Below are positions 1-55,855 of a stretch of DNA of 55,855 bases, piece after piece; positions within the stretch are counted from its first letter, which is position 1; each line of letters starts with the position of its first letter. This DNA comes from Desulfovibrio psychrotolerans (GTDB taxonomy: Bacteria; Desulfobacterota; Desulfovibrionia; Desulfovibrionales; Desulfovibrionaceae): assembly GCF_013340305.1 (NCBI RefSeq), contig NZ_BLVP01000003.1, positions 1 through 55,855 on the forward strand, written 5' to 3'. The translations under genes were made by a program, and so were the position numbers. Below the pieces are notes generated by a model. That model did not search any database, had not been told where the DNA came from, and saw only the letters and a program-made list of their open reading frames with translations.

Positions 1-138
1 TTTGATGGTGTTCAGCATTTCCATCAAAAGGGAGAACCTCTCGATTTTCAAGAGGAACTGTCAGATCAAATCGAAACTACTTCAAATAAGTGGCAAAACC
101 CTCAGCAGAATACGCACCTGCCTTTCATAGGGGCTCAA
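1..138 (-). pseudogene. AbiEii-like toxin, broken 5' end
   Basis: Directly downstream of the AbiEi-type gene a TTG start overlaps its stop codon (TTGA). The frame reads SPYERQVRILLRVLPLI, which resembles the start of AbiEii nucleotidyltransferase toxins, which normally follow their antitoxin in this way. The frame then hits TGA. Coding-like sequence continues in other frames (EVVSI, then DLTVPLENREVLPFDG), so at least one frameshift has occurred. None of the later toxin motifs (KGGTAINLF-like, D-x-D) are visible before the window edge. I infer a dead or decaying toxin gene. The family assignment rests on about 17 residues plus gene order. Confidence 0.5.
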
Positions 139-914
139 AACAGCACCTCTTCGCTCAATACTGGAACAGTTATCTGGAACTCTTTGTCCAACTTCCCACC
201 CTTCACGATAACTCGCTTGCCGGAACCAAGGTCAACCACATCTTTTTCCAAGTCTTTGTACCATCTGTGGCCGGACTCCCGTGCCATATACAGAAAAAGC
301 CGTTTAACCTTGATCGTTGCGCATTGCTCCAAAAGCTCTTGCATGATGCCCGGGCGCAGAGTGCCCATACCACCCACGAGCTGGAAGGCTTCATTAAAAC
401 CGACCTTCGCGGGAACATGGTAAAGAAGCTCCAGCACTGCCCGCTCAGGAGCTGAAACTGTCACGGCAAAAGCACCGGCGTCATATCGCGTGAAGCTTGT
501 CGCCAAAGAAAACGGCAAAAACGACGATGCGCTGAAGACGATATCCGCCCCCTGAAAGCGCTTTCTAAACCATTCCGGAAGCTTGCACTTATGAGGACCA
601 AAGAGGAAAAATCTCCGGTCGTCCATCGCCGCGTAATGAGAATACCCCAATAGCTCAAGAGCGGTCCTGCCTCCTGCATGGACCAAGTGCGCACTCTCGT
701 ACTGCATTCCGTGCAATGCTCCAAGCTTGGTTACTTTGCCGTGGGTTTTGGCATACGCCCCTCGTCCCACAGACACGAGCCATCCCTCCTTGATATAACG
801 CTGCGTCAGGGAATTGCTCACGCCCAAGTCGGCCAATTCGGTTGCAGTCTTCACAGCACCCTCTGGCCACCCCTGTATCAGGCGGTTTATTTTTGTTCCT
901 ATTAACGTACTCAT
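135..914 (-). CDS. AbiEi-family type IV antitoxin / transcriptional regulator
   Basis: A 259-residue protein. The N-terminus (about residues 1-60) looks like the winged helix of AbiEi antitoxins (ATELADLGVSNSLTQRYIKEGWL, then RGAYA). It is followed by the usual alpha/beta C-terminal part with H-x-GG-RTALELLG and SAPERAVLELL. In characterised AbiE systems this protein represses its own operon and neutralises the AbiEii nucleotidyltransferase. Here the next gene is broken, so the antitoxin is probably an orphan that still acts as a regulator. A sigma70-like promoter and a perfect 10-bp inverted repeat lie just upstream. The ATG start is 8 bases past the -10 box, so the message has almost no leader. 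Confidence 0.75.
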   Translation of the reverse strand: MSTLIGTKINRLIQGWPEGAVKTATELADLGVSNSLTQRYIKEGWLVSVGRGAYAKTHGKVTKLGALHGMQYESAHLVHAGGRTALELLGYSHYAAMDDRRFFLFGPHKCKLPEWFRKRFQGADIVFSASSFLPFSLATSFTRYDAGAFAVTVSAPERAVLELLYHVPAKVGFNEAFQLVGGMGTLRPGIMQELLEQCATIKVKRLFLYMARESGHRWYKDLEKDVVDLGSGKRVIVKGGKLDKEFQITVPVLSEEVLF

Positions 915-921
915 AGTGCTT

Positions 922-966
922 TTATTAGCGCAATTTTAAACCATAGGCAATCATCAGTTTAAAATT
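922..966 (-). promoter_or_regulatory. Promoter and operator-like repeat of the AbiEi gene
   Basis: On the minus strand a -35 TTGCCT (945-950) and a -10 TAATAA (922-927) are 17 bases apart. A perfect inverted repeat, AATTTTAAAC (932-941) and GTTTAAAATT (957-966), straddles the -35 box. AbiEi proteins are known to repress their own promoters by binding inverted repeats, so this is the likely operator. Confidence 0.55.
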
Positions 967-1164
967 TCACCTGTTAAAACACTATTAGTACGTTTTCTTG
1001 AGCGAAAACAAACCACCACCCGACCAGAAGCTCTAATCAAGCGAGCAGGACAACTTCTGCACATGAAGCCGCTGGGCATAACCATCACCACGCTTGCGAA
1101 ACGGCTCGGCATATCCCGCAAGACGCTTTCCGTCACCGTGAACGAGCACCCGTCCCGCCCGTAG
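955..1164 (+). pseudogene. HigA-like HTH antitoxin fragment
   Basis: The plus frame reads RPEALIKRAGQLLHMKPLG and then a helix-turn-helix-like ITTLAKRLGISRKTLSVTVNEH, as in HigA/VapI antitoxins. There is no usable start at the 5' end of the similarity: the only ATG, at 1063, would give 33 residues. The frame ends prematurely (PSRP, stop) exactly where a local repeat begins at about 1149. No HigB partner is present. I read it as a truncated remnant. Confidence 0.45.
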
Positions 1165-1760
1165 CTGCGTTCCCGCGTGCGGGCTGTTGCGACATGGCTG
1201 CGCGGGCATTGCCGCCCGCCTTTTGTGCGTAGGTTTCCCCCTCCCCGCCCCCATTGCCATCGGCATCGTCCTGTGCTATTCTTTCATCCAAGGGAGACAT
1301 GTTCCGATGGTCGTCCTCCGCAAGGAGGCTTGGGCTTCGACCGGGGGTGCCGCCGGTGCTCGGACCGTCTCCCTGCTCCCCACTGCGCACGCCCTCAACA
1401 AACGGTTGCACTTCCTTCGGGCTTGTTATACATCGCCGCCTGAAACAGCACCCCCTCCCCCAACTGCGCCTGCTGCCCCATCTGCACACGCTGCAAAAAC
1501 TCCACCCCGTCCCGCCCGTAGCTGCGTTCCAGCGTGCGGGCAGTGCGACATAGCCGCATCGGGCCGCACTCCTGTCTTCTGATAATATGTCGCCCCGTCC
1601 CCACTCCCCTTGCTACAGTCTTCGGGAGATGCTATATTTTCATCAGACGAGGATGTAGTGACCTGCGTACCGCAAGAGCCGTCAGGCTGATAGCGTACTT
1701 GATCCAAGGTATTGTTGGAGCGCAGGCGAGCATCCTCTTCTTTTTGTAGCTGAACCAAGC
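1149..1760. repeat. Diverged tandem duplication, about 360-bp unit
   Basis: Two blocks start with nearly the same bases, CGTCCCGCCCGTAGCTGCGT, at about 1150 and about 1508, and stay alignable for roughly 250 bases (for example GTGCTATTCTTTCATC near 1272 against ATGCTATATTTTCATC near 1629). On the minus strand the second copy has a coding look in shifting frames (DENIASPEDCSKGSGDGATYYQKTG; DGVEFLQRVQMGQQAQLGEG). I infer a decayed minus-strand gene that was duplicated in tandem. I do not recognise the product. Confidence 0.45.
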
Positions 1761-1766
1761 GCCCAG

Positions 1767-1905
1767 TGAAGTGCCCTATAGGTGACGGACACGAAGCGAT
1801 AGGTTATCGCCCGCCCATGAGGAGAAGTACATGGGAAAATCGATCAAGTATTCGAAAGAGTTCAAGCTGTCCGCCGTTAAGCTCACCACGGAGTTGGGGG
1901 GTATC
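1767..1905 (+). mobile_element. IS3-family element, left-end remnant
   Basis: The segment starts with TGAAGTGCCCTATAGGTGAC, a TG-initiated end typical of IS3-type terminal repeats, and leads directly into a transposase OrfA start at 1831. Similarity stops after about 24 codons. No OrfB and no right end are seen, so only a fragment remains. The right boundary is approximate. Confidence 0.5.
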
Positions 1906-1965
1906 GATAATACGCCTCCCCACCCTCCAGCCCCTTGCCCCCTGTCTAATCAGGTACTATATTAG
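1831..1965 (+). pseudogene. Truncated IS3-type transposase OrfA
   Basis: ATG at 1831 is preceded by GAGGAGAAGTAC. The first 24 residues (GKSIKYSKEFKLSAVKLTTE) match the start of IS3-type OrfA helix-turn-helix proteins, whose N-termini read K-x-R/K-x-Y/F-S-x-E-F-K-x-x-A-V. After residue 24 the reading becomes proline-rich and runs to a stop at 1963-1965 with no further similarity. This is a non-functional fragment. Confidence 0.6.
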
Positions 1966-2215
1966 TCGCCTCTATGTTGCTTTGGCCCGTAGCGGTGGGG
2001 CCGTTGTCCTCCGGCCTTGCGGACAACGGCAGCGTATCGGGGGCGGTGCCGGTTTCCGCCTGCGAGGGCTCGCTCCTCGACCACAGCAACACCCTTCTTT
2101 TCTTTCCCAAAAAGTTATCCCGCGCGGAAAACGCCGCCTCGCTGAAGACAGAATAGTCCTGCGTCACTACCAACATGCCATCAAACACAGAGCATACCCC
2201 CATTGGGGGGGGCAT
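1946..2215 (-). CDS. Small protein of unknown function, uncertain
   Basis: An 89-codon minus-strand frame (VTQDYSVFSEAAFSARDNFLGKKRRVLLW...) of plausible composition lies between the IS3 fragment and the Fic antitoxin gene. It could be the upstream half of the decayed minus-strand gene at 1149-1760, split by the IS3 element. That is inference from orientation only. No family is recognised and no good ribosome-binding site is seen, so it may be non-coding. Confidence 0.25.
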   Translation of the reverse strand: MPPPMGVCSVFDGMLVVTQDYSVFSEAAFSARDNFLGKKRRVLLWSRSEPSQAETGTAPDTLPLSARPEDNGPTATGQSNIEATNIVPD

Positions 2216-2277
2216 CCCTTTACTGTCCAGAAAACAAGAAGTTTGCCTTTCGCCTATGCAAAGGATATTCTTTTGCT

Positions 2278-2514
2278 ATGAACAACACACGAACCTACAC
2301 GTTCTCCAAGGCAAAACGCCCCACAACCAAGGCTGAAATACAAGCACGCCGACTCAGACATGCCAAGGCATCCTTGGAAATTGAAGGGCTCTACCTCACC
2401 TGTGAAGAAATCGTCGTGTTTGAAGAATGCATACGCAATGGCTGCTCGCTTGAGGAACGCACCTCCCTGCTGAAAAAGCGTTTCCCCCATTATGACAGAT
2501 CGCTACGCACATAG
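2278..2514 (+). CDS. Class I Fic antitoxin (VbhA-like)
   Basis: A 78-residue protein encoded just ahead of the Fic toxin and overlapping it by 23 bases. Residues 32-37 read SLEIEG and fit the class I antitoxin inhibitory motif [S/T]-x-x-x-E-[G/N], with Glu36 as the residue that would block ATP gamma-phosphate placement in the Fic active site. The ATG at 2278 has AAGGA about 12 bases upstream and is preferred over the in-frame ATG at 2203, which lies in sequence without coding character. The basic N-terminus is followed by helices, as in VbhA. The overlapping pair indicates translational coupling and a toxin-antitoxin role. Confidence 0.75.
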   Translation: MNNTRTYTFSKAKRPTTKAEIQARRLRHAKASLEIEGLYLTCEEIVVFEECIRNGCSLEERTSLLKKRFPHYDRSLRT

Positions 2515-3079
2515 GGACGGATATACCTATCCGGACTCTCCCGTCCTCCGGAACAAGGCAGGCCATACGGACCAAGGGGCGCTTGACAAATTTGAGCGCC
2601 TTTCTGTTACCAACCGCATGGTTGAAGATCCCCCTGCGGGAAATTTTGACTACCTCCACCTAAAGGCCATACACCATCACCTGTTTCAGGATGTCTATGA
2701 TTGGGCAGGCGAAGAACGAAACGTTTCCATATCCAAAGGCCAAACCCGATTCGCCACACCATGCTTTATCAACCAAGCAGTAACAGAGCTTTTCAACCGT
2801 CTGGCCAACGAAGACCATCTGCGAACGGCCCCGCCAGAACTTTTCGTAGAGAGAGCTGCCTATTACGCACTTGAATTGAACGTTGCCCATCCTTTTCGCG
2901 AAGGAAATGGTCGTGCAATACGCTACTTCCTTTCCCTGCTCGCCCAAAATGCAGACTACGAAATCGACGAAGAAGTACTCAAGGGAGGCTGGCTGGAAGC
3001 ATGCACCAAGGGCATGTTGGACGACGGACTCCTCATGCGCAACGTCTTGGCCCATGCCCTCATAATTCTTGAAGACTAG
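2492..3079 (+). CDS. fic: Fic-domain toxin (protein AMPylator)
   Basis: A 195-residue Fic protein. The catalytic motif HPFREGNGR is at residues 133-141 and matches HxFx(D/E)GNGR in full, so His135-type catalysis and ATP binding should be intact. The upstream segment with HHHLFQDVYDWAGEERNV is the conserved hairpin and flap region. Fic toxins transfer AMP (or related groups) to target proteins such as gyrase and topoisomerase IV. The small upstream gene carries the matching inhibitory motif, which makes this a class I Fic toxin-antitoxin pair. It is the only intact toxin system in this eroded island. The 27 bases to the convergent NRPS gene show no clear terminator. Confidence 0.9.
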   Translation: MTDRYAHRDGYTYPDSPVLRNKAGHTDQGALDKFERLSVTNRMVEDPPAGNFDYLHLKAIHHHLFQDVYDWAGEERNVSISKGQTRFATPCFINQAVTELFNRLANEDHLRTAPPELFVERAAYYALELNVAHPFREGNGRAIRYFLSLLAQNADYEIDEEVLKGGWLEACTKGMLDDGLLMRNVLAHALIILED

Positions 3080-3106
3080 CTAACATCAACTTTTGATTCT
3101 CTCCCC

Positions 3107-6100
3107 CTACCCCAAATACTCCAGAATATGCTTGGCCACCCCATCCACAAGCCCCGGCGCGAGCATGGTTTCGTGGGTTCCTTCCGTCCATCGCAGGTCA
3201 ATGTTCTCCTTGCGCAGAAAACGGCTCCAGCCCTGATAGTCGTCATCGGGCACAATCTGGGCGTTGCCTGAAAAATCCAGCGCACGCACAAGCAATATGC
3301 GCTTGTCAGTGGGCGTAGGCGAGGTATACCGGGCAACGGCAATGGTGTTGATGCGGTAAGTCTGCAACAGGTTATCCATCTGCACGGCGCTGAACCCGGC
3401 AGGAAGCAGCCCTTCCCTTTCACCGCACTCCACAAGGTATGCCAGCTTCCCTTCGCGCGGCAACGAACGCAAAACCTGCTCGTCAAACCCGAACGATTCC
3501 TGCAACAGCGTCTTCAGCAATTCCACATCATCCTTGGCCGCTATCTTCCGGCTTTGGCTGCTATCCGCCACGGTATCAAGAATAAGCACAGGCCCCGCTC
3601 CATACCCCATCCGCTCATAGAGGCAGGCGGCCTCATACGCCAGCAGCCCCCCGAAGCTCCAGCCCCCGAAGACGATATCGCGCGTCTCCACCTTGAGTAT
3701 CTCTTCCAGATAATAAGCCGCCAGATCCTCCACCCGGTGCAGTTCCGTGTTCAGGGCCGTTCTCTCCGGCCTGAACCCCGCCGCCTCCACCGCGTACACG
3801 GTGTATTCATGGCCCAGCAGACTCGCAAGGCCGCTGTAGCAGAACACGCTCCCCCCCACCGGATGGAACAGAAACAGATTCTTCCCGCCTTCCTTATGGC
3901 AGAGTCGTATAACCGGGCTGTCATTCGCCTGCGCCTTGCCCCGGAACAATCCGGCAAGCTGCGCTATGGTGGGGTGCGCAAAAAGCTCATTCACCGTAAG
4001 ATGAACCCCCATCTCCTTCTCGATCATGGCAATCAGGCGTATGGCCAGAATGCTGTGCCCGCCCAGATTGAAAAAGCTTACCTCCGCATCGGCCACATCC
4101 ACTCCGAGCAGCCGCTTCCACATCCCTGCCAGCTTCTCCTCAACCTCTCCCTCCGGCCTGCGGCCCCCTGTGGCAACATGCCGCCCCACCGGCGAAGGCA
4201 GCCCCTTCCTGTCCACCTTGCGGTTCATGGAGAAGGGAAGCTCCACCATGGGAACATAATACTCGGGCACGCAGTACGAAGGCAGCTGCACTTCCAGATA
4301 ACTCCGCAACGCCGCCGTATCCACCTCCCCCACCACATAGGCAGCCAGACTCTTCTCCCCTCCGCTGCGAAAAGCCCCCGCCACCACCGCCACCTGCCGC
4401 ACGCCGGGAAAACCGGCAACGGCGTTTTCCACCTCGCCCACCTCAACCCGGTTACCCCGAATCTTCACCTGCTGGTCCTCGCGCCCCACATAAAAGAGCA
4501 GACCATCCTTCATAAACCCGTTGTCGCCCGTGCGGTAGCAGCGCTCATCCCCGGCAGTCACAAAGGCACCATCGCCCCCGCTTCCGGGCAGATATCCTCT
4601 GCAAACCCCCGCTCCCGAAATCCAGATCTCGCCCGTCACGGAATCCGGCAGCACGCGGCCATCCCTGTCACGGATGGTAATATCCACCCCCTGCAATGCC
4701 CGGCCGATGGGATACGATGAAAACGCCCTGTAATTGCTGAAATCTATGCGAAACGCGCTGCTGTCCACCGTGCACTCCGTAGGCCCGTACACATTAAACA
4801 GCACCACCCCCTCATTCCCCGCAATACCGTAAAACTTGCGTATGGTATCCGGCCTGAGAATCTCCCCCGCCAGCAGTATCCGTCTGACAGGCAGCGCCAG
4901 CTTGCGTTCAAAAAGATACTCCACCAGCACATTGAAGAACGCCGGGGTCATATCACACAGGTCTATGCCGTTGCGCACAAGGCAGGCATGAAAAAGCTCC
5001 GGGCTTTTCCGCTCCGCATCAGACATCACATACAGCGTATTGCCGCAAAAGATGGATACCGCAAGCTGCTGCACGGACGCATCAAAAGAAAGAGGAGCAA
5101 CCAGCGCAACCTTTCCGCACCCCTGCGCAAACTCCCGCAACGCCCGCAGGATATGCAGAAGATGCCGATGCTCCACCACAACCCCCTTGGGAACACCTGT
5201 GGAGCCGCTGGTATACACAATGTACGCCGCCTGTTCCGGGGCACAAACGGGCAGTTCCGCAGCAGCGAGCGAATACATATACTCCGTGCCGAACCGGCAC
5301 CTCCCGGCTGCCTGCACCACCGCAGGATTCTTGCGGATAACAACGTCATAGCGATACTCCGCCAGTTCCGCATTGCCCACGTCAATGCCCGTTATGGCAA
5401 TCTCCACGGGAACAGGCGATTCCGCCGCCCACTCCGCGAAAAACCGGCCGGGTACAAACAGCTCAGCGGCGGCATCCAAACGCAGCAGCCCGCTGTTGCT
5501 GCCGGATGCAAGGGCATGGGCCTTCAGCGCGTCACGCAACGCATCCCGCCTGTCCATGTCCCATACGCTCCCAACAAACAGCACCCCCTCGTCAGAGAGC
5601 ATCTGCACGGCGGCATCCAACACACGGCGCAGATAGGCATACCCCGGAAAATTCTCCACCACCCCGTGCAGCGCAATAAGGTCAAACTCCTCCCCTTCCA
5701 GAAAAGAGATATCCAGCGCGTCCATCTGATGCGTCCGCACCGGCACGTCCGCCTTCCAAAGCCCTATGCGGTCCAGCTCGTTCCGCGCCAGTTCAACAGC
5801 CGTGTAGCAGTCCGATGCGCCCATGAGCGTGCGTGCCACAACACCCGAGCCGCTTCCGATATCCAGCACCCGCTTTTGCCGCATTCCGGCAATGCCGCTC
5901 TTGCCCAGCACATTGTCTGCCAGCGCGTGCAGCACCTCCCCGCCCAGCGGGGCGGCGTCAAACACGCTCTTCCACGCCCCATCGCTGCCCGCCTGCGCAA
6001 CGTGCTCCCAGAATGCTGTGCTCGCAAGCTCGGTTCCCTTCTCCACGCACTGCGAAACCTCTGGCACGTCTATGCACAGCACATGCGCAATGCCGGGAAG

Positions 6101-6526
6101 CCGATACCGCAGATACTCCGCCTCCCGCAGGCAATGGCTGTCGGTTATGATCAGGCGCGCGGGCCTGAGCATGGCTTCCTGTCGGGCCAGCGGCTGCTCG
6201 CGTTCCACCGGCACATACACCGCTCCCGCCCGCAGCACCCCAAAGGCTGCGGCAAGAAACAATGCCCCGCGCCTGCAAAGCACTCCCACCGCCGCCTCGC
6301 TGCCATAGTCCATATGCACTATGAACCGGGCCACGGCAGCAGAAAGGCCATCCAGTTCCGAAAACCGCAACGATGCAGCCTCGTCCGCCAGTGCCGCACG
6401 GTCCGGATACCGCTCCACCACAGCGCGGATCATTTCCTCTAGGGTGGCACCGTCCCGCGCGGCCTCCCCGTTCTGCTCTCTGCGGTGTGCGGGCAAGTCG
6501 AGCCTGAGGTCGGAAAGCTTCATCAT
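3107..6526 (-). CDS. NRPS releasing module: A(interrupted by MT)-T-TE
   Basis: About 1139 residues and no condensation domain. The adenylation domain starts near residue 30 and has its a2 core (VLRAGAVYVPV) near 100. It is then interrupted by a SAM-dependent methyltransferase (about 190-400, motif VLDIGSGSG) and resumes with a3 (YTSGSTGVPKG) near 440, continuing to about 775. A carrier domain (GGHSILA, about 822-828) and a thioesterase (about 885-1135, GWSFG nucleophile near 958, Asp near 985, His in GTHET) follow. Pocket residues D-A-Q-D-L-A-V-V-D-K differ at one position from the published Gln code DAQDLGVVDK. Insertions between a2 and a3 are known in interrupted A domains that methylate the bound amino acid. 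It must receive its chain from the C-terminal C domain of the upstream megasynthase in trans. ATG 6526 follows AAGGAC and is preferred over the in-frame TTG just before it. Confidence 0.92.
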   Translation of the reverse strand: MMKLSDLRLDLPAHRREQNGEAARDGATLEEMIRAVVERYPDRAALADEAASLRFSELDGLSAAVARFIVHMDYGSEAAVGVLCRRGALFLAAAFGVLRAGAVYVPVEREQPLARQEAMLRPARLIITDSHCLREAEYLRYRLPGIAHVLCIDVPEVSQCVEKGTELASTAFWEHVAQAGSDGAWKSVFDAAPLGGEVLHALADNVLGKSGIAGMRQKRVLDIGSGSGVVARTLMGASDCYTAVELARNELDRIGLWKADVPVRTHQMDALDISFLEGEEFDLIALHGVVENFPGYAYLRRVLDAAVQMLSDEGVLFVGSVWDMDRRDALRDALKAHALASGSNSGLLRLDAAAELFVPGRFFAEWAAESPVPVEIAITGIDVGNAELAEYRYDVVIRKNPAVVQAAGRCRFGTEYMYSLAAAELPVCAPEQAAYIVYTSGSTGVPKGVVVEHRHLLHILRALREFAQGCGKVALVAPLSFDASVQQLAVSIFCGNTLYVMSDAERKSPELFHACLVRNGIDLCDMTPAFFNVLVEYLFERKLALPVRRILLAGEILRPDTIRKFYGIAGNEGVVLFNVYGPTECTVDSSAFRIDFSNYRAFSSYPIGRALQGVDITIRDRDGRVLPDSVTGEIWISGAGVCRGYLPGSGGDGAFVTAGDERCYRTGDNGFMKDGLLFYVGREDQQVKIRGNRVEVGEVENAVAGFPGVRQVAVVAGAFRSGGEKSLAAYVVGEVDTAALRSYLEVQLPSYCVPEYYVPMVELPFSMNRKVDRKGLPSPVGRHVATGGRRPEGEVEEKLAGMWKRLLGVDVADAEVSFFNLGGHSILAIRLIAMIEKEMGVHLTVNELFAHPTIAQLAGLFRGKAQANDSPVIRLCHKEGGKNLFLFHPVGGSVFCYSGLASLLGHEYTVYAVEAAGFRPERTALNTELHRVEDLAAYYLEEILKVETRDIVFGGWSFGGLLAYEAACLYERMGYGAGPVLILDTVADSSQSRKIAAKDDVELLKTLLQESFGFDEQVLRSLPREGKLAYLVECGEREGLLPAGFSAVQMDNLLQTYRINTIAVARYTSPTPTDKRILLVRALDFSGNAQIVPDDDYQGWSRFLRKENIDLRWTEGTHETMLAPGLVDGVAKHILEYLG

Positions 6527-6560
6527 CAATGTCCTTTCGCCGTCTGACGATTAAGAAATC

Positions 6561-6600
6561 TTGGTCCCGCAAGCCGTTTGGAAACGACGTGCGGGACCAA
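6561..6600 (-). other. Intercistronic hairpin between the two synthetase genes
   Basis: A perfect 11-bp inverted repeat, TTGGTCCCGCA and TGCGGGACCAA, with an 18-base loop, sits in the 150-base gap between the megasynthase stop and the releasing-module start. No T-run follows, so it is more likely an mRNA stability or processing element, or an attenuator, than a full terminator. Confidence 0.5.
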
Positions 6601-6676
6601 AGAACCATGAAAAGCTGATACAGCGCAATACGGCACAATACGTCACTTGCACTTCGCCCCGGCAGATTCCCGGCCC

Positions 6677-8539
6677 TTAACGCGCTATGCCGGTCAGAAA
6701 ATTCTCGTAATAACCAAGCCAGTCTTCCGCCGTTTCCACCGCCAGCACGCGGGTGTCATGGTCAAAGCGCACAACGGTTGCCTCCCTGCCGCCTGCACCG
6801 TCCTGCACAAGGCATACAAGATCATGCCCCCGTTCAAGCACGGCATTCTGCACACCGCTCCGTCCGGCATCACCATACCCGAACGCTATGCGCAGCACCC
6901 CACCCTCTCCCGTTTCCCCGTCAGTCTGCGTGGCTGGCCTTGTGTCAGGCCCCGCTGCTGCCTGATTTACCTGACTTGCCTTATTTACCTGATTTACCTG
7001 ATAAGACTCATCGCCCGCATCCCGCACGGCAGTCAATTCCGCCTGCGTACGCAGAAGCAGCTCATCAAACTCGGTATCATCATCCAAGCGGAACGGAATC
7101 AAAACGCCATCCACGTCCACCGCAAGGTCCTGCCGGCCTGTAACCCGCCCCAGCAACACCGCAAAGGTCGCAAGCATCACCGCAGCCACAGAAACGCCCC
7201 TGCCCTCCGCCAGCACCCCCAGACTTCTCCGCAGCTCACCCGGCAGCACCCTGCGCACACTCGCCACCGCACGCCGCTCCCGGGGCACATAGGCAAAATC
7301 AACAGGCAACGCCGGGTCTCCTGTGGTCATCTTCTCCAGAATGCGCACCACATCTTCCGCCATGCCTATTACGTTGGCCCGGCTGAAGAGGTCCGCGTAA
7401 TACTCCAGCGCAAAGCTTATGCGGTCGCCCACATCGCTGACAAAGATGGAAAGGTCCGTCTTGCTCACGGGCTTGCTGAACCGCAGCGATTCGAACAGGT
7501 GGTAATCACCAGTGCCGTACTCAAAATTCATATAGGAAAGAATTATTTCAGAAAGCAATGACCGCTCCGGGCACAGCGGCGGCTTCAGGTCCATGAGCAG
7601 ATCGTTCAGGATGTACGAACTATGCCGCAGAGCCTCGTTGCTCACCGCCTGATTCTCCTTGAGCAGCCTTCCCAGCGGCGTTCCGGCTCGCACACCAAGC
7701 CGCAGGGGCTGCAGCGATGCCAGCATGCCCGCCGTGTTAAGATACTCCTTCCTGTTGTCCACGGTAATGGCCAGCACCACGTCTTCGTTCCCGGTATAGG
7801 CATGCGCAAGCACTGCCCAGGCAGTCATGACCACATGGTAATTGGTCACCCCTTCCCGGCGTGCCAGCCCCTTTATGCCCGCCACAACCTCTGCGGGAAG
7901 CTCAAACTCATACGTCCCCCCGCGGAAGGTATGCACCGGCGGACGCGGAAAATCAGAAGGCAGGTCCAGCGTGGGCACGCCATCACTGAACACACCGTGC
8001 CAGTATTCCTTGTCTTCCCGGCTGGCATGGGTGAACTGATGCCATGCAAAATCCTTCATCTGCAGCCGCACGGGTTCCAGCACTTGCCCGTGATACAAGG
8101 CATACAGTTCCACATTAAACAACGATATGGTTCTGCCGTCCGCCAGCGCGTGGTGAATGTCATAATACAGCACATGCTGCGTTCCGTTCACCACCAGCAG
8201 CAGCACCCTGAACCCTCTCTCCCGTTTCAGGTCAAAAGGCCTGATGAAGGTTTCCTTGAGGGCGATGTCGGCAATATGCACCTCTTCCAGCGTAAACCCT
8301 TCAAAGGGATGGATAATCATGTTGGGGTGTTCTGCATCGAAATCGCAGAACGATGTGCGCAGCACCTCATGCCGCTCTATCAGGGTGGCGATGGATTGCT
8401 CCAGCCGCGCCTTGTCCACATCGGCGGGAAGCCGCAAAAACGCCGGAAGATTGTATCCGGTGTGGTCGCTCCCCAGCATATCCGCATACAGTATGGAAAG
8501 CTGTTCACGGCCCACAGGATACGTATCGCGGACAGGCGC
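6677..8539 (-). other. Megasynthase C-terminus: C domain plus truncated C fragment
   Basis: C5 (HHALADG) would use the T5 chain as donor and the Gln carrier of the next protein as acceptor. After it, about 190 residues resemble only the C-terminal half of a condensation domain (VSVAAVMLATFAVLLGRVTGRQDLAVD) with no HHxxxDG. They carry a repeat-rich insert (QVNQVNKASQVNQ, 9-12 bp DNA repeats near 6963-7005). This may be a vestige of a lost module or an inter-protein docking region. Confidence 0.6.
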
Positions 8540-11500
8540 AGGCGCAATGCCCTGCGGGGCGGCTGTCTCCTGTTGCATCCCCGCCAGCACGCGGTCCATA
8601 AAATCACCCAGACTGTCGCTTTCCAGCAGATCCACCACGCTGGTACTTACACCAAGGGCCTGACTGATGCGGTTTACCACGCGCGTTCCGGCAATGGAGT
8701 CGCCGCCCAGATCAAAAAAGTCGTCCCCCCGGCCCAGCGGCGCGTCATAGCCAAGGCAATCCCGGAATATTTCCAGAATTTCGGCCTCCAGCGCATCAAC
8801 AGACCTCGTCGTCCGCTCCGTCGGCGCATTTCGTGCGGTTCGTGCAGAACCTTCCCCACCCGGCTCAGGCGTGGCAGCCACGCCCCCCCCGGCCTGAGAG
8901 CCCTGCGTGCCAACAGGATACGGCACACCCGATGCCTGCGGCAGAACAGCCTGCCCCTTCATCTCCGCCGTCCTGAAGCGGGAAGCATCTTCGTCAGACA
9001 TACCCACCACAACCACATCGCCACCGTGGCGGAGAGCCCTGTTCAGCACATCCAGCGCCTGCTCCGGCATCAGGGGCGTGCCACCATGGGCAGCTCCCAT
9101 GCGCGCCGCCATGCCCACGCCCGACCACGTGTTCCAGCACAGAGAAAGGGCAGGTAGTCCCTGCCGGCGGCGGTACCGGGCAAAGGCGTTCAGAAAGGCG
9201 TTAGCCGCCGTATAATCCGTCTGCCCCGGCGCACCAACCAGCGATGTTCGTGAAGAGGCCAGCACAAAGAATTTGAGATCGTCCGCAAGCGTGGCCTCAT
9301 GCAGATTCCACGTTCCGGCCACCTTGGGCGCAAGCACAGCCTCATACTGCCCGCGCCGCTTGGAAAGAAGATACCCCTCTCCGGCAACCCCGGCAGCGTG
9401 TATCACCCCCTGCACGGGTCCCACCTCCCACCGTATCCGTCCCAGCGTTTCCTCCACCTGCGCGGCATCGGTCACATCGCAGCAATAGGCGGCAAAGGGA
9501 ACATCCCCTATGCCTTCCCGTCTGCGGTGCAGCAATACCACCTGCACGCCTGCTTCTGCGGTCAGCTGCGCCGCAAGGGTCATGGCCATGCCGCCCGGTG
9601 CGCCTGTAATCACCACGCAGCCTTCCGGTGCCACAGCAGTTGCCACAACCGTTGTCGGAAGCACGGAAGAAGCATTTTCGGCAACAGGCTCAAGCACCTG
9701 CACACGCACACGCCCGCTTCCGTCAACGACATACGCCCCTTCGATAAGGCCCAGCGTCTCCATAAACGCCTGAACAGAGGCCTCATTCACCTCATCCAGC
9801 TCCGCATACGCACAGGATAAAAGCGGCTCTTCCTGCCGCAGTGCCAGCAGGGTGCCCAGAACAAGCGCGTGTCCGGGCCCGGTTTCGGAATGCACCAGCG
9901 CCCCGCTGCCCACCGCCGTAATATGCAGGGGCTTGCGCAGCCCCGCACGGCAGATTTCCTGCAACAACGCGCAGAACGCCCATGCCCCGTCCCCGGCGGC
10001 AGGCAGGTATACCACATGGGTCACGCCCTCGCGCAGTATCCCCGCCGCCAATTCCCGCGCAGCGTCCGTCGCCGTGTTTTCCGAATCACCGCCGGTGCGC
10101 GTCTGCTCCGTCCACACGGGCAGTGCCCTGCAGAGGCGGGCAACCGGGGCCAGCACCTCATGCAGCGCGCGGTGCGGACCGTCTTCCGCGCCGCCTAACA
10201 GCAGCAGGCCATCGGCCATGGCAGATGCGCCAGCCTGTCCCGATTCCCCGGCCACAGGCAGCATCTCCGGCAGAGCGGCTTCCGCCCACTGCACACCATA
10301 CAGTTCCGGCTCCGCACGCCCCGCCCCCAAGGATACGAAGACCATATCCGTCAGTTGCAGCAGCACGCGGCCCGCCATGTCCGCCACAGTGCAGTCCGCC
10401 GTGATGGTCCCCGGCTGCCTGTCCGTAATCCGCACCCATGCATACACTTTGGCAGGCAGGGGCCTCAACAGGTGTGCCGCGCCGCAGCGTGCGGGAACAA
10501 ATCCCGCTGTCCCGTGCAGGGCAAGGCTGGCGGCAAGGTCCACCATGGCCGGATGCCATTTAAAGGTATGCAGGTCGTGCCGGTATTCGTCCGGCAAGAC
10601 AAGCAGTGCCAGCAGGCTGTCCCCGTCCGCAGAAACCCGCAGCTCCCTGCGGCAGTCCCAGCGTGCGCTCACGCTTACAAGCCCCTGCCCTTTCTGTCCG
10701 GCGACATTTTGCTGCCCGGAATGGTCACCCGGACCGCCTCCGGGCTCCAAAAGGAGCATGGAACTGCGCAGGGATTCGATGTCCAATTCGCTTGCCCCGA
10801 TCGGCCCGCGTTCCCCGTTCGCCTGCCCCATCCCCGTACTCCGCACTTCGGCACGCACGGCCACGCTCCATGCCCCCTGCACCGCATGATGCAGTTCCAT
10901 GGCAACAGCATCCCCGTCCCCGTTCAGCAACAGGGTAGCCTCGCTTCCCTCCGTATACGTTACGGGCTTGTGCCAGCGCAGGTTCTCCACGCGCAGCGGC
11001 ATCCTGCCCACCGCCATACCTATCAGGTCCAGCACACCCATGCCCGCCAGCGTGGGCACACCCCGCAACCGGTGCTCGGCCACGGGCCAAAAATCATCCC
11101 GGCCTATGGCAACGGAACAGGCGGCTCCTTCAGGGGTGCGCACAGGTGCGGAAACAAACCGGGCGGCCAACTTCGGCCACAACGCCGTGCGGCTGAACAC
11201 CGTGGCAGGCAGGTGCGCCCTGTGCAGCGTAACCCCTTGGGGCCAGAACAACCTGCTCCCCCGTAAAAACTCGTCCGCAGCACTCTCAGCCTCCTCGCGG
11301 GTAGCAAAGGCGGCTCCGGCAATCCCCGGTCCCGGCACCCGTGTGCAGGTCACAATCCGCGCGTCCCGGTCAAACAACTCAGGCTGCTCAAGCTGCTCAC
11401 GGAGCGACTGCGCAGAATCCGCCACCAGCACCGTCCGCACATCCAGATGATCCCTTCCCGCCACCAGCGTCCCGGCAATGGCGTGCAGGGGCAGGTCCGG

Positions 11501-14500
11501 ATAACGGGACAAGGCGTCCCGCATCCGGCGGCAGTACTCCCGCAGCGCCGCCTCATCATTGGCGGAAAGCGGCACGCAGTACCAGCCCCCGTTGCCGGAA
11601 GCCATGTCCGGCATCACGGACGCGGGAACATGCTCCCGCAGCATCACGTGCGTGTTGATGCCGCTCAGCCCGAAGGAACTCACGCCGCACACCCACGGCC
11701 GTCCGTCAGGCGGAAGCGATTCCAGCGTCCGCGCAACGCGCACGGGGGCGGCGTCAAAATTAATATGCGGATTGGGCGTTTCAAAATGCGGCTGGGGCGG
11801 AACCTGCCCCTTCTTCAGGCTCAGCACCGCCTTGGCAAGCCCCACCGCCCCTGCGGCGGCGTCCAGATGCCCCACATTCCCCTTCACCGAACCTATAAGC
11901 GCTTTGCGCCGCAGGTTCGCTCTTTCACGGGCAAAAGCCTTGCCCAATCCTTCCACCTCAACGGGGTCACCCAGAACAGTCGCCGTGCCGTGGGCCTCAA
12001 AAAAGCTCACATCCGCCAGAGAAACCCCTGCGTTACGGGCCGCAAGGGCAATCACCTCACCCTGCGCAGCCGGATTGGGCGCGGCCATGCTGGATGCCCG
12101 ACCATCCTGATTGACGGCGCTTCCCGCAATGACGGCGTGAATGGCATCGTTGTCCGCAAGTGCCCGGTCAAGGAGCTTAAGCACAAACACGGCACCGCCC
12201 TCACCCGCTCCCACGCCGTCCGCCTTTGCGTCAAAGGTCATGGTGCGGCCCGAGGAAGCCTCAATGGTAAATGCCCTGTCTCCCTTTACGGGAAGGTCTA
12301 TGGTGTGCACCCCGCCCACAAGGGCCACGCTGTTTTCGCCCGCACGCAGGCTCTGGCAGGCGTCGTGCAGGGCCTTCAGAACAGACGAACAGGCCGTGTC
12401 CACCATAGAGGCGGAACCGCTCCAGTTCTTGAGATAGCTCAACCGCGCCACACTATTGGAAGGCACATTCAGCAGATATATCTGCTCCGCCTGCTCAGGA
12501 AACGCCCGTGTCACCGCGTCCTGAAACAACCGGAAGGGGCTTGCGCCCACAAAGACGCCCACATTCCTGTTCTCCAGCGCCGCCCCGCCGTATCCGGCGT
12601 CATCCAGCGCCTGCAAGGCCACTTCCAGAAAAACGCGCTGCTTGGGGTCCAGCAGGCTCGCATCATTGGGCGACAGCCCGAACCGCCTGTGGTCGAATGA
12701 GGAAATATCAGAAAGGTACGCGGCGTCCCGCAGCCGGGAAGGGTCGTACGCAAATCCCACCGTCTCAAGTATCTGCCGCACCTCGCGCTGCCGCACGGCA
12801 GGCAGCGGAACATTCTTGTCCGCACCGCGCACAAGGTCTTCCCAGAAACGCTCCGTCTCTTCATAATCGCCCAGCCGCACGGCCATGCCTATGATGGCCA
12901 CCGGGACATTGGCGGCAGCCTGCGGTGCCGCGTCCGCCGCCACGCTGCGTGCCTGCCCGATATACTGCGCCTGCGCCCGGATGGTGCTTTCCGCAAAAAG
13001 CCCGCCCAAGGTGAACACGCCCTTCCACCGCTCGTCCAGCAACGCATGCAGCCGCACAAGCAGCAGCGAATTGCCGCCCGCCTCAAAGAATCCCGCATCG
13101 GCATCGCGCACGTCCGCTTCCGGAATAACCTCACGCCATATCTGCCGGATTTCCTCTTCCAGCGGCGTCAGCCCGTCTGTTGCCGCCCTTGGCTCAGCAA
13201 CCAGCGGCCTGCCTTCCGCCCGCTTCCGGTCAGCCTTGCCCGATGCGCTGAGCGGAATGGAATCCGCCTCAAAGAACCGCGCGGGCCACATATACTCCGG
13301 TAAATATTCCGAAAGCCCGCTGCGAATTTCCTTCAGGGAGGGCAACCCGCCGCCGCGGGGCACCAGAAACGCCTCCAGCGCGTCCTGCCCGCCCATGCGG
13401 CATACCCGCACCACCGCCTGCGAAACACCGGAACAACGCCCCAGCGCGGCCTCCACCTCGCCCAGTTCAATCCTGTGACCGCGAATCTTGACCTGATCGT
13501 CGTTCCTGCCAAGATATTCAATAGTGCCGTCAGCACGCCAGCGGCCAAGGTCGCCCGTGCGGTACATGCGGCTGCCGGACCGGAACGGGTCTTCAGAAAA
13601 ACTGGCCGCCGTTATGTCCGGCCTGTTCACATAGCCCCGGGCAACCTGCACCCCGCTTATATACAACTCACCCGTAACCCCCACGGGCACCATGCGCCGC
13701 CGGTCGTCCAGCACATACACCCGGGTGTTGCTGATGGGCCTGCCTATGGGCACGCCATGTTCCGGAACGTGCGCACAGGGATACCACGTCACGTCAATGG
13801 CCGCCTCCGTAGGGCCGTACAGGTTGTGCAGTTCCGCCCGCAGCATCCTGTTAAACCGCCCCGCAAGCTCGGCAGAAAGCGCCTCGCCGCTGGTAAACAC
13901 ATAGCGCAGCGTTGCCAGCCTGGCCGCCTCATCCGGGCGCGTTTCCAGATAGTCCAGAAACACCCTGAGCATGGAGGGAACAAAATGCACCACGGTCACA
14001 CGGCGCTCAAAGATGGCCCGCACCAGCGCGGCAGGGTCCTTTTCCCCTTCCGGCTCAAGCAGCGCAAGGCTGGCCCCGCACCACGACCACCAGAACAGTT
14101 CCCATACGGAAACATCAAAGGATACGGTCGTCTTCTGCAACACCACATCGCCCTCTCCTATGGGAAAGCGCGACTGCATCCACAGCAGGCGGTTGCAAAG
14201 GCTGCGGTGCTCTATCTGCACGCCCTTGGGCCTTCCGGTGGACCCGGAAGTAAAGATGACATAGGCCACAGCCCCCGGCGAAACAGGCCCCGCGTCCAGG
14301 AACATATATTCCTGTGAACCATGTTGCCGGAAAGCATGCTCCTGCCCGGACAGGTTCCCCATATCCGGTGCAATCACATGCTGCCCGCACCGGGCAAAAC
14401 GCTCCGCATGGCGGACATCGCTTATAACCGTGCAAATTCCCAGATCGTCAAAGATGGATTGCAGCCGCGATTCCGGCAGGTCCGCGGCAAGGGGAACATA

Positions 14501-17500
14501 GGTCGCGCCTATGCGCATCACCGCAAAAATGGCAAGCATCATCTCCGGTGAACGGTCAAAACACACGCAGGCATAATCGCCGCGCGAAAGTCCTTCGGAC
14601 TCCAATTGCGCAGCAAGGGCGGAAACCCGTGCAGAAAACGCCTCGTAGGTGCACGAAACCCCGTCCGCGTCCACAATGGCAGCAGCCTTGCCGTTTGCAC
14701 GCACCTGTTCCGCAAAGCAGCTGTCCGCATCGCGCTCAATGTCAAAGGCTTCATCCGTGTGGTTGAACGACTCCACAAGCGCCCGTTCCGCCTCCGCAAA
14801 CACGTCCAGCGTAGCCAGCGGGGTGCCGTCTCTGCGCAGCACCCCGTCCAGCAGCGTGATAAACCTATCCCGCATGCGGTTCAGGGTATCTCTGCTGAAC
14901 AGGTCGGTGCAGTATTCCAAGTGGACTTCAAAACGGTCCGGTTCCGTCTCCCTGAAATAGAAGCTCAGGTCAAACTTGCTTCTGTCATGCCGCAATGACA
15001 AGGGCTGCATATGCAGCGGGGCGTGCCCGTAGTTGGTGAACGTCTGATCTTCCAGTGCCACAAAGACATCAAACAGCGGATTCCGCGCAGGGTTGCGCCC
15101 CGGTTCCAGCGCCTCCACCACCTTTCCGAAGGGGTACGACTGCGTGGCAAGCGCGTTCTGGAAGTTGCCCTGCACCTCCGCCACAAGGCTGTCGAAGTCC
15201 TTGTCCGCATCCAGCCTCGTGCGTATGACCAGCGTGTTCACGAACAGGCCGATCATGTTCTGCACCTGTTCCAGTTCCCTGTTGGCTGTCGGACAACCTA
15301 CCACCAGATCGGTCTGCCCGGTATGGCGATACAGAAAGGTCTTTACCGCCGCAACCAACACGGAAAACAGCGTCACGCCCAGATGGCGGGCACGGCTCCT
15401 CAGCTCACGGCTGCGCTCCTCTCCAAGTTCAAAAATCAGCGCTCCCCCCGCAAAGCTCTGCATGGGCGGCCTCGGGAAATCCACAGGCAGCCGCAACCGT
15501 TCCGGCAGAGGAAGAAGGGCGGCTTTTATGCTCTCAATTCCCGCCGCATCCTGCCCAATCTCCCACTCCACGTAACTGGGGTAATCCAGTTCCTGCGGCT
15601 GCCATGCCGGTGCGGCGTTCCGCAGCACGGCATCATACGCCTGATTCAGTTCACGGATGAAAATTTCCGCCGACCACCCGTCAATGATGATGTGATGGAA
15701 GCAAAAGAACAGCACGCCCCCGGATTCTCCCTCACGGAACAAAACCACTCGTGCAAGCACGCTGCTTTGCCCGAACGGCATCTCCATAATGCTGTCAGGC
15801 ACGCTGTCCGTATAAGGTTCATCACGCACCTCCAGCCTCAGACTGCCGGCAGCCACAAGCCGCTGCTCGGGCCTGTCCGCATCCACCCGCAGCCGCAGAG
15901 CGTCATGACGCTCCTCAAGCATGGTCAGCGCCTGCTGCAACGCCTCCACATCCACAGGAGCCTGCACCCGCGCCGCAAAGGGAACCAGATGCACGCGGCT
16001 GTCTCCGTGCAGCCTTTGCAGGAACCATATGCGGGTCTGGCTTGCGGACAGCGGATACACCTCCCTGCGCGGAGCACGTTCAATCCTCACCGCCTTGGCA
16101 GATGCCTTACGCATCCGTGCCGCCAGCCTGCGCACACTGGAATGGACCAGAATATCCTCTATGGCCACATCCAGTTCCAGCCGCTTGGAAATCTGCGCCA
16201 TCACACGCATGGCCAGCAGGCTGTGCCCGCCAAGCTGAAAGAAGTCCACGTCCGCAGAAGGTACCCTGCACCCGAGAACAGACTCATAAATTTCCAGAAG
16301 AACGGCCTCCAGTTCGTCCGTTCCCTCTGCGGGGGCGGCTTCTGCACCTGCCGCACAGGCAACCCGTACTCCTTCAGGCTGCCCTTGTGACAATCCGTCT
16401 GGCTGGCCGTCTGGCTGACCGTCTGGCTGACCCGTAACGGCTGCACCCGCTTCCGACGCACCCCCTTCCACGCCCCATGCCGCGATGCCAGAATCGGTAC
16501 CAACGCCTCCGGCCACGTCCTCCAACTGGCGGCACGTCATATCCCGCCCGGATTTGTGTTCCTCACCCCTGTCCGCGCTCCGGGCCATATCCTGTTCAGA
16601 CGCCACAGCCCGCAACAACGCATGCAGCTTGTCGCGCAGGCCGCACACATACCTGCGGTTCAGGGCCGAAGGGTTGTACAGGAAGCGGAAGAGAAGCTTC
16701 TCGCCCGGAATGACAGATATACCCAAGGGATAGGGTATCTTCTCAAACCCGCTCACACTCCCTATCTCCAGCCCGCCCCCACCGGAGACCGCTTCTACGG
16801 GGTAATTCTCAAAGACCATCAGGTGATCCAGCAGGTCCTTGCCCATTTCCGCAAGGGGCAGGTAGCCGTGACGCATCTGCTGCAACCCCTGCTCCTTCAC
16901 GCTGTCCAGCAGTTCGGAAAACGCACTCTGATCAGTCCACCGCGCACGCAGGGGCAGGGTCTGGATGAACAGCCCCACGGCCCTGTCCATGCCTTCCAAT
17001 TCCGCCGGACGGCCGGAGGTGACAACCCCGTAGACAACATCCCGGCATCCGCCGTTCTCACCGCTGAGAACAATGGCCCACAACGCCTGAACCAACACGG
17101 ACAGCGTAACGCTGCGGTCGCTGGCCGCCCCCTGCAACGCCTTGCTGTCTCCGCCGTCCATTTCCAGCGTCAGTGTTCCCGGCTCGGCTGGGGTTCCCGG
17201 CTCGGCAGGGTCTGCTCCTGCCGCCAGTTCCGGGGCAGCCCCCCGCCCCGCCAGCCCGGTCATGGGCCGGAAGTCCTGCAGCAGCACACGCCAGTAGGCT
17301 CTGGCCGCATTTTCATCAAACCCGGCGCGCCAGCGCGTATACCCGGCAAGGGGCACCGGCTGCGGCAGCGGCTTTGCCGGTCTTCCGGAAAACTGGTTGT
17401 ACAGGCTGAACAGTTCCCGCAGCAGAATGCCTATGCACCAGCCGTCCATAAGCAGGTGATGAAAGCACCAGCTCATCGCAAGGCTGCCGCCGGTAAGGCT

Positions 17501-20500
17501 GAAAAACTGCGCCCGGATCAGCGGCCCCCTGCCCAGATCAAACCCGCGCCCCCTCTGCCCCGCCAGCAGCGACTCCATCTCGGCACGGGCATCCGCCTCC
17601 GGTAGGTGCGAGAGGTCATGGTATTCCGTGCCCGTTCTGGCACGATGCAGGACAACGCGGTAGAACTCGCCGTCATATGGCGCGGGAAAAAGGGACCGCA
17701 GGCTCTCGTGCCGGACAACCACCGCGCCCCACGCCCGCATGAGCACAAAAACGTCCGCCTCTCCCCGGAAGTGGAACGTTATCTGCTGCGTATACACTCC
17801 CTTGTCCGCCGTCAGCGACTGAAACAGCAAGGGTTCGTGGCAGACATCCGGTGGAATGATGCTCTCTATATCCTCCGCCGCGCAGCCGCAAACTTCCGGA
17901 ATCCGCACCCGAACCGCATCCGGCAGCGGCTCCCTGTAGGCGGGAAGCGTCTTCAGGGCTTGGGTCCATCCGTCCAGCAGGCCGTTCACCCACTCCGGCG
18001 GCAGCTTCTGCCCGCTGAAATAGGCCCCAAGATGCAGCGTGCCGCTCTCGTCAAAAAAGGCGCACAGGTCCAGCGGGCTGTCCGGTTCAAAATCCGGGTG
18101 CAGCAGTTCCGGCACGGTGCCGGGAACAGCCGCCGCAGCCAGCACTTCGGCATCGCCTCCGCCGCCTGCCGTGAGCGTGCCCAGATAGTTGAATCCTATC
18201 TGTGAAGCATACCCGAACCGCTCCGGGTCTTCCTGCTTCAGATATCCGTATGCGTTGCAGCCAAGGGGGGTAAAATGTTCCTTCAGCCATGGCCGTACAG
18301 TGCCGCCCGCCTTCTCGCAGGTCGGTGCCGGTTGCAGCGGCATGGGGCACACGGCGGTAAACCAGCCCACGCTCCGGCTCATGTCCAGCCCGGGAAGCAG
18401 GGCATCCCGCCCGTGACTTTCCAGTGTGAGGAATACGGCCTCCCGCTGTCCCTGCGTATACAGTGCCACGGCAAGGGCACACACCAGATCCGCCTGCGCA
18501 GACTGCGTGTATTCCGGGCTGAATCCCGCCACCTGCCGCACTGCCAGTCCGCGTTCCGCGGCAACATCCCTTCCCGGACGCATCGCCGTCAGCGCGCAGA
18601 CAGGCGTAGAGCACACCGACTGCCAGAACTCCCGGTCTTTGGCAGCGGGAAAAACGCCCTGCTCCACTAGCCCGGCAACGGCAGCAGCCCGTGTCGCCAC
18701 GCCATACGCCTCTTCCGTCCGCCCCCTGTTCAGGCAATAATCGAGCAGGTCACCGCGCAGCACATCCAGCGAAAAGGTATCCAGCACCAGATGGTGCCCC
18801 ACGAGCACGAGGAACCGCTTCCCTTCCTGCTCCGCCAGCCCCGCGCCGAGCGTTCTGCCCGCCTCCGGGTCAATCCCGGCGATAATCTCCCGCGCCATGT
18901 CACGGCACAGTGCCGTTTCCGTCTCCTGCGCACCAAACGTTCCTCGCAGCGGCACAATCCTCTGCGGCTGCTCCAAAACCACAGCGCCCTCAGGCGTAAA
19001 CGCCAGCCGCAACGCCTCATACCGCTCCGGCAGGGTTTCCAGCCACGCCACGGCACCGTGCGCCACACGGTCGCTCACGACCATGGGCAACATCATGTAA
19101 AAACGGCTCCAGTGACCGGGGTGTTCCCGCATAAGGGCGTGCTGCACGGGCAGCAGCGGAACCGCGTCCCCTGCCTGCACCCGGTTGTACACAGCCGCCT
19201 CCCCGCCGGACAGGCTTTCATCCTCCCTGATCACAAGCGCGCCCAGTTCCGCAAAAGACGGCGTCCGCATAAAATCGGGAGCGGTCAGCGTGCGGATAGC
19301 ATTCCTGTGCAGAATGCCCGTTATCTGAATAGCCTTAATGGAGTCGCCTCCGTCCCGGAAAAAGTCGCTCCCCTCGCCCGGTTCGGTACGCAGGATATCT
19401 CTCCATGCATCCGCCAGCACCTGTGCGGAACTCTTGCGCTCCAATCCTCCGCAGACTTCCGCCACCGTCCGTTTCAGTTCCTCCAAAAACCGCATGCCGT
19501 CCGGAATAAGCCCTTCGTCATATTCCAGAAACAATCCCGCGTCCGTTCCTGTTTCCAACGTAAAACTGCCGGAAAGCTTGCTCGCCCTAAGCTGCGGTTC
19601 CAGCCTGCGGAGCATAACCCCCTGCGCTTCCACATGCCCAGTCTCCGAGTGGGTCGCCAGAAATTCCGGCACAATCTCCGTATGGCTATACCGGCTGTGG
19701 GCAAGGGCTTTTCGCAGTTGCAGCGCGGTGTCCTTGATAACGGCAACCGTCTCCGCCGCCCCGCTGCGCCGCACCCGCAGAGGCACCGTGTTCACAAAGA
19801 ATCCAGCGGTCCTGAATTCTTCCTGCGTTTCGCGCATAGCCACCGGAACGCCTATCAGCACCTCCTCCCTGCCGAACTGCTCGCAGAGAAAACGGGCAAG
19901 CTGCGTAGCAAAGCAGGAAATGACGGTCACCCCCGTCTGCTGCGCCATACGTTCCAGACCTGCCGCAAACTCTTGCGTCAGGGCCGTTTTCACCATGGCT
20001 CCCTTGCGTTTTGAGCCGGGATTCACGGCAGGCGGCGGAGGATTGAGCACCTCTTCCCAGTACGCCCTGTCCGCAGCAAAATCGGCAGACCGGAAATACT
20101 CCTCCTGCCTGCGGCAATACGCAGCCTGCACGGCAAGGTGGCCGTTCTCCACAGCCTCGCCGCGCAAATACCGCAGGGCGTTATTCATCAAAATATCCAG
20201 CGTCTCTCCATCACCTGCAATGTGATGCAGCACCACAAGCATCCGGTACGAACCATCCGGCAACTTGGCCGCTTCCAGCCGCACGGGCGGTTCCGTCCGC
20301 AGGTCAAAAGACGTGTGGATAATGCCGTCAAAATACGCGTCCGCCGTCTCCGGGCTGGAAAATTCGCCCATGCGAAGCGCTATGCCCCCGGCATGGCTCT
20401 TCCGGAAGCAGGGGGAATCTATGGCGCCGGCCACGGTGCAGAGCAGCAGTTCCTGCCCGTTCACCGCCTGCCGGAACAACTCCACAAACGTTCCGGCCTT

Positions 20501-23500
20501 CTCGCCCCGCACCTCCAGCAAAAAGGGCATGTTGTAATCAATGGACCGGTCATTGGCCTGCTGGTAGGCCCATACATGAAACTGGTTCCGGCTCAGGGGA
20601 ACGGTATCGCCCGAAACATCTTCCTGCTTCGGCCGGCTCCTGCGCAGCAGATCTTCCACCTCAAACAGGCTGTCGCACTTCACAAACTCCCGGAACACCA
20701 CATCCACGGCATACGCCTTGCGCAGTTCGCGCAGCAGCGTCATGGCCTTCAGGCTGTTGCCGCCCTGATCGAAGAAATTCCTCTGCGGGTCATACGCCGC
20801 ACCCAGCACCCGCCCGCATATCTCCAGCAGCACAGGATCAACAGGCTGCCGAGCCACATCCCCGTCAGACGGCGCATTCACCAGCCGTTTCAGGGCATTG
20901 CGGTCTATCTTGCCGGTCACGGTCACGGGCATGGCGTCCAGCACATGCCAGCGGGAAGGGATCATGTATGCGGGCAGATTGTCTTTGCTCCAGCCGATGA
21001 CCTCCTCAAGCCCCGCCCCGTCGCGCAGAACCAGAAACCCGGCCAGCATGGTCTGCCCGGACGCGTCTTCGGCGGCTACGGCAAACGCTTGGCGCACGCT
21101 CCCGCAGCTTTCGAGCAGAAACGCCACTTCGCCCAGCTCCACCCTGTTGCCACGAATCTTCACCTGATCATCGCCCCTGCCCACCAGAACAATCTCGCCC
21201 GCCTCCGACCACACGGCCATATCACCTGTGGCATAGACCCTCTGGTTTCGCTGGTCTCTCTGGCCCTTCTGGACGGGCACTCCGCACAGAGGCGGCAGCT
21301 CGCAAAACCGCAACTGCGTCAGCTCAGTGTTCCCGTGATAGCCAAGGGCCACGCTGGCACCGCCTATCCACAGTTCCCCTGCCATTCCGGCGGGAAGCGG
21401 CTGCCTTTGGGCATTCAGAATATAGGCCGTTCCGTTGGGGATGGGCCGCCCTATGCTTATGGGCAGCACGTCATCCGGCGCAACCCGCTTCATGGAGGCG
21501 CACACGCAGGTCTCCGTAGGACCGTAGGCGTTAACATATTCCAGCCTGCCCGCGTAATGCAGGGCATCTTCCGCCACGGGCGGCTCACCTGCCGTAATCA
21601 GCACCCGCAGACCGGGAAATTCTTCCTTGTCGAACACATGCAGGTATGAAGGGGGAAAGGTCGTCACCGTTACGCCGTTCTCCGCCATATACCGGTTCAG
21701 CGTCCACGGTTCATTACGCAGCCTGTCGCTCACAGGATACAGACACGCCCCGGCGTACAGAGCCATGAACATCTCGGAAAGGGACGCATCAAAGCTGGGC
21801 GAGGCAAACTGCAGCACACGGTCATCCCCGCCTATGCCAAAGAACTCTATCTGCCCCTGTATCATGTTCACAAAGCCGCCGTGCGGCACAAGAACGCCCT
21901 TGGGCCTGCCCGTGGAACCTGAGGTATAAATGAGATACGCCCCATCTCCTGCTGCGGGAACCGGGCCTTCTTCAACCATGCTGTGAAGAGGAGCCTGCCT
22001 GTACCCGGTATCGTCCGGGTCCATGGTCAGAACCGCCTTGGCATCGCTGATGATGTATTCAATGCGCTCTGCGGGCGATGTGGGATCCACTGGCAGATAC
22101 ACGGCTCCGCACCGCATTATGCCCAGTGCAATTTCCGGCAGGGTAATAACTCTCCGTGCCAGCACGGCCACAATATCTCCGGGCTTCACCCCCTGCGCAG
22201 CAAGCCATGCCGCGCACTTCCGGGCGTTATCACGCACCTCGGCATAGGTCAGCACTGCGCCGTGTTCATCCCGCACAGCGGAATGCTGCGCAAAAAGCAA
22301 TGCCCTCTCTTCAAACAGAGAGGGCATGGACCCCACCGCAAACTCCCGCCGCACTCCCTGCTGCCACAGAAGAAGCTCTTCTTTTTCCACATCAAGCAGA
22401 TACTCCAGATCCGGCAGATCCACACCGGACGCCATCTGGTGCGTCAGCAGTTCTATACGCCTGACATACCGCTCCACATCCTGCTCACTGAAGTGGTTGC
22501 GGCTGCTGCGCACGGTCAGGGAGCACTCCCCGGATGCAGGATCATACAGCACAAGCGCGCCGAACAGAATGGGCTCCTGCTCGCTGTGCCACTGCTCCAC
22601 CGCACGAATGCTGAAATCCGCGTTCCCTTTGGGCGCGCCGGGCAGGTAGTTGACGAAGGTGTCCGCCACATAGGTCAGGTTCTTATGCGTCAGGTTGCGC
22701 ATAGCCTGTTGGTAGGGCGTGCGTATATGGCGGAAAAAACGGGCGTTCTGCCCGCCTATGTCCGCCGCGAGTGAGGCAAAAGAGTCATGCGCGCCCACAT
22801 CCACAAACACGGGCGGGGTGGCTATCTGCGCCCCCAGCCGCCTGCCGTGAGCCTTCCGTTCCCCAAAGGCTATGGGCGTCTGTATGGCAATGCCCTTCTC
22901 CCCGCACATGAAAGCGGCAACAAGGGCATGCAGTGCGGTAAAATAAACAGCCGGACCAACACCGTATCCGGCGAACAGGTCCGCAAGTTTTGAGGAAGCC
23001 TCTCCTGAAAGGGGATATTTCCTGTACCGTGTGTTGCCCAGCACATCCACACAGCCGGGGCGGGCACGAAAGATTCTCTTCTCAGGCATCCGCTCCAGAT
23101 GCTCTTCCCAAAAAGCAATATCCTTGGCGTACCGCGCCGATGCACAGTGCTCCCTGTCCTGCAGATACAGGTCGTCACACGGGCATGTCCCGTCCAGACC
23201 GGGGTCTTTGCCCTGCACCAGCGCGCTGTAAATCTCGGTTATGAACGATACGTGGAAGAATATCCCCAGCCCGTCGAGCACCAGATGGGAGCACTTGCAC
23301 AGAAAAACGCACCGCTCCTCTCCCGTGCGCAAAACGGCATAGCGCACCGGCTGCTCATCAACAGACTGTTCCAAAAAGACAGCAGTAAACTCGCGGGCTG
23401 CCCCTTCAGGGTCTCCGGCCTGACGAAAATCCAGAGAAACAAGGTCTACATGCGCCCCATTCCGCACCCGGAGGTACGGTCCATGCTCATCCTCACGCAA

Positions 23501-23713
23501 CACCGCGGTCAGCAGAGGAGCATACTCCTGCACAAGACGTATGGCCTCCCGCAGCCTGTCCGGGCACAGGGCGTTCTCCACATAGAAGCAGCCCCGGATA
23601 GACGTTTCGTTGTATTCCGAAAGCGATGCCTGACGGGAAAGCCATAGCTCCCTCTGGCTGCTTGTGAGCGGAATCCTCTCCCCCATGCCAACATCCACCG
23701 CAGCGTCCTTCAT
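6677..23713 (-). CDS. Hybrid NRPS/trans-AT PKS megasynthase (5678 aa)
   Basis: Domain order with approximate residues of key motifs: C1 (SHLVLDG), A1 (a3 at 598), T1 (GGNSLKA, 986), C2 (HHIAGDG, 1164), T2 (GGDSIKA, 1458), E (HHLVLDT, 1643; GRDALLPGLDMSRSVGWFT, 1776), C3 (HHLLMDG, 2087), T3 (GGHSLLA, 2498), C4 (HHIIIDG, 2675), A2 (a3 at 3154), T4 (GGNSLLL, 3550), KS (DTACSS, 3774), DH (4214), KR (GAPGGMA, 4704; Tyr near 4832), T5 (GGDSIAG, 5005), C5 (HHALADG, 5189), then a partial C fragment (about 5490-5678). Modules 2 and 3 have no A domain and the PKS module has no AT. The chain passes to the separate A(MT)-T-TE protein. ATG 23713 follows GAGG. A sigma70-like promoter lies about 25 bases upstream. 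The product is inferred to be an N-capped pentapeptide-like hybrid with one ketide unit. Confidence 0.95.
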   Translation of the reverse strand: MKDAAVDVGMGERIPLTSSQRELWLSRQASLSEYNETSIRGCFYVENALCPDRLREAIRLVQEYAPLLTAVLREDEHGPYLRVRNGAHVDLVSLDFRQAGDPEGAAREFTAVFLEQSVDEQPVRYAVLRTGEERCVFLCKCSHLVLDGLGIFFHVSFITEIYSALVQGKDPGLDGTCPCDDLYLQDREHCASARYAKDIAFWEEHLERMPEKRIFRARPGCVDVLGNTRYRKYPLSGEASSKLADLFAGYGVGPAVYFTALHALVAAFMCGEKGIAIQTPIAFGERKAHGRRLGAQIATPPVFVDVGAHDSFASLAADIGGQNARFFRHIRTPYQQAMRNLTHKNLTYVADTFVNYLPGAPKGNADFSIRAVEQWHSEQEPILFGALVLYDPASGECSLTVRSSRNHFSEQDVERYVRRIELLTHQMASGVDLPDLEYLLDVEKEELLLWQQGVRREFAVGSMPSLFEERALLFAQHSAVRDEHGAVLTYAEVRDNARKCAAWLAAQGVKPGDIVAVLARRVITLPEIALGIMRCGAVYLPVDPTSPAERIEYIISDAKAVLTMDPDDTGYRQAPLHSMVEEGPVPAAGDGAYLIYTSGSTGRPKGVLVPHGGFVNMIQGQIEFFGIGGDDRVLQFASPSFDASLSEMFMALYAGACLYPVSDRLRNEPWTLNRYMAENGVTVTTFPPSYLHVFDKEEFPGLRVLITAGEPPVAEDALHYAGRLEYVNAYGPTETCVCASMKRVAPDDVLPISIGRPIPNGTAYILNAQRQPLPAGMAGELWIGGASVALGYHGNTELTQLRFCELPPLCGVPVQKGQRDQRNQRVYATGDMAVWSEAGEIVLVGRGDDQVKIRGNRVELGEVAFLLESCGSVRQAFAVAAEDASGQTMLAGFLVLRDGAGLEEVIGWSKDNLPAYMIPSRWHVLDAMPVTVTGKIDRNALKRLVNAPSDGDVARQPVDPVLLEICGRVLGAAYDPQRNFFDQGGNSLKAMTLLRELRKAYAVDVVFREFVKCDSLFEVEDLLRRSRPKQEDVSGDTVPLSRNQFHVWAYQQANDRSIDYNMPFLLEVRGEKAGTFVELFRQAVNGQELLLCTVAGAIDSPCFRKSHAGGIALRMGEFSSPETADAYFDGIIHTSFDLRTEPPVRLEAAKLPDGSYRMLVVLHHIAGDGETLDILMNNALRYLRGEAVENGHLAVQAAYCRRQEEYFRSADFAADRAYWEEVLNPPPPAVNPGSKRKGAMVKTALTQEFAAGLERMAQQTGVTVISCFATQLARFLCEQFGREEVLIGVPVAMRETQEEFRTAGFFVNTVPLRVRRSGAAETVAVIKDTALQLRKALAHSRYSHTEIVPEFLATHSETGHVEAQGVMLRRLEPQLRASKLSGSFTLETGTDAGLFLEYDEGLIPDGMRFLEELKRTVAEVCGGLERKSSAQVLADAWRDILRTEPGEGSDFFRDGGDSIKAIQITGILHRNAIRTLTAPDFMRTPSFAELGALVIREDESLSGGEAAVYNRVQAGDAVPLLPVQHALMREHPGHWSRFYMMLPMVVSDRVAHGAVAWLETLPERYEALRLAFTPEGAVVLEQPQRIVPLRGTFGAQETETALCRDMAREIIAGIDPEAGRTLGAGLAEQEGKRFLVLVGHHLVLDTFSLDVLRGDLLDYCLNRGRTEEAYGVATRAAAVAGLVEQGVFPAAKDREFWQSVCSTPVCALTAMRPGRDVAAERGLAVRQVAGFSPEYTQSAQADLVCALAVALYTQGQREAVFLTLESHGRDALLPGLDMSRSVGWFTAVCPMPLQPAPTCEKAGGTVRPWLKEHFTPLGCNAYGYLKQEDPERFGYASQIGFNYLGTLTAGGGGDAEVLAAAAVPGTVPELLHPDFEPDSPLDLCAFFDESGTLHLGAYFSGQKLPPEWVNGLLDGWTQALKTLPAYREPLPDAVRVRIPEVCGCAAEDIESIIPPDVCHEPLLFQSLTADKGVYTQQITFHFRGEADVFVLMRAWGAVVVRHESLRSLFPAPYDGEFYRVVLHRARTGTEYHDLSHLPEADARAEMESLLAGQRGRGFDLGRGPLIRAQFFSLTGGSLAMSWCFHHLLMDGWCIGILLRELFSLYNQFSGRPAKPLPQPVPLAGYTRWRAGFDENAARAYWRVLLQDFRPMTGLAGRGAAPELAAGADPAEPGTPAEPGTLTLEMDGGDSKALQGAASDRSVTLSVLVQALWAIVLSGENGGCRDVVYGVVTSGRPAELEGMDRAVGLFIQTLPLRARWTDQSAFSELLDSVKEQGLQQMRHGYLPLAEMGKDLLDHLMVFENYPVEAVSGGGGLEIGSVSGFEKIPYPLGISVIPGEKLLFRFLYNPSALNRRYVCGLRDKLHALLRAVASEQDMARSADRGEEHKSGRDMTCRQLEDVAGGVGTDSGIAAWGVEGGASEAGAAVTGQPDGQPDGQPDGLSQGQPEGVRVACAAGAEAAPAEGTDELEAVLLEIYESVLGCRVPSADVDFFQLGGHSLLAMRVMAQISKRLELDVAIEDILVHSSVRRLAARMRKASAKAVRIERAPRREVYPLSASQTRIWFLQRLHGDSRVHLVPFAARVQAPVDVEALQQALTMLEERHDALRLRVDADRPEQRLVAAGSLRLEVRDEPYTDSVPDSIMEMPFGQSSVLARVVLFREGESGGVLFFCFHHIIIDGWSAEIFIRELNQAYDAVLRNAAPAWQPQELDYPSYVEWEIGQDAAGIESIKAALLPLPERLRLPVDFPRPPMQSFAGGALIFELGEERSRELRSRARHLGVTLFSVLVAAVKTFLYRHTGQTDLVVGCPTANRELEQVQNMIGLFVNTLVIRTRLDADKDFDSLVAEVQGNFQNALATQSYPFGKVVEALEPGRNPARNPLFDVFVALEDQTFTNYGHAPLHMQPLSLRHDRSKFDLSFYFRETEPDRFEVHLEYCTDLFSRDTLNRMRDRFITLLDGVLRRDGTPLATLDVFAEAERALVESFNHTDEAFDIERDADSCFAEQVRANGKAAAIVDADGVSCTYEAFSARVSALAAQLESEGLSRGDYACVCFDRSPEMMLAIFAVMRIGATYVPLAADLPESRLQSIFDDLGICTVISDVRHAERFARCGQHVIAPDMGNLSGQEHAFRQHGSQEYMFLDAGPVSPGAVAYVIFTSGSTGRPKGVQIEHRSLCNRLLWMQSRFPIGEGDVVLQKTTVSFDVSVWELFWWSWCGASLALLEPEGEKDPAALVRAIFERRVTVVHFVPSMLRVFLDYLETRPDEAARLATLRYVFTSGEALSAELAGRFNRMLRAELHNLYGPTEAAIDVTWYPCAHVPEHGVPIGRPISNTRVYVLDDRRRMVPVGVTGELYISGVQVARGYVNRPDITAASFSEDPFRSGSRMYRTGDLGRWRADGTIEYLGRNDDQVKIRGHRIELGEVEAALGRCSGVSQAVVRVCRMGGQDALEAFLVPRGGGLPSLKEIRSGLSEYLPEYMWPARFFEADSIPLSASGKADRKRAEGRPLVAEPRAATDGLTPLEEEIRQIWREVIPEADVRDADAGFFEAGGNSLLLVRLHALLDERWKGVFTLGGLFAESTIRAQAQYIGQARSVAADAAPQAAANVPVAIIGMAVRLGDYEETERFWEDLVRGADKNVPLPAVRQREVRQILETVGFAYDPSRLRDAAYLSDISSFDHRRFGLSPNDASLLDPKQRVFLEVALQALDDAGYGGAALENRNVGVFVGASPFRLFQDAVTRAFPEQAEQIYLLNVPSNSVARLSYLKNWSGSASMVDTACSSVLKALHDACQSLRAGENSVALVGGVHTIDLPVKGDRAFTIEASSGRTMTFDAKADGVGAGEGGAVFVLKLLDRALADNDAIHAVIAGSAVNQDGRASSMAAPNPAAQGEVIALAARNAGVSLADVSFFEAHGTATVLGDPVEVEGLGKAFARERANLRRKALIGSVKGNVGHLDAAAGAVGLAKAVLSLKKGQVPPQPHFETPNPHINFDAAPVRVARTLESLPPDGRPWVCGVSSFGLSGINTHVMLREHVPASVMPDMASGNGGWYCVPLSANDEAALREYCRRMRDALSRYPDLPLHAIAGTLVAGRDHLDVRTVLVADSAQSLREQLEQPELFDRDARIVTCTRVPGPGIAGAAFATREEAESAADEFLRGSRLFWPQGVTLHRAHLPATVFSRTALWPKLAARFVSAPVRTPEGAACSVAIGRDDFWPVAEHRLRGVPTLAGMGVLDLIGMAVGRMPLRVENLRWHKPVTYTEGSEATLLLNGDGDAVAMELHHAVQGAWSVAVRAEVRSTGMGQANGERGPIGASELDIESLRSSMLLLEPGGGPGDHSGQQNVAGQKGQGLVSVSARWDCRRELRVSADGDSLLALLVLPDEYRHDLHTFKWHPAMVDLAASLALHGTAGFVPARCGAAHLLRPLPAKVYAWVRITDRQPGTITADCTVADMAGRVLLQLTDMVFVSLGAGRAEPELYGVQWAEAALPEMLPVAGESGQAGASAMADGLLLLGGAEDGPHRALHEVLAPVARLCRALPVWTEQTRTGGDSENTATDAARELAAGILREGVTHVVYLPAAGDGAWAFCALLQEICRAGLRKPLHITAVGSGALVHSETGPGHALVLGTLLALRQEEPLLSCAYAELDEVNEASVQAFMETLGLIEGAYVVDGSGRVRVQVLEPVAENASSVLPTTVVATAVAPEGCVVITGAPGGMAMTLAAQLTAEAGVQVVLLHRRREGIGDVPFAAYCCDVTDAAQVEETLGRIRWEVGPVQGVIHAAGVAGEGYLLSKRRGQYEAVLAPKVAGTWNLHEATLADDLKFFVLASSRTSLVGAPGQTDYTAANAFLNAFARYRRRQGLPALSLCWNTWSGVGMAARMGAAHGGTPLMPEQALDVLNRALRHGGDVVVVGMSDEDASRFRTAEMKGQAVLPQASGVPYPVGTQGSQAGGGVAATPEPGGEGSARTARNAPTERTTRSVDALEAEILEIFRDCLGYDAPLGRGDDFFDLGGDSIAGTRVVNRISQALGVSTSVVDLLESDSLGDFMDRVLAGMQQETAAPQGIAPAPVRDTYPVGREQLSILYADMLGSDHTGYNLPAFLRLPADVDKARLEQSIATLIERHEVLRTSFCDFDAEHPNMIIHPFEGFTLEEVHIADIALKETFIRPFDLKRERGFRVLLLVVNGTQHVLYYDIHHALADGRTISLFNVELYALYHGQVLEPVRLQMKDFAWHQFTHASREDKEYWHGVFSDGVPTLDLPSDFPRPPVHTFRGGTYEFELPAEVVAGIKGLARREGVTNYHVVMTAWAVLAHAYTGNEDVVLAITVDNRKEYLNTAGMLASLQPLRLGVRAGTPLGRLLKENQAVSNEALRHSSYILNDLLMDLKPPLCPERSLLSEIILSYMNFEYGTGDYHLFESLRFSKPVSKTDLSIFVSDVGDRISFALEYYADLFSRANVIGMAEDVVRILEKMTTGDPALPVDFAYVPRERRAVASVRRVLPGELRRSLGVLAEGRGVSVAAVMLATFAVLLGRVTGRQDLAVDVDGVLIPFRLDDDTEFDELLLRTQAELTAVRDAGDESYQVNQVNKASQVNQAAAGPDTRPATQTDGETGEGGVLRIAFGYGDAGRSGVQNAVLERGHDLVCLVQDGAGGREATVVRFDHDTRVLAVETAEDWLGYYENFLTGIAR
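8540..12919 (-). other. Megasynthase module 5: PKS KS-DH-KR-T, no AT
   Basis: The KS has the active-site Cys in DTACSS and His in EAHGTA and NVGHLDAAAG. A KS-flanking segment of about 130 residues leads directly to a DH-like domain (EHRLRGVPTLAG near 4214, with Ala where HxxxGxxxxP has Pro; WHPAMVD downstream), then a KR with GAPGGMA, Ser, Tyr (GQTDYTAANAF) and Lys. No acyltransferase motif (GHSxG) is present, as in trans-AT synthases. It should add one malonyl-derived unit, reduced to hydroxyl or to an enoyl group if the DH is active. Confidence 0.8.
12920..16079 (-). other. Megasynthase module 4: C-A(Ser)-T
   Basis: C4 carries HHIIIDG. The A2 pocket reads D-V-W-H-F-S-L-I-D-K, one change from the established Ser code DVWHLSLIDK. 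The carrier (FFEAGGNSLLLV) is followed by a KS start (VPVAIIGMAVRL), so a seryl-ending chain is passed to a ketosynthase. Confidence 0.85.
16080..17899 (-). other. Megasynthase module 3: C-T without A domain
   Basis: C3 (HHLLMDG), which follows an E domain and so should be a D-donor condensation domain, is joined to a carrier domain (FFQLGGHSLLAM) by a linker of about 100 residues rich in G, D, Q and E. The linker contains a QPDG tandem repeat. No adenylation core motif is present. It is the second A-less module in a row. Confidence 0.8.
16396..16432 (-). repeat. In-frame 12-bp tandem repeat (QPDG) in NRPS linker
   Basis: Three units of about 12 bases (plus-strand CGTCTGGCTGAC type) encode QPDGQPDGQPDG in the linker before the carrier domain of module 3, a place where length changes would be tolerated. 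Confidence 0.7.
17900..20624 (-). other. Megasynthase module 2: C-T-E without A domain
   Basis: C2 has an intact HHIAGDG. It runs straight into a carrier domain (FFRDGGDSIKAIQ) with no adenylation motifs between. An epimerization-type domain follows: its second His is kept (HHLVLDT) and its C-terminal motif LESHGRDALLPGLDMSRSVGWF is typical of E domains. The carrier must be loaded in trans or left empty. If loaded, its residue would become D-configured. Confidence 0.8.
20625..23713 (-). other. Megasynthase module 1: starter C-A(Tyr/Phe-like)-T
   Basis: The first C domain has SHLVLDG instead of HHxxxDG, but the catalytic second His is kept. As nothing lies upstream of it, it probably loads an acyl cap or a free donor. 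The A1 pocket reads D-A-S-T-I-A-A-V-C-K by alignment to GrsA, one change from a published Tyr code (DASTVAAVCK) and two from the GrsA Phe code. Boundaries are approximate. Confidence 0.75.
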
Positions 23714-23735
23714 GGATAACCTCGCTATTCTGCAA

Positions 23736-23764
23736 GGAATATCTTACAAAAACAGGGTTGGCAA
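23736..23764 (-). promoter_or_regulatory. Possible sigma70 promoter of the megasynthase
   Basis: Minus-strand TTGCCA (23759-23764) and TATTCC (23736-23741) are separated by 17 bases, ending about 22 bases before the start codon. The boxes are imperfect, so this is a candidate only. The rest of the 230-base divergent region shows no further clear signal. Confidence 0.35.
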
Positions 23765-23947
23765 GGTCCATGGATTTATTTGGGGGCTGTACTAAGCCTC
23801 GTCTCTGGAGTATCTGAACGAAGATGAACCGCACAGACTGTGTGATGCCTGCATCCGGGACTCCGGCAAACGGCCTGCGGACATCAGTACCATCACGGTC
23901 CATTTTCTCTGCGCAGCAACGGATATGGTACATTGGGGGCATGCAAT

Positions 23948-25087
23948 ATGACTGATGAGACAAACGGCTGGGAATCACTCGACTGGAAAAAGGAACTGGC
24001 CCGCAACATAATTGGCGTGGACCAGCTTGCCGGATACGCCGCGTTCTCTGCGGAAGAACTGTCCAAACTCAGGGAAGTCGAACAGGTCCATCCCGTCAAT
24101 ATTCCCCGGTATTACCTCAGCCTTATCAATGCAGACGATCCGCGTGATCCCATCCGCAAGATGTGCTTTCCCAGCGCGGAAGAACTGATTGTCGCCGGTT
24201 CCATGGGAGAAACCACGGCAGACCCCTACGGGGACGACAAGCACGATAAGGGCAACGGCGTACTGCACAAATACGACTACACCGCCCTTGTGGTGGCAAC
24301 GGAATGCTGCGCCATGCACTGCCGCCACTGCTTCCGCAGAAGAATCGTTGGGCGACCCGGAAACCAGTTGCTGAAAGACTTCTCCGGGGCGGCGCAGTAC
24401 ATTGCGGAACATCCGGAGATAAACAACGTCATCCTCTCCGGCGGCGACCCCCTGCTGCTTTCCACCCCCATCCTGCAAAAAATGCTCTCCAGACTGGCGG
24501 AAATTGACCATCTGGATTTCGTCCGCATAGGTTCACGCATCCCGGTCACCTTTCCCATCCGCCTGTTCGACAACGAACTCATGGATGTCCTTTCCGCCTT
24601 CAACGAAAAAAAGCCCCTCTACATCGCCACGCATTTCAACCATGTGCGGGAAATAACCCCCACATCGACAGAAGCGGTCAAACGCCTGCGGCAATGCGGT
24701 GCCATCATCAACAATCAGGCTGTCCTGCTCAGGGACGTCAACGATACGCCGGAAGCACTCGTCTCACTCATGAACAGGCTTCTGGGCATCGGCATAAACC
24801 CTTATTATCTCTATCAGTGCATGCCCGTTTCCCGGGTGCGCCACCACTTCCAGATACCGCTCAGGCGGGGGATAGAAATCGTGGATACAGCACGCGCAAA
24901 GCTCAACGGCTACGCAACGCGCTTCAAGTACATCCTCGGTCACGATATCGGAAAACTGGAAATATGCGGCATGTCAGACAACAACATCGTGCTCAAGCAA
25001 ATTCACGCCCGTTCCGGACACGGCGAACAGGCTTCGCGCATCATCCTGCTGCCGCTGGATGATACCGCAGGCTGGGTAACGCTGTAG
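23948..25087 (+). CDS. KamA-family radical SAM 2,3-aminomutase
   Basis: A 379-residue protein from ATG 23948, which has a G-run about 8 bases upstream; an in-frame TTG at 23933 is less likely. The radical SAM cluster motif CAMHCRHC is at residues 121-128, followed by FRRR as in lysine 2,3-aminomutase relatives. A GG-DP motif (SGGDPLLLS) and a C-terminal GKLEI segment that could hold the PLP lysine are present. Family members shift an amino group from C2 to C3 of lysine, glutamate or arginine, or act on EF-P (EpmB). The substrate cannot be read from the sequence. Its position, divergent from a synthetase with two unloaded modules and followed by a type II thioesterase, suggests that it makes a beta-amino acid for the pathway, but a housekeeping role is not excluded. 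Confidence 0.82.
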   Translation: MTDETNGWESLDWKKELARNIIGVDQLAGYAAFSAEELSKLREVEQVHPVNIPRYYLSLINADDPRDPIRKMCFPSAEELIVAGSMGETTADPYGDDKHDKGNGVLHKYDYTALVVATECCAMHCRHCFRRRIVGRPGNQLLKDFSGAAQYIAEHPEINNVILSGGDPLLLSTPILQKMLSRLAEIDHLDFVRIGSRIPVTFPIRLFDNELMDVLSAFNEKKPLYIATHFNHVREITPTSTEAVKRLRQCGAIINNQAVLLRDVNDTPEALVSLMNRLLGIGINPYYLYQCMPVSRVRHHFQIPLRRGIEIVDTARAKLNGYATRFKYILGHDIGKLEICGMSDNNIVLKQIHARSGHGEQASRIILLPLDDTAGWVTL

Positions 25088-25136
25088 CTCTCCGGCACCT
25101 GCATCAGGCATCCCGCAGCGGCACACCGGATACGCC

Positions 25137-25925
25137 ATGACCATGACGAACGGAACCACCACCCTCTTCTGCATACCCCACGCGGGAGGCAACGCAGCCT
25201 TCTACACGCCGTTCGGCCGGTTTTTTCCGCAATCCGTCTCCTTCCGCCCTCTGGAGCTCCCGGGCAGGGGGCGCAGACACAGGGAACCGCTCCAGTCCTG
25301 TCTGCACGCCATACGCCGCGATCTCTTCAACAGCATTCTGCCCGTTGCGGAACACGCCCCCTACGCCCTGTTCGGACACAGTATGGGGGCGCTGCTTGCC
25401 TTCCTCTTCACGCAGGAGGCGCGGGAACAGTCAATTCCCCTGCCTGCTGCACTCTTCCTTTCCGGCTGCGCAACCCCCGGCAGCCCGGAACACACACCGC
25501 CCGCCCCCGTGGCTTCCCTTTCTCCCGCAATGCTGTGGCAGCACGTTCTCACCCTGGGCGGCGTGCCGGAATGCGTTGCCGCGTCCGAAGAATTCTGCCG
25601 CTACATGGAACCCATCCTCTACGCAGACTTCACCGCTCTGGAGCGGTGGCAGCCCGTATTCGCAGCCCCTGTTCCCGTTCCCATCACCGTTTTTCTGGGA
25701 GACTGCGACATCATCACGGAGCAGGCGGCACGGGAATGGAGCCGGCAAACCTCCGGCGCGTTCTCCCTGCGCACCTTCCCCGGCAACCATTTCTACCTGC
25801 AGGAACATTGGGCAGAGCTTGCGGCGCACATCACGCGCACGCTGCATCCCGCGCAGCGGCACGCGGAACGTCTGCCGGAACGTCTGCCGGAAAATTTGCC
25901 GGAACATCTGTCGGAAAATACGTAG
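25137..25925 (+). CDS. Type II thioesterase of the NRPS/PKS cluster
   Basis: A 262-residue GrsT-like alpha/beta hydrolase. It starts with FCIPHAGGNAAFY, has the nucleophile elbow GHSMG at residues 80-84 (Ser82), an Asp in FLGDCD and the catalytic His in GNHFYL. Such enzymes remove wrong or stalled acyl groups from carrier domains. That would be useful in a system whose carriers are loaded in trans. It lies 49 bases behind the aminomutase gene, probably in the same operon. No strong ribosome-binding site precedes either ATG (25137 or 25143). The C-terminus is an odd tail of RLPE-type tetrapeptide repeats encoded by 12-bp DNA repeats. Confidence 0.9.
   Translation: MTMTNGTTTLFCIPHAGGNAAFYTPFGRFFPQSVSFRPLELPGRGRRHREPLQSCLHAIRRDLFNSILPVAEHAPYALFGHSMGALLAFLFTQEAREQSIPLPAALFLSGCATPGSPEHTPPAPVASLSPAMLWQHVLTLGGVPECVAASEEFCRYMEPILYADFTALERWQPVFAAPVPVPITVFLGDCDIITEQAAREWSRQTSGAFSLRTFPGNHFYLQEHWAELAAHITRTLHPAQRHAERLPERLPENLPEHLSENT
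25860..25922 (+). repeat. In-frame 12-bp tandem repeat ending the thioesterase gene
   Basis: About four imperfect copies of CGGAACGTCTGC encode ERLPERLPENLPEHLSENT at the C-terminus. The repeat adds a tail beyond the normal thioesterase fold. Confidence 0.7.
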
Positions 25926-26059
25926 AAGCCGGAAAAGGGAAGAACGAAGAAAGGGATGAAGACAAGGGGATGAAGGCAAGGGGAAAGAAAAGAAGGGGAA
26001 AGAAGAGAGGGGAGCAGAAAGGAAAAAAAGCCAGCCTGAACACGGCGGAATGAAAAGCC

Positions 26060-26137
26060 GTCCGCTTCAGTTCTGTTCGATTCAGTTCAGGTCAGCTCAC
26101 AGTTCGGTCCAGTTCGGTTCTGTTCAGTCCGGTTCAG
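26060..26137. repeat. Pentanucleotide-like (GTTCN) low-complexity tract
   Basis: About 75 bases are built from degenerate GTTCA, GTTCT and GTTCG units. They begin after a purine-rich stretch (25926-26030) and run into the last codons of the EutP-like gene. The tract lies in the convergent gap between the thioesterase gene and the end of the choline operon. No terminator hairpin is recognisable there. Confidence 0.55.
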
Positions 26138-26553
26138 GCGAGCAGAAGCCGCACGGCATCCACTCCCGCCCCCGTGCGGCAGTCAACGCGCAACATCTCA
26201 CGCACTCCGGCGTTCTGCAAATACCGCTCAGCCCGCTCAGGCTTACTTCCCGCCGCCTCGCAGTTGGTGACCAGCCCCGCCACCCGGCGGTTGAACATGG
26301 TGGCAAACTGCGGGGGAAACAGGCTGTTTCCGCGCGTGGCGTCCTGCAGCAGCACAAGTATGTCCGCCTCTGCCGCGGTAGTGATGAGGGCGGAATAAAA
26401 ACGCCTGTTTTCCAGAAACTCGCCGGGGGTAATGATAAACCGCCCGCAGTATTCCACCGCCATGGCACGGCGGGGAACATGGTCGCAGCCAAGAACACGC
26501 ATGAGCGCCCCTTTGCCCGTCCCGGTTTCTCCCATCAGCATGACTTTGTTCAT
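26134..26553 (-). CDS. eutP: EutP/PduV-like microcompartment GTPase homologue
   Basis: A 139-residue protein aligning over its length with EutP (MxGETGTGKGALM, AVEYxxxFIITPGEF, FYSALITTAAEADILVLLQD). EutP/PduV proteins are small P-loop proteins linked to microcompartments. Nucleotide motifs are degenerate: the P-loop reads GETGTGKG, with Gly where Ser/Thr normally binds Mg; the DTPGE motif reads ITPGE; NKxD reads TNCE. Catalysis is doubtful, and a structural role is possible. It is the last gene of the minus-strand choline operon, with GGAG before its ATG. Confidence 0.82.
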   Translation of the reverse strand: MNKVMLMGETGTGKGALMRVLGCDHVPRRAMAVEYCGRFIITPGEFLENRRFYSALITTAAEADILVLLQDATRGNSLFPPQFATMFNRRVAGLVTNCEAAGSKPERAERYLQNAGVREMLRVDCRTGAGVDAVRLLLA

Positions 26554-26579
26554 ACTCTCCGCCTACAAAATAACAGCAC

Positions 26580-26595
26580 GCCCCTGAAAAGGGGC
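26580..26595 (-). other. Short intercistronic hairpin before eutP
   Basis: GCCCCT-GAAA-AGGGGC, a 6-bp stem with a GNRA-type tetraloop, sits about 27 bases before the EutP-like start codon in the 173-base gap after the EutS-type gene. Confidence 0.4.
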
Positions 26596-26726
26596 GCAAC
26601 CACAGGGTATCACAAACGCTGTGTGCCGGAGCGGATCATGACCGCATAAGGGGCACAGCAGGGCTGTGACATACATACGTACATACATAATAATCAGGGG
26701 CGCATCAGAAACCCATCAGGGACGTA

Positions 26727-27086
26727 TCAGGAGCGCGTCATCTCCACGGAAGCATACCGCAGCACGCCGTCAAAAAAGGCAAGCACGGCCTTCAGCGACG
26801 CCTCCACGCTGGAAACATCGCCCACCAGCACCAGTGACCCGCCGAAACGGTCCAGAAACCCTATCTCCACCGCGCCCGCCTTGGTGGCAATATCCGCTGC
26901 TATAATCACGCCCTCGCTGGGCGTAATGGTCAGAATGCCTATGGCGTCTCCCGCCTCGCCATCCAGACCCAGCTTGGTGTAAATGCCCTTCTGCGGGCTG
27001 GCTATCACGTGGGCAAGGGTTATCTGCTTGCCCGGCACGTATTCCTGTATCACCCGCTGCTTCGGGCTGTCCGGTACCATCGTCAT
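26727..27086 (-). CDS. EutS/CutR-type BMC shell protein
   Basis: A 119-residue shell protein whose [21 protein letters not shown] start is characteristic of EutS/PduU/CutR, the circularly permuted BMC-H class that forms hexamers with an N-terminal beta-barrel or bent sheet. ATG is preceded by GGGAGG. It lies downstream of the alcohol dehydrogenase gene, separated by a perfect hairpin. It would form a minor facet component of the choline microcompartment. Confidence 0.9.
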
Positions 27087-27216
27087 TACGCCTCCCTATG
27101 CACAGCCGTCAGAATACCTGTCCGCCTGTTTCAGGCTCCGTGCTGCCGCACCGTCTGCGGTTACGGCACACGCCTCTTTTCCTTTCCTGTGCATCCTCAA
27201 AGACCCACCGTTCAGG

Positions 27217-27246
27217 AATGCCCGGCGGCTTGAACCGCCGGGCATT
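27217..27246 (-). other. Perfect intercistronic hairpin
   Basis: AATGCCCGGCGG and CCGCCGGGCATT form a 12-bp perfect stem with a 6-base loop in the gap between the alcohol dehydrogenase and EutS-type genes. No U-run follows on the operon strand, so RNA processing or 3' protection of the upstream message is more likely than full termination. Confidence 0.6.
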
Positions 27247-27288
27247 ATTTCTGTACACGGTATTATCACCGTTCCGTGGCCCCGCCTG

Positions 27289-28398
27289 CTACCAGGCCAG
27301 TTCCAGCAGGGACCGGATATTGTCGTGCGAAGGACGCCGGGGGTTGCCCGCCGTGCAGATATCCTCCAGCACGTTACCGGACATCACGTCCAGATGATCG
27401 CGGAAGATGCGCTCCTCAATCTTCAGAGCGCCAATACGCGCAGGAATGCCCATAGCCTCGTTCATGTCATGTATGGCCTGAATCAGGCTCGCGGTCCCCT
27501 CTTCCACCGTGGCTGCGGGCAGAGAAACCATCTCGGCTATCTCGCGGTACTTCACACCCACGTCAAAGCTGTTGAAGCGGATAACATACGGCAGCACCAC
27601 CGCGTTCGCCAGTCCGTGGGGCACATGGAACAGGCCGCCCAGACTATGCGCAATGCTGTGGGTTATGCCCAGCCCGCTGTTGTTAAAGGCCATACCCGCC
27701 ATGCAGGAAGCCAGCAGCATCATCTCGCGCGCCTCCATGTCGTCCCCGCAGCGGTAGGCCCGCAGCAGGTAGGTGAACACGTAGCGTATGGCATATTCCG
27801 CATAGATGGATGTAAAGGCATTTGCCCCGCGCGAGGTATAGGCCTCAATGGCGTGGGTAAGCACGTCCATGCCCGTAGCAGCCGTCACCGAGGGCGGCAG
27901 CGTGCGGGTAAACCGCGCATCCAGAATGGCTATATCCGGTATGAGCAGTTCGTCATTGAGGGGAATCTTCACCTCATTGACCTTGTCCGTAACCACGGAA
28001 ATAGCCGTAACCTCAGACCCGGTGCCGCTGGTGGTGGGAATGGCGACAAGCAGGGGCTTGGGCTTGCCCCCGCTTGCCTTATGGGCAAAGAACATGATGG
28101 CCTTGGCGGCGTCAATGGCCGAACCACCGCCTATGGCAATCACCACATCCGCCTGATCCTTGAGAAAAAGCAACGTCCCTTTGGTAACGGTTTCCAAAGA
28201 CGGGTCAGGTTCCACGCCGTCAAAGGTGCTGTGCCCTATGCCGCTGCGGTCAAGGTGGCTCTTTATGCGGTCCGCAAAGCCCACCTTCACCATGAACGGG
28301 TCGGTCACGATAAACGCCTGCTTTGCGGACAGATGCTCCAGAGTCTCAAGGGCATCCTTTCCGTAGCAGATTTTCGTTTTTCCGTAGAACTGTGTCAC
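27289..28398 (-). CDS. cutO: Iron-dependent alcohol dehydrogenase (CutO/PduQ type)
   Basis: A 369-residue group III iron-containing dehydrogenase. It has GGGSAIDAAKA for NAD binding and metal ligands in the D-H-H-H pattern (TGMDVLTHAIEAY, HSIAHSLGG, FHVPHGLAN). It reduces acetaldehyde to ethanol with NADH and so regenerates NAD+ for the aldehyde dehydrogenase in the same compartment. The start is GTG 28398 after GGAGG; no upstream ATG fits. The gene sits between hairpin-bearing gaps, which suggests separate control of message levels. Confidence 0.93.
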   Translation of the reverse strand: MTQFYGKTKICYGKDALETLEHLSAKQAFIVTDPFMVKVGFADRIKSHLDRSGIGHSTFDGVEPDPSLETVTKGTLLFLKDQADVVIAIGGGSAIDAAKAIMFFAHKASGGKPKPLLVAIPTTSGTGSEVTAISVVTDKVNEVKIPLNDELLIPDIAILDARFTRTLPPSVTAATGMDVLTHAIEAYTSRGANAFTSIYAEYAIRYVFTYLLRAYRCGDDMEAREMMLLASCMAGMAFNNSGLGITHSIAHSLGGLFHVPHGLANAVVLPYVIRFNSFDVGVKYREIAEMVSLPAATVEEGTASLIQAIHDMNEAMGIPARIGALKIEERIFRDHLDVMSGNVLEDICTAGNPRRPSHDNIRSLLELAW

Positions 28399-28500
28399 CC
28401 TAGAAACCTCCGGGCATTGGAATGAAAAATGTTCTCGCAGCCTCGCCGTTTCCGCGCACAGGCGGCAGCGTAACCGCTGCGGATGCGGGCCGTTCGTCCG

Positions 28501-28559
28501 GGAGGCGGCAGGCTGGTTTATGGCACGGCCCTTTCCACACCGTGCCCCAGCCTGCCTCC
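28501..28559 (-). other. Large intercistronic hairpin
   Basis: GGAGG-CGGCAGGCTGG pairs with CCAGCCTGCCTCC, and inside it GGCACGG pairs with CCGTGCC, giving a long two-segment stem in the 216-base gap between a BMC-H gene and the alcohol dehydrogenase gene. No U-run follows. Confidence 0.55.
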
Positions 28560-28614
28560 GGAACGCGCAAACCGGCAGGCGAAAAAGCCCCCCGTCCCGC
28601 GCGTCAGATACACG

Positions 28615-28896
28615 CTACTTTTCAGAGCGCTTCGGCAGAATAAGCTCCACTTCGCTGTGGGGACGGGGAATAACGTGCACGCTCACCAGTTCGCCCACGC
28701 GGTCTGCGGCTGCGGCACCGGCATCGGTGGCGGCCTTCACCGCGCCCACATCGCCACGTACCATCACGGTCACCAGACCGCCGCCCACCTGTTCGCGGCC
28801 GATCAGTTCCACATTCGCGGCCTTCACCATGGCATCCGCAGCTTCAACGGCGCCGACAAGTCCCTTGGTTTCAATCATGCCCAGTGCGTTCATCAT
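28615..28896 (-). CDS. BMC-H hexameric shell protein
   Basis: A 93-residue canonical single-domain Pfam00936-type protein ([55 protein letters not shown]). It would form the main hexagonal facet tiles. It is nearly identical to the protein encoded at 32716-33000, so the two arose by duplication. GGAG lies 7 bases before ATG 28896. Confidence 0.95.
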
Positions 28897-28931
28897 TGTA
28901 TTCTCCTTTCAAACGCCCCTTGCGTGGTCTC

Positions 28932-29336
28932 TCAAATGTTGTCCCTGATGACCTTCACAGCCTCGCAGCTGACGGCCTTCAACTCTTCCGGGTCGTGGAT
29001 GCCGAACTCATTCTTCAGAATGGCGGCCACGCCGAGCACCAGCCCTTCAAGATCGGTATGCCCCGCCGCCTCGGCCGTGCAGGCTGCCACCGCTCCTGCG
29101 GCGCATGCCGCGCAGGTGCATCCGGGCGGGCACGTGTAACCGGGCGGGCAATCGCCGTGGGCGGGTGCATACGCACCGGCACCGGGCCGGGGACCGTACT
29201 CCACGGCAATGCCGCGGCGGGAAAGCTCGTCACGGGCTCCCGCAGTCAGAATCACCGACCCGTCCGCGTACAGTTTGCCGTCTGCCTTGCAGATAAAGGA
29301 GTCCAGATTGTCCGCTCCCACAAGTTTCTTCTTCAT
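28932..29336 (-). CDS. Cys-rich microcompartment-associated protein, unknown
   Basis: A 134-residue protein from ATG 29336 (GAGGTG 6 bases upstream; a GTG eight codons earlier is worse placed). The N-terminus (KLVGADNLDSFICKADGKLY, then VILTAGARDELSRRGIAVEYG) resembles the short conserved segment at the ends of EutQ/PduM-type proteins. The middle is unusual: six Cys in CPPGYTCPPGCTCAACAAGAVAAC (spacing 5-3-1-2-7), a possible metal or Fe-S site. A helical C-terminus follows. It lies between two shell genes and is probably a lumen protein. I do not recognise a defined function. Confidence 0.75.
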   Translation of the reverse strand: MKKKLVGADNLDSFICKADGKLYADGSVILTAGARDELSRRGIAVEYGPRPGAGAYAPAHGDCPPGYTCPPGCTCAACAAGAVAACTAEAAGHTDLEGLVLGVAAILKNEFGIHDPEELKAVSCEAVKVIRDNI

Positions 29337-29378
29337 GTTCACCTCACACCGCTTGTTCACAGCCTGTTGAAAATATGT

Positions 29379-29975
29379 TCAGCGCCCGGTCAGCGCCGCC
29401 ACCACCGAGGCATCGGGCCCGGGAAGAATGACCACATCCACAAGGTTTGCCCCCAGAGACTCTCTGGCGGCCTCTGCAGCTTCCCGGACAGAGGCAATGT
29501 CTCCGCCAAGGATAAAATATGATTTCCCGTTAATGCCCTGCCCTGTCACCAGCCGCAGAATACGCACGGCAGAACGCTTCACCGCACTGTCCGCTGCCGC
29601 CACCCCGGAAGAGACGTTCCTGCATTCCACCACGCCCACGGCCTCTCCCTCATGCGCGGCAGCCCCTTTGCGCAGCGCCTCCATAACCTGCGGCGACACG
29701 TTGGAAAGCACAAAACTTCCGGCAAGGGGACGGTCCGTTTCTCTGGCCGCCTGCACGGCGGTTTCCACGGCTTCGCGGCTGCCGGAGACGTAGATCATGT
29801 ACCTGCCGGAGCAAATGGTCCCCGCCCGCACCATATCCACGTGCGCCGCCTTCATCATCCGGTCCGCCAGATCCGCACCGGCGGCAATGCCCCTGCTTTC
29901 CACTATCCCCAGCGTGTCCAACGTACGGGGCGCATCGGGCATATTCGGCATAGCAGGAATATTCGGCGTATTCAC
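29379..29975 (-). CDS. PduT-like tandem-BMC shell protein with Fe-S loop
   Basis: A 198-residue protein with two BMC domains (about 20-105 and 107-195), forming pseudohexameric trimers. The first domain carries a Cys in the pore loop (AGTICSGRY, Cys55), aligned with the TICPGK loop of PduT, which binds a 4Fe-4S cluster on the three-fold axis. It may therefore carry electrons across the shell or accept a cluster. The start is GTG 29975 after GAGGAG, overlapping the tail of the vertex-protein gene. Confidence 0.88.
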   Translation of the reverse strand: MNTPNIPAMPNMPDAPRTLDTLGIVESRGIAAGADLADRMMKAAHVDMVRAGTICSGRYMIYVSGSREAVETAVQAARETDRPLAGSFVLSNVSPQVMEALRKGAAAHEGEAVGVVECRNVSSGVAAADSAVKRSAVRILRLVTGQGINGKSYFILGGDIASVREAAEAARESLGANLVDVVILPGPDASVVAALTGR

Positions 29976-29978
29976 GGG

Positions 29979-30263
29979 CTACTCCTCAGAGGGAACCTTC
30001 ACCTCGTCGATAATGCCCACAATGGCAGCATCCACGGGTGCATCGGGAGTACGCAGCGCCATGCGTGCGGAACTGCCGGTAACCACAAGCACGCGCTCGC
30101 CTATGCCTGCGCCCACGCAATCCACAGCCACAAAGCTGTCATCGCCGTAAGGCCCCCCGGCGGCACACGCCGCCTCGCGCCGTACCACCATCAGCTTAAG
30201 ACCGCTCAGAGCCTCTTCCTTGCGGGTGGCCCATACATTGCCTATGACCTTTCCGATAATCAT
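29979..30263 (-). CDS. EutN/CcmL-type pentameric vertex protein
   Basis: A 94-residue BMC-P protein (MIIGKVIGNVWATRKEEALSGLKLMVV; FVAVDCVGAGIGERVLVVTGSSAR; DAAIVGIIDEV) that closes the vertices of the shell as pentamers. I use ATG 30263 with GAGGGG upstream. A longer frame starts 18 codons earlier but lacks support. It is translationally close to both neighbours. Confidence 0.93.
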   Translation of the reverse strand: MIIGKVIGNVWATRKEEALSGLKLMVVRREAACAAGGPYGDDSFVAVDCVGAGIGERVLVVTGSSARMALRTPDAPVDAAIVGIIDEVKVPSEE

Positions 30264-30276
30264 ACGCCCCTCGCCT

Positions 30277-30870
30277 TCATAAACATTTCTGAATGGCCAG
30301 ATGGCCCCTGCCAGCAATCTCCGCAGCCAGCGGCGTTACCACGGCCCCGGCGGGAACCTGAAGAACGGCGGCTCCCTTCTCCAGTGCCGCGTTCACGGTG
30401 GCTTCCGTCACCAGCCCTTCACGAACACGCACCGTATCCGGCTGTCTGCGCCGGAACTCCCGCATGCCGTAGCCCGCCAGCGTCTTCTCATACGATTCGT
30501 ACAGGCTGTAGAGCGGACCGGGTGCGGTTTCCGCATAGGCCCGGTAGCCGAACTCCAGCACCTCCACGGTCACGCCGGAAAGCAGCAGCCGCAGCACCTC
30601 TGTCATCAGGGAACCGGAGGCCCTTCCCAGCGCAAGGTCAGCCATGGCGGCGCAGCACAGGTGCGGCAGAATGTAACGCTGCGGAGTGCGTCCGGCCGCA
30701 GGTTCGGCAAAGAAGAGAAAATCCGCCTCTTCCTCAAGCTGCGCACGCACCTTGGCCGCCACCTGCCCGTCCCGTGCGCACAGAATCATGACGCAGGGCT
30801 TTTCCTTCGCGCCGTTAAGCTGCTTCAGCACCTCTCCGGCAATGGTGCGGACCAGTTCGTTCACATCCAC
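30277..30870 (-). CDS. PduM/EutQ-like microcompartment protein, uncertain role
   Basis: A 197-residue protein. The helical N-terminus (DVNELVRTIAGEVLKQL) has the amphipathic pattern of a cargo-encapsulation peptide. The middle resembles a Rossmann-like or flavoprotein-like fold (VMILCARDG). The C-terminus VVTPLAAEIAGRGHLAI matches the closing segment of PduM, a protein needed for microcompartment assembly. The start is GTG 30870 with GGAG upstream. The family placement is tentative. Confidence 0.6.
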   Translation of the reverse strand: MDVNELVRTIAGEVLKQLNGAKEKPCVMILCARDGQVAAKVRAQLEEEADFLFFAEPAAGRTPQRYILPHLCCAAMADLALGRASGSLMTEVLRLLLSGVTVEVLEFGYRAYAETAPGPLYSLYESYEKTLAGYGMREFRRRQPDTVRVREGLVTEATVNAALEKGAAVLQVPAGAVVTPLAAEIAGRGHLAIQKCL

Positions 30871-30914
30871 GGGGTTCTCCTATGCGTCCTGTACATCTGT
30901 CGGAAAAATCTCAA

Positions 30915-31730
30915 TCAGCAATTCAGGGCTATGCCCAGAGGGGTGACCAGAAACGGATTGGCGGGCTTGCAGACAGGGCGCCCCGTCTCCCGTTCCATCA
31001 CCTTTTCCATATCCTTCAGGCAGCAGGTGCCGCCTACAAGATAGATGGCGGAAACGTCCCTGTTGCGGATATGGCTGTTCACTATGGAGGCCATCTTCTG
31101 AATCACCGGGCGCACCACAGGCAGAATCTCCGCCTGCATGTCCTCCCGCTTCTTCAGGGTCTCGGCCTCCTCAAAGCTCACCCGGTAGTTGCCAGCCAGC
31201 ACCAGCGTAACGTGCGTGCCACCTGTGGCTTCGTCCGCCACATACACCACACGGCCCCCTTCAAGCACCGAAAGTCCGGTGGTGCCGCCGCCTATGTCCA
31301 CTATCACCCCGTTCTCCACGCCGAGCACGGCATTGGCGGCAGTGGGTTCATCCAGAATAGCGGTCACTTCCAGCCCTGCGGCCTCCACCACATGGCGGTG
31401 GGTGCCGCAGTCGCGCTCCCCGGTTCCGGGCGGAACCGCTATGGCCGCATGGGTAAGCTTGCGGCCAAGCCGCGCCTCCAGTTGCCCCACCAGCCCGCGC
31501 ACAATGCGCGCGGCTCCGGTATAGTCCACCACCAGTCCGTCCCGGACTACCTGTGCAAACTCCATGGCGCATGCCACCGGCTCGCGCAGGCTGTTCAGCA
31601 CAACCACCACAATGTAGGCCGTGCCCAAGTCCACCCCTACGAACAACTTCTCCTCAAGCCCCACGGGCACCGTGGTTTCCAGGCAGGCCTCAAGGGCGGC
31701 CAGTCGGGCGTCAATTGCTGCAAAGTCCAT
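30915..31730 (-). CDS. eutJ: EutJ-type actin/Hsp70-fold chaperone
   Basis: About 271 residues from ATG 31730 (GGAG 7 bases upstream). It has the sugar kinase/Hsp70/actin phosphate motifs FVGVDLGTAYIVVVVLN and GVIVDIGGGTTGLSVL, with an adenosine motif YLVGGTCCLKDME. EutJ is thought to help refold or assemble microcompartment enzymes. The start overlaps the 3' end of the phosphotransacylase gene by 20 bases, indicating coupling. Confidence 0.9.
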   Translation of the reverse strand: MDFAAIDARLAALEACLETTVPVGLEEKLFVGVDLGTAYIVVVVLNSLREPVACAMEFAQVVRDGLVVDYTGAARIVRGLVGQLEARLGRKLTHAAIAVPPGTGERDCGTHRHVVEAAGLEVTAILDEPTAANAVLGVENGVIVDIGGGTTGLSVLEGGRVVYVADEATGGTHVTLVLAGNYRVSFEEAETLKKREDMQAEILPVVRPVIQKMASIVNSHIRNRDVSAIYLVGGTCCLKDMEKVMERETGRPVCKPANPFLVTPLGIALNC

Positions 31731-32409
31731 TGCCTGCTCCGCGGGCCCGGCCCACAATCCGTCCGGTTACGTCGGAACTCCAGCCGGAGCTGTTCCCCTC
31801 GTCCGGGTCTATGTGCATGGACAGTCGAAAATTCTCGTGCACCCGGATAAGCACATCCTCCAGCACCACCGGACGCTCGCCGCCCAGCCGCACATTCACG
31901 AGGTCATTATCCGCAACACCGAACCGGCTGGCGTCTTCCGGCGACATGTGAATATGCCGCGCCGCCACGATAAGGCCTTCTTCCAGCCCCACAATGCCGG
32001 TCTGCGAGGCAAGGATGATGCCCGCGCTGCCCGCCGTATCGCCGGACTGCCGCACAGGTGCCACCGTGCCCAGAATACGCGCATCGGTCTTGGAAACCTC
32101 TACCTGCGAGGAACCGCGTGCAGGTCCCAGCACCGCCACGTTGTCTATGACGCCCTTGGGACCGATAAGCCGCACCCGTTCCTTGCACAAAAACTGTCCC
32201 GGCTGGGAAAGTTCCCGCACAGGCGTAAGCGGCCCGCCGAAAAGAGCCACGGCGTCCTTTTCGCTCAGGTGAACATGACGCCCGGAAAGTTCCACCGGAA
32301 TCTCTTCCTGTGTGTTCGGGCCGCACTCTGTCGCGCCATGCCCAACTATCTGGCTCAGCACGTTGCGGACCACCCCTTCCAGCACTTCCCTTACGGCTTT
32401 CTCATCCAT
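31711..32409 (-). CDS. pduL: PduL-type phosphotransacylase
   Basis: About 232 residues from ATG 32409 (GCGGAG upstream). The N-terminal amphipathic helix (KAVREVLEGVVRNVLSQI) is a typical encapsulation peptide. Metal-binding His motifs GRHVHLS and ARHIHMS mark the two PduL beta-barrels. The enzyme converts acetyl-CoA and phosphate to acetyl phosphate, recycling CoA in the compartment. A longer frame upstream to 32598 lacks homology. Confidence 0.92.
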   Translation of the reverse strand: MDEKAVREVLEGVVRNVLSQIVGHGATECGPNTQEEIPVELSGRHVHLSEKDAVALFGGPLTPVRELSQPGQFLCKERVRLIGPKGVIDNVAVLGPARGSSQVEVSKTDARILGTVAPVRQSGDTAGSAGIILASQTGIVGLEEGLIVAARHIHMSPEDASRFGVADNDLVNVRLGGERPVVLEDVLIRVHENFRLSMHIDPDEGNSSGWSSDVTGRIVGRARGAGNGLCSN

Positions 32410-32630
32410 AACGGCTCCGCGTTCGTTACACTGCATACCTGTCACATTTCCGTTCATCGCTTGCGGGAGCTGCGTACCATACCCGGACAAGCTCTGGTCG
32501 CCGCCTTGCCACGACCACGCCGCGTCCACCCCCAGTTCCAGACCATCTGCCGTATGCCCTTGCCCGGCACAGGGAAACAGCTTCCTTTCCCCCGGCACAG
32601 GCGAACAACCTGATCATGCCCATGTGTGCA

Positions 32631-32661
32631 GCGGAGGGGGATGGAGCTCCCCCTCCTCCGC
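32631..32661 (-). other. Imperfect intercistronic hairpin
   Basis: GCGGAGGGGG pairs with CCCCCTCCTCCGC (three-base bulge) around an 8-base loop in the 306-base gap between a BMC-H gene and pduL. The rest of this gap shows no gene or other clear signal. A processing or partial termination site would lower expression of downstream genes relative to shell protein. Confidence 0.45.
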
Positions 32662-32715
32662 TTTCCGTGTCCCCGCGTGTCCGCCAAGACACACAAGGAA
32701 CCGCACACACATTCT

Positions 32716-33000
32716 TTACGCGCCGGCCTTGGGAAGAATGGTTTCCACTTCGCCGTGCGGGCGGGGAATAACGTGCACGCTCACCAGTTCGCCCACGCGC
32801 TTGGCGGCTGCTGCACCTGCGTCGGTTGCTGCCTTCACTGCGCCCACGTCGCCGCGCACCATCACGGTTACCAGACCGCCGCCCACCTGCGTACGGCCCA
32901 CCAGCACCACGTTGGCTGCCTTGACCATTGCGTCAGCTGCTTCGATGGCGCCCACAAGACCCTTGGTTTCAATCATTCCCAGTGCGTTGGAAGTCGTCAT
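32716..33000 (-). CDS. BMC-H hexameric shell protein
   Basis: A 94-residue single-domain shell protein ([48 protein letters not shown]). It differs by only a handful of residues from the copy at 28615-28896. AAGGAG lies 7 bases before the ATG. It is flanked by hairpins on both sides. Confidence 0.95.
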
Positions 33001-33041
33001 GGAATACTCCTTGCGATATGCTGTTGTTTTGCTCTGTTATT

Positions 33042-33060
33042 GCGTGCCCCAAAGGGGCGC
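33042..33060 (-). other. Small hairpin after cutF
   Basis: GCCCC-AAA-GGGGC directly behind the cutF stop codon, in the 59-base gap before the BMC-H gene. The stem is short; it may protect the 3' end or be fortuitous. Confidence 0.3.
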
Positions 33061-34559
33061 TAAGCCATTTTCTTAAGCTGTTCCAGGATCATGGCCGTTA
33101 TGGCCTGCACATCCAGACTGGCGGCGTCGGCCTGCGCCTCTGCCTGCCCGTACGTCTTTCCATGCGTCTGGCCATGCGTCTGGCCATACCCCTGCTGTGC
33201 CGGTGCGGCGCAGACGGCGTTCCCCAGGTCATAGGCCACACGGCGGATGTTCATCAGGTTCAGCGGAGTCACGTTGTCCGAGGTGGAGCTTCCGCCCACA
33301 GTGCCGCACCCCAGCGTGAACGAGGGGAACAGCGAAGTGCTTATACCCACGGCGCCATGGGTGGACGGCGTGTTCACCAGCAGGCGGGAAACCGGCTTCT
33401 TCAAGCCGAACTCGCGGATGACCTCTTCGTTGCGGGAATGGATGGCAAGCGAATGGCCTATGCCGCCGTTCTGCAACAGCGCGTGGCACATTTCGCAGGC
33501 TTCCTTCCAATCGTTCACCACGTAGAATCCGAGCAGCGCGGTGAGTTTTTCCTTGGAGAAGGGATAGCGGGGGCCCACGCCCTTTTCGTCGGAGACCAGC
33601 AGACGGGTTCCGGCCGGAACCTCAATGCCCGCCTTGGCGGCAATGTACATGGCGTCGCGGCCCACAATTTCCGGGTTCATGGCTCCGTTGGAACGCTCCA
33701 TGACGCGCTTGACCTTTTCCAGCTTCTCGCCTTCAAGGAAATACGCCCCGTGCGCCACAAGCGCGGCCTTCACCTTGTCTGCAATCACCGCCTCGGTCAC
33801 AATGGACTGCTCAGAGGCGCACACCGTGCCGTTGTCAAAGGTCTTGCTGGCAAAAATCTTGGCAACGGCGTCTTCAATGTCCGCACTGCGTTCGATGAAG
33901 GCAGGCACGTTGCCTGCTCCCACGCCCAGCGCAGGTGTGCCGGAGCTGTAAGCAGCCTTGACCATGCCGGGACCGCCCGTGGCCAGAATAAGGTCCACAA
34001 TCTTCATCAGTTCCGTGCTGCCTTCAAGGGTAGGCACACTCATCACGCTCACCACGTCTTCGCACACGCCGCAGTCGTGCAGCACGCCGCGGATAAGCTC
34101 CACGGTTCTGCCGATGCACTTGCGTGCGCTGGGATGCGGCGTAAACACAATGGCGTTGCCCGCCTTGAGCGCGATCATGGATTTGTAGATGGTCGTGGAC
34201 GTGGGGTTGGTGGACGGGATGATCCCGGCGATAACACCCATGGGAACGGCTATCTCGGTGACCTTGTGCTCTTTGTCCTCGCTGAGGATGCCGATGGTCT
34301 TCATGTCCTTGATGGCGGCATACAACTTTTCGCTGGCGAGGATATTCTTGACCTTCTTGTCCTGCACCTTGCCGAAGCCGGTCTCTTCCACCGCCAGCGC
34401 GGCAAGGGGTTCCGCCTGAGCGTACAGGGCGTCGGCAATGGCCTTTATTATGCCGTCGACACGTTCCTGTCCCAACTGGGCGAACTCAGCCTGCGCCTTA
34501 CGCGCGGCACGCACGAGGGCCCGGGCTTCCTGAATGGACAATAAATCCTTGTCTACCAT
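33060..34559 (-). CDS. cutF: CoA-acylating acetaldehyde dehydrogenase (CutF/EutE)
   Basis: A 499-residue enzyme that oxidises acetaldehyde with NAD+ and CoA to acetyl-CoA. The catalytic Cys247 lies in FDNGTVCASEQS, and nucleotide-binding segments (IIPSTNPTSTTIYKS; GAGNVPAFIE) are intact. The last 18 residues (LDVQAITAMILEQLKKMA) form an amphipathic encapsulation helix. They are joined to the enzyme by a linker with GQTH repeats. GAGGAG precedes the ATG. Confidence 0.95.
   Translation of the reverse strand: MVDKDLLSIQEARALVRAARKAQAEFAQLGQERVDGIIKAIADALYAQAEPLAALAVEETGFGKVQDKKVKNILASEKLYAAIKDMKTIGILSEDKEHKVTEIAVPMGVIAGIIPSTNPTSTTIYKSMIALKAGNAIVFTPHPSARKCIGRTVELIRGVLHDCGVCEDVVSVMSVPTLEGSTELMKIVDLILATGGPGMVKAAYSSGTPALGVGAGNVPAFIERSADIEDAVAKIFASKTFDNGTVCASEQSIVTEAVIADKVKAALVAHGAYFLEGEKLEKVKRVMERSNGAMNPEIVGRDAMYIAAKAGIEVPAGTRLLVSDEKGVGPRYPFSKEKLTALLGFYVVNDWKEACEMCHALLQNGGIGHSLAIHSRNEEVIREFGLKKPVSRLLVNTPSTHGAVGISTSLFPSFTLGCGTVGGSSTSDNVTPLNLMNIRRVAYDLGNAVCAAPAQQGYGQTHGQTHGKTYGQAEAQADAASLDVQAITAMILEQLKKMA
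33140..33192 (-). repeat. In-frame 12-bp repeat (GQTH) in the CutF linker
   Basis: About three units of CGTCTGGCCATG (plus strand) encode YGQTHGQTHGKTYGQ between the catalytic domain and the C-terminal encapsulation peptide. Confidence 0.65.
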
Positions 34560-34563
34560 TGCA

Positions 34564-35157
34564 CTACTCCTCTATCTGCCTGTATGCGTTGATGATCGCG
34601 TCAATCAGGTCCTTCTTGGCGGCTGTCGTCAACTCGTCCGCAGTAAGGGAAACGCCCTTCAGCGACCGGGCAACCTGCCGCAACCTGCCCACGTTCATCT
34701 TCTTCAGTTGAGAAATTTCGTATCGTGCGGGCGTTGCTGCATCGCCCTTCCCTGCTGTCTTGCCCGCTGTCGTTTCGGGCACCTTCACACCATCAGCCGC
34801 AGGCACGGCTGCCTGCGCAGATGCCTTTACGGCAGGCCCCGCAGACGCGCAGCACACCGCAGCCTGCGCAGCGTCCGTAGCCGGATGCAGAGCCAGAATC
34901 GTTGCAATCTCCGCATCAGGGCGGGCAATGACATGCCCGGAAACAAGCGCCGCTCCGTCAATACGCCCTATGGCAGCCACCGCCGCTTCCACAGAAGCAC
35001 TCACGGCCGACACTTCACCCGCAACGGTTATGGTCACCAGACCGCCGCCCACCATATTCCGTTCCAGAAGCCGCACGTCCGCCGCCTTGAGCATGGCGTC
35101 CGCCCCTTCCACGGCTGCGAGCAGGCCTTTCGTCTCAATCAGTCCCAGTGCCGTCAT
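34564..35157 (-). CDS. BMC-H shell protein with SAP/Rho-N-like C-terminal extension
   Basis: About 197 residues from ATG 35157 (GGGGAGAAGACC upstream). Residues 1-90 are a BMC-H domain (ALGLIETKGLLAAVEGADAML; VGGGLVTITVAGEVSAV). A low-complexity Ala-rich linker of about 60 residues leads to a compact C-terminal helical domain (ISQLKKMNVGRLRQVARSL; LTADELTTAAKKDLIDAI) with the pattern of SAP/Rho-N-like domains. PduK has a comparable two-part layout with a different tail. The extension could bind nucleic acid, cargo or positioning factors. It ends 4 bases before cutF. Confidence 0.85.
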   Translation of the reverse strand: MTALGLIETKGLLAAVEGADAMLKAADVRLLERNMVGGGLVTITVAGEVSAVSASVEAAVAAIGRIDGAALVSGHVIARPDAEIATILALHPATDAAQAAVCCASAGPAVKASAQAAVPAADGVKVPETTAGKTAGKGDAATPARYEISQLKKMNVGRLRQVARSLKGVSLTADELTTAAKKDLIDAIINAYRQIEE

Positions 35158-35261
35158 GGTCTTCTCTCCCCGTGCGGGGTGCTCCCGCACTCCGCTCTCC
35201 GGCGTCCGCCCCCGTCAGGGGCGCATGCGCCTGTTGTTCCGTTGCTGCGCCGCGCTCTGCA

Positions 35262-36194
35262 CTAATGGCGGATAACCGTGACCTGAAAATCGTACTGCCC
35301 AAGCCGGGATTCTATCCGGTCCAGATCCGCGTCACTCAGGCCGCATTCCCCCTTCAGGGGATACTCCCAGCCCAGTTGGGCATATTTCCCCACTCCCATT
35401 TTGTGATAGGGAAGCAGGTCCACACCCTTGAAATTCTTGTATTCCTTATAGGGGCGAAGGAACTCGATCAGCTGTTCCAGCTCACCTTCACCGTCATTCA
35501 CACCCTTCAGCAGCGGCACCCGCACCTTCACGTTGTGCCTGCTTTCCAGCAGCCAGCGCAGGTTGGACAAAATGGTCTCGTTGCGCACTCCCGTCAGCTC
35601 GTAATGCCGTGCAGAATCCATGTGCTTCACGTCATAGAGGAACAGATCCGTGAACTCCGCCACCTTCTTCACCACTTCCGGGCGGGCGTAGCCGCAGGTT
35701 TCCAGCGCGGTGTGTATGCCCCGCTGCCTGCATGCCATGAGCAGGCTGCACGCTGCTTCCGGCTGCATAAGCACCTCGCCGCCGCCCAGCGTCACCCCAC
35801 CGCCGGACACCTCGTAAAACGGCCGGTCTTCCTCAATAATCTCCAGAAGTTCCGATATGGTCTTACTCTCACCCACCACCGCAAGGGCAGAAGCGTTGCA
35901 GGCCTGTTCACACTTGCGGCAGCCCACGCACTCGCGTCCGGCAACTATCTCATGCCGCCCGCTTCCCGGTGCCATCCGGTGAACCCCGGTGGGACAGACA
36001 GCAACACAGGCACCGCAGTCCACGCACAGGTTCCGCTTGTACAGCACCTGAAACTGCCGGACCTGCCCTTCGGGATTCGAACACCACACGCAACGCAGGG
36101 GACACCCCTTGAAGAACACCAGTGTCCGCACACCGGGACCGTCATACATGTTGTATTTCTGTATGTTGAAAATGAGTGCTTTTCTTTCAATCAC
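35262..36194 (-). CDS. cutD: Choline TMA-lyase activating enzyme CutD
   Basis: A 310-residue glycyl radical enzyme activase. The radical SAM motif CPLRCVWC near residues 31-38 follows YDGPGVRT. A ferredoxin-like insert with two clusters (CVDCGACVAVCP; CVGCRKCEQACN) comes next, as in activases of this subgroup. It uses SAM to make the Gly823 radical on CutC. The start is GTG 36194. It follows cutC by about 60 bases. Confidence 0.95.
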   Translation of the reverse strand: MIERKALIFNIQKYNMYDGPGVRTLVFFKGCPLRCVWCSNPEGQVRQFQVLYKRNLCVDCGACVAVCPTGVHRMAPGSGRHEIVAGRECVGCRKCEQACNASALAVVGESKTISELLEIIEEDRPFYEVSGGGVTLGGGEVLMQPEAACSLLMACRQRGIHTALETCGYARPEVVKKVAEFTDLFLYDVKHMDSARHYELTGVRNETILSNLRWLLESRHNVKVRVPLLKGVNDGEGELEQLIEFLRPYKEYKNFKGVDLLPYHKMGVGKYAQLGWEYPLKGECGLSDADLDRIESRLGQYDFQVTVIRH

Positions 36195-36257
36195 GGTGTC
36201 TTCTCTGTTGTTCCGTTTGTCGCGTCAGTGCCGAATCCCGAAGAGGCCCGATATCCG

Positions 36258-38804
36258 TTAAAGCGAATGCAGCATGGTTCTGCTGATAATCTCGTCCTGC
36301 ACGTCCTTGCACAGTTCCACAAAGAACGCGCTGTATCCGGCCACCCGCACCACAAGGTCGCGGTACTTTTCGGGATGCTTCTGGGCGTCCAGCAGCACCT
36401 CGTTATCCAGATAGTTGAACTGCATCTCACCGTTGCCCAGCATGCATGCCGTGCGGATAAGCGTGATGATGCCGTTCTCGCCTTCCGGCGTATCCAGCAG
36501 GCCGGACATGAGCTTGAAGTTGTGCACCATGCCTATGTTCATATTATCGTTGGCCATCTTGGAAACGGACTTGATAATGGCCGTGGGGCCCTTGTAGTCC
36601 GCACCCTGCGTGGGGCTTATGCCGTCGGAAAGGGGCATCCATGCCCGGCGTCCGTTGGCAGAGGCACCCAGCAACTGGCCGAAGGGAGTATTGTTGGAAA
36701 TGGAGAGCGTGCCGTGGCTCAGCACCGAATAGAGCGTCTTGAACTTGCGGTGCTCCTGCTCGGTAAAGTGCACAAGGTCCGCCGCGATAAGGTCGGCATA
36801 GTCGTCGTCGTTGCCGTACTTGGGCGCGGCAAGGCAGTCTGCCAGCATCTGCTCGTGGCCCTCAAAGTTGGCCTTCAGGGCTTCGTTCATCTGGGCAAGG
36901 GTGTACTTTTTGTCTTCGTAGACCAGCTTGCGGATGGCGGCCATGGAGTCCACATAGGTGGCAAGTCCGCTCCACACCACGCCGGGGCCGAAGTTGTACA
37001 TGGCACCGCCGGAGGCAACGTCGCGGCCAGATTCCATGCAGCCTTCGTACATGATGGACATAAGCGGCTTGGGAGCCAGATCACGGTGCACGCGCTGCGA
37101 AATCACCGTGGCAACGCTGGACCACTTGGTGATGTAGCGAATCTGCTCCTTCACGGCGGCTTCAAACTTCTCGTAGGTGTCAAACTGCTCCAGCGGCCCC
37201 ATGTCCGGGCAAACCTTCTTGCCGTACCACAGCGGCACGCCGTGGTTGAGCACCAGCTCGATGCAGATGGGCCACTGCGTATACGCGGTGGAGGTCCACT
37301 GATACAGGCGGCCGGACTTCTGAGGCTCCACGCAGCCCATAAGGCAGTAGTCGCGGGCATCTTCCATGGAAACGCCCTTGGCCAGCATCATCTTTATGTG
37401 CGCATCGTCAAAGTGCACGGCGGGAAAGCCCATGCCGGAGCGGATAACATCCACGATCTTCTTCAGATACTTCAGCGGCGACCTGTTGTGCACGCGGGTG
37501 GCAAGCGAAGGCTGGTAGATGCGCACGTGGCGCACGGCGTCCATGAGCAGATAGGTCAGGTCGTTGGTGGCATCGCGCCCGTCACGGGTCACGCCGCCCA
37601 CGCACATGTTCACGAACGGCTGGTATCCCGCAAAGAACTTGGACCCGCCTTCGCTGGTTATCCACATCATTTCGGACATCTTGATGAGCATGCAGCCCGC
37701 AAGGTCAAACGCCTCGTACTCGCTCAGACGGCCCGAATCGATATCCGCCCGGTAGAAGGGATACATGTACTGGTCCACACGGCCAATGGACATACCCGTC
37801 TGGTTTTCTTCCACCACCAGCAGCGATTCAATGGTCCACACGGCCTGAATGGCTTCCCAGAAGTTGGTGGGCGCGTGCGCGGGAACCCGCGCATTCACTT
37901 CAGATATCTTCAGCAGCTCAGCCTTGCGCCGGGGGTCGGTTTCCTTGGCGGCAAGTTCGGCTGCGTACTGCGACATGCGGCGCGCATAGATCATCACGCC
38001 TTCGGCGGTGTCGATGACAGACTTGTAGAAGTAGATCTTCTCGATATCGTCCGGGTTCTCGTAATCCAGATGTTCCAGATGCTCGCGGGCTTCACGCTGA
38101 ATATCCAGCATCCCCTTCTTCATCAGAATCACGTCATAGCCGGGGTTGGAGTCGCCCCCGCCGTTCACGGCGTGGTAGGAGCAGTCAGAAACATACGACT
38201 CGCCGGAAAGCTCCCACAGTCCCGCCTCGCGGTACTGGCTTTCGCAGTATTCGTCCACGGACTGGCTCTTCCAGAAGGGGAAGATTTCCTCGCGCATGAT
38301 GCGCTTGTCTTCATCGGAAATGTAGAAAGGGTCCTGCGGGCGGCTGCCAATGGTATCCATCTCGGCTTCCATCCAGCGCCATGCGATGTCGGGAGAAAAC
38401 GCCCCTGCGCGCGGTGCGCCGTTGGGTGCGCCCACGATGAGTTCGTGGTCCTGAATAACCAGCGGCGCGGTTTCGCAGCAATACCGGAAGCTCTTGCCCC
38501 GCAGCAGAACCTTGGGCATGCCCGGATTTTCCTTGGCAATCTTGGTGATGGCCCGGGCACGGTGGGTCGTTACGCTGGGAACGTGCTTAAGGAAATTCTC
38601 CTTCAGCCGGACATGGCGCTCCGTGGGTCCGTCAGGAATCCCGCCGGCAACCGCAGAAGCGGCAGCATACGGCGCGGCGGCAGGCTGGCTGCGGACAATC
38701 TCTGCGGAAACGCCTTCGAATATCTTGCGCAGCGAGGCACGTTCCGCCGGGGTCAGGTTCTTTGTAGCCTCTGCGAGCTTGGTTGAAAAATCGTGAAGAT
38801 CCAC
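36258..38804 (-). CDS. cutC: Choline trimethylamine-lyase CutC
   Basis: An 848-residue glycyl radical enzyme that cleaves choline to trimethylamine and acetaldehyde. Key residues are all present: Cys491 and Glu493 in GCVEPQ, the choline-binding Asp218 in [10 protein letters not shown], and Gly823 in RVAGYS. They sit at +2 relative to the Desulfovibrio alaskensis enzyme (C489, E491, D216, G821), which sets this apart from diol dehydratases and pyruvate formate-lyase. It is the short form of about 850 residues and lacks the long N-terminal extension of enterobacterial type II CutC. The start is GTG 38804 with GGGAGG seven bases upstream. The N-terminal helix may target it to the compartment. 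Confidence 0.97.
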
Positions 38805-38825
38805 TTTGCATCCTCCCTTTATCAG

Positions 38826-40388
38826 CTATTGACCATCACCTGAAGCAGAGCCGTCCATGGCGCGGATGGCTTCCTGCAGCAGCCGGTGCAATGCCTGCAT
38901 CTGTATGGAATTACAGTCTTCCTTGTTCAAAATATCTGCCTGCCCCGTAGCCGCCAAATCTCCGGCTGTCACTCCGGCTGTCGCTCCGGCTGCCGTTCCG
39001 GGCGCAGTGCCGTTCGCATAATGGGTGCCGTCCATGTCCCGCACGCCGTATCCCACCCTGCGCGTGTACACGAGGTGCAGCGGAGAAACGTTGTCCGAGG
39101 TGATGCCCTGCCCGGTGGAACCGCTGCCCAGGGTCATGGAGGGGAAAAGATTGGTGGTCGCGCCCATGCCGCCAAAGGTGGAAGGCGTGTTAACCAGCAG
39201 CCGCGCAACCGGTTTGCGCAACGCAAACTGCCGTATGACTTCCTCATCTCTGGAGTGGATGACCAGCGTGTGGGCGCTGCGTTCGTGCACCAGCAGTTCA
39301 ATGCACTTCTCGCAGGCATGCATCCAGTCGTCTTCCACGTACAGGGCAAGCACAGGGCAAAGCAGTTCGCGGCAGTAGGGGTCAGAAACGGAAACATACC
39401 TGCGGTCCGCCACAAGCACAGTGGTTTCTTCCGGCACGCAAAACCCTGCCCGGCGGGCAAGGGCAGCAGGCGCAAGGCCCACCATGGCAGGATTCCTCCT
39501 GCCATCCGCGCAGAAGAATAACGCGCCCAGCCGGTGCGATTCCTCTTCAGACATGAAATACGCCCCGTTCTCCCGCAGTGCCCGGCGCACCTCCTGCTCA
39601 ATGCAGGCGTCCGCCACAATGGACTGCTCCGCCGAAGAGGCGATACCGTTATCAAAGGTCTTGCTGGCAATGATATCCCGCACCGCGCGGTTCACGTCCG
39701 CCGTGCGCTCAATAAAGGCGGGACCGTGCCCCGTGCCGCCGCAGATGACGGACTTGCCCGCATCACGCGCTTCGCGCACCATGCCCGGCACCCCGGTCAC
39801 CATGACCAGCGATACCGCAGGGTGCCGCATCAGCTCGCGCGTGCCGCTCCGGGTAACCGTGTCCAGATAGGCAAGGGCGCCTTCGGGCAGACCGTGAGCA
39901 TAGGCGGCAGTGGCCATAATCCCCAGCACCTTGCCTATGCTGCCGCACGCGCGGGGGTGCGGGGAAAAGATGATGGCGTTGCCGGACTTGATGGCGATAA
40001 GGGCATTGTGAATGGTGGTGGAAACCGGACTGGTCACAGGGCAAAGGGAAACAACCACTCCCACGGGCACGCCGATATCCAGCAGACGCCGCTCCCGGTC
40101 CTCGCCTATCACGCCCACGCACCGCATGCCCCGCAACCGCATGCGCACGGTGTCGCACACAAAGCGGTTTTTCAGGTACTTGTCCTGCCATCTGCCATAG
40201 CCGGTTTCTTCCTGCGACTGTACGGCAAGCGCACGCACATGCCCTTCCACGGCATCGGCCATGGCTTCCACTATGGCATCCAGCCGCTCCTGCGTGAACG
40301 CGGCAAGCCGCCGCTGCGCCTCAAAGGCGTTCTCGGCCAGAATTCTGGCCTTCTGCATGGAGAGCAGGTCGCTGTCGACTATCATCAT
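38826..40388 (-). CDS. Aldehyde dehydrogenase homologue lacking catalytic Cys
   Basis: A 520-residue homologue of the CoA-acylating dehydrogenase encoded by cutF, aligned throughout (EETGYGRWQDK; PVTSPVSTTIHNALIAIKSGNA; NTPSTFGGMGATTNLFPS). At the active site it has FDNGIASSAEQS where CutF has FDNGTVCASEQS, so the nucleophile Cys is replaced by Ser251. It therefore may be non-catalytic, structural or altered in chemistry. The C-terminus has a TAG-type repeat linker and an amphipathic helix (QMQALHRLLQEAIRAM) like an encapsulation peptide. It is placed directly before cutC. Confidence 0.88.
   Translation of the reverse strand: MMIVDSDLLSMQKARILAENAFEAQRRLAAFTQERLDAIVEAMADAVEGHVRALAVQSQEETGYGRWQDKYLKNRFVCDTVRMRLRGMRCVGVIGEDRERRLLDIGVPVGVVVSLCPVTSPVSTTIHNALIAIKSGNAIIFSPHPRACGSIGKVLGIMATAAYAHGLPEGALAYLDTVTRSGTRELMRHPAVSLVMVTGVPGMVREARDAGKSVICGGTGHGPAFIERTADVNRAVRDIIASKTFDNGIASSAEQSIVADACIEQEVRRALRENGAYFMSEEESHRLGALFFCADGRRNPAMVGLAPAALARRAGFCVPEETTVLVADRRYVSVSDPYCRELLCPVLALYVEDDWMHACEKCIELLVHERSAHTLVIHSRDEEVIRQFALRKPVARLLVNTPSTFGGMGATTNLFPSMTLGSGSTGQGITSDNVSPLHLVYTRRVGYGVRDMDGTHYANGTAPGTAAGATAGVTAGDLAATGQADILNKEDCNSIQMQALHRLLQEAIRAMDGSASGDGQ
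38955..39000 (-). repeat. In-frame 12-bp repeat in linker of the second dehydrogenase
   Basis: About three units of TCCGGCTGTCRC (plus strand) encode TAAGATAGVTAGD between the catalytic fold and the C-terminal helix, matching in position the GQTH repeat in CutF. Confidence 0.6.
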
Positions 40389-40496
40389 GCACCCCTCAAC
40401 CCTTCACCGCGTCTTCGCACGGCTGCGCACACCACCACCGTCCGCCTGTCCGCCCCTTGCAGGCCGGAACCGCAAAACGCATTTGCCAACAGCCTG

Positions 40497-41114
40497 CTAG
40501 GCCAGCAGGTTTTCCAGAGCGTACCGCTTGGTAATCTTCATCAGGTCGGGATGGGGCGTGGGAATGACCAGCTTGCTGTACACATTGGCCCCCATGGCTT
40601 CCACAGCCTTCACACCCGCTTCAACAGCGGACACGCAGGCGGCCACATCGCCCTGAACCAGAACGGAAATATACCCGGAGGCAACGTTCTCGTACCCGAT
40701 GAGTTCCACATCCGCCGTCTTGAGCATGGCGTCTGCAGCCTCAAGCACGTACACAATGCCAAAGGTCTCGATAAGGCCCATAGCCCGCGGTCTGCCTGTC
40801 GGCTCTGCATCGGCGTCATCCCCGCCCACACCGTGCACGGAAACAATGTCGCCCACCGGACGGATGGGACGCGGCATCACGTTGCAGGCCGTCATCTTGC
40901 CCACTTCCGCCGCAGCCGCTGCACCGGCATCCACCGATGCCTGCACCGCTCCCACATCCCCCTTGACCATAATGGTCACAAGCGTGGACCCCACGTTCTC
41001 GTAGGCTATCAACTGCACGTTGGCTGCCTTCAGCATCCTGTCCGCCGCGCCTATGGCGGGCACCATCCCCAGCGTCTCGACAAGTCCGAGCGCCTCTTCG
41101 CCGTAGTACCTCAT
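40497..41114 (-). CDS. Tandem-BMC (BMC-T) shell protein
   Basis: A 205-residue protein with two BMC domains ([21 protein letters not shown] from about 8; [21 protein letters not shown] from about 112) joined by an acidic linker. It lacks the PduT-type Cys loop. Such trimers often have a large gated pore for substrates or cofactors. It is the first gene of the operon, with GGGAG before the ATG and the MerR-type promoter about 100 bases upstream. Confidence 0.92.
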
Positions 41115-41213
41115 ATAGTCTCCCTTACCGCTGCAACTTGTGTCGTTGTCTGAAAAAGCACCCCGGCTCCAAACGTTCCAAGCGTTCCGGCCCTAAAGTG
41201 CCTACTGTGTGCT

Positions 41214-41245
41214 ACCCTACCCCTTCCCCCATAGGGGAAAGTCAA
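41214..41245 (-). promoter_or_regulatory. MerR-type promoter of the choline microcompartment operon
   Basis: On the minus strand the -35 TTGACT (41245-41240) is followed at once by the dyad TTCCCC-TATG-GGGGAA (41239-41224). A -10-like TAGGGT (41219-41214) lies 20 bases after the -35. Long 19-20-base spacers with a dyad between the boxes are the hallmark of MerR-regulated promoters. The same dyad is found in the divergent promoter. Confidence 0.7.
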
Positions 41246-41742
41246 CACCCTTTTTCAAAAACATGTGAAAATTTTATTTATGGCCGTAATCATTGCTCTT
41301 CCGCACGCAGAACTGCGTAAAAATCCTTGTCCGGAAGGGTAAAAGAACCCTCCCGTCCCCGCTCATCAGCACGCCAACGCTCCCCGTAAGGGCAATGGAC
41401 TCACCGCCATCCACGCGTTACCGGCGGATATTGCTATTTTTTTCACAAAGCCTGTAATGTTCCGGCCCAGCCCAAGTACCGGACAGAACGCGGCTCATGC
41501 CCCGCAAACAGGGCCGCATAAGCGCCGCACAGCGGCTTCAGGCGCTCTGGGAAAGCACAAAAATGATGCTTCCCGTTGGGGCAAGGTCGGGTACTGCAAA
41601 CAACAAAAGCACAGCCACACAATCGTCACAACATTCTGAATTAAAAAGAAATATCACATATCAACAATTCGAACCTGCATCCTTTCACGGTACAGTTCAT
41701 CCCCAGGTTCCTTGCAGACAGGCACACTGTGCCAATTTCGCG
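41246..41742. other. Intergenic region between the divergent operons
   Basis: About 500 bases between the two MerR-type promoters show no convincing gene. There is an AT-rich tract near 41255-41295 and another near 41625-41670. I see no further repeat of the TTCCCC dyad. Confidence 0.5.
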
Positions 41743-41773
41743 TTGACCTTCCCCTTAAGGGGAATGCTATGAC
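41743..41773 (+). promoter_or_regulatory. MerR-type promoter of the transporter operon
   Basis: The -35 TTGACC (41743-41748) is followed directly by a perfect 16-bp palindrome TTCCCCTTAAGGGGAA (41749-41764). The -10 TATGAC (41768-41773) gives a 19-base spacer. The layout is that of MerR-family activated promoters. Confidence 0.75.
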
Positions 41774-41890
41774 CATAATGCGGAGTACTTTGTGGACACG
41801 CAGTGAGCACACCAAGGGCACGCAGGGGGCATAAGGGTTTAGGTCGGAAGTTATTTTTCCATAGACTACAACAGGTTCAGGGAGGAGCTC

Positions 41891-42988
41891 ATGGCTCAGA
41901 CACTGGTGATGGGTAACCCGGCGGCGGTAGCCGCCAAAAACAAGCTGGCAGCCGACTTCCGGAAAAAGGGCATCATCATCGCCCTGCTTTCCGGCCTGCT
42001 GTACGGATTTTACACAGCGTTCATGACGCTGGGCATGTCGCTTGGCATTTGGGTGGAATGGTACGGAGAGAATTCCGGCCTGTCGGCCTTTGCCGTCATG
42101 TTCCTGCTCAGCGCCATCGGCGCCGCCACAACGGACACATGCAGCGCAATATGGGCCATGAGCATAGCCAAGGCACGCGGCAGATTCGGTGACTTTGTGC
42201 GGTGCATAAAGACCAAGCCCGGTCTGGTCATGGTTGCCGCAGCCGTCATCGGCGGTCCGCTGGCAAGCACCGCATATGTTGTTGGTCTGCAGCAGGCGGG
42301 TTCCATTGTGGTGCCCATCAGCGCACTCTGCCCCGCCGTGGGCGCCATTCTGGGCAAGTTCCTGTTCAAGCAGCAGCTTAACGCCCGCATGATGCTCGGC
42401 ATATCCATCTGCTTCTTTGCCAGCTTCCTCATCGGCAGCACCGGTCTGGGCGAAGATGCGCCCGCCAACCTGCTTGTCGGCATTCTTTTCGGCTTCATCG
42501 CCGCCATATGCTGGGGCATAGAAGGCTGCGTCTGCGGATACGGCACCTCCATGATCGACCCCGAGGTGGGCATTACCATCCGTCAGGTCACCGCCGGCGT
42601 ATCCAACCTCATCATCCTCGTGCCCCTTTTCGGCATCATCTCCGGTGTAGACGCCTTCGGCATGGTCGCCCAGTCCTTCACAGACATGAACGCCCTCCCG
42701 TGGTTCATTCTGGCGGGACTCAGCGCCTATCTCACCTTCATGTTCTGGTACAAGGGCAACGCCATGTCCGGCGCAGCCCTCGGCATGTCCTGCAACGGCA
42801 CCTTCTCCTTCTGGGGCCCCTTCTGCTGCTGGATTGTGCTCGGCGTCCTCTTCGGGTTCGAGGGCTGGTCCATGCCGCCCATCGCCTGGGCTGCGGCAGT
42901 GATCATGGTCATCGGCATATTCATCATTGCCATGAACCCCATGGACCTGTTCAAAAAGAAGAACGGAGGCGCGCATGAAGCCGCTTAA
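41891..42988 (+). CDS. DMT-type 10-TM transporter of the choline locus
   Basis: A 365-residue membrane protein with about ten hydrophobic segments and the layout of the drug/metabolite transporter superfamily (two EamA-like halves). GGGAGGAG precedes the ATG. Promoter sharing with the cut operon suggests that it moves the substrate (choline) or a product such as trimethylamine or ethanolamine-like compounds. Direction and substrate are not readable. The Cys- and Trp-rich loops (CWGIEGCVCGYG; FWGPFCCW) are distinctive. It overlaps the next small gene by 14 bases. Confidence 0.75.
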   Translation: MAQTLVMGNPAAVAAKNKLAADFRKKGIIIALLSGLLYGFYTAFMTLGMSLGIWVEWYGENSGLSAFAVMFLLSAIGAATTDTCSAIWAMSIAKARGRFGDFVRCIKTKPGLVMVAAAVIGGPLASTAYVVGLQQAGSIVVPISALCPAVGAILGKFLFKQQLNARMMLGISICFFASFLIGSTGLGEDAPANLLVGILFGFIAAICWGIEGCVCGYGTSMIDPEVGITIRQVTAGVSNLIILVPLFGIISGVDAFGMVAQSFTDMNALPWFILAGLSAYLTFMFWYKGNAMSGAALGMSCNGTFSFWGPFCCWIVLGVLFGFEGWSMPPIAWAAAVIMVIGIFIIAMNPMDLFKKKNGGAHEAA

Positions 42989-43241
42989 CTACGCCATTCT
43001 TAAATTCTTCACCAAGGTGGAAGAAGCCTGCGCAGACGATGTGATGAACGCCCTGCGCGACCAGTACGGCCATTTTGCCGCCTTCAAAAAGCATTCAGTC
43101 ATCAATGCGCTGATGACGGCAGAGGCAAACGGCCTGCTGGAAGAAACACGGTTCGATCTGGACAGCGCCAACGACCTGCGGGTGTACTACCGCGCCCATG
43201 AAGAAGGCGCGGCCACCATAAATCGCTACATCACTGACTAA
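42975..43241 (+). CDS. Small winged-helix-like protein coupled to transporter
   Basis: An 88-residue soluble protein overlapping the transporter gene by 14 bases, so translation is coupled. The pattern (LKFFTKVEEACADDVMNALRDQYG; HSVINALMTAEANGLLEETRFDL; LRVYYRAHEEG) looks like a small winged helix with a terminal beta hairpin. It may regulate the locus or the transporter. I do not recognise the family. Confidence 0.7.
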   Translation: MKPLNYAILKFFTKVEEACADDVMNALRDQYGHFAAFKKHSVINALMTAEANGLLEETRFDLDSANDLRVYYRAHEEGAATINRYITD

Positions 43242-43256
43242 TCGCGACAGACATAC

Positions 43257-43294
43257 AAAAGGGGCTGCCTCACAACGGGGCGGCCCCTTTTCGG
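43257..43294 (+). terminator. Rho-independent terminator of the transporter operon
   Basis: AAAAGGGGCTGCC (43257-43269) pairs with GGCGGCCCCTTTT (43279-43291) around a 9-base loop, 16 bases after the stop of the small gene. A-rich and T-rich flanks suit termination in either direction. Confidence 0.85.
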
Positions 43295-43724
43295 ATAAAA
43301 ACCCTCTGGCAGCAAAGGCGCACACGGCACATCCGGGCCAGGATGGAAAAGACATGCACAGCTTGGTATCCCCGGTAGCAACCGTATGGGGCGGCGTGCC
43401 TTCCGCAGGAGCAAACAGATTGCGCAACGCGGCAGGCTGCAACAGCACGGCAGGTGCCACGATTCCGCACCGGGCAAAGCCCATTCCCGCCGGAGCCGCT
43501 GCACCGCAAGGATGACGTTCAGAGGATTGTTCTGTACACTGCCTGTCCATACGCTGTGATCGCCCGCCCCCTTTCCGCATCGGCGGATATTCCTCCGGGG
43601 GGCGGCTGCCGCAAGGGGAAGCGAGCAACCGGGACGGATTCCGCTCTCAGGGCATTCCGGCGATAGACACCTGTCGCGTTCCACGCCGCCACGCGGCAAA
43701 GGCGACCGTTGAGGAGACACTTCC
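43295..43724. other. Intergenic region upstream of the MerR gene
   Basis: About 430 GC-rich bases with no supported gene. No TTCCCC-N4-GGGGAA dyad is present, so the regulator does not appear to control its own promoter through that site. Confidence 0.45.
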
Positions 43725-44612
43725 ATGAAATCCAAGGCCCGCTATTCCATCGGCGACATGAGCCGGATATGCAACATCTCCAAAAAAGCCCTCAGATACT
43801 ACGATAAAATCGGACTCATCACCTCACAGCGGCAGGACTACAACAACTACCGGTACTATACCGAGCAGTCCCTTCTGGCCGTTCCCGTTATCAAGTATTA
43901 CAAGCAGATGGGCTTCAAACTGGAAGAAATGCGCGTCTTCATAGAAGGCAACATAGCCAATGTCTACCGCGCCATCCAAACCTCGTTTCAGGCAAAAATT
44001 CAGGAACTGGAAAAGGAACAGGAAGAACTGCGGCGCAAGTACGTTTCCGTAAAAGACTGGCACGACCTCATCCGCGAAGCGGAAATGGTCATAGAAAACG
44101 GCATTCAGGAAGTCTCCATCAAATTCGTGGACCCCTGCGATCTCATCTTTCAGGAACAGGATTTCGACAACGACATAGAAGCCTCCATCATCAACATAGA
44201 ATTCACCAATTTTGTGGAAGGACAGGGCAACGAAATAACCGGCCCGGTCATTCTGCACTTTCCCTCCTTCAAAGAGCGTATGCAGGGAACAAGCAGCCGG
44301 GTGCGCGTTCTGCAAAAAACCCTCATGCCCTGCCCGGAGGAGGCAAGAGCCATCTTCGGCGGACACATGATGCTCGGCTGCTACCACATAGGCAGCCACG
44401 ATACCATCAGTCAGACCTATGAAAAGATGTGCCGCTGGGCGCGACGCCGGGGCTACTCGCTGGGCGAAGACGCCTACGAGCGCTATGTCACGGATTACTG
44501 GACCACGCGCAACACATCCCAGTTCGTCACCGAGGTACTGGTGCAGGTTTCCCGGCAGGGAGTCCATACGGAATGCGACCTGCCCAAAGGCAAACGCAAC
44601 AGCGAAGACTGA
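43725..44612 (+). CDS. MerR-family regulator of the choline locus
   Basis: A 295-residue protein. Residues 7-75 are a MerR winged helix (YSIGDMSRICNISKKALRYYDKIGLI; NYRYYTEQSLLAVPVIKYYKQMGF). A coiled-coil dimer helix (about 85-120) and a C-terminal GyrI-like ligand-binding domain (about 130-285, ending in an H-T-E-C segment) follow. GAGGAG precedes ATG 43725. It lies behind the transporter operon. The two divergent promoters upstream have MerR-style spacers with a shared dyad, so it probably activates both in response to choline or a related ligand. Confidence 0.88.
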   Translation: MKSKARYSIGDMSRICNISKKALRYYDKIGLITSQRQDYNNYRYYTEQSLLAVPVIKYYKQMGFKLEEMRVFIEGNIANVYRAIQTSFQAKIQELEKEQEELRRKYVSVKDWHDLIREAEMVIENGIQEVSIKFVDPCDLIFQEQDFDNDIEASIINIEFTNFVEGQGNEITGPVILHFPSFKERMQGTSSRVRVLQKTLMPCPEEARAIFGGHMMLGCYHIGSHDTISQTYEKMCRWARRRGYSLGEDAYERYVTDYWTTRNTSQFVTEVLVQVSRQGVHTECDLPKGKRNSED

Positions 44613-44635
44613 CAGGCCAACATTGCAAAATACTC

Positions 44636-44656
44636 TTCTGCGGCAGTACCGCAGAA
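44636..44656. other. Inverted repeat after the MerR gene
   Basis: TTCTGCGG and CCGCAGAA form an 8-bp stem with a 5-base loop, 23 bases after the stop codon. No T-run follows on the plus strand, so it is at best a weak terminator between the convergent genes. Confidence 0.4.
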
Positions 44657-44731
44657 TATTGAAACCGCGCCCCGTTCAAACCGGGCCGGACATTCCTTGC
44701 GCCCTGCATCTTCTCTTTTTTGAACCGCCCC

Positions 44732-46117
44732 CTACCGGAACATGTATTTCAGCGCGTAGCCAAACGAAGGATATGCCCAGAGCATGGATTGGAGTTCATC
44801 CACGGTTACCCGCTTGCGCATTGCCAACGCAAAGAGATTCACCATCTCCTCCGCTCCGTCACCCAGCACATGCGCGCCCAGAAGAAGGCGGCTGCCTTTC
44901 TCCACAAACAGCCGGAATCCGGCACACGTCTGCCCGATACGACGATACTCCGACCACGAAGCCGCATCGCCGGAAACGATGTCAAAGCTCCTGCCGCTGT
45001 TGCGTGCCTCCTCCTCCAGCATTCCCACTGCGGCAAGGGGCGGGTACGTGAACAGGGCATAGGGAGTCACATTGTCCTCAACGGCATGCCCGCCGCCTTC
45101 CAGAATATTCCGGACAACAACCTCCGCCTGCACAGAAGCCACAGGCGTGAGCGGCATCCCCCGCCGCACCACATCGCCCGCAGCGTACACAACGGGATTG
45201 GAAACACTCCGCAACTGGCTGTCCACAATAATACCACCACTTCCCCGCCCTTGCTCCGTGCGCACTCCCCCGACGGCAAGGTCCAGATGCTCCAATGCGG
45301 GAACACGGCCGGATGCGTTAATAATCAGGTCAGCGGCAAAACGCCCGTCCCCCGCGTGCAGTTCCATGCCTCCGCCCATGCTTTTGCCTGTTCCCTTGCC
45401 GGAACCGCTGTCCGCAAGCACCCTGTGCGGCGGGCAGTTCATATGAAAGGTAATGCCCAGTCCCGTCAGGTGCTCCCGCAAACGGTCCACCAGTTCGGCA
45501 TCAAACTGCCTGAGCAACCTGTCGCTGCGCACAACAACGGACACATCGGCACCCGCAACCGCTGCAATATGTGCCAGCTCGCAGGCAATAAACCCGCCGC
45601 CGATAAAGACGACACGCTCAGGCATGACATCCAGTTCCAGAAAACGCCGGCTGGTGACAAGCAGGTCTGCACCGGGAATATCCAGCCGTCTGGTCGCCGC
45701 TCCGGTCGTAATACAGATATGCCGGGCCTTGAGCAGCCTCCCGCCGCATGCAATGGTGTCCGGGCCCGCAAATTTTCCCGCTTCCGTATAGGTGGCTATG
45801 CCTTTCTTTTCATAGTAGCGGCGAATACGGTCAGGCAGTCCCTCTGTAAATGTGCGCTTAAAGGCCATCAGCTCCCGCCAGTCCAAACGCGCACTGCCCG
45901 TCACACCCCTGCCCGCGCCGTTTAGCAGGCGTTCCGCAGTGTGCGCCGCATCCGCCAGCACCTTCTTGGGCTCACACCCCCGCAGCGGACACGTTCCGCC
46001 GAACCCGTCATGTTCCAGCAAGGCGACCGAAAGCCCTGCCTCGCTGCACCGCGAAGCAATATGTCCCCCGGCCACACCGGCACCAAGCACCACCACATCA
46101 TACTGCGTAACCGTCAT
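44732..46117 (-). CDS. Pyridine nucleotide-disulfide oxidoreductase (Lpd/GR-like)
   Basis: A 461-residue flavoprotein. It has an FAD motif VVLGAGVAGGHIAS, a redox-active disulfide GGTCPLRGCEPKK (Cys43 and Cys48, the glutathione reductase-type C-x4-C), an NAD(P) motif VVFIGGGFIACELAHIAA, and FAD motif YAAGDVVRRG. The C-terminal dimerisation domain ends in WAYPSFGYALKYMF, without the His-x4-Glu pair of true dihydrolipoamide and glutathione reductases. It is therefore a relative whose disulfide substrate is unknown. GGAGG precedes ATG 46117. Confidence 0.88.
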   Translation of the reverse strand: MTVTQYDVVVLGAGVAGGHIASRCSEAGLSVALLEHDGFGGTCPLRGCEPKKVLADAAHTAERLLNGAGRGVTGSARLDWRELMAFKRTFTEGLPDRIRRYYEKKGIATYTEAGKFAGPDTIACGGRLLKARHICITTGAATRRLDIPGADLLVTSRRFLELDVMPERVVFIGGGFIACELAHIAAVAGADVSVVVRSDRLLRQFDAELVDRLREHLTGLGITFHMNCPPHRVLADSGSGKGTGKSMGGGMELHAGDGRFAADLIINASGRVPALEHLDLAVGGVRTEQGRGSGGIIVDSQLRSVSNPVVYAAGDVVRRGMPLTPVASVQAEVVVRNILEGGGHAVEDNVTPYALFTYPPLAAVGMLEEEARNSGRSFDIVSGDAASWSEYRRIGQTCAGFRLFVEKGSRLLLGAHVLGDGAEEMVNLFALAMRKRVTVDELQSMLWAYPSFGYALKYMFR

Positions 46118-46551
46118 GGCAAGTCTGCCTCCTTGTTTAACTTCAGACTACCACACATCACTCCCCGTGCAACCCTGCCATGCCCTGCCGTGTTCACAGG
46201 GTACGGCCGCCCATGAGCAAGCCCTCCCCCCGACGACTTTCTCCTCCCGTAGGAAGACCGCCTCATGCCACACTATCCGCACGGTTCTCCCGCCCAAAAA
46301 AAACTTCGGCCCTTTACAGAGCCGAAGTCGCCGTTAGCCTATCCTTTTTAACACTCCATTTTCCGGCTGCCGGAAGCCTGCCTGCCGGAGCCGGGCGGGT
46401 TTCGCCCGCATGGAGCGCGCCATCATCAATACCTGCCTGCAATCCCCGGACAATGCTCTCCGGGCGGTACCATCCTGTCAGGCAATCCCTACCCGTCGGG
46501 TGCCACCTTCGTCGGGCGGCACCGTCCGCGCACCATGCTAACGTACCGGCG
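46118..46551. other. Intergenic region between reductase and receptor genes
   Basis: About 430 bases with short GC-rich inverted segments (CGGGCGG and CCGTCGGG types near 46390-46520) and a minus-strand terminator. I see no gene. Confidence 0.5.
46295..46328 (-). terminator. Rho-independent terminator of the chemoreceptor gene
   Basis: On the minus strand ACTTCGGC and GCCGAAGT form an 8-bp stem with a 10-base loop, followed by a run of eight T. It lies about 225 bases after the receptor stop codon. Confidence 0.8.
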
Positions 46552-48522
46552 TTAACGCACAGCATTTAACCTGAGTATGATCTCCTGAAGATTCTTCGCC
46601 AATCCGGTCAGGGTGCTAATTTCCTTGGTCGTATGGGTAATGCTCTCACTCGTGTCTGCGGTTATGGCGCGGATTTCCTCCGTGGAACGCGTAACCTCTT
46701 CGCTGGCCGCAGACTGCTCTTCCGCCGCCGTGGCTATGGACCGGACCCTGTCAGCCGTATCGCTAACTATCTGCATAATCGTCTGCAACGATTCGCTTGC
46801 CGCATGCGTCAGCTCCGTGCTGGTACTTATGGCGCGCGAGGCCTCATCCATTGCGCCTATGTTGACGCGTGTGCCGTCCTGAATGCCGCGTATGGCCGCC
46901 TGCACCTCACCCGTCGCTGTCATGGTCTTTTCCGCCAGCTTACGCACTTCGTCCGCCACCACGGCAAATCCCCTGCCTGCTTCTCCGGCCCGCGCGGCCT
47001 CAATGGCCGCGTTCAGGGCAAGCAGATTGGTCTGATCAGCAATATCAGTGATAACACCCATAATCGCGCCTATAGACTGCGCCCGCTCGCCCAGCAGGTC
47101 CAGCGAAGACTTCATGGCTATCGCCTTGTCCTGCGCCTCACTCGTGGCCGCCACAACATTCACCATGCGCTGCACGCCCTCTTCAGCAAACTGACGTGCC
47201 TTTTCCGCCCCTTCCGCCGCACCGGAGGCATTCTGCGCCACCTCCAGCACCGTGGCATTCATCTCCTCCATGGCGGTGGCCACCTCTTCGGTCTGCCTGC
47301 GCTGCCTCTCCGCCCCGGTATTAATCTGAGAAGCCTGATCAGAAAGCTCGGCAGTAGACGCAGCAAGATGACGGGAAATTTCTTCGGCCTTCCCTGCCAC
47401 GTCACGCATGGTTTGCAACAGCGCTGCAGCATGTTCCTTTTCCTTGGTGGCTTCCAGCATTGCCGTTCTGGCTCTCTCAGACTCGCGGACAGCTTCTTCG
47501 CCCTTCTTCCGGGCATCGTCCATGCTCGTCTTCAGTTCTTCCACCATACTGGCAATATCCAGCCGCAAAGCTTCCAGTTCTCCGGTAAAACTCGTCTGGT
47601 TGCAGGCATCATATTCACCGGAAGCCACCCTGCGCGAGCATTCCCGTAACCGCCCCAAAGCACTCAGAATGGAACGGACAACCAGAGAAATAAGGCCTAT
47701 CAGAAGAAAGGCCGTCACCAGTTCCGTAATCATCATCCCCCGCTCGACAATGCTGCGCTCCGCCTCAACAGCTTCCCGCGCCTCTACGGCCAATGTTTCC
47801 AACATGGGCTCCGCAGTGCGGATTACCCCCACAAGTTCCCCGAGGCTGGCCTCCACCCGTTGTGCACCCTCAACATAACGCCCGAACGATTCCTGATAGG
47901 CCAAAACAAGTGCTTTCATTTCCTGCTTCAAGGAATACTCATACCTGTCGGAAACATCCAGCCGTTCCAGCATCTTGCCAGCATCTGCCGTAAATCTCTC
48001 CAGATACTTTACATCACCGCGAAGCATAAAATCCTTCTCGCGGCGGCGGAGCATGAGCATATCTGCCTTCAAGCTGTCATCATCCTGCCTGTCGATAATC
48101 TCTTCGACCTTATGAATGGCGGCGCGCAACGTTCCGCTGAGTCCCTCATTCTCATTAAGCCCCAGTAACTGAACGGTTGCGGCCACGTCCATGAAACTGG
48201 TCTTGTACCGCTCAAGGTATCGTACAGCCTCCTCCGCACGGGCGGCATAAACTGGCTGATTAGCGGCCACGACCTTCAGGTTTCGTGAAGATTCCTGCAC
48301 AGCACCGGAAAACCGTTCAATGAGTGCCGGGTCCTTCCGGGCCAGAAAATCCTTCTCCGCGCGCCGAGCCTGAAGCATGGCAATGGTGGATTGCTGGGCC
48401 GCAAGATTAACCAGAATAGCCCGGTCCACGGTGCGCGCCCCGAACAGGTTTACCAGATAGATAGCACTGAGTCCCAAAATGGCCACAAGGCAGATGCTGA
48501 GAAGCTTGGCTTTTATGCTCAT
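46552..48522 (-). CDS. Methyl-accepting chemotaxis protein with HBM sensor
   Basis: A 656-residue receptor. TM1 is at about 8-28, TM2 at about 265-288. Between them is a helical bimodular (HBM) periplasmic domain, recognised by the paired ARRAEKDFL and RRREKDFML helices. A HAMP domain and a long cytoplasmic signalling helix pair follow, with the hairpin tip [44 protein letters not shown] domains bind small organic acids (for example TCA intermediates) in known receptors. The ligand here is unknown. No C-terminal CheR-tether pentapeptide is seen. Confidence 0.95.
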
Positions 48523-48838
48523 GGATTAATTCCTAAAAATCCCCCGATGGGGGAAGAAATAAGTATACTATGCGATTCCTGCTCTCCTGCAGGCATCAGG
48601 CAACTCACCAGAAGTATAGAAACTGCGGGCAACGCGGATGCGTCACCCCTATGTAACATGCAGAGACATGTTGACAATTGTGTGACAAAAAACCCCTTCC
48701 CTAAATTTATCATGCCGGTTTCGCCCTTCACGGCGTTGCCCCCACGCCCCGTTTGCCTATGTCGGTCCAAAACGGAACCGCTTTCCATCCGAATCGGCAC
48801 AGGAAACCACACCCATGACGACTGATGGTACAGACAAC
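48523..48838. other. Upstream region of the chemoreceptor gene
   Basis: About 315 bases with no gene. On the minus strand a TATACT -10-like box lies near 48565 without a good -35, and CCCCC-GAT-GGGGG near 48541-48554 forms a short stem in the leader. The control signal is not clear. Confidence 0.35.
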
Positions 48839-48875
48839 ACAAAACGGGCGGAAGGCCCGACAGCCTTCCGCCCGT
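48839..48875 (-). terminator. Rho-independent terminator of the NYN-domain gene
   Basis: On the minus strand ACGGGCGGAAGG and CCTTCCGCCCGT form a perfect 12-bp stem with an 8-base loop, followed by TTTTGTG, about 60 bases after the stop codon. Confidence 0.88.
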
Positions 48876-48932
48876 ACTATGATCGTTCTCGGCACCACCT
48901 GCGTCAGGTGCGCGCCATCTGCAACGGTAGCG

Positions 48933-50216
48933 CTAGTCCCCGTTCTCCAGCGGCATTATCCACTGCATAAGCAGCCGCGTCTCCTCCACATCCAGATCAA
49001 ACTGCGTGCGGTTGCACAGATCCTTCACATTACGCATGAAGGCCTTGGCAACCTCCTTCAGACTCACGCCCTTCTGCTCTGCAAGGGCGTACCCGCCGCG
49101 GGTTATTCCCACCAGCACAAAATTGACATGCGCCCTGCCCACAGGCACGCCCCGCTCCACGCACTTGTCACGGACGCTGCGCGAGGTGTTGGTCAGGAAA
49201 AAGCCGTTTTCATTCACCTCTTCCACAATGAACCCCAGCACATCCCGGTAGTGTTCGGGCATCAGCAAGGGCACATCGGTCAGACGGTGCACTCTCAGGG
49301 CAAAGTCATAGAGTTCCGGGTAGCGTTCCTTGAACTCCGTTCTGGCACTGGTCTCCTCGGGCTCTTCATGGCGGGCGGGATCGTACACATACCCCGGAAC
49401 CACGCTGGAAACCTCCAGCCTGTCCAGTTCCAACGCCTCCAGATAGTCGCGGAACCTGCCGAATCCGAACCAGTCCTGCGCAGCATCCAGTTCTTTCTGC
49501 AACGTGTGCGAAAGCTGCGCCAGCGGCACGGGCGTTGACGATTCCGAAACCATACGCTTGACGATCTGCGCTCCCCTTTCCATGTGCCCGCTTTCCGAGC
49601 GGGAGGCGGGGCGCACTATGCGCGCGGATGTGGATAATGGCGGCTGATACTCGTCCATGGGACGATCTTCCAGCGCCTGCTGTACGAACCAGTCTTCCCG
49701 TATCCGCCACGAGCTTGCCGCCGTGTACGCGGGGGAAGCGTAGCCCACAGAAAGCACCAGCGTTCTGCGCGCGTGCTCCTGAAGCCGTATGAGCAGGGGG
49801 GTAAAATCCGCATCTCCGGAAAGGATGATGAACTCGTCAAACTGGGTCTTGTGGTTCAGGGTGTCCATGGCATCCATAACCAAATGGATATCCGCGCTGG
49901 TCTTGCCCTGATTCGTCAGCGGCGGGCAATCGATAACGTTGAATGCCGCCCGGATAAAGAACGGACGGTACTGGTGGTAGCAATGCGGGTTAAGGTAGCA
50001 GCACCGCTTGAGAATGCGGCGGCGCACTCCATCGCCGTACAGCATGCGCACGGCATGGGTTTCCAGCCAACGCAGCCAGCGCTGCGGATTGGTGGCAAAC
50101 GAACGGGCGGCTGCGGGAGAAAGCTCCTCCAACCTTGTGAAAATGTTGTCGAAATCGACGAACAATGCCGTGTACACTTCATCAAAACTCGTTACGCGGG
50201 ACTGTCTTCTTTCCAT
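48933..50216 (-). CDS. NYN (PIN-like nuclease) and LOTUS/OST-HTH protein
   Basis: About 427 residues from ATG 50216 (AAGGAG upstream; a longer frame exists). The NYN domain shows the acidic residues of PIN-like RNases (ALFVDFDNIF; KTSADIHLVMDAMD; FIILSGDADFTPLL). It is followed by an OST-HTH/LOTUS domain (RGAQIVKRMVSESSTPVPLAQLSHTLQK; FGRFRDYLEAL). A further helical C-terminal region is conserved-looking. Such proteins are predicted RNases that bind RNA, including G-quadruplex RNA via LOTUS. Cellular targets are unknown. It lies just downstream of uvrA. Confidence 0.85.
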   Translation of the reverse strand: MERRQSRVTSFDEVYTALFVDFDNIFTRLEELSPAAARSFATNPQRWLRWLETHAVRMLYGDGVRRRILKRCCYLNPHCYHQYRPFFIRAAFNVIDCPPLTNQGKTSADIHLVMDAMDTLNHKTQFDEFIILSGDADFTPLLIRLQEHARRTLVLSVGYASPAYTAASSWRIREDWFVQQALEDRPMDEYQPPLSTSARIVRPASRSESGHMERGAQIVKRMVSESSTPVPLAQLSHTLQKELDAAQDWFGFGRFRDYLEALELDRLEVSSVVPGYVYDPARHEEPEETSARTEFKERYPELYDFALRVHRLTDVPLLMPEHYRDVLGFIVEEVNENGFFLTNTSRSVRDKCVERGVPVGRAHVNFVLVGITRGGYALAEQKGVSLKEVAKAFMRNVKDLCNRTQFDLDVEETRLLMQWIMPLENGD

Positions 50217-50288
50217 GGCTCTCCTTCTCTCTTCGGCTTCCCGAAATAACCATTCTACCCATGTACCCATATCTTATGGAAAGGTCAG

Positions 50289-53078
50289 CTATCCTTTCAG
50301 GCGGACATGCCGCTCCCTTTCCAAAAACGAACCCGTAACCGACTGCGGGTCCGCCACTATTTCCTCCGGAGTTCCGCAGGAAACCACTCTGCCGCCGTTT
50401 TCGCCGCCTCCCGGTCCAAGGTCAATAACGTAATCAGACGCCAGAATCATATCAGTGTTATGCTCTATGACTACAACGGTGGCACCCTTGTCCACCAGTT
50501 GGTCCAGCACACGGATAAGCTTGCCCACCTCGTGCATGTGCAGTCCCGTGGTAGGCTCATCCAGAATATAGAGCGTGCCCGGCAGGCTGCGCTTGCCAAG
50601 CTCGCGCGAAATTTTTATGCGCTGCGCCTCACCCCCGGAAAGCGTGGTGGCGGGCTGCCCCAGACGCAGGTATTCAAGCCCCACATCTTCCAATACGGCA
50701 AGGCGGCGTTCCAGCACAGGATAATTCTCAAAAAACGCCCTTGCCTGGCGCACCGTCATGTCCAGCACATCCGCAATGTTGTTGCCCTTGTAACGCACCT
50801 CAAGCGTCTCATGACTGTACCGCTTGCCCTTGCACACATCGCAGGTCACGTATACGTCCGGCAAAAAGTGCATCTCCACGCGAATCTGCCCGTCGCCGCC
50901 GCACGCCTCGCACCGCCCACCCCGCACGTTAAAGCTGAACCTGCCGGGAGCATAGCCGCGCTTCTTGGCATCGGGCGTCATGGCAAAAATAGTGCGTATC
51001 TCGTCAAAAACCTTGGTATAGGTGGCGGGGTTGGACCTCGGCGTCCGCCCTATGGGCGTCTGGTCTATGGCGACTATGCGCTCAATGTGTTCCAGCCCCT
51101 CAATACCCTGAATCTGTCCGGGAGAATCCACCTTTATAGACTGGTGCAATGCCACATGCTTGTACAGCGAATCCACCACAAGCGAGCTTTTTCCCGAACC
51201 GGAGGGACCGGTAACGCAGGTAAGCGCCCCCAGCGGAATGCGCACGTCCACATTGCGCAGATTGTTGGTGGTCACCCCCTTGAGATACAGCGTTCCCTTG
51301 CCGTTACGCCTTGATTCCGGCAGGTCTATGAACATCTCTCCGCGCAGGTACTTTGCGGTAAGCGATTCGGAATGCGCCAGAAGCTCGGGAACCGGACCGT
51401 TAAACATAATCTCGCCGCCCAGCATGCCGGAACCCGGTCCCAGTTCGATAACGGTATCCGCCTCGCGGATTGTCGCCTCGTCATGCTCCACCACCAGCAC
51501 GGTGTTGCCGCGCCGTTGCAGGCTGCGCAATGTACTTATGAGCCGCTCGTTATCCCGCGGGTGCAGCCCTATGGAAGGTTCATCCAGCACGTAGGTTACC
51601 CCCACAAGACCGGACCCGAGCTGCGATGCCAGCCGTATGCGCTGCGCTTCTCCGCCCGAAAGGGTGGTCATGTTCCGCCCGAGCGAAATGTAGTCCAGCC
51701 CCACGTTCACCATGAAACTGAGCCTGTGGGTGAGCTCCTTGAGCAGCGGCTCCGCTATGGCAGAAAGCGATGCGGCAAACCTGCGCCCTTGCAGCCACTC
51801 CAGCGCCCGCCCCACTGAAAGAGAGCAGAAATCGAAGATGGAAAGGTCATCCACCCGAACGGCAAGCGGCTCTTCGCGCAGACGCGCCCCCTTGCAGACG
51901 GGGCACGGCCTGCTCTGCCGAAAGCGGGAAAGTTCGTCGCGCCATGTCTGCCCAAAGTCCATGCCCCGCTCAAGAATAACGGCAACCCCCTCCCATCCGG
52001 CAGCAACATCGCCATGAAACAGGGCGTTCCACGCCTCACCCGAGTACTCCTTGAACGGGGTTTCCAGCGAAAAGCCATGCGCCTTGCCCAGCCTTTTCAG
52101 CCCCGCCTCATACCGGGCCATGACCTTTGCATTCTTCCACGGCAGCAACCCGCCACCGGCAAGCGACAACCCCTTGTTCGGGGCAAGCAGGTTGGGCTCA
52201 AAATACTCCACCGCACCAATGCCGGAACAACGCGGACACGCCCCCTGCGGGCTGTTGAACGAGAACAGCTGCGGCGACAGTCTGGGCAGACTTATCTTGC
52301 AGGTGGGGCATACCGATTCCGTGGAGTGTACCGTCTCTTCAATGCTGCCCTCTGCCGTTATCACCGCTACGGAAAGCTGCCCTTCGCCATATTTCAGGGC
52401 CAGTTCCACCGAATCTGCCAGCCTGCCGCGCAGACCTTCCTTCATCACCAGACGGTCCACCACCAGCTCAATGGTGTGCTTGCGGTTCTTCTCAAGCACG
52501 GGCACGTCATCAATGGCAACCACCTCGCCATCCACCCGCACCCGCACAAAGCCTTCGGCCTTCAGCTTCTTGAACCGGTCGGCGTGGGTGCCCTTCTGGT
52601 GCGCCACCAGCGGGGCAAGAATCATAAATCGCGTGCCGGGGGCAAGGGCAAGAATATCGGCAATAATCTCGTCCGCCGCTCGGGCGGCAATGGGCTTTCC
52701 GCACACGGGGCAGTACATGATGCCAAGGCGTGCATAAAACACGCGCAAAAAGTCGTATATTTCCGTCACCGTGCCCACAGTGGACCGGGGGTTGCGCGAT
52801 GCAGCCTGCTGCTCCAGCGATATGGCGGGAGAAAGCCCCTCAATCTTGTCCACATCCGGCTTGTCCATCTGGGGCAGGAACTGCCGGGCGTACGCAGACA
52901 GCGATTCTACATACCGGCGCTGCCCTTCGGCATAGACAATGTCAAACGCCAGCGTGGATTTCCCCGACCCGGAAGGGCCGCACACCACCACCAGTTCATC
53001 ACGGGGGATATCCAGCGTAAGATTTTTCAGGTTATGCTGGCGGGCCCCTTCAATATGTATGGCGTTCTTCTGATTCAT
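50289..53078 (-). CDS. uvrA: Excinuclease ABC subunit A (UvrA)
   Basis: About 929 residues from ATG 53078 ([20 protein letters not shown]), the conserved UvrA start; the frame is open a further 23 codons without homology. Two ABC ATPase halves have P-loops CGPSGSGKS and TGPSGSGKS and signature LSGGEAQRI in each. Zinc modules CPVC...CPTC...CPRC and CEAC...CDVC are present. UvrA finds bulky DNA lesions and loads UvrB in nucleotide excision repair. Confidence 0.97.
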
Positions 53079-53432
53079 TCCGTTCTCGTAAACTCGTGGC
53101 GGGTGTTGCATCGCCATGCTCCGTTCCGCCACCGGCGGGCCGTGCACACATAGTGCTGGCGTCTCTTCCGCAGAATAAAAACGCTGTCACATGGCGAACG
53201 TTCATAAGGCATGGCTGGCTGTTAAAACTCCATTCCGCAGAGAGCGATACACCGGCACATTGCGAACTCAATCCATTTCAGCAATGCTCAAAATGGTGCA
53301 AAGAAAGGCAGCGGAACCGTTCGCAGCAGCGCAACGGACTTCCTCATTCCTGCGGCCCCATAGCATAAGGCGTGCAACAAAGAGTGCAAGCCCTGAAGCG
53401 GTAATGTCCGCAAAAAACAACGGAGCGGCGAC
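53079..53432. other. Intergenic region upstream of uvrA
   Basis: About 350 bases between uvrA and the DUF554 gene. No supported gene, SOS-box-like palindrome or strong hairpin is seen. Confidence 0.45.
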
Positions 53433-54119
53433 TTACATGAGAAAATGCGCCAGAATGGGAGCGTAGAGCAACGCGGGCAGCATGTTGGTCAGGGGTATGC
53501 GCCGCAGTTCCATCAGATTCACGCTGATGCCTATGATAAGCGTACCGCCTGCCGCGGTGAGTTCCGTCATCATCGGCTCGGAAAGAATGGGCTGCAGTAC
53601 GGTGGCAAACTGGGTTAGCCCCGCCTGATACACAAACACCGGTACGGAAGAAAACAGCACCCCCAGCCCGAAGCTGGCGGCAAAGGCCACAGAGGCAAAC
53701 CCGTCAAGAATCGACTTGGTGAACAGAATGGTGTGGTCCCCGCGCAGTCCCTCGTCAAAGGCTCCAAGAATGGCCATGGAGCCGATGCAGAAAAGCACCG
53801 AGGAAGAGACAAATCCCTCTGTGAACCGCTCGTTGCCGCAGCGCAAACGGCGTTTCATCCACTCGCCAAAGCCGGTAAGCCTGTCCTCAAGCCGCAGCAG
53901 TTCACCCGTAATGCACCCCAGCAGAATACTGAAGACAAGGACCAGCGGATTCTGCGTCTTCAGCCCCATCTGCAACCCGATGATAAGGGTGCACAGTCCC
54001 AGACCGGTGAACACAATGGCCCGAACCCGGTCCGGCAGACGCCCGCCCAGAACCAAACCAACAACGCCCCCCACAAGGATGCAGACCACGTTGAACACTG
54101 ACCCGAGCGGAAATACCAT
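53433..54119 (-). CDS. DUF554 family membrane protein
   Basis: A 228-residue protein with about seven hydrophobic segments and the DUF554 pattern (G-S-x-F-N-V-V-C-I-L-V-G-G-V-V-G; GxxLCTLIIGLQMG; GCITGELLRLED; FCIGSMAILGAFDEGLRGD; KSILDGFASVAFA). A transport function has been supposed for the family, but none is established. GGGAGG lies 6 bases before the ATG. Confidence 0.92.
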   Translation of the reverse strand: MVFPLGSVFNVVCILVGGVVGLVLGGRLPDRVRAIVFTGLGLCTLIIGLQMGLKTQNPLVLVFSILLGCITGELLRLEDRLTGFGEWMKRRLRCGNERFTEGFVSSSVLFCIGSMAILGAFDEGLRGDHTILFTKSILDGFASVAFAASFGLGVLFSSVPVFVYQAGLTQFATVLQPILSEPMMTELTAAGGTLIIGISVNLMELRRIPLTNMLPALLYAPILAHFLM

Positions 54120-54216
54120 GAAAGACCTCCCAAAACGGTTGCGACAGAAAGAGGGTTAGGTATCCTATGCGCTGCTCCTTGTTAAGTGTTTTTATTGCCT
54201 GTGCGACACCAAAATA

Positions 54217-54245
54217 TTGACAGAAAAGCCCATCTCCTCTATCAA
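54217..54245 (+). promoter_or_regulatory. Sigma70 promoter of tRNA-Leu
   Basis: TTGACA (54217-54222) and TATCAA (54240-54245) are 17 bases apart, ending 15 bases before the mature tRNA. Confidence 0.8.
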
Positions 54246-54260
54246 TCATGCCTCACACAC

Positions 54261-54347
54261 GCCGGGGTGGTGGAATTGGTAGACGCAGCGGACTCAAAAT
54301 CCGCCGGGAGCAATCCCTTGCGAGTTCGAGTCTCGCCCTCGGTACCA
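54261..54347 (+). tRNA. tRNA-Leu (CAA)
   Basis: An 87-base class II tRNA with a long variable arm and encoded CCA. The acceptor stem GCCGGGG pairs with CCTCGGT (one G-U at position 1-72). The D-loop has AATTGGTAGAC. The anticodon arm GCGGA-CTCAAAA-TCCGC gives anticodon CAA, which reads UUG. The T-arm has GTTCGAGTC. Confidence 0.95.
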
Positions 54348-54355
54348 AAGAATTT

Positions 54356-54395
54356 AAGGCACCTACAGCCAAAAGCTGTAGGTGCCTTTTCTTTT
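54356..54395 (+). terminator. Rho-independent terminator after tRNA-Leu
   Basis: AAGGCACCTACAGC and GCTGTAGGTGCCTT form a perfect 14-bp stem with a 5-base loop, followed by TTCTTTT, 8 bases after the tRNA. Confidence 0.92.
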
Positions 54396-54845
54396 GCCTT
54401 GTGATGAGTGCCACAAAACTGCCACAAAATTTGGCGTGATGCCCAACGTCTCGCTGTGACAGCTTGTGAAGATAAACCATCTGCTCCACACAGCACCACA
54501 GCACAGTCCCACCTCTTTCAAATCCAAGTGGCTATATCGCCTGCTATCCACATCTCATTTCGCACCCCATCTAATACATCAAAACAATGGCTGACACACT
54601 CAGCCAACCCTTTTTGCATTTCAACATACTGAAATTTAATAAAAAAACAAAATAAGTCATAGCATATTTTATAACAAAATTTAATTCCAATAACCAATAT
54701 ATAATAAATTCAGCATGTTAAAATACAAAAAGCTGACCTCCCAAAAAACTCTACATTAATCCACTTTTGCGAATTTTCACAGCATCTTAGCTGCGTTAAT
54801 TATTTAACAAATAACGCAACGAGCGTTTCCAGAAGGAGGATTCAA
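54396..54845. other. AT-rich junction region of a putative integrated element
   Basis: Base composition changes sharply after about 54600: long A/T tracts replace the GC-rich sequence seen elsewhere. No gene is supported. An inverted repeat, TGCGTTA (54792-54798) and TAACGCA (54812-54818), lies just before the next gene and may be an operator. Confidence 0.5.
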
Positions 54846-55091
54846 ATGACTGCCAAAGATAACTTCATCGGGGCCATCCGTGAACTACTACCCCCGATCT
54901 TCGCAAGGCATTCACTAACCGAAATTACAGGAGGTTTAATTAACTCACGAACCATTGCAAATTTGCAGGCCAAGCGCCAAGGCCCCCCCTCTATCCTTTT
55001 TAAAGGTCGAGTCGGTTTTGAGCGTGGCTCATTCCTCAGCTGGCTAGACGGCAGAATTGAGGACGACCCCCGCAACCAGTTAGACAACTAA
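54846..55091 (+). CDS. AlpA-like small HTH regulator
   Basis: An 81-residue protein with a MerR/AlpA/excisionase-type winged helix (LTEITGGLINSRTIANLQAKR, then GPPSILF, GRVGFERGSFLSWLDGR). AGAAGGAGG precedes the ATG. Such regulators control excision or early genes of phages and integrative elements. A 7-bp inverted repeat upstream fits autoregulation. It is the first gene after the tRNA-Leu site. Confidence 0.75.
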   Translation: MTAKDNFIGAIRELLPPIFARHSLTEITGGLINSRTIANLQAKRQGPPSILFKGRVGFERGSFLSWLDGRIEDDPRNQLDN

Positions 55092-55116
55092 CCCCCAGTA
55101 CGGAAGGAGTACAAAA

Positions 55117-55326
55117 ATGGAAAAGAAAATTGGAACAAACCTCCCCTGCGTCGAAGTAGAACTTGACCGGTCAGAGCTCCTTGAGCACCCCGACCGGCTC
55201 GCAAATTCAATCCTCACCACCCTCCAGATGCCTCCCGAACAATTCCCGGCAGGCAGAACTGTGGTCTACAAACTGAAATTTTGCACAGCTCTATCTGACG
55301 CCACGATTGAAGTTTCAAGCAAATAA
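55117..55326 (+). CDS. Small protein of unknown function, element-borne
   Basis: A 69-residue protein (VEVELDRSELLEHPDRLANSIL; VVYKLKFCTALSDATIEVSS) with mixed alpha/beta character, no signal peptide and no membrane segment. GGAAGGAGT precedes the ATG. It is 25 bases after the regulator gene, so probably co-transcribed. The family is not recognised. Confidence 0.65.
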   Translation: MEKKIGTNLPCVEVELDRSELLEHPDRLANSILTTLQMPPEQFPAGRTVVYKLKFCTALSDATIEVSSK

Positions 55327-55334
55327 CCCATAAC

Positions 55335-55358
55335 CCGAGGGAGGATCACCTCCCTCGG
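55335..55358 (+). other. Perfect hairpin between small genes
   Basis: CCGAGGGAGG and CCTCCCTCGG form a 10-bp stem around ATCA, 8 bases after the preceding stop. Only a short T/A stretch follows. It may be an attenuator or partial terminator. Confidence 0.5.
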
Positions 55359-55376
55359 CCTTAAAATGAAAGACGT

Positions 55377-55820
55377 ATGCAAAATACACTCGACGAAACA
55401 ATCGCCGCAGCACTAGCCACCAACGCAACCACGACCGTTAGATTCAACGAGCAACCAGAAGTGCAGAGTTCCACCGCCCCCCTGCCAGCCCCCCCTATTG
55501 CTATGGCGGTCGATGTTAGCCATCTTGGCAGCGACCTATCAGTTCATCAGTATCCATATTCCAACTCCCCAGGGACAGCAGTGCAACAGCGCGGGTTCAT
55601 CCAGGCCGCCAACCAGCAGGAAAGGCTGCAACGGGCAGCTGCCTCGGCGGATAAACAGTTCCACCTTGCGCGGATCAGGGAAGACATCCGGTATCGTGCG
55701 ATATGGGAACTGCCTCCGCCTCTGCACTCGCCTATTCAGTTTCCTCTTGGCGACCTACCGGAAACCTTACAGGTGATCCTGCTACAAAGTTGTGGATACC
55801 CAGTTAAGCTACTATCCTGA
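55377..55820 (+). CDS. Hypothetical protein, element-borne
   Basis: A 147-residue protein. The N-terminal half is rich in A, T and P and low in complexity. The C-terminal half (QQERLQRAAASADKQFHLARIREDIRYRAIWELPPP) is helical and charged. No ribosome-binding site is obvious at ATG 55377; the preceding hairpin may expose it. No family is recognised. Codon use fits a foreign element. Confidence 0.5.
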   Translation: MQNTLDETIAAALATNATTTVRFNEQPEVQSSTAPLPAPPIAMAVDVSHLGSDLSVHQYPYSNSPGTAVQQRGFIQAANQQERLQRAAASADKQFHLARIREDIRYRAIWELPPPLHSPIQFPLGDLPETLQVILLQSCGYPVKLLS

Positions 55821-55838
55821 CTCAAACAGGAGCAGTGG

Positions 55839-55855
55839 ATGAGTAACACACGACG
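55839..55855 (+). CDS. Start of a further gene, cut by window end
   Basis: ATG at 55839 with AACAGGAG upstream begins MSNTR and continues past the window edge. The product is unknown. Confidence 0.5.

Follow-up and report, generated by a model that had tools for sequence, protein, structure and literature searches.

Two consecutive adenylation-free NRPS modules in a conserved Desulfovibrio assembly line and their possible loading in cis

Introduction

According to the sections of PMC8949500 that describe it, the mannopeptimycin synthetase has the order C-A-T-E-C-A-T-C-T-E, and its second A domain serves both T domains that come after it. Sharing is also described for yersiniabactin HMWP2/HMWP1, where, in the relevant portion of PMC9547227, a single A domain serves three carriers, of which two are loaded in cis. 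For the A-less modules of WS9326A, syringomycin and viomycin, the parts of PMC7539972 and PMC8949500 that cover them report separate proteins, of A or A-T type, that act in trans.

Here we describe an assembly line of Desulfovibrio psychrotolerans in which two A-less modules stand in a row. The window is the whole stretch of DNA that was analysed, 55,855 nucleotides of contig NZ_BLVP01000003.1, and all coordinates are window positions on the forward strand. A sequence-only reading of the window had claimed that two consecutive modules, C2-T2-E and C3-T3, lack A domains while their C and T motifs look intact, and had offered two routes for loading them: a stand-alone A domain acting in trans, or iterative use of another A domain. 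Searches of open-access papers on Desulfovibrio and Desulfovibrionaceae NRPSs yielded nothing on this line.

Domain organization of the assembly line

The line is encoded on the minus strand by P0001 (6677-23713), with the order C1-A1-T1-C2-T2-E-C3-T3-C4-A2-T4-KS-DH-KR-T5-C5-Cx, and P0002, with the order A3(MT)-T6-TE. At 5,678 codons, the P0001 frame is not a product of chance: over 200 base shuffles, no open run exceeded 311 codons. It starts with the N-terminal condensation domain C1 (22364-23713), whose motif reads SHxxxDG with Ser in place of the first His, followed by the adenylation domain A1 (20879-22351) and the carrier T1 (20639-20866; GGNS). Module 2 consists of the condensation domain C2 (19484-20611), with HHIAGDG at 20207-20227, the carrier T2 (19274-19471), with GGDSIKAIQ and DFFRDGGDS at 19340-19366, and the epimerization domain E (17924-19231), with HHLVLD at 18779-18796, ESHGRD, SRSVGWF at 18359-18379 and NYLG. 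Module 3 consists of the condensation domain C3 (16559-17911), with HHLLMDG at 17441-17461, a low-complexity linker (16337-16558) and the carrier T3 (16109-16336), with GGHSL and DFFQLGGHS at 16220-16246.

Further along the chain lie C4 (14729-16096), the adenylation domain A2 (13184-14746), T4 (12944-13171) and a PKS module composed of a KS followed by a RhiE/CurL-like linker (11654-12931), DH-like and KR domains (9044-11176) and the carrier T5 (8579-8851). No AT hit was obtained in this module and, by its domain content, a KS module of this kind is classed as a trans-AT PKS module. P0001 ends (6680-8566) with C5 and then Cx, which resembles half a C domain at the C terminus and has a putative docking role, and P0002 carries A3 interrupted by a methyltransferase, T6 and TE (3107-6529).

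Across residues 1-2838 of P0001, Pfam finds five Condensation-family stretches (E included), three PP-binding and one AMP-binding; the A1 match stops at residue 793 and its C-terminal part at 935, and A2 begins near residue 3000. With domain borders set by us, the C2-T2 gap is 4 residues and the C3-T3 gap 74, versus about 500 needed for an A domain. An A-domain HMM built from the family gave -3.7 bits from C2 to E and -2.9 bits from C3 to C4 in the window, and among 33 such stretches in all, the sole clear match was the C3 stretch of one divergent relative, G205 (E 2.5e-12, 37.1 bits), the runner-up being G219 (E 0.21, 1.1 bits). The same scan rules out a hidden A remnant in the linkers. The C3-T3 linker is mostly of low confidence in an AlphaFold2 model of C3-T3 made from five sequences (pLDDT about 21-36 for residues 473-530, which lie in the linker), but with a mean of only 57.4 the model supports this weakly; its top Foldseek matches, led by tyrocidine and SrfA-C, are NRPS proteins that contain condensation domains. 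Pfam, motifs, gap lengths and HMM therefore agree with the sequence-only reading, whose outer coordinates (16080-20624) correspond to C2 to T3: as judged from sequence, modules 2 and 3 are A-less NRPS modules with intact C and T domains and no A between them, and E keeps its second His (in HHLVLD) and SRSVGWF.

Conservation of the A-less modules

Comparison with homologous clusters, which the sequence-only reading had proposed, bore it out. With domains of relatives assigned by BLAST with the window domains rather than by Pfam, 15 of the 16 lines that have the window's order and read through both modules show no A domain at either place; the exception, G205, has one in module 3 only. The A-less lines are 44-70% identical to the window over C2, T2, E, C3 and T3 and are spread over two families. 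In two relatives (G213 and G219) P0001 lies in two frames, the break falling elsewhere than in modules 2 and 3. When 395 genomes of the phylum were searched, a single addition came up, G388, whose match spans one C domain.

The catalytic motifs are equally constant. HHxxxD of C2 and GGDS of T2 occur in 17/17 aligned rows, HHxxxD of E and HHxxxDG of C3 in 16/17, the exception being OWN2, a second NRPS of the same genome, and GGxS of T3 in all 15 rows that reach it. Five pairs were available for dN/dS, of which three are close (G096/G138, G096/G118 and G118/G098), one (G082/G084) spans C1-C2 only and one (G007/G004) is distant. In the close pairs T2, E, C3 and T3 have ratios of 0.03-0.17 (T3 of G118/G098 was not calculable), and in G007/G004 T2, at 0.53, exceeds every other domain of the line. 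By this measure the domains of modules 2 and 3 are under purifying selection in the close pairs.

One could imagine that an A domain was recently deleted and that the line is now decaying. The A domain that G205 keeps in module 3 implies one past event, in which either the other branch lost its A domain or G205 acquired one; however, the A-less state is common to fifteen lines of two families, with motifs intact and no A remnant. A recent deletion with decayed C or T motifs was looked for and not encountered, and the idea is so improbable that we consider it ruled out by conservation, motifs and selection.

Condensation-domain types and epimerization

In a tree of C and E domains from five lines, OWN2 and references (plasmid NRPSs served solely as references in the C and A trees), the E rows unite at 100/100, C2 and C4 are placed among C domains that follow T, and C3 clusters with nine C domains that follow E (support 97/85), the type termed DCL. 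This typing is not absolute, since 4 of 20 after-T reference C domains also fall in the wider branch around C3. On domain typing, E and C3 qualify as an epimerization/DCL condensation pair. The kept active sites, low dN/dS and grouping of C3 with after-E C domains together indicate that T2 is probably loaded and epimerised.

These observations also bear on the idea that one or both modules never load, so that the chain would be handed over T2 or T3, or the modules skipped. Neither module has a cognate A domain, and domain skipping is reported for another line (in the portion of PMC8949500 that treats it), but the active sites of C2, E and C3 are intact, C3 sits among after-E C domains, and purifying selection acts in the close pairs, so we think this rather unlikely.

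Proposed loading of T2 and T3

The sequence itself shows the layout and its conservation, the intact catalytic motifs, the pairing of E with a DCL domain, the purifying selection and, in nine genomes, the absence of a shared stand-alone A domain. A1 lies upstream of T2 and T3 on the same chain, the other possible loaders in the line being A2 and A3; we infer that A1 is the charger of both, and the product order as well. Substrate codes were read with GrsA anchors, with position 278 of A2 and A3 placed by eye and the final Lys assumed. The A1 code, read as DASTIAAVC, is identical in 16/16 A1 rows and differs by one residue in OWN2. We take this code to be presumably of the aromatic type; a literature search found no paper on the A1 code strings. 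A1 looks to be the sole A domain of the line with an aromatic-looking code, that of A2 being read as DVWHFSLID (serine type).

Somewhat favoured, then, is the reading that modules 2 and 3 function in elongation and receive their residues in cis from A1. A1 would charge T1 and, on the same polypeptide, reach T2, which we consider likely, and T3, which is plausible and a little less firm. C2 would couple residue 1 to the T2-bound residue 2, E would turn residue 2 to the D form, and C3, as a DCL-type domain, would transfer it onward to residue 3 on T3. C4 would then deliver the growing chain to the module of A2 (Ser), from which it would proceed to the PKS module that lacks AT and to that of A3(MT).

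Alternatively, A2 might charge T3 and possibly T2, or A1 might serve T2 and A2 T3. A2 is on the same chain just past C4, and one C domain separates it from T3, much as one separates A1-T1 from T2. Yet the shared A domain is upstream in both precedents, mannopeptimycin and yersiniabactin, as far as the cited sections describe them, and A2 falls in a different clade from the module-3 A domain of G205; such a scheme is unlikely. In the A tree, which took in nine A1 rows and eight A2 rows, the G205 domain (217 residues, on a long branch) clusters with neither A1 nor A2. Judging by this domain, a different amino acid may formerly have stood at residue 3, and A1 may not be what supplies that residue.

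Of the two routes first offered, iterative use of another A domain, namely A1, is thus the favoured one, and loading in trans by a stand-alone enzyme has become distinctly unlikely. The own genome does encode additional AMP-binding proteins outside its NRPSs, and in several relatives there recurs a protein of the acyl-CoA-synthetase type (about 560-620 aa) that scores low in the amino-acid A model TIGR01733 (186-198 bits) and might be such an enzyme. However, all four own-genome AMP-binding proteins scanned had a CoA-ligase family as their best match, in one case above a cut-off. TIGR01733 was searched in 15 of the 18 genomes with the line (all but G084, G097 and G119) and, at a line of 200 bits chosen by us after the scores were seen, nine of them (G210, G118, G098, G082, G219, G111, G213, G007 and G004) have no match above it outside A1, A2 and A3, which makes a dedicated stand-alone A domain unlikely. 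G098 is a single contig and G213 only 86% complete; in the remaining six, contigs are broken or additional A domains occur. In the fetched clusters (G097 not among them), the family HMM matched only NRPS proteins among ORFs of at least 250 aa. MbtH gave no hit in 14/14 genomes searched, the own genome included.

In the own genome, the search for free-standing A domains and MbtH-like proteins that the sequence-only reading had called for gave one further amino-acid A domain, within OWN2. This protein has the order A-C-T-E-C, in which C follows A without an intervening T; its A domain falls in the A1 clade (100/99), and its sole T, like T2, is followed by E. OWN2 may be degenerate: its E has lost the first His, and its last C no longer has an active site. 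As a general trans-loader it is ruled out, having no close ortholog in 348 genomes (two candidates scored per genome).

Neighbouring genes

On the plus strand next to P0001 lie F0 (23933-25087) and F3 (25137-25925). Judged by profile score, F0 belongs to the KamA/lysine-2,3-aminomutase family of radical SAM enzymes (TIGR00238, 260.9 bits; curated cut-off 199.2). In lysine 2,3-aminomutase two Asp residues presumably hold the lysine side chain. F0 aligns with that enzyme (PDB 2a5h) over residues 16-329 (E 1.8e-65), but both Asp, present there, are absent from F0: Met and Gly occupy the two columns in 14/14 aligned orthologs, whereas the KamA protein of G205 has both Asp. By these residues F0 would not be classed as a lysine 2,3-aminomutase. 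Its orthologs occur in 16 of 348 genomes, every one with the assembly line. It is a long shot that F0 converts the aromatic substrate of A1 to its beta form, that A1 gives different isomers to three carriers of one chain, and that C2, E and C3 act as gatekeepers, taking the alpha form where epimerisation follows; if true, F0 would be an aminomutase of the radical-SAM kind that is tied to the line and acts on a neutral or aromatic amino acid.

F3 is a type II thioesterase; as an aminoacyl shuttle it was set aside, its serine motif GHSMG being present. F9, called by eye, is a putative PPTase.

Comparison with known systems

A-less modules should not be taken as broken, for a count of A domains would here omit two product residues. 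If A1 does charge T1, T2 and T3, the line would be a compact natural system for studying carrier choice across module borders, with built-in comparisons in G205, which has its own A domain in module 3, and in OWN2, a paralog in the same genome.

Set beside the described systems, within the portions of the sources cited above, the line resembles WS9326A, syringomycin and viomycin in having a C-T module without A, and those lines work; unlike them, it has no separate A or A-T protein found to accompany it. Like mannopeptimycin (PMC8949500), it has an A-less C-T-E module, whose T is there served by an upstream A domain. Mannopeptimycin, however, has one A-less module after the shared A domain, whereas here there are two in a row, with E in the first only, and an A-bearing module and a PKS module come after the pair. 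With yersiniabactin (PMC9547227) the line would share the use of one A domain for three carriers, but that system has heterocyclization domains, cysteine, an E nested in A and its third carrier in trans, while here ordinary C domains are used and the three carriers are on one chain. What is new is the conserved two-in-a-row A-less form, together with a KamA-family enzyme without both lysine-binding Asp. In our best reading of these comparisons, loading of T1, T2 and T3 in cis by A1 would extend a logic described for mannopeptimycin and yersiniabactin.

Domain organization of the line

The assembly line is carried by two minus-strand proteins: P0001 (6677-23713, a frame of 5,678 aa), which motif positions and domain BLAST order as C1-A1-T1-C2-T2-E-C3-T3-C4-A2-T4-KS-DH-KR-T5-C5-Cx, and its downstream partner P0002 (3107-6529), ordered in the same way as A3(MT)-T6-TE. 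By Pfam and NCBIfam, P0001 has two adenylation (A) domains and P0002 a third, which a methyltransferase interrupts; the line as a whole thus has three A domains, alongside six carriers and a single PKS module that lacks an AT. The sequence-only reading had placed two consecutive NRPS modules without an A domain at 16080-20624, and Pfam/NCBIfam, motifs, domain BLAST and HMM searches bear this out for C2-T2-E (module 2) and C3-T3 (module 3). With the domain borders set in this analysis, the C2-T2 gap measures 4 aa and the C3-T3 gap 74 aa of low complexity, and an A-domain HMM found no match in either gap of the window.

C1 (22364-23713) has SHxxxDG in place of HHxxxDG and forms a separate long branch in the C-domain tree, and the PKS module (9044-12931), with no AT and a RhiE/CurL-like linker, is probably of the trans-AT type. 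P0001 ends in Cx (6680-7231), a half-C-like region that may serve in docking; all 12 lines whose P0001 and P0002 are separate have it, and it was not found in G306, where the two are fused. The methyltransferase interrupts A3 in all 13 lines where P0002 was read. The left end of the window holds a Fic protein (2492-3079, plus) and an AbiEi-type antitoxin/regulator (135-914, minus). The stretch 27289-40388 encodes a glycyl radical enzyme, a radical SAM activase-like protein, a BMC shell protein, and aldehyde and alcohol dehydrogenases, and resembles a glycyl-radical microcompartment locus.

Spread and integrity of modules 2 and 3

Of 348 genomes searched from the order to which the window belongs, 20 gave matches, two of which (G018 and G211) are ordinary NRPS lines that match weakly; the line is present in 18, namely the window's own genome, 16 with orthologs and the divergent G205. 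The orthologs in G084 and G097 are only partial, the latter being left out of the fetched set, and 16 lines are readable through modules 2 and 3. Domain BLAST finds both modules A-less in 15 of them (the window, G004, G007, G082, G096, G098, G111, G118, G119, G138, G210, G213, G219, G302 and G306), with C3-T3 gaps of 36-75 aa. G205, the sixteenth, has no A domain in module 2 and has one after C3, cut by the contig end, which as a partial sequence on a long branch falls outside both the A1 and A2 groups. Because other G205 contigs hold the later domains (C4-A2-T4-KS-DH-KR, C5 and A3(MT)-T6-TE), it is a sister line. P0001 is broken into two frames in G213 and G219, in both cases outside modules 2 and 3.

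The motif alignment has 17 rows, comprising the 15 lines, G205 and OWN2, a second NRPS of the window's own genome. HHxxxD of C2 and GGDS of T2 are present in every row (the Gly following the C2 Asp is Ala in five), HHxxxD of E and HHxxxDG of C3 in 16 each, OWN2 being the exception both times, and GGHS or GGNS of T3 in all 15 rows that extend so far. The C and T motifs that had been called intact in the window are thus kept across the aligned lines, save for C3 of OWN2, and the homologous clusters do not give the picture of an A domain recently deleted amid decaying motifs. Across three close pairs dN/dS is 0.03-0.17 for T2, E, C3 and T3 (one T3 value being incalculable), the same range as in the A-bearing modules; the distant G007/G004 pair gives 0.53 for T2. 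Judged from such comparisons, the A-less layout is widely shared and under selection.

For a tree of C domains, 34 references were labelled solely by the preceding domain (14 after E, 20 after T). In it C3 groups with nine after-E references (support 97/85), within a wider branch of all 14 after-E and four after-T references; C2, C4 and C5 fall with the remaining 16 after-T references, and E falls among E domains (100/100). A D-accepting type of C domain after E is difficult to account for unless T2 carries an epimerised residue.

Search for a loading enzyme

TIGR01733 was searched in 15 of the 18 genomes with the line, at a 200-bit line of our own choice (the curated cut-off is 317.4 bits, below which the interrupted A3 falls). 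Nine of the 15, among them the single-contig G098, have no match above 200 bits besides A1, A2 and A3. As for the other six, the window's own genome adds OWN2, additional A domains lie elsewhere in G096, G138 and G306, and the lines of G205 and G302 are in pieces, G302 also having another NRPS. MbtH-like proteins, which the sequence-only reading had also raised, had no match in the own genome or in 13 relatives. The genes found repeatedly next to the line encode F0 (of the KamA family of radical SAM proteins), a type II thioesterase, a protein that by eye resembles a PPTase, an exporter, and substrate-binding, DUF697 and SPFH proteins, and a family A-domain HMM run on ORFs of at least 250 aa in the fetched clusters matched NRPS proteins only. 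Among the AMP-binding proteins that the own genome encodes, the four scanned matched CoA-ligase families best, one of them above cut-off. Since nine genomes show no outside A domain above 200 bits, and the MbtH and neighbour searches and the scan of these four proteins were negative, T2 and T3 are likely charged by A domains of the line itself. The sequence-only reading had offered loading in trans by a stand-alone A domain or iterative use of another; the nine genomes speak against the former, and the latter, by A1, is favoured.

A1 as a proposed shared loader

A1 is favoured because its code is DASTIAAVC in all 16 A1 rows, because it lies directly upstream of the A-less modules, and because the A domain of OWN2, which belongs to the A1 clade, runs straight into C without an intervening T, with T, E and a second C after that. 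Charging of three carriers, T2 and T3 among them, in cis by A1 is the best reading, to which we give slightly better than even confidence. OWN2 (A-C-T-E-C; locus L045, 6964-13758, on contig C8 of the own genome) has an intact frame of 2,264 codons, against a longest open run of 337 in 200 base shuffles, and may be degenerate, as active-site residues are gone from its E and last C domains. The genes around it are homologous, at 45-64% identity, to genes that adjoin the main line in relatives, so that the own genome seems to carry the cluster in separate pieces.

A co-inherited radical SAM enzyme

F0 (23933-25087, plus; TIGR00238, 260.9 bits against a cut-off of 199.2) can be aligned with lysine 2,3-aminomutase. 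F0 and sequences 67-75% identical to it, at 589.9 bits or more, occur in 16 of the 348 genomes, all among the 17 line-bearing genomes other than G205; G097 (63% complete) has no ortholog among the matches listed, and the next match overall scores 300.5 bits. The two Asp that we take to hold lysine in the aminomutase are Met and Gly in 14 of 14 aligned F0 orthologs, while the KamA of G205 has both; with this pair replaced, F0 is probably, on sequence grounds, a maker of a beta-amino acid other than beta-lysine. The G213 ortholog has Cys in place of an Arg next to the cluster motif. E domains invert the carbon adjoining the thioester; in a beta-amino acid that lacks an alpha substituent this carbon is not a stereocentre, and T2 should therefore carry an alpha-amino acid. 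The A2 code reads as a Ser type, and that of A3, DAQDLAVVD as read by eye, is one residue off DAQDLGVVDK, which a passage of PMC12283262 describes as recognising Glu and Gln.

Comparison with known systems

According to passages of PMC8949500, the second A domain of the mannopeptimycin line (C-A-T-E-C-A-T-C-T-E) serves both T domains after it, and in yersiniabactin, as passages of PMC9547227 and PMC7539972 have it, one A domain serves three carriers; A-less modules served in trans are likewise known (from passages of PMC8949500, section 14, and PMC7539972). Two A-less modules in succession, the first with an E domain, do not appear in these precedent passages. So far as the passages go, the present line probably resembles the kind with a shared A domain, as in mannopeptimycin and yersiniabactin, rather than the kind served in trans.
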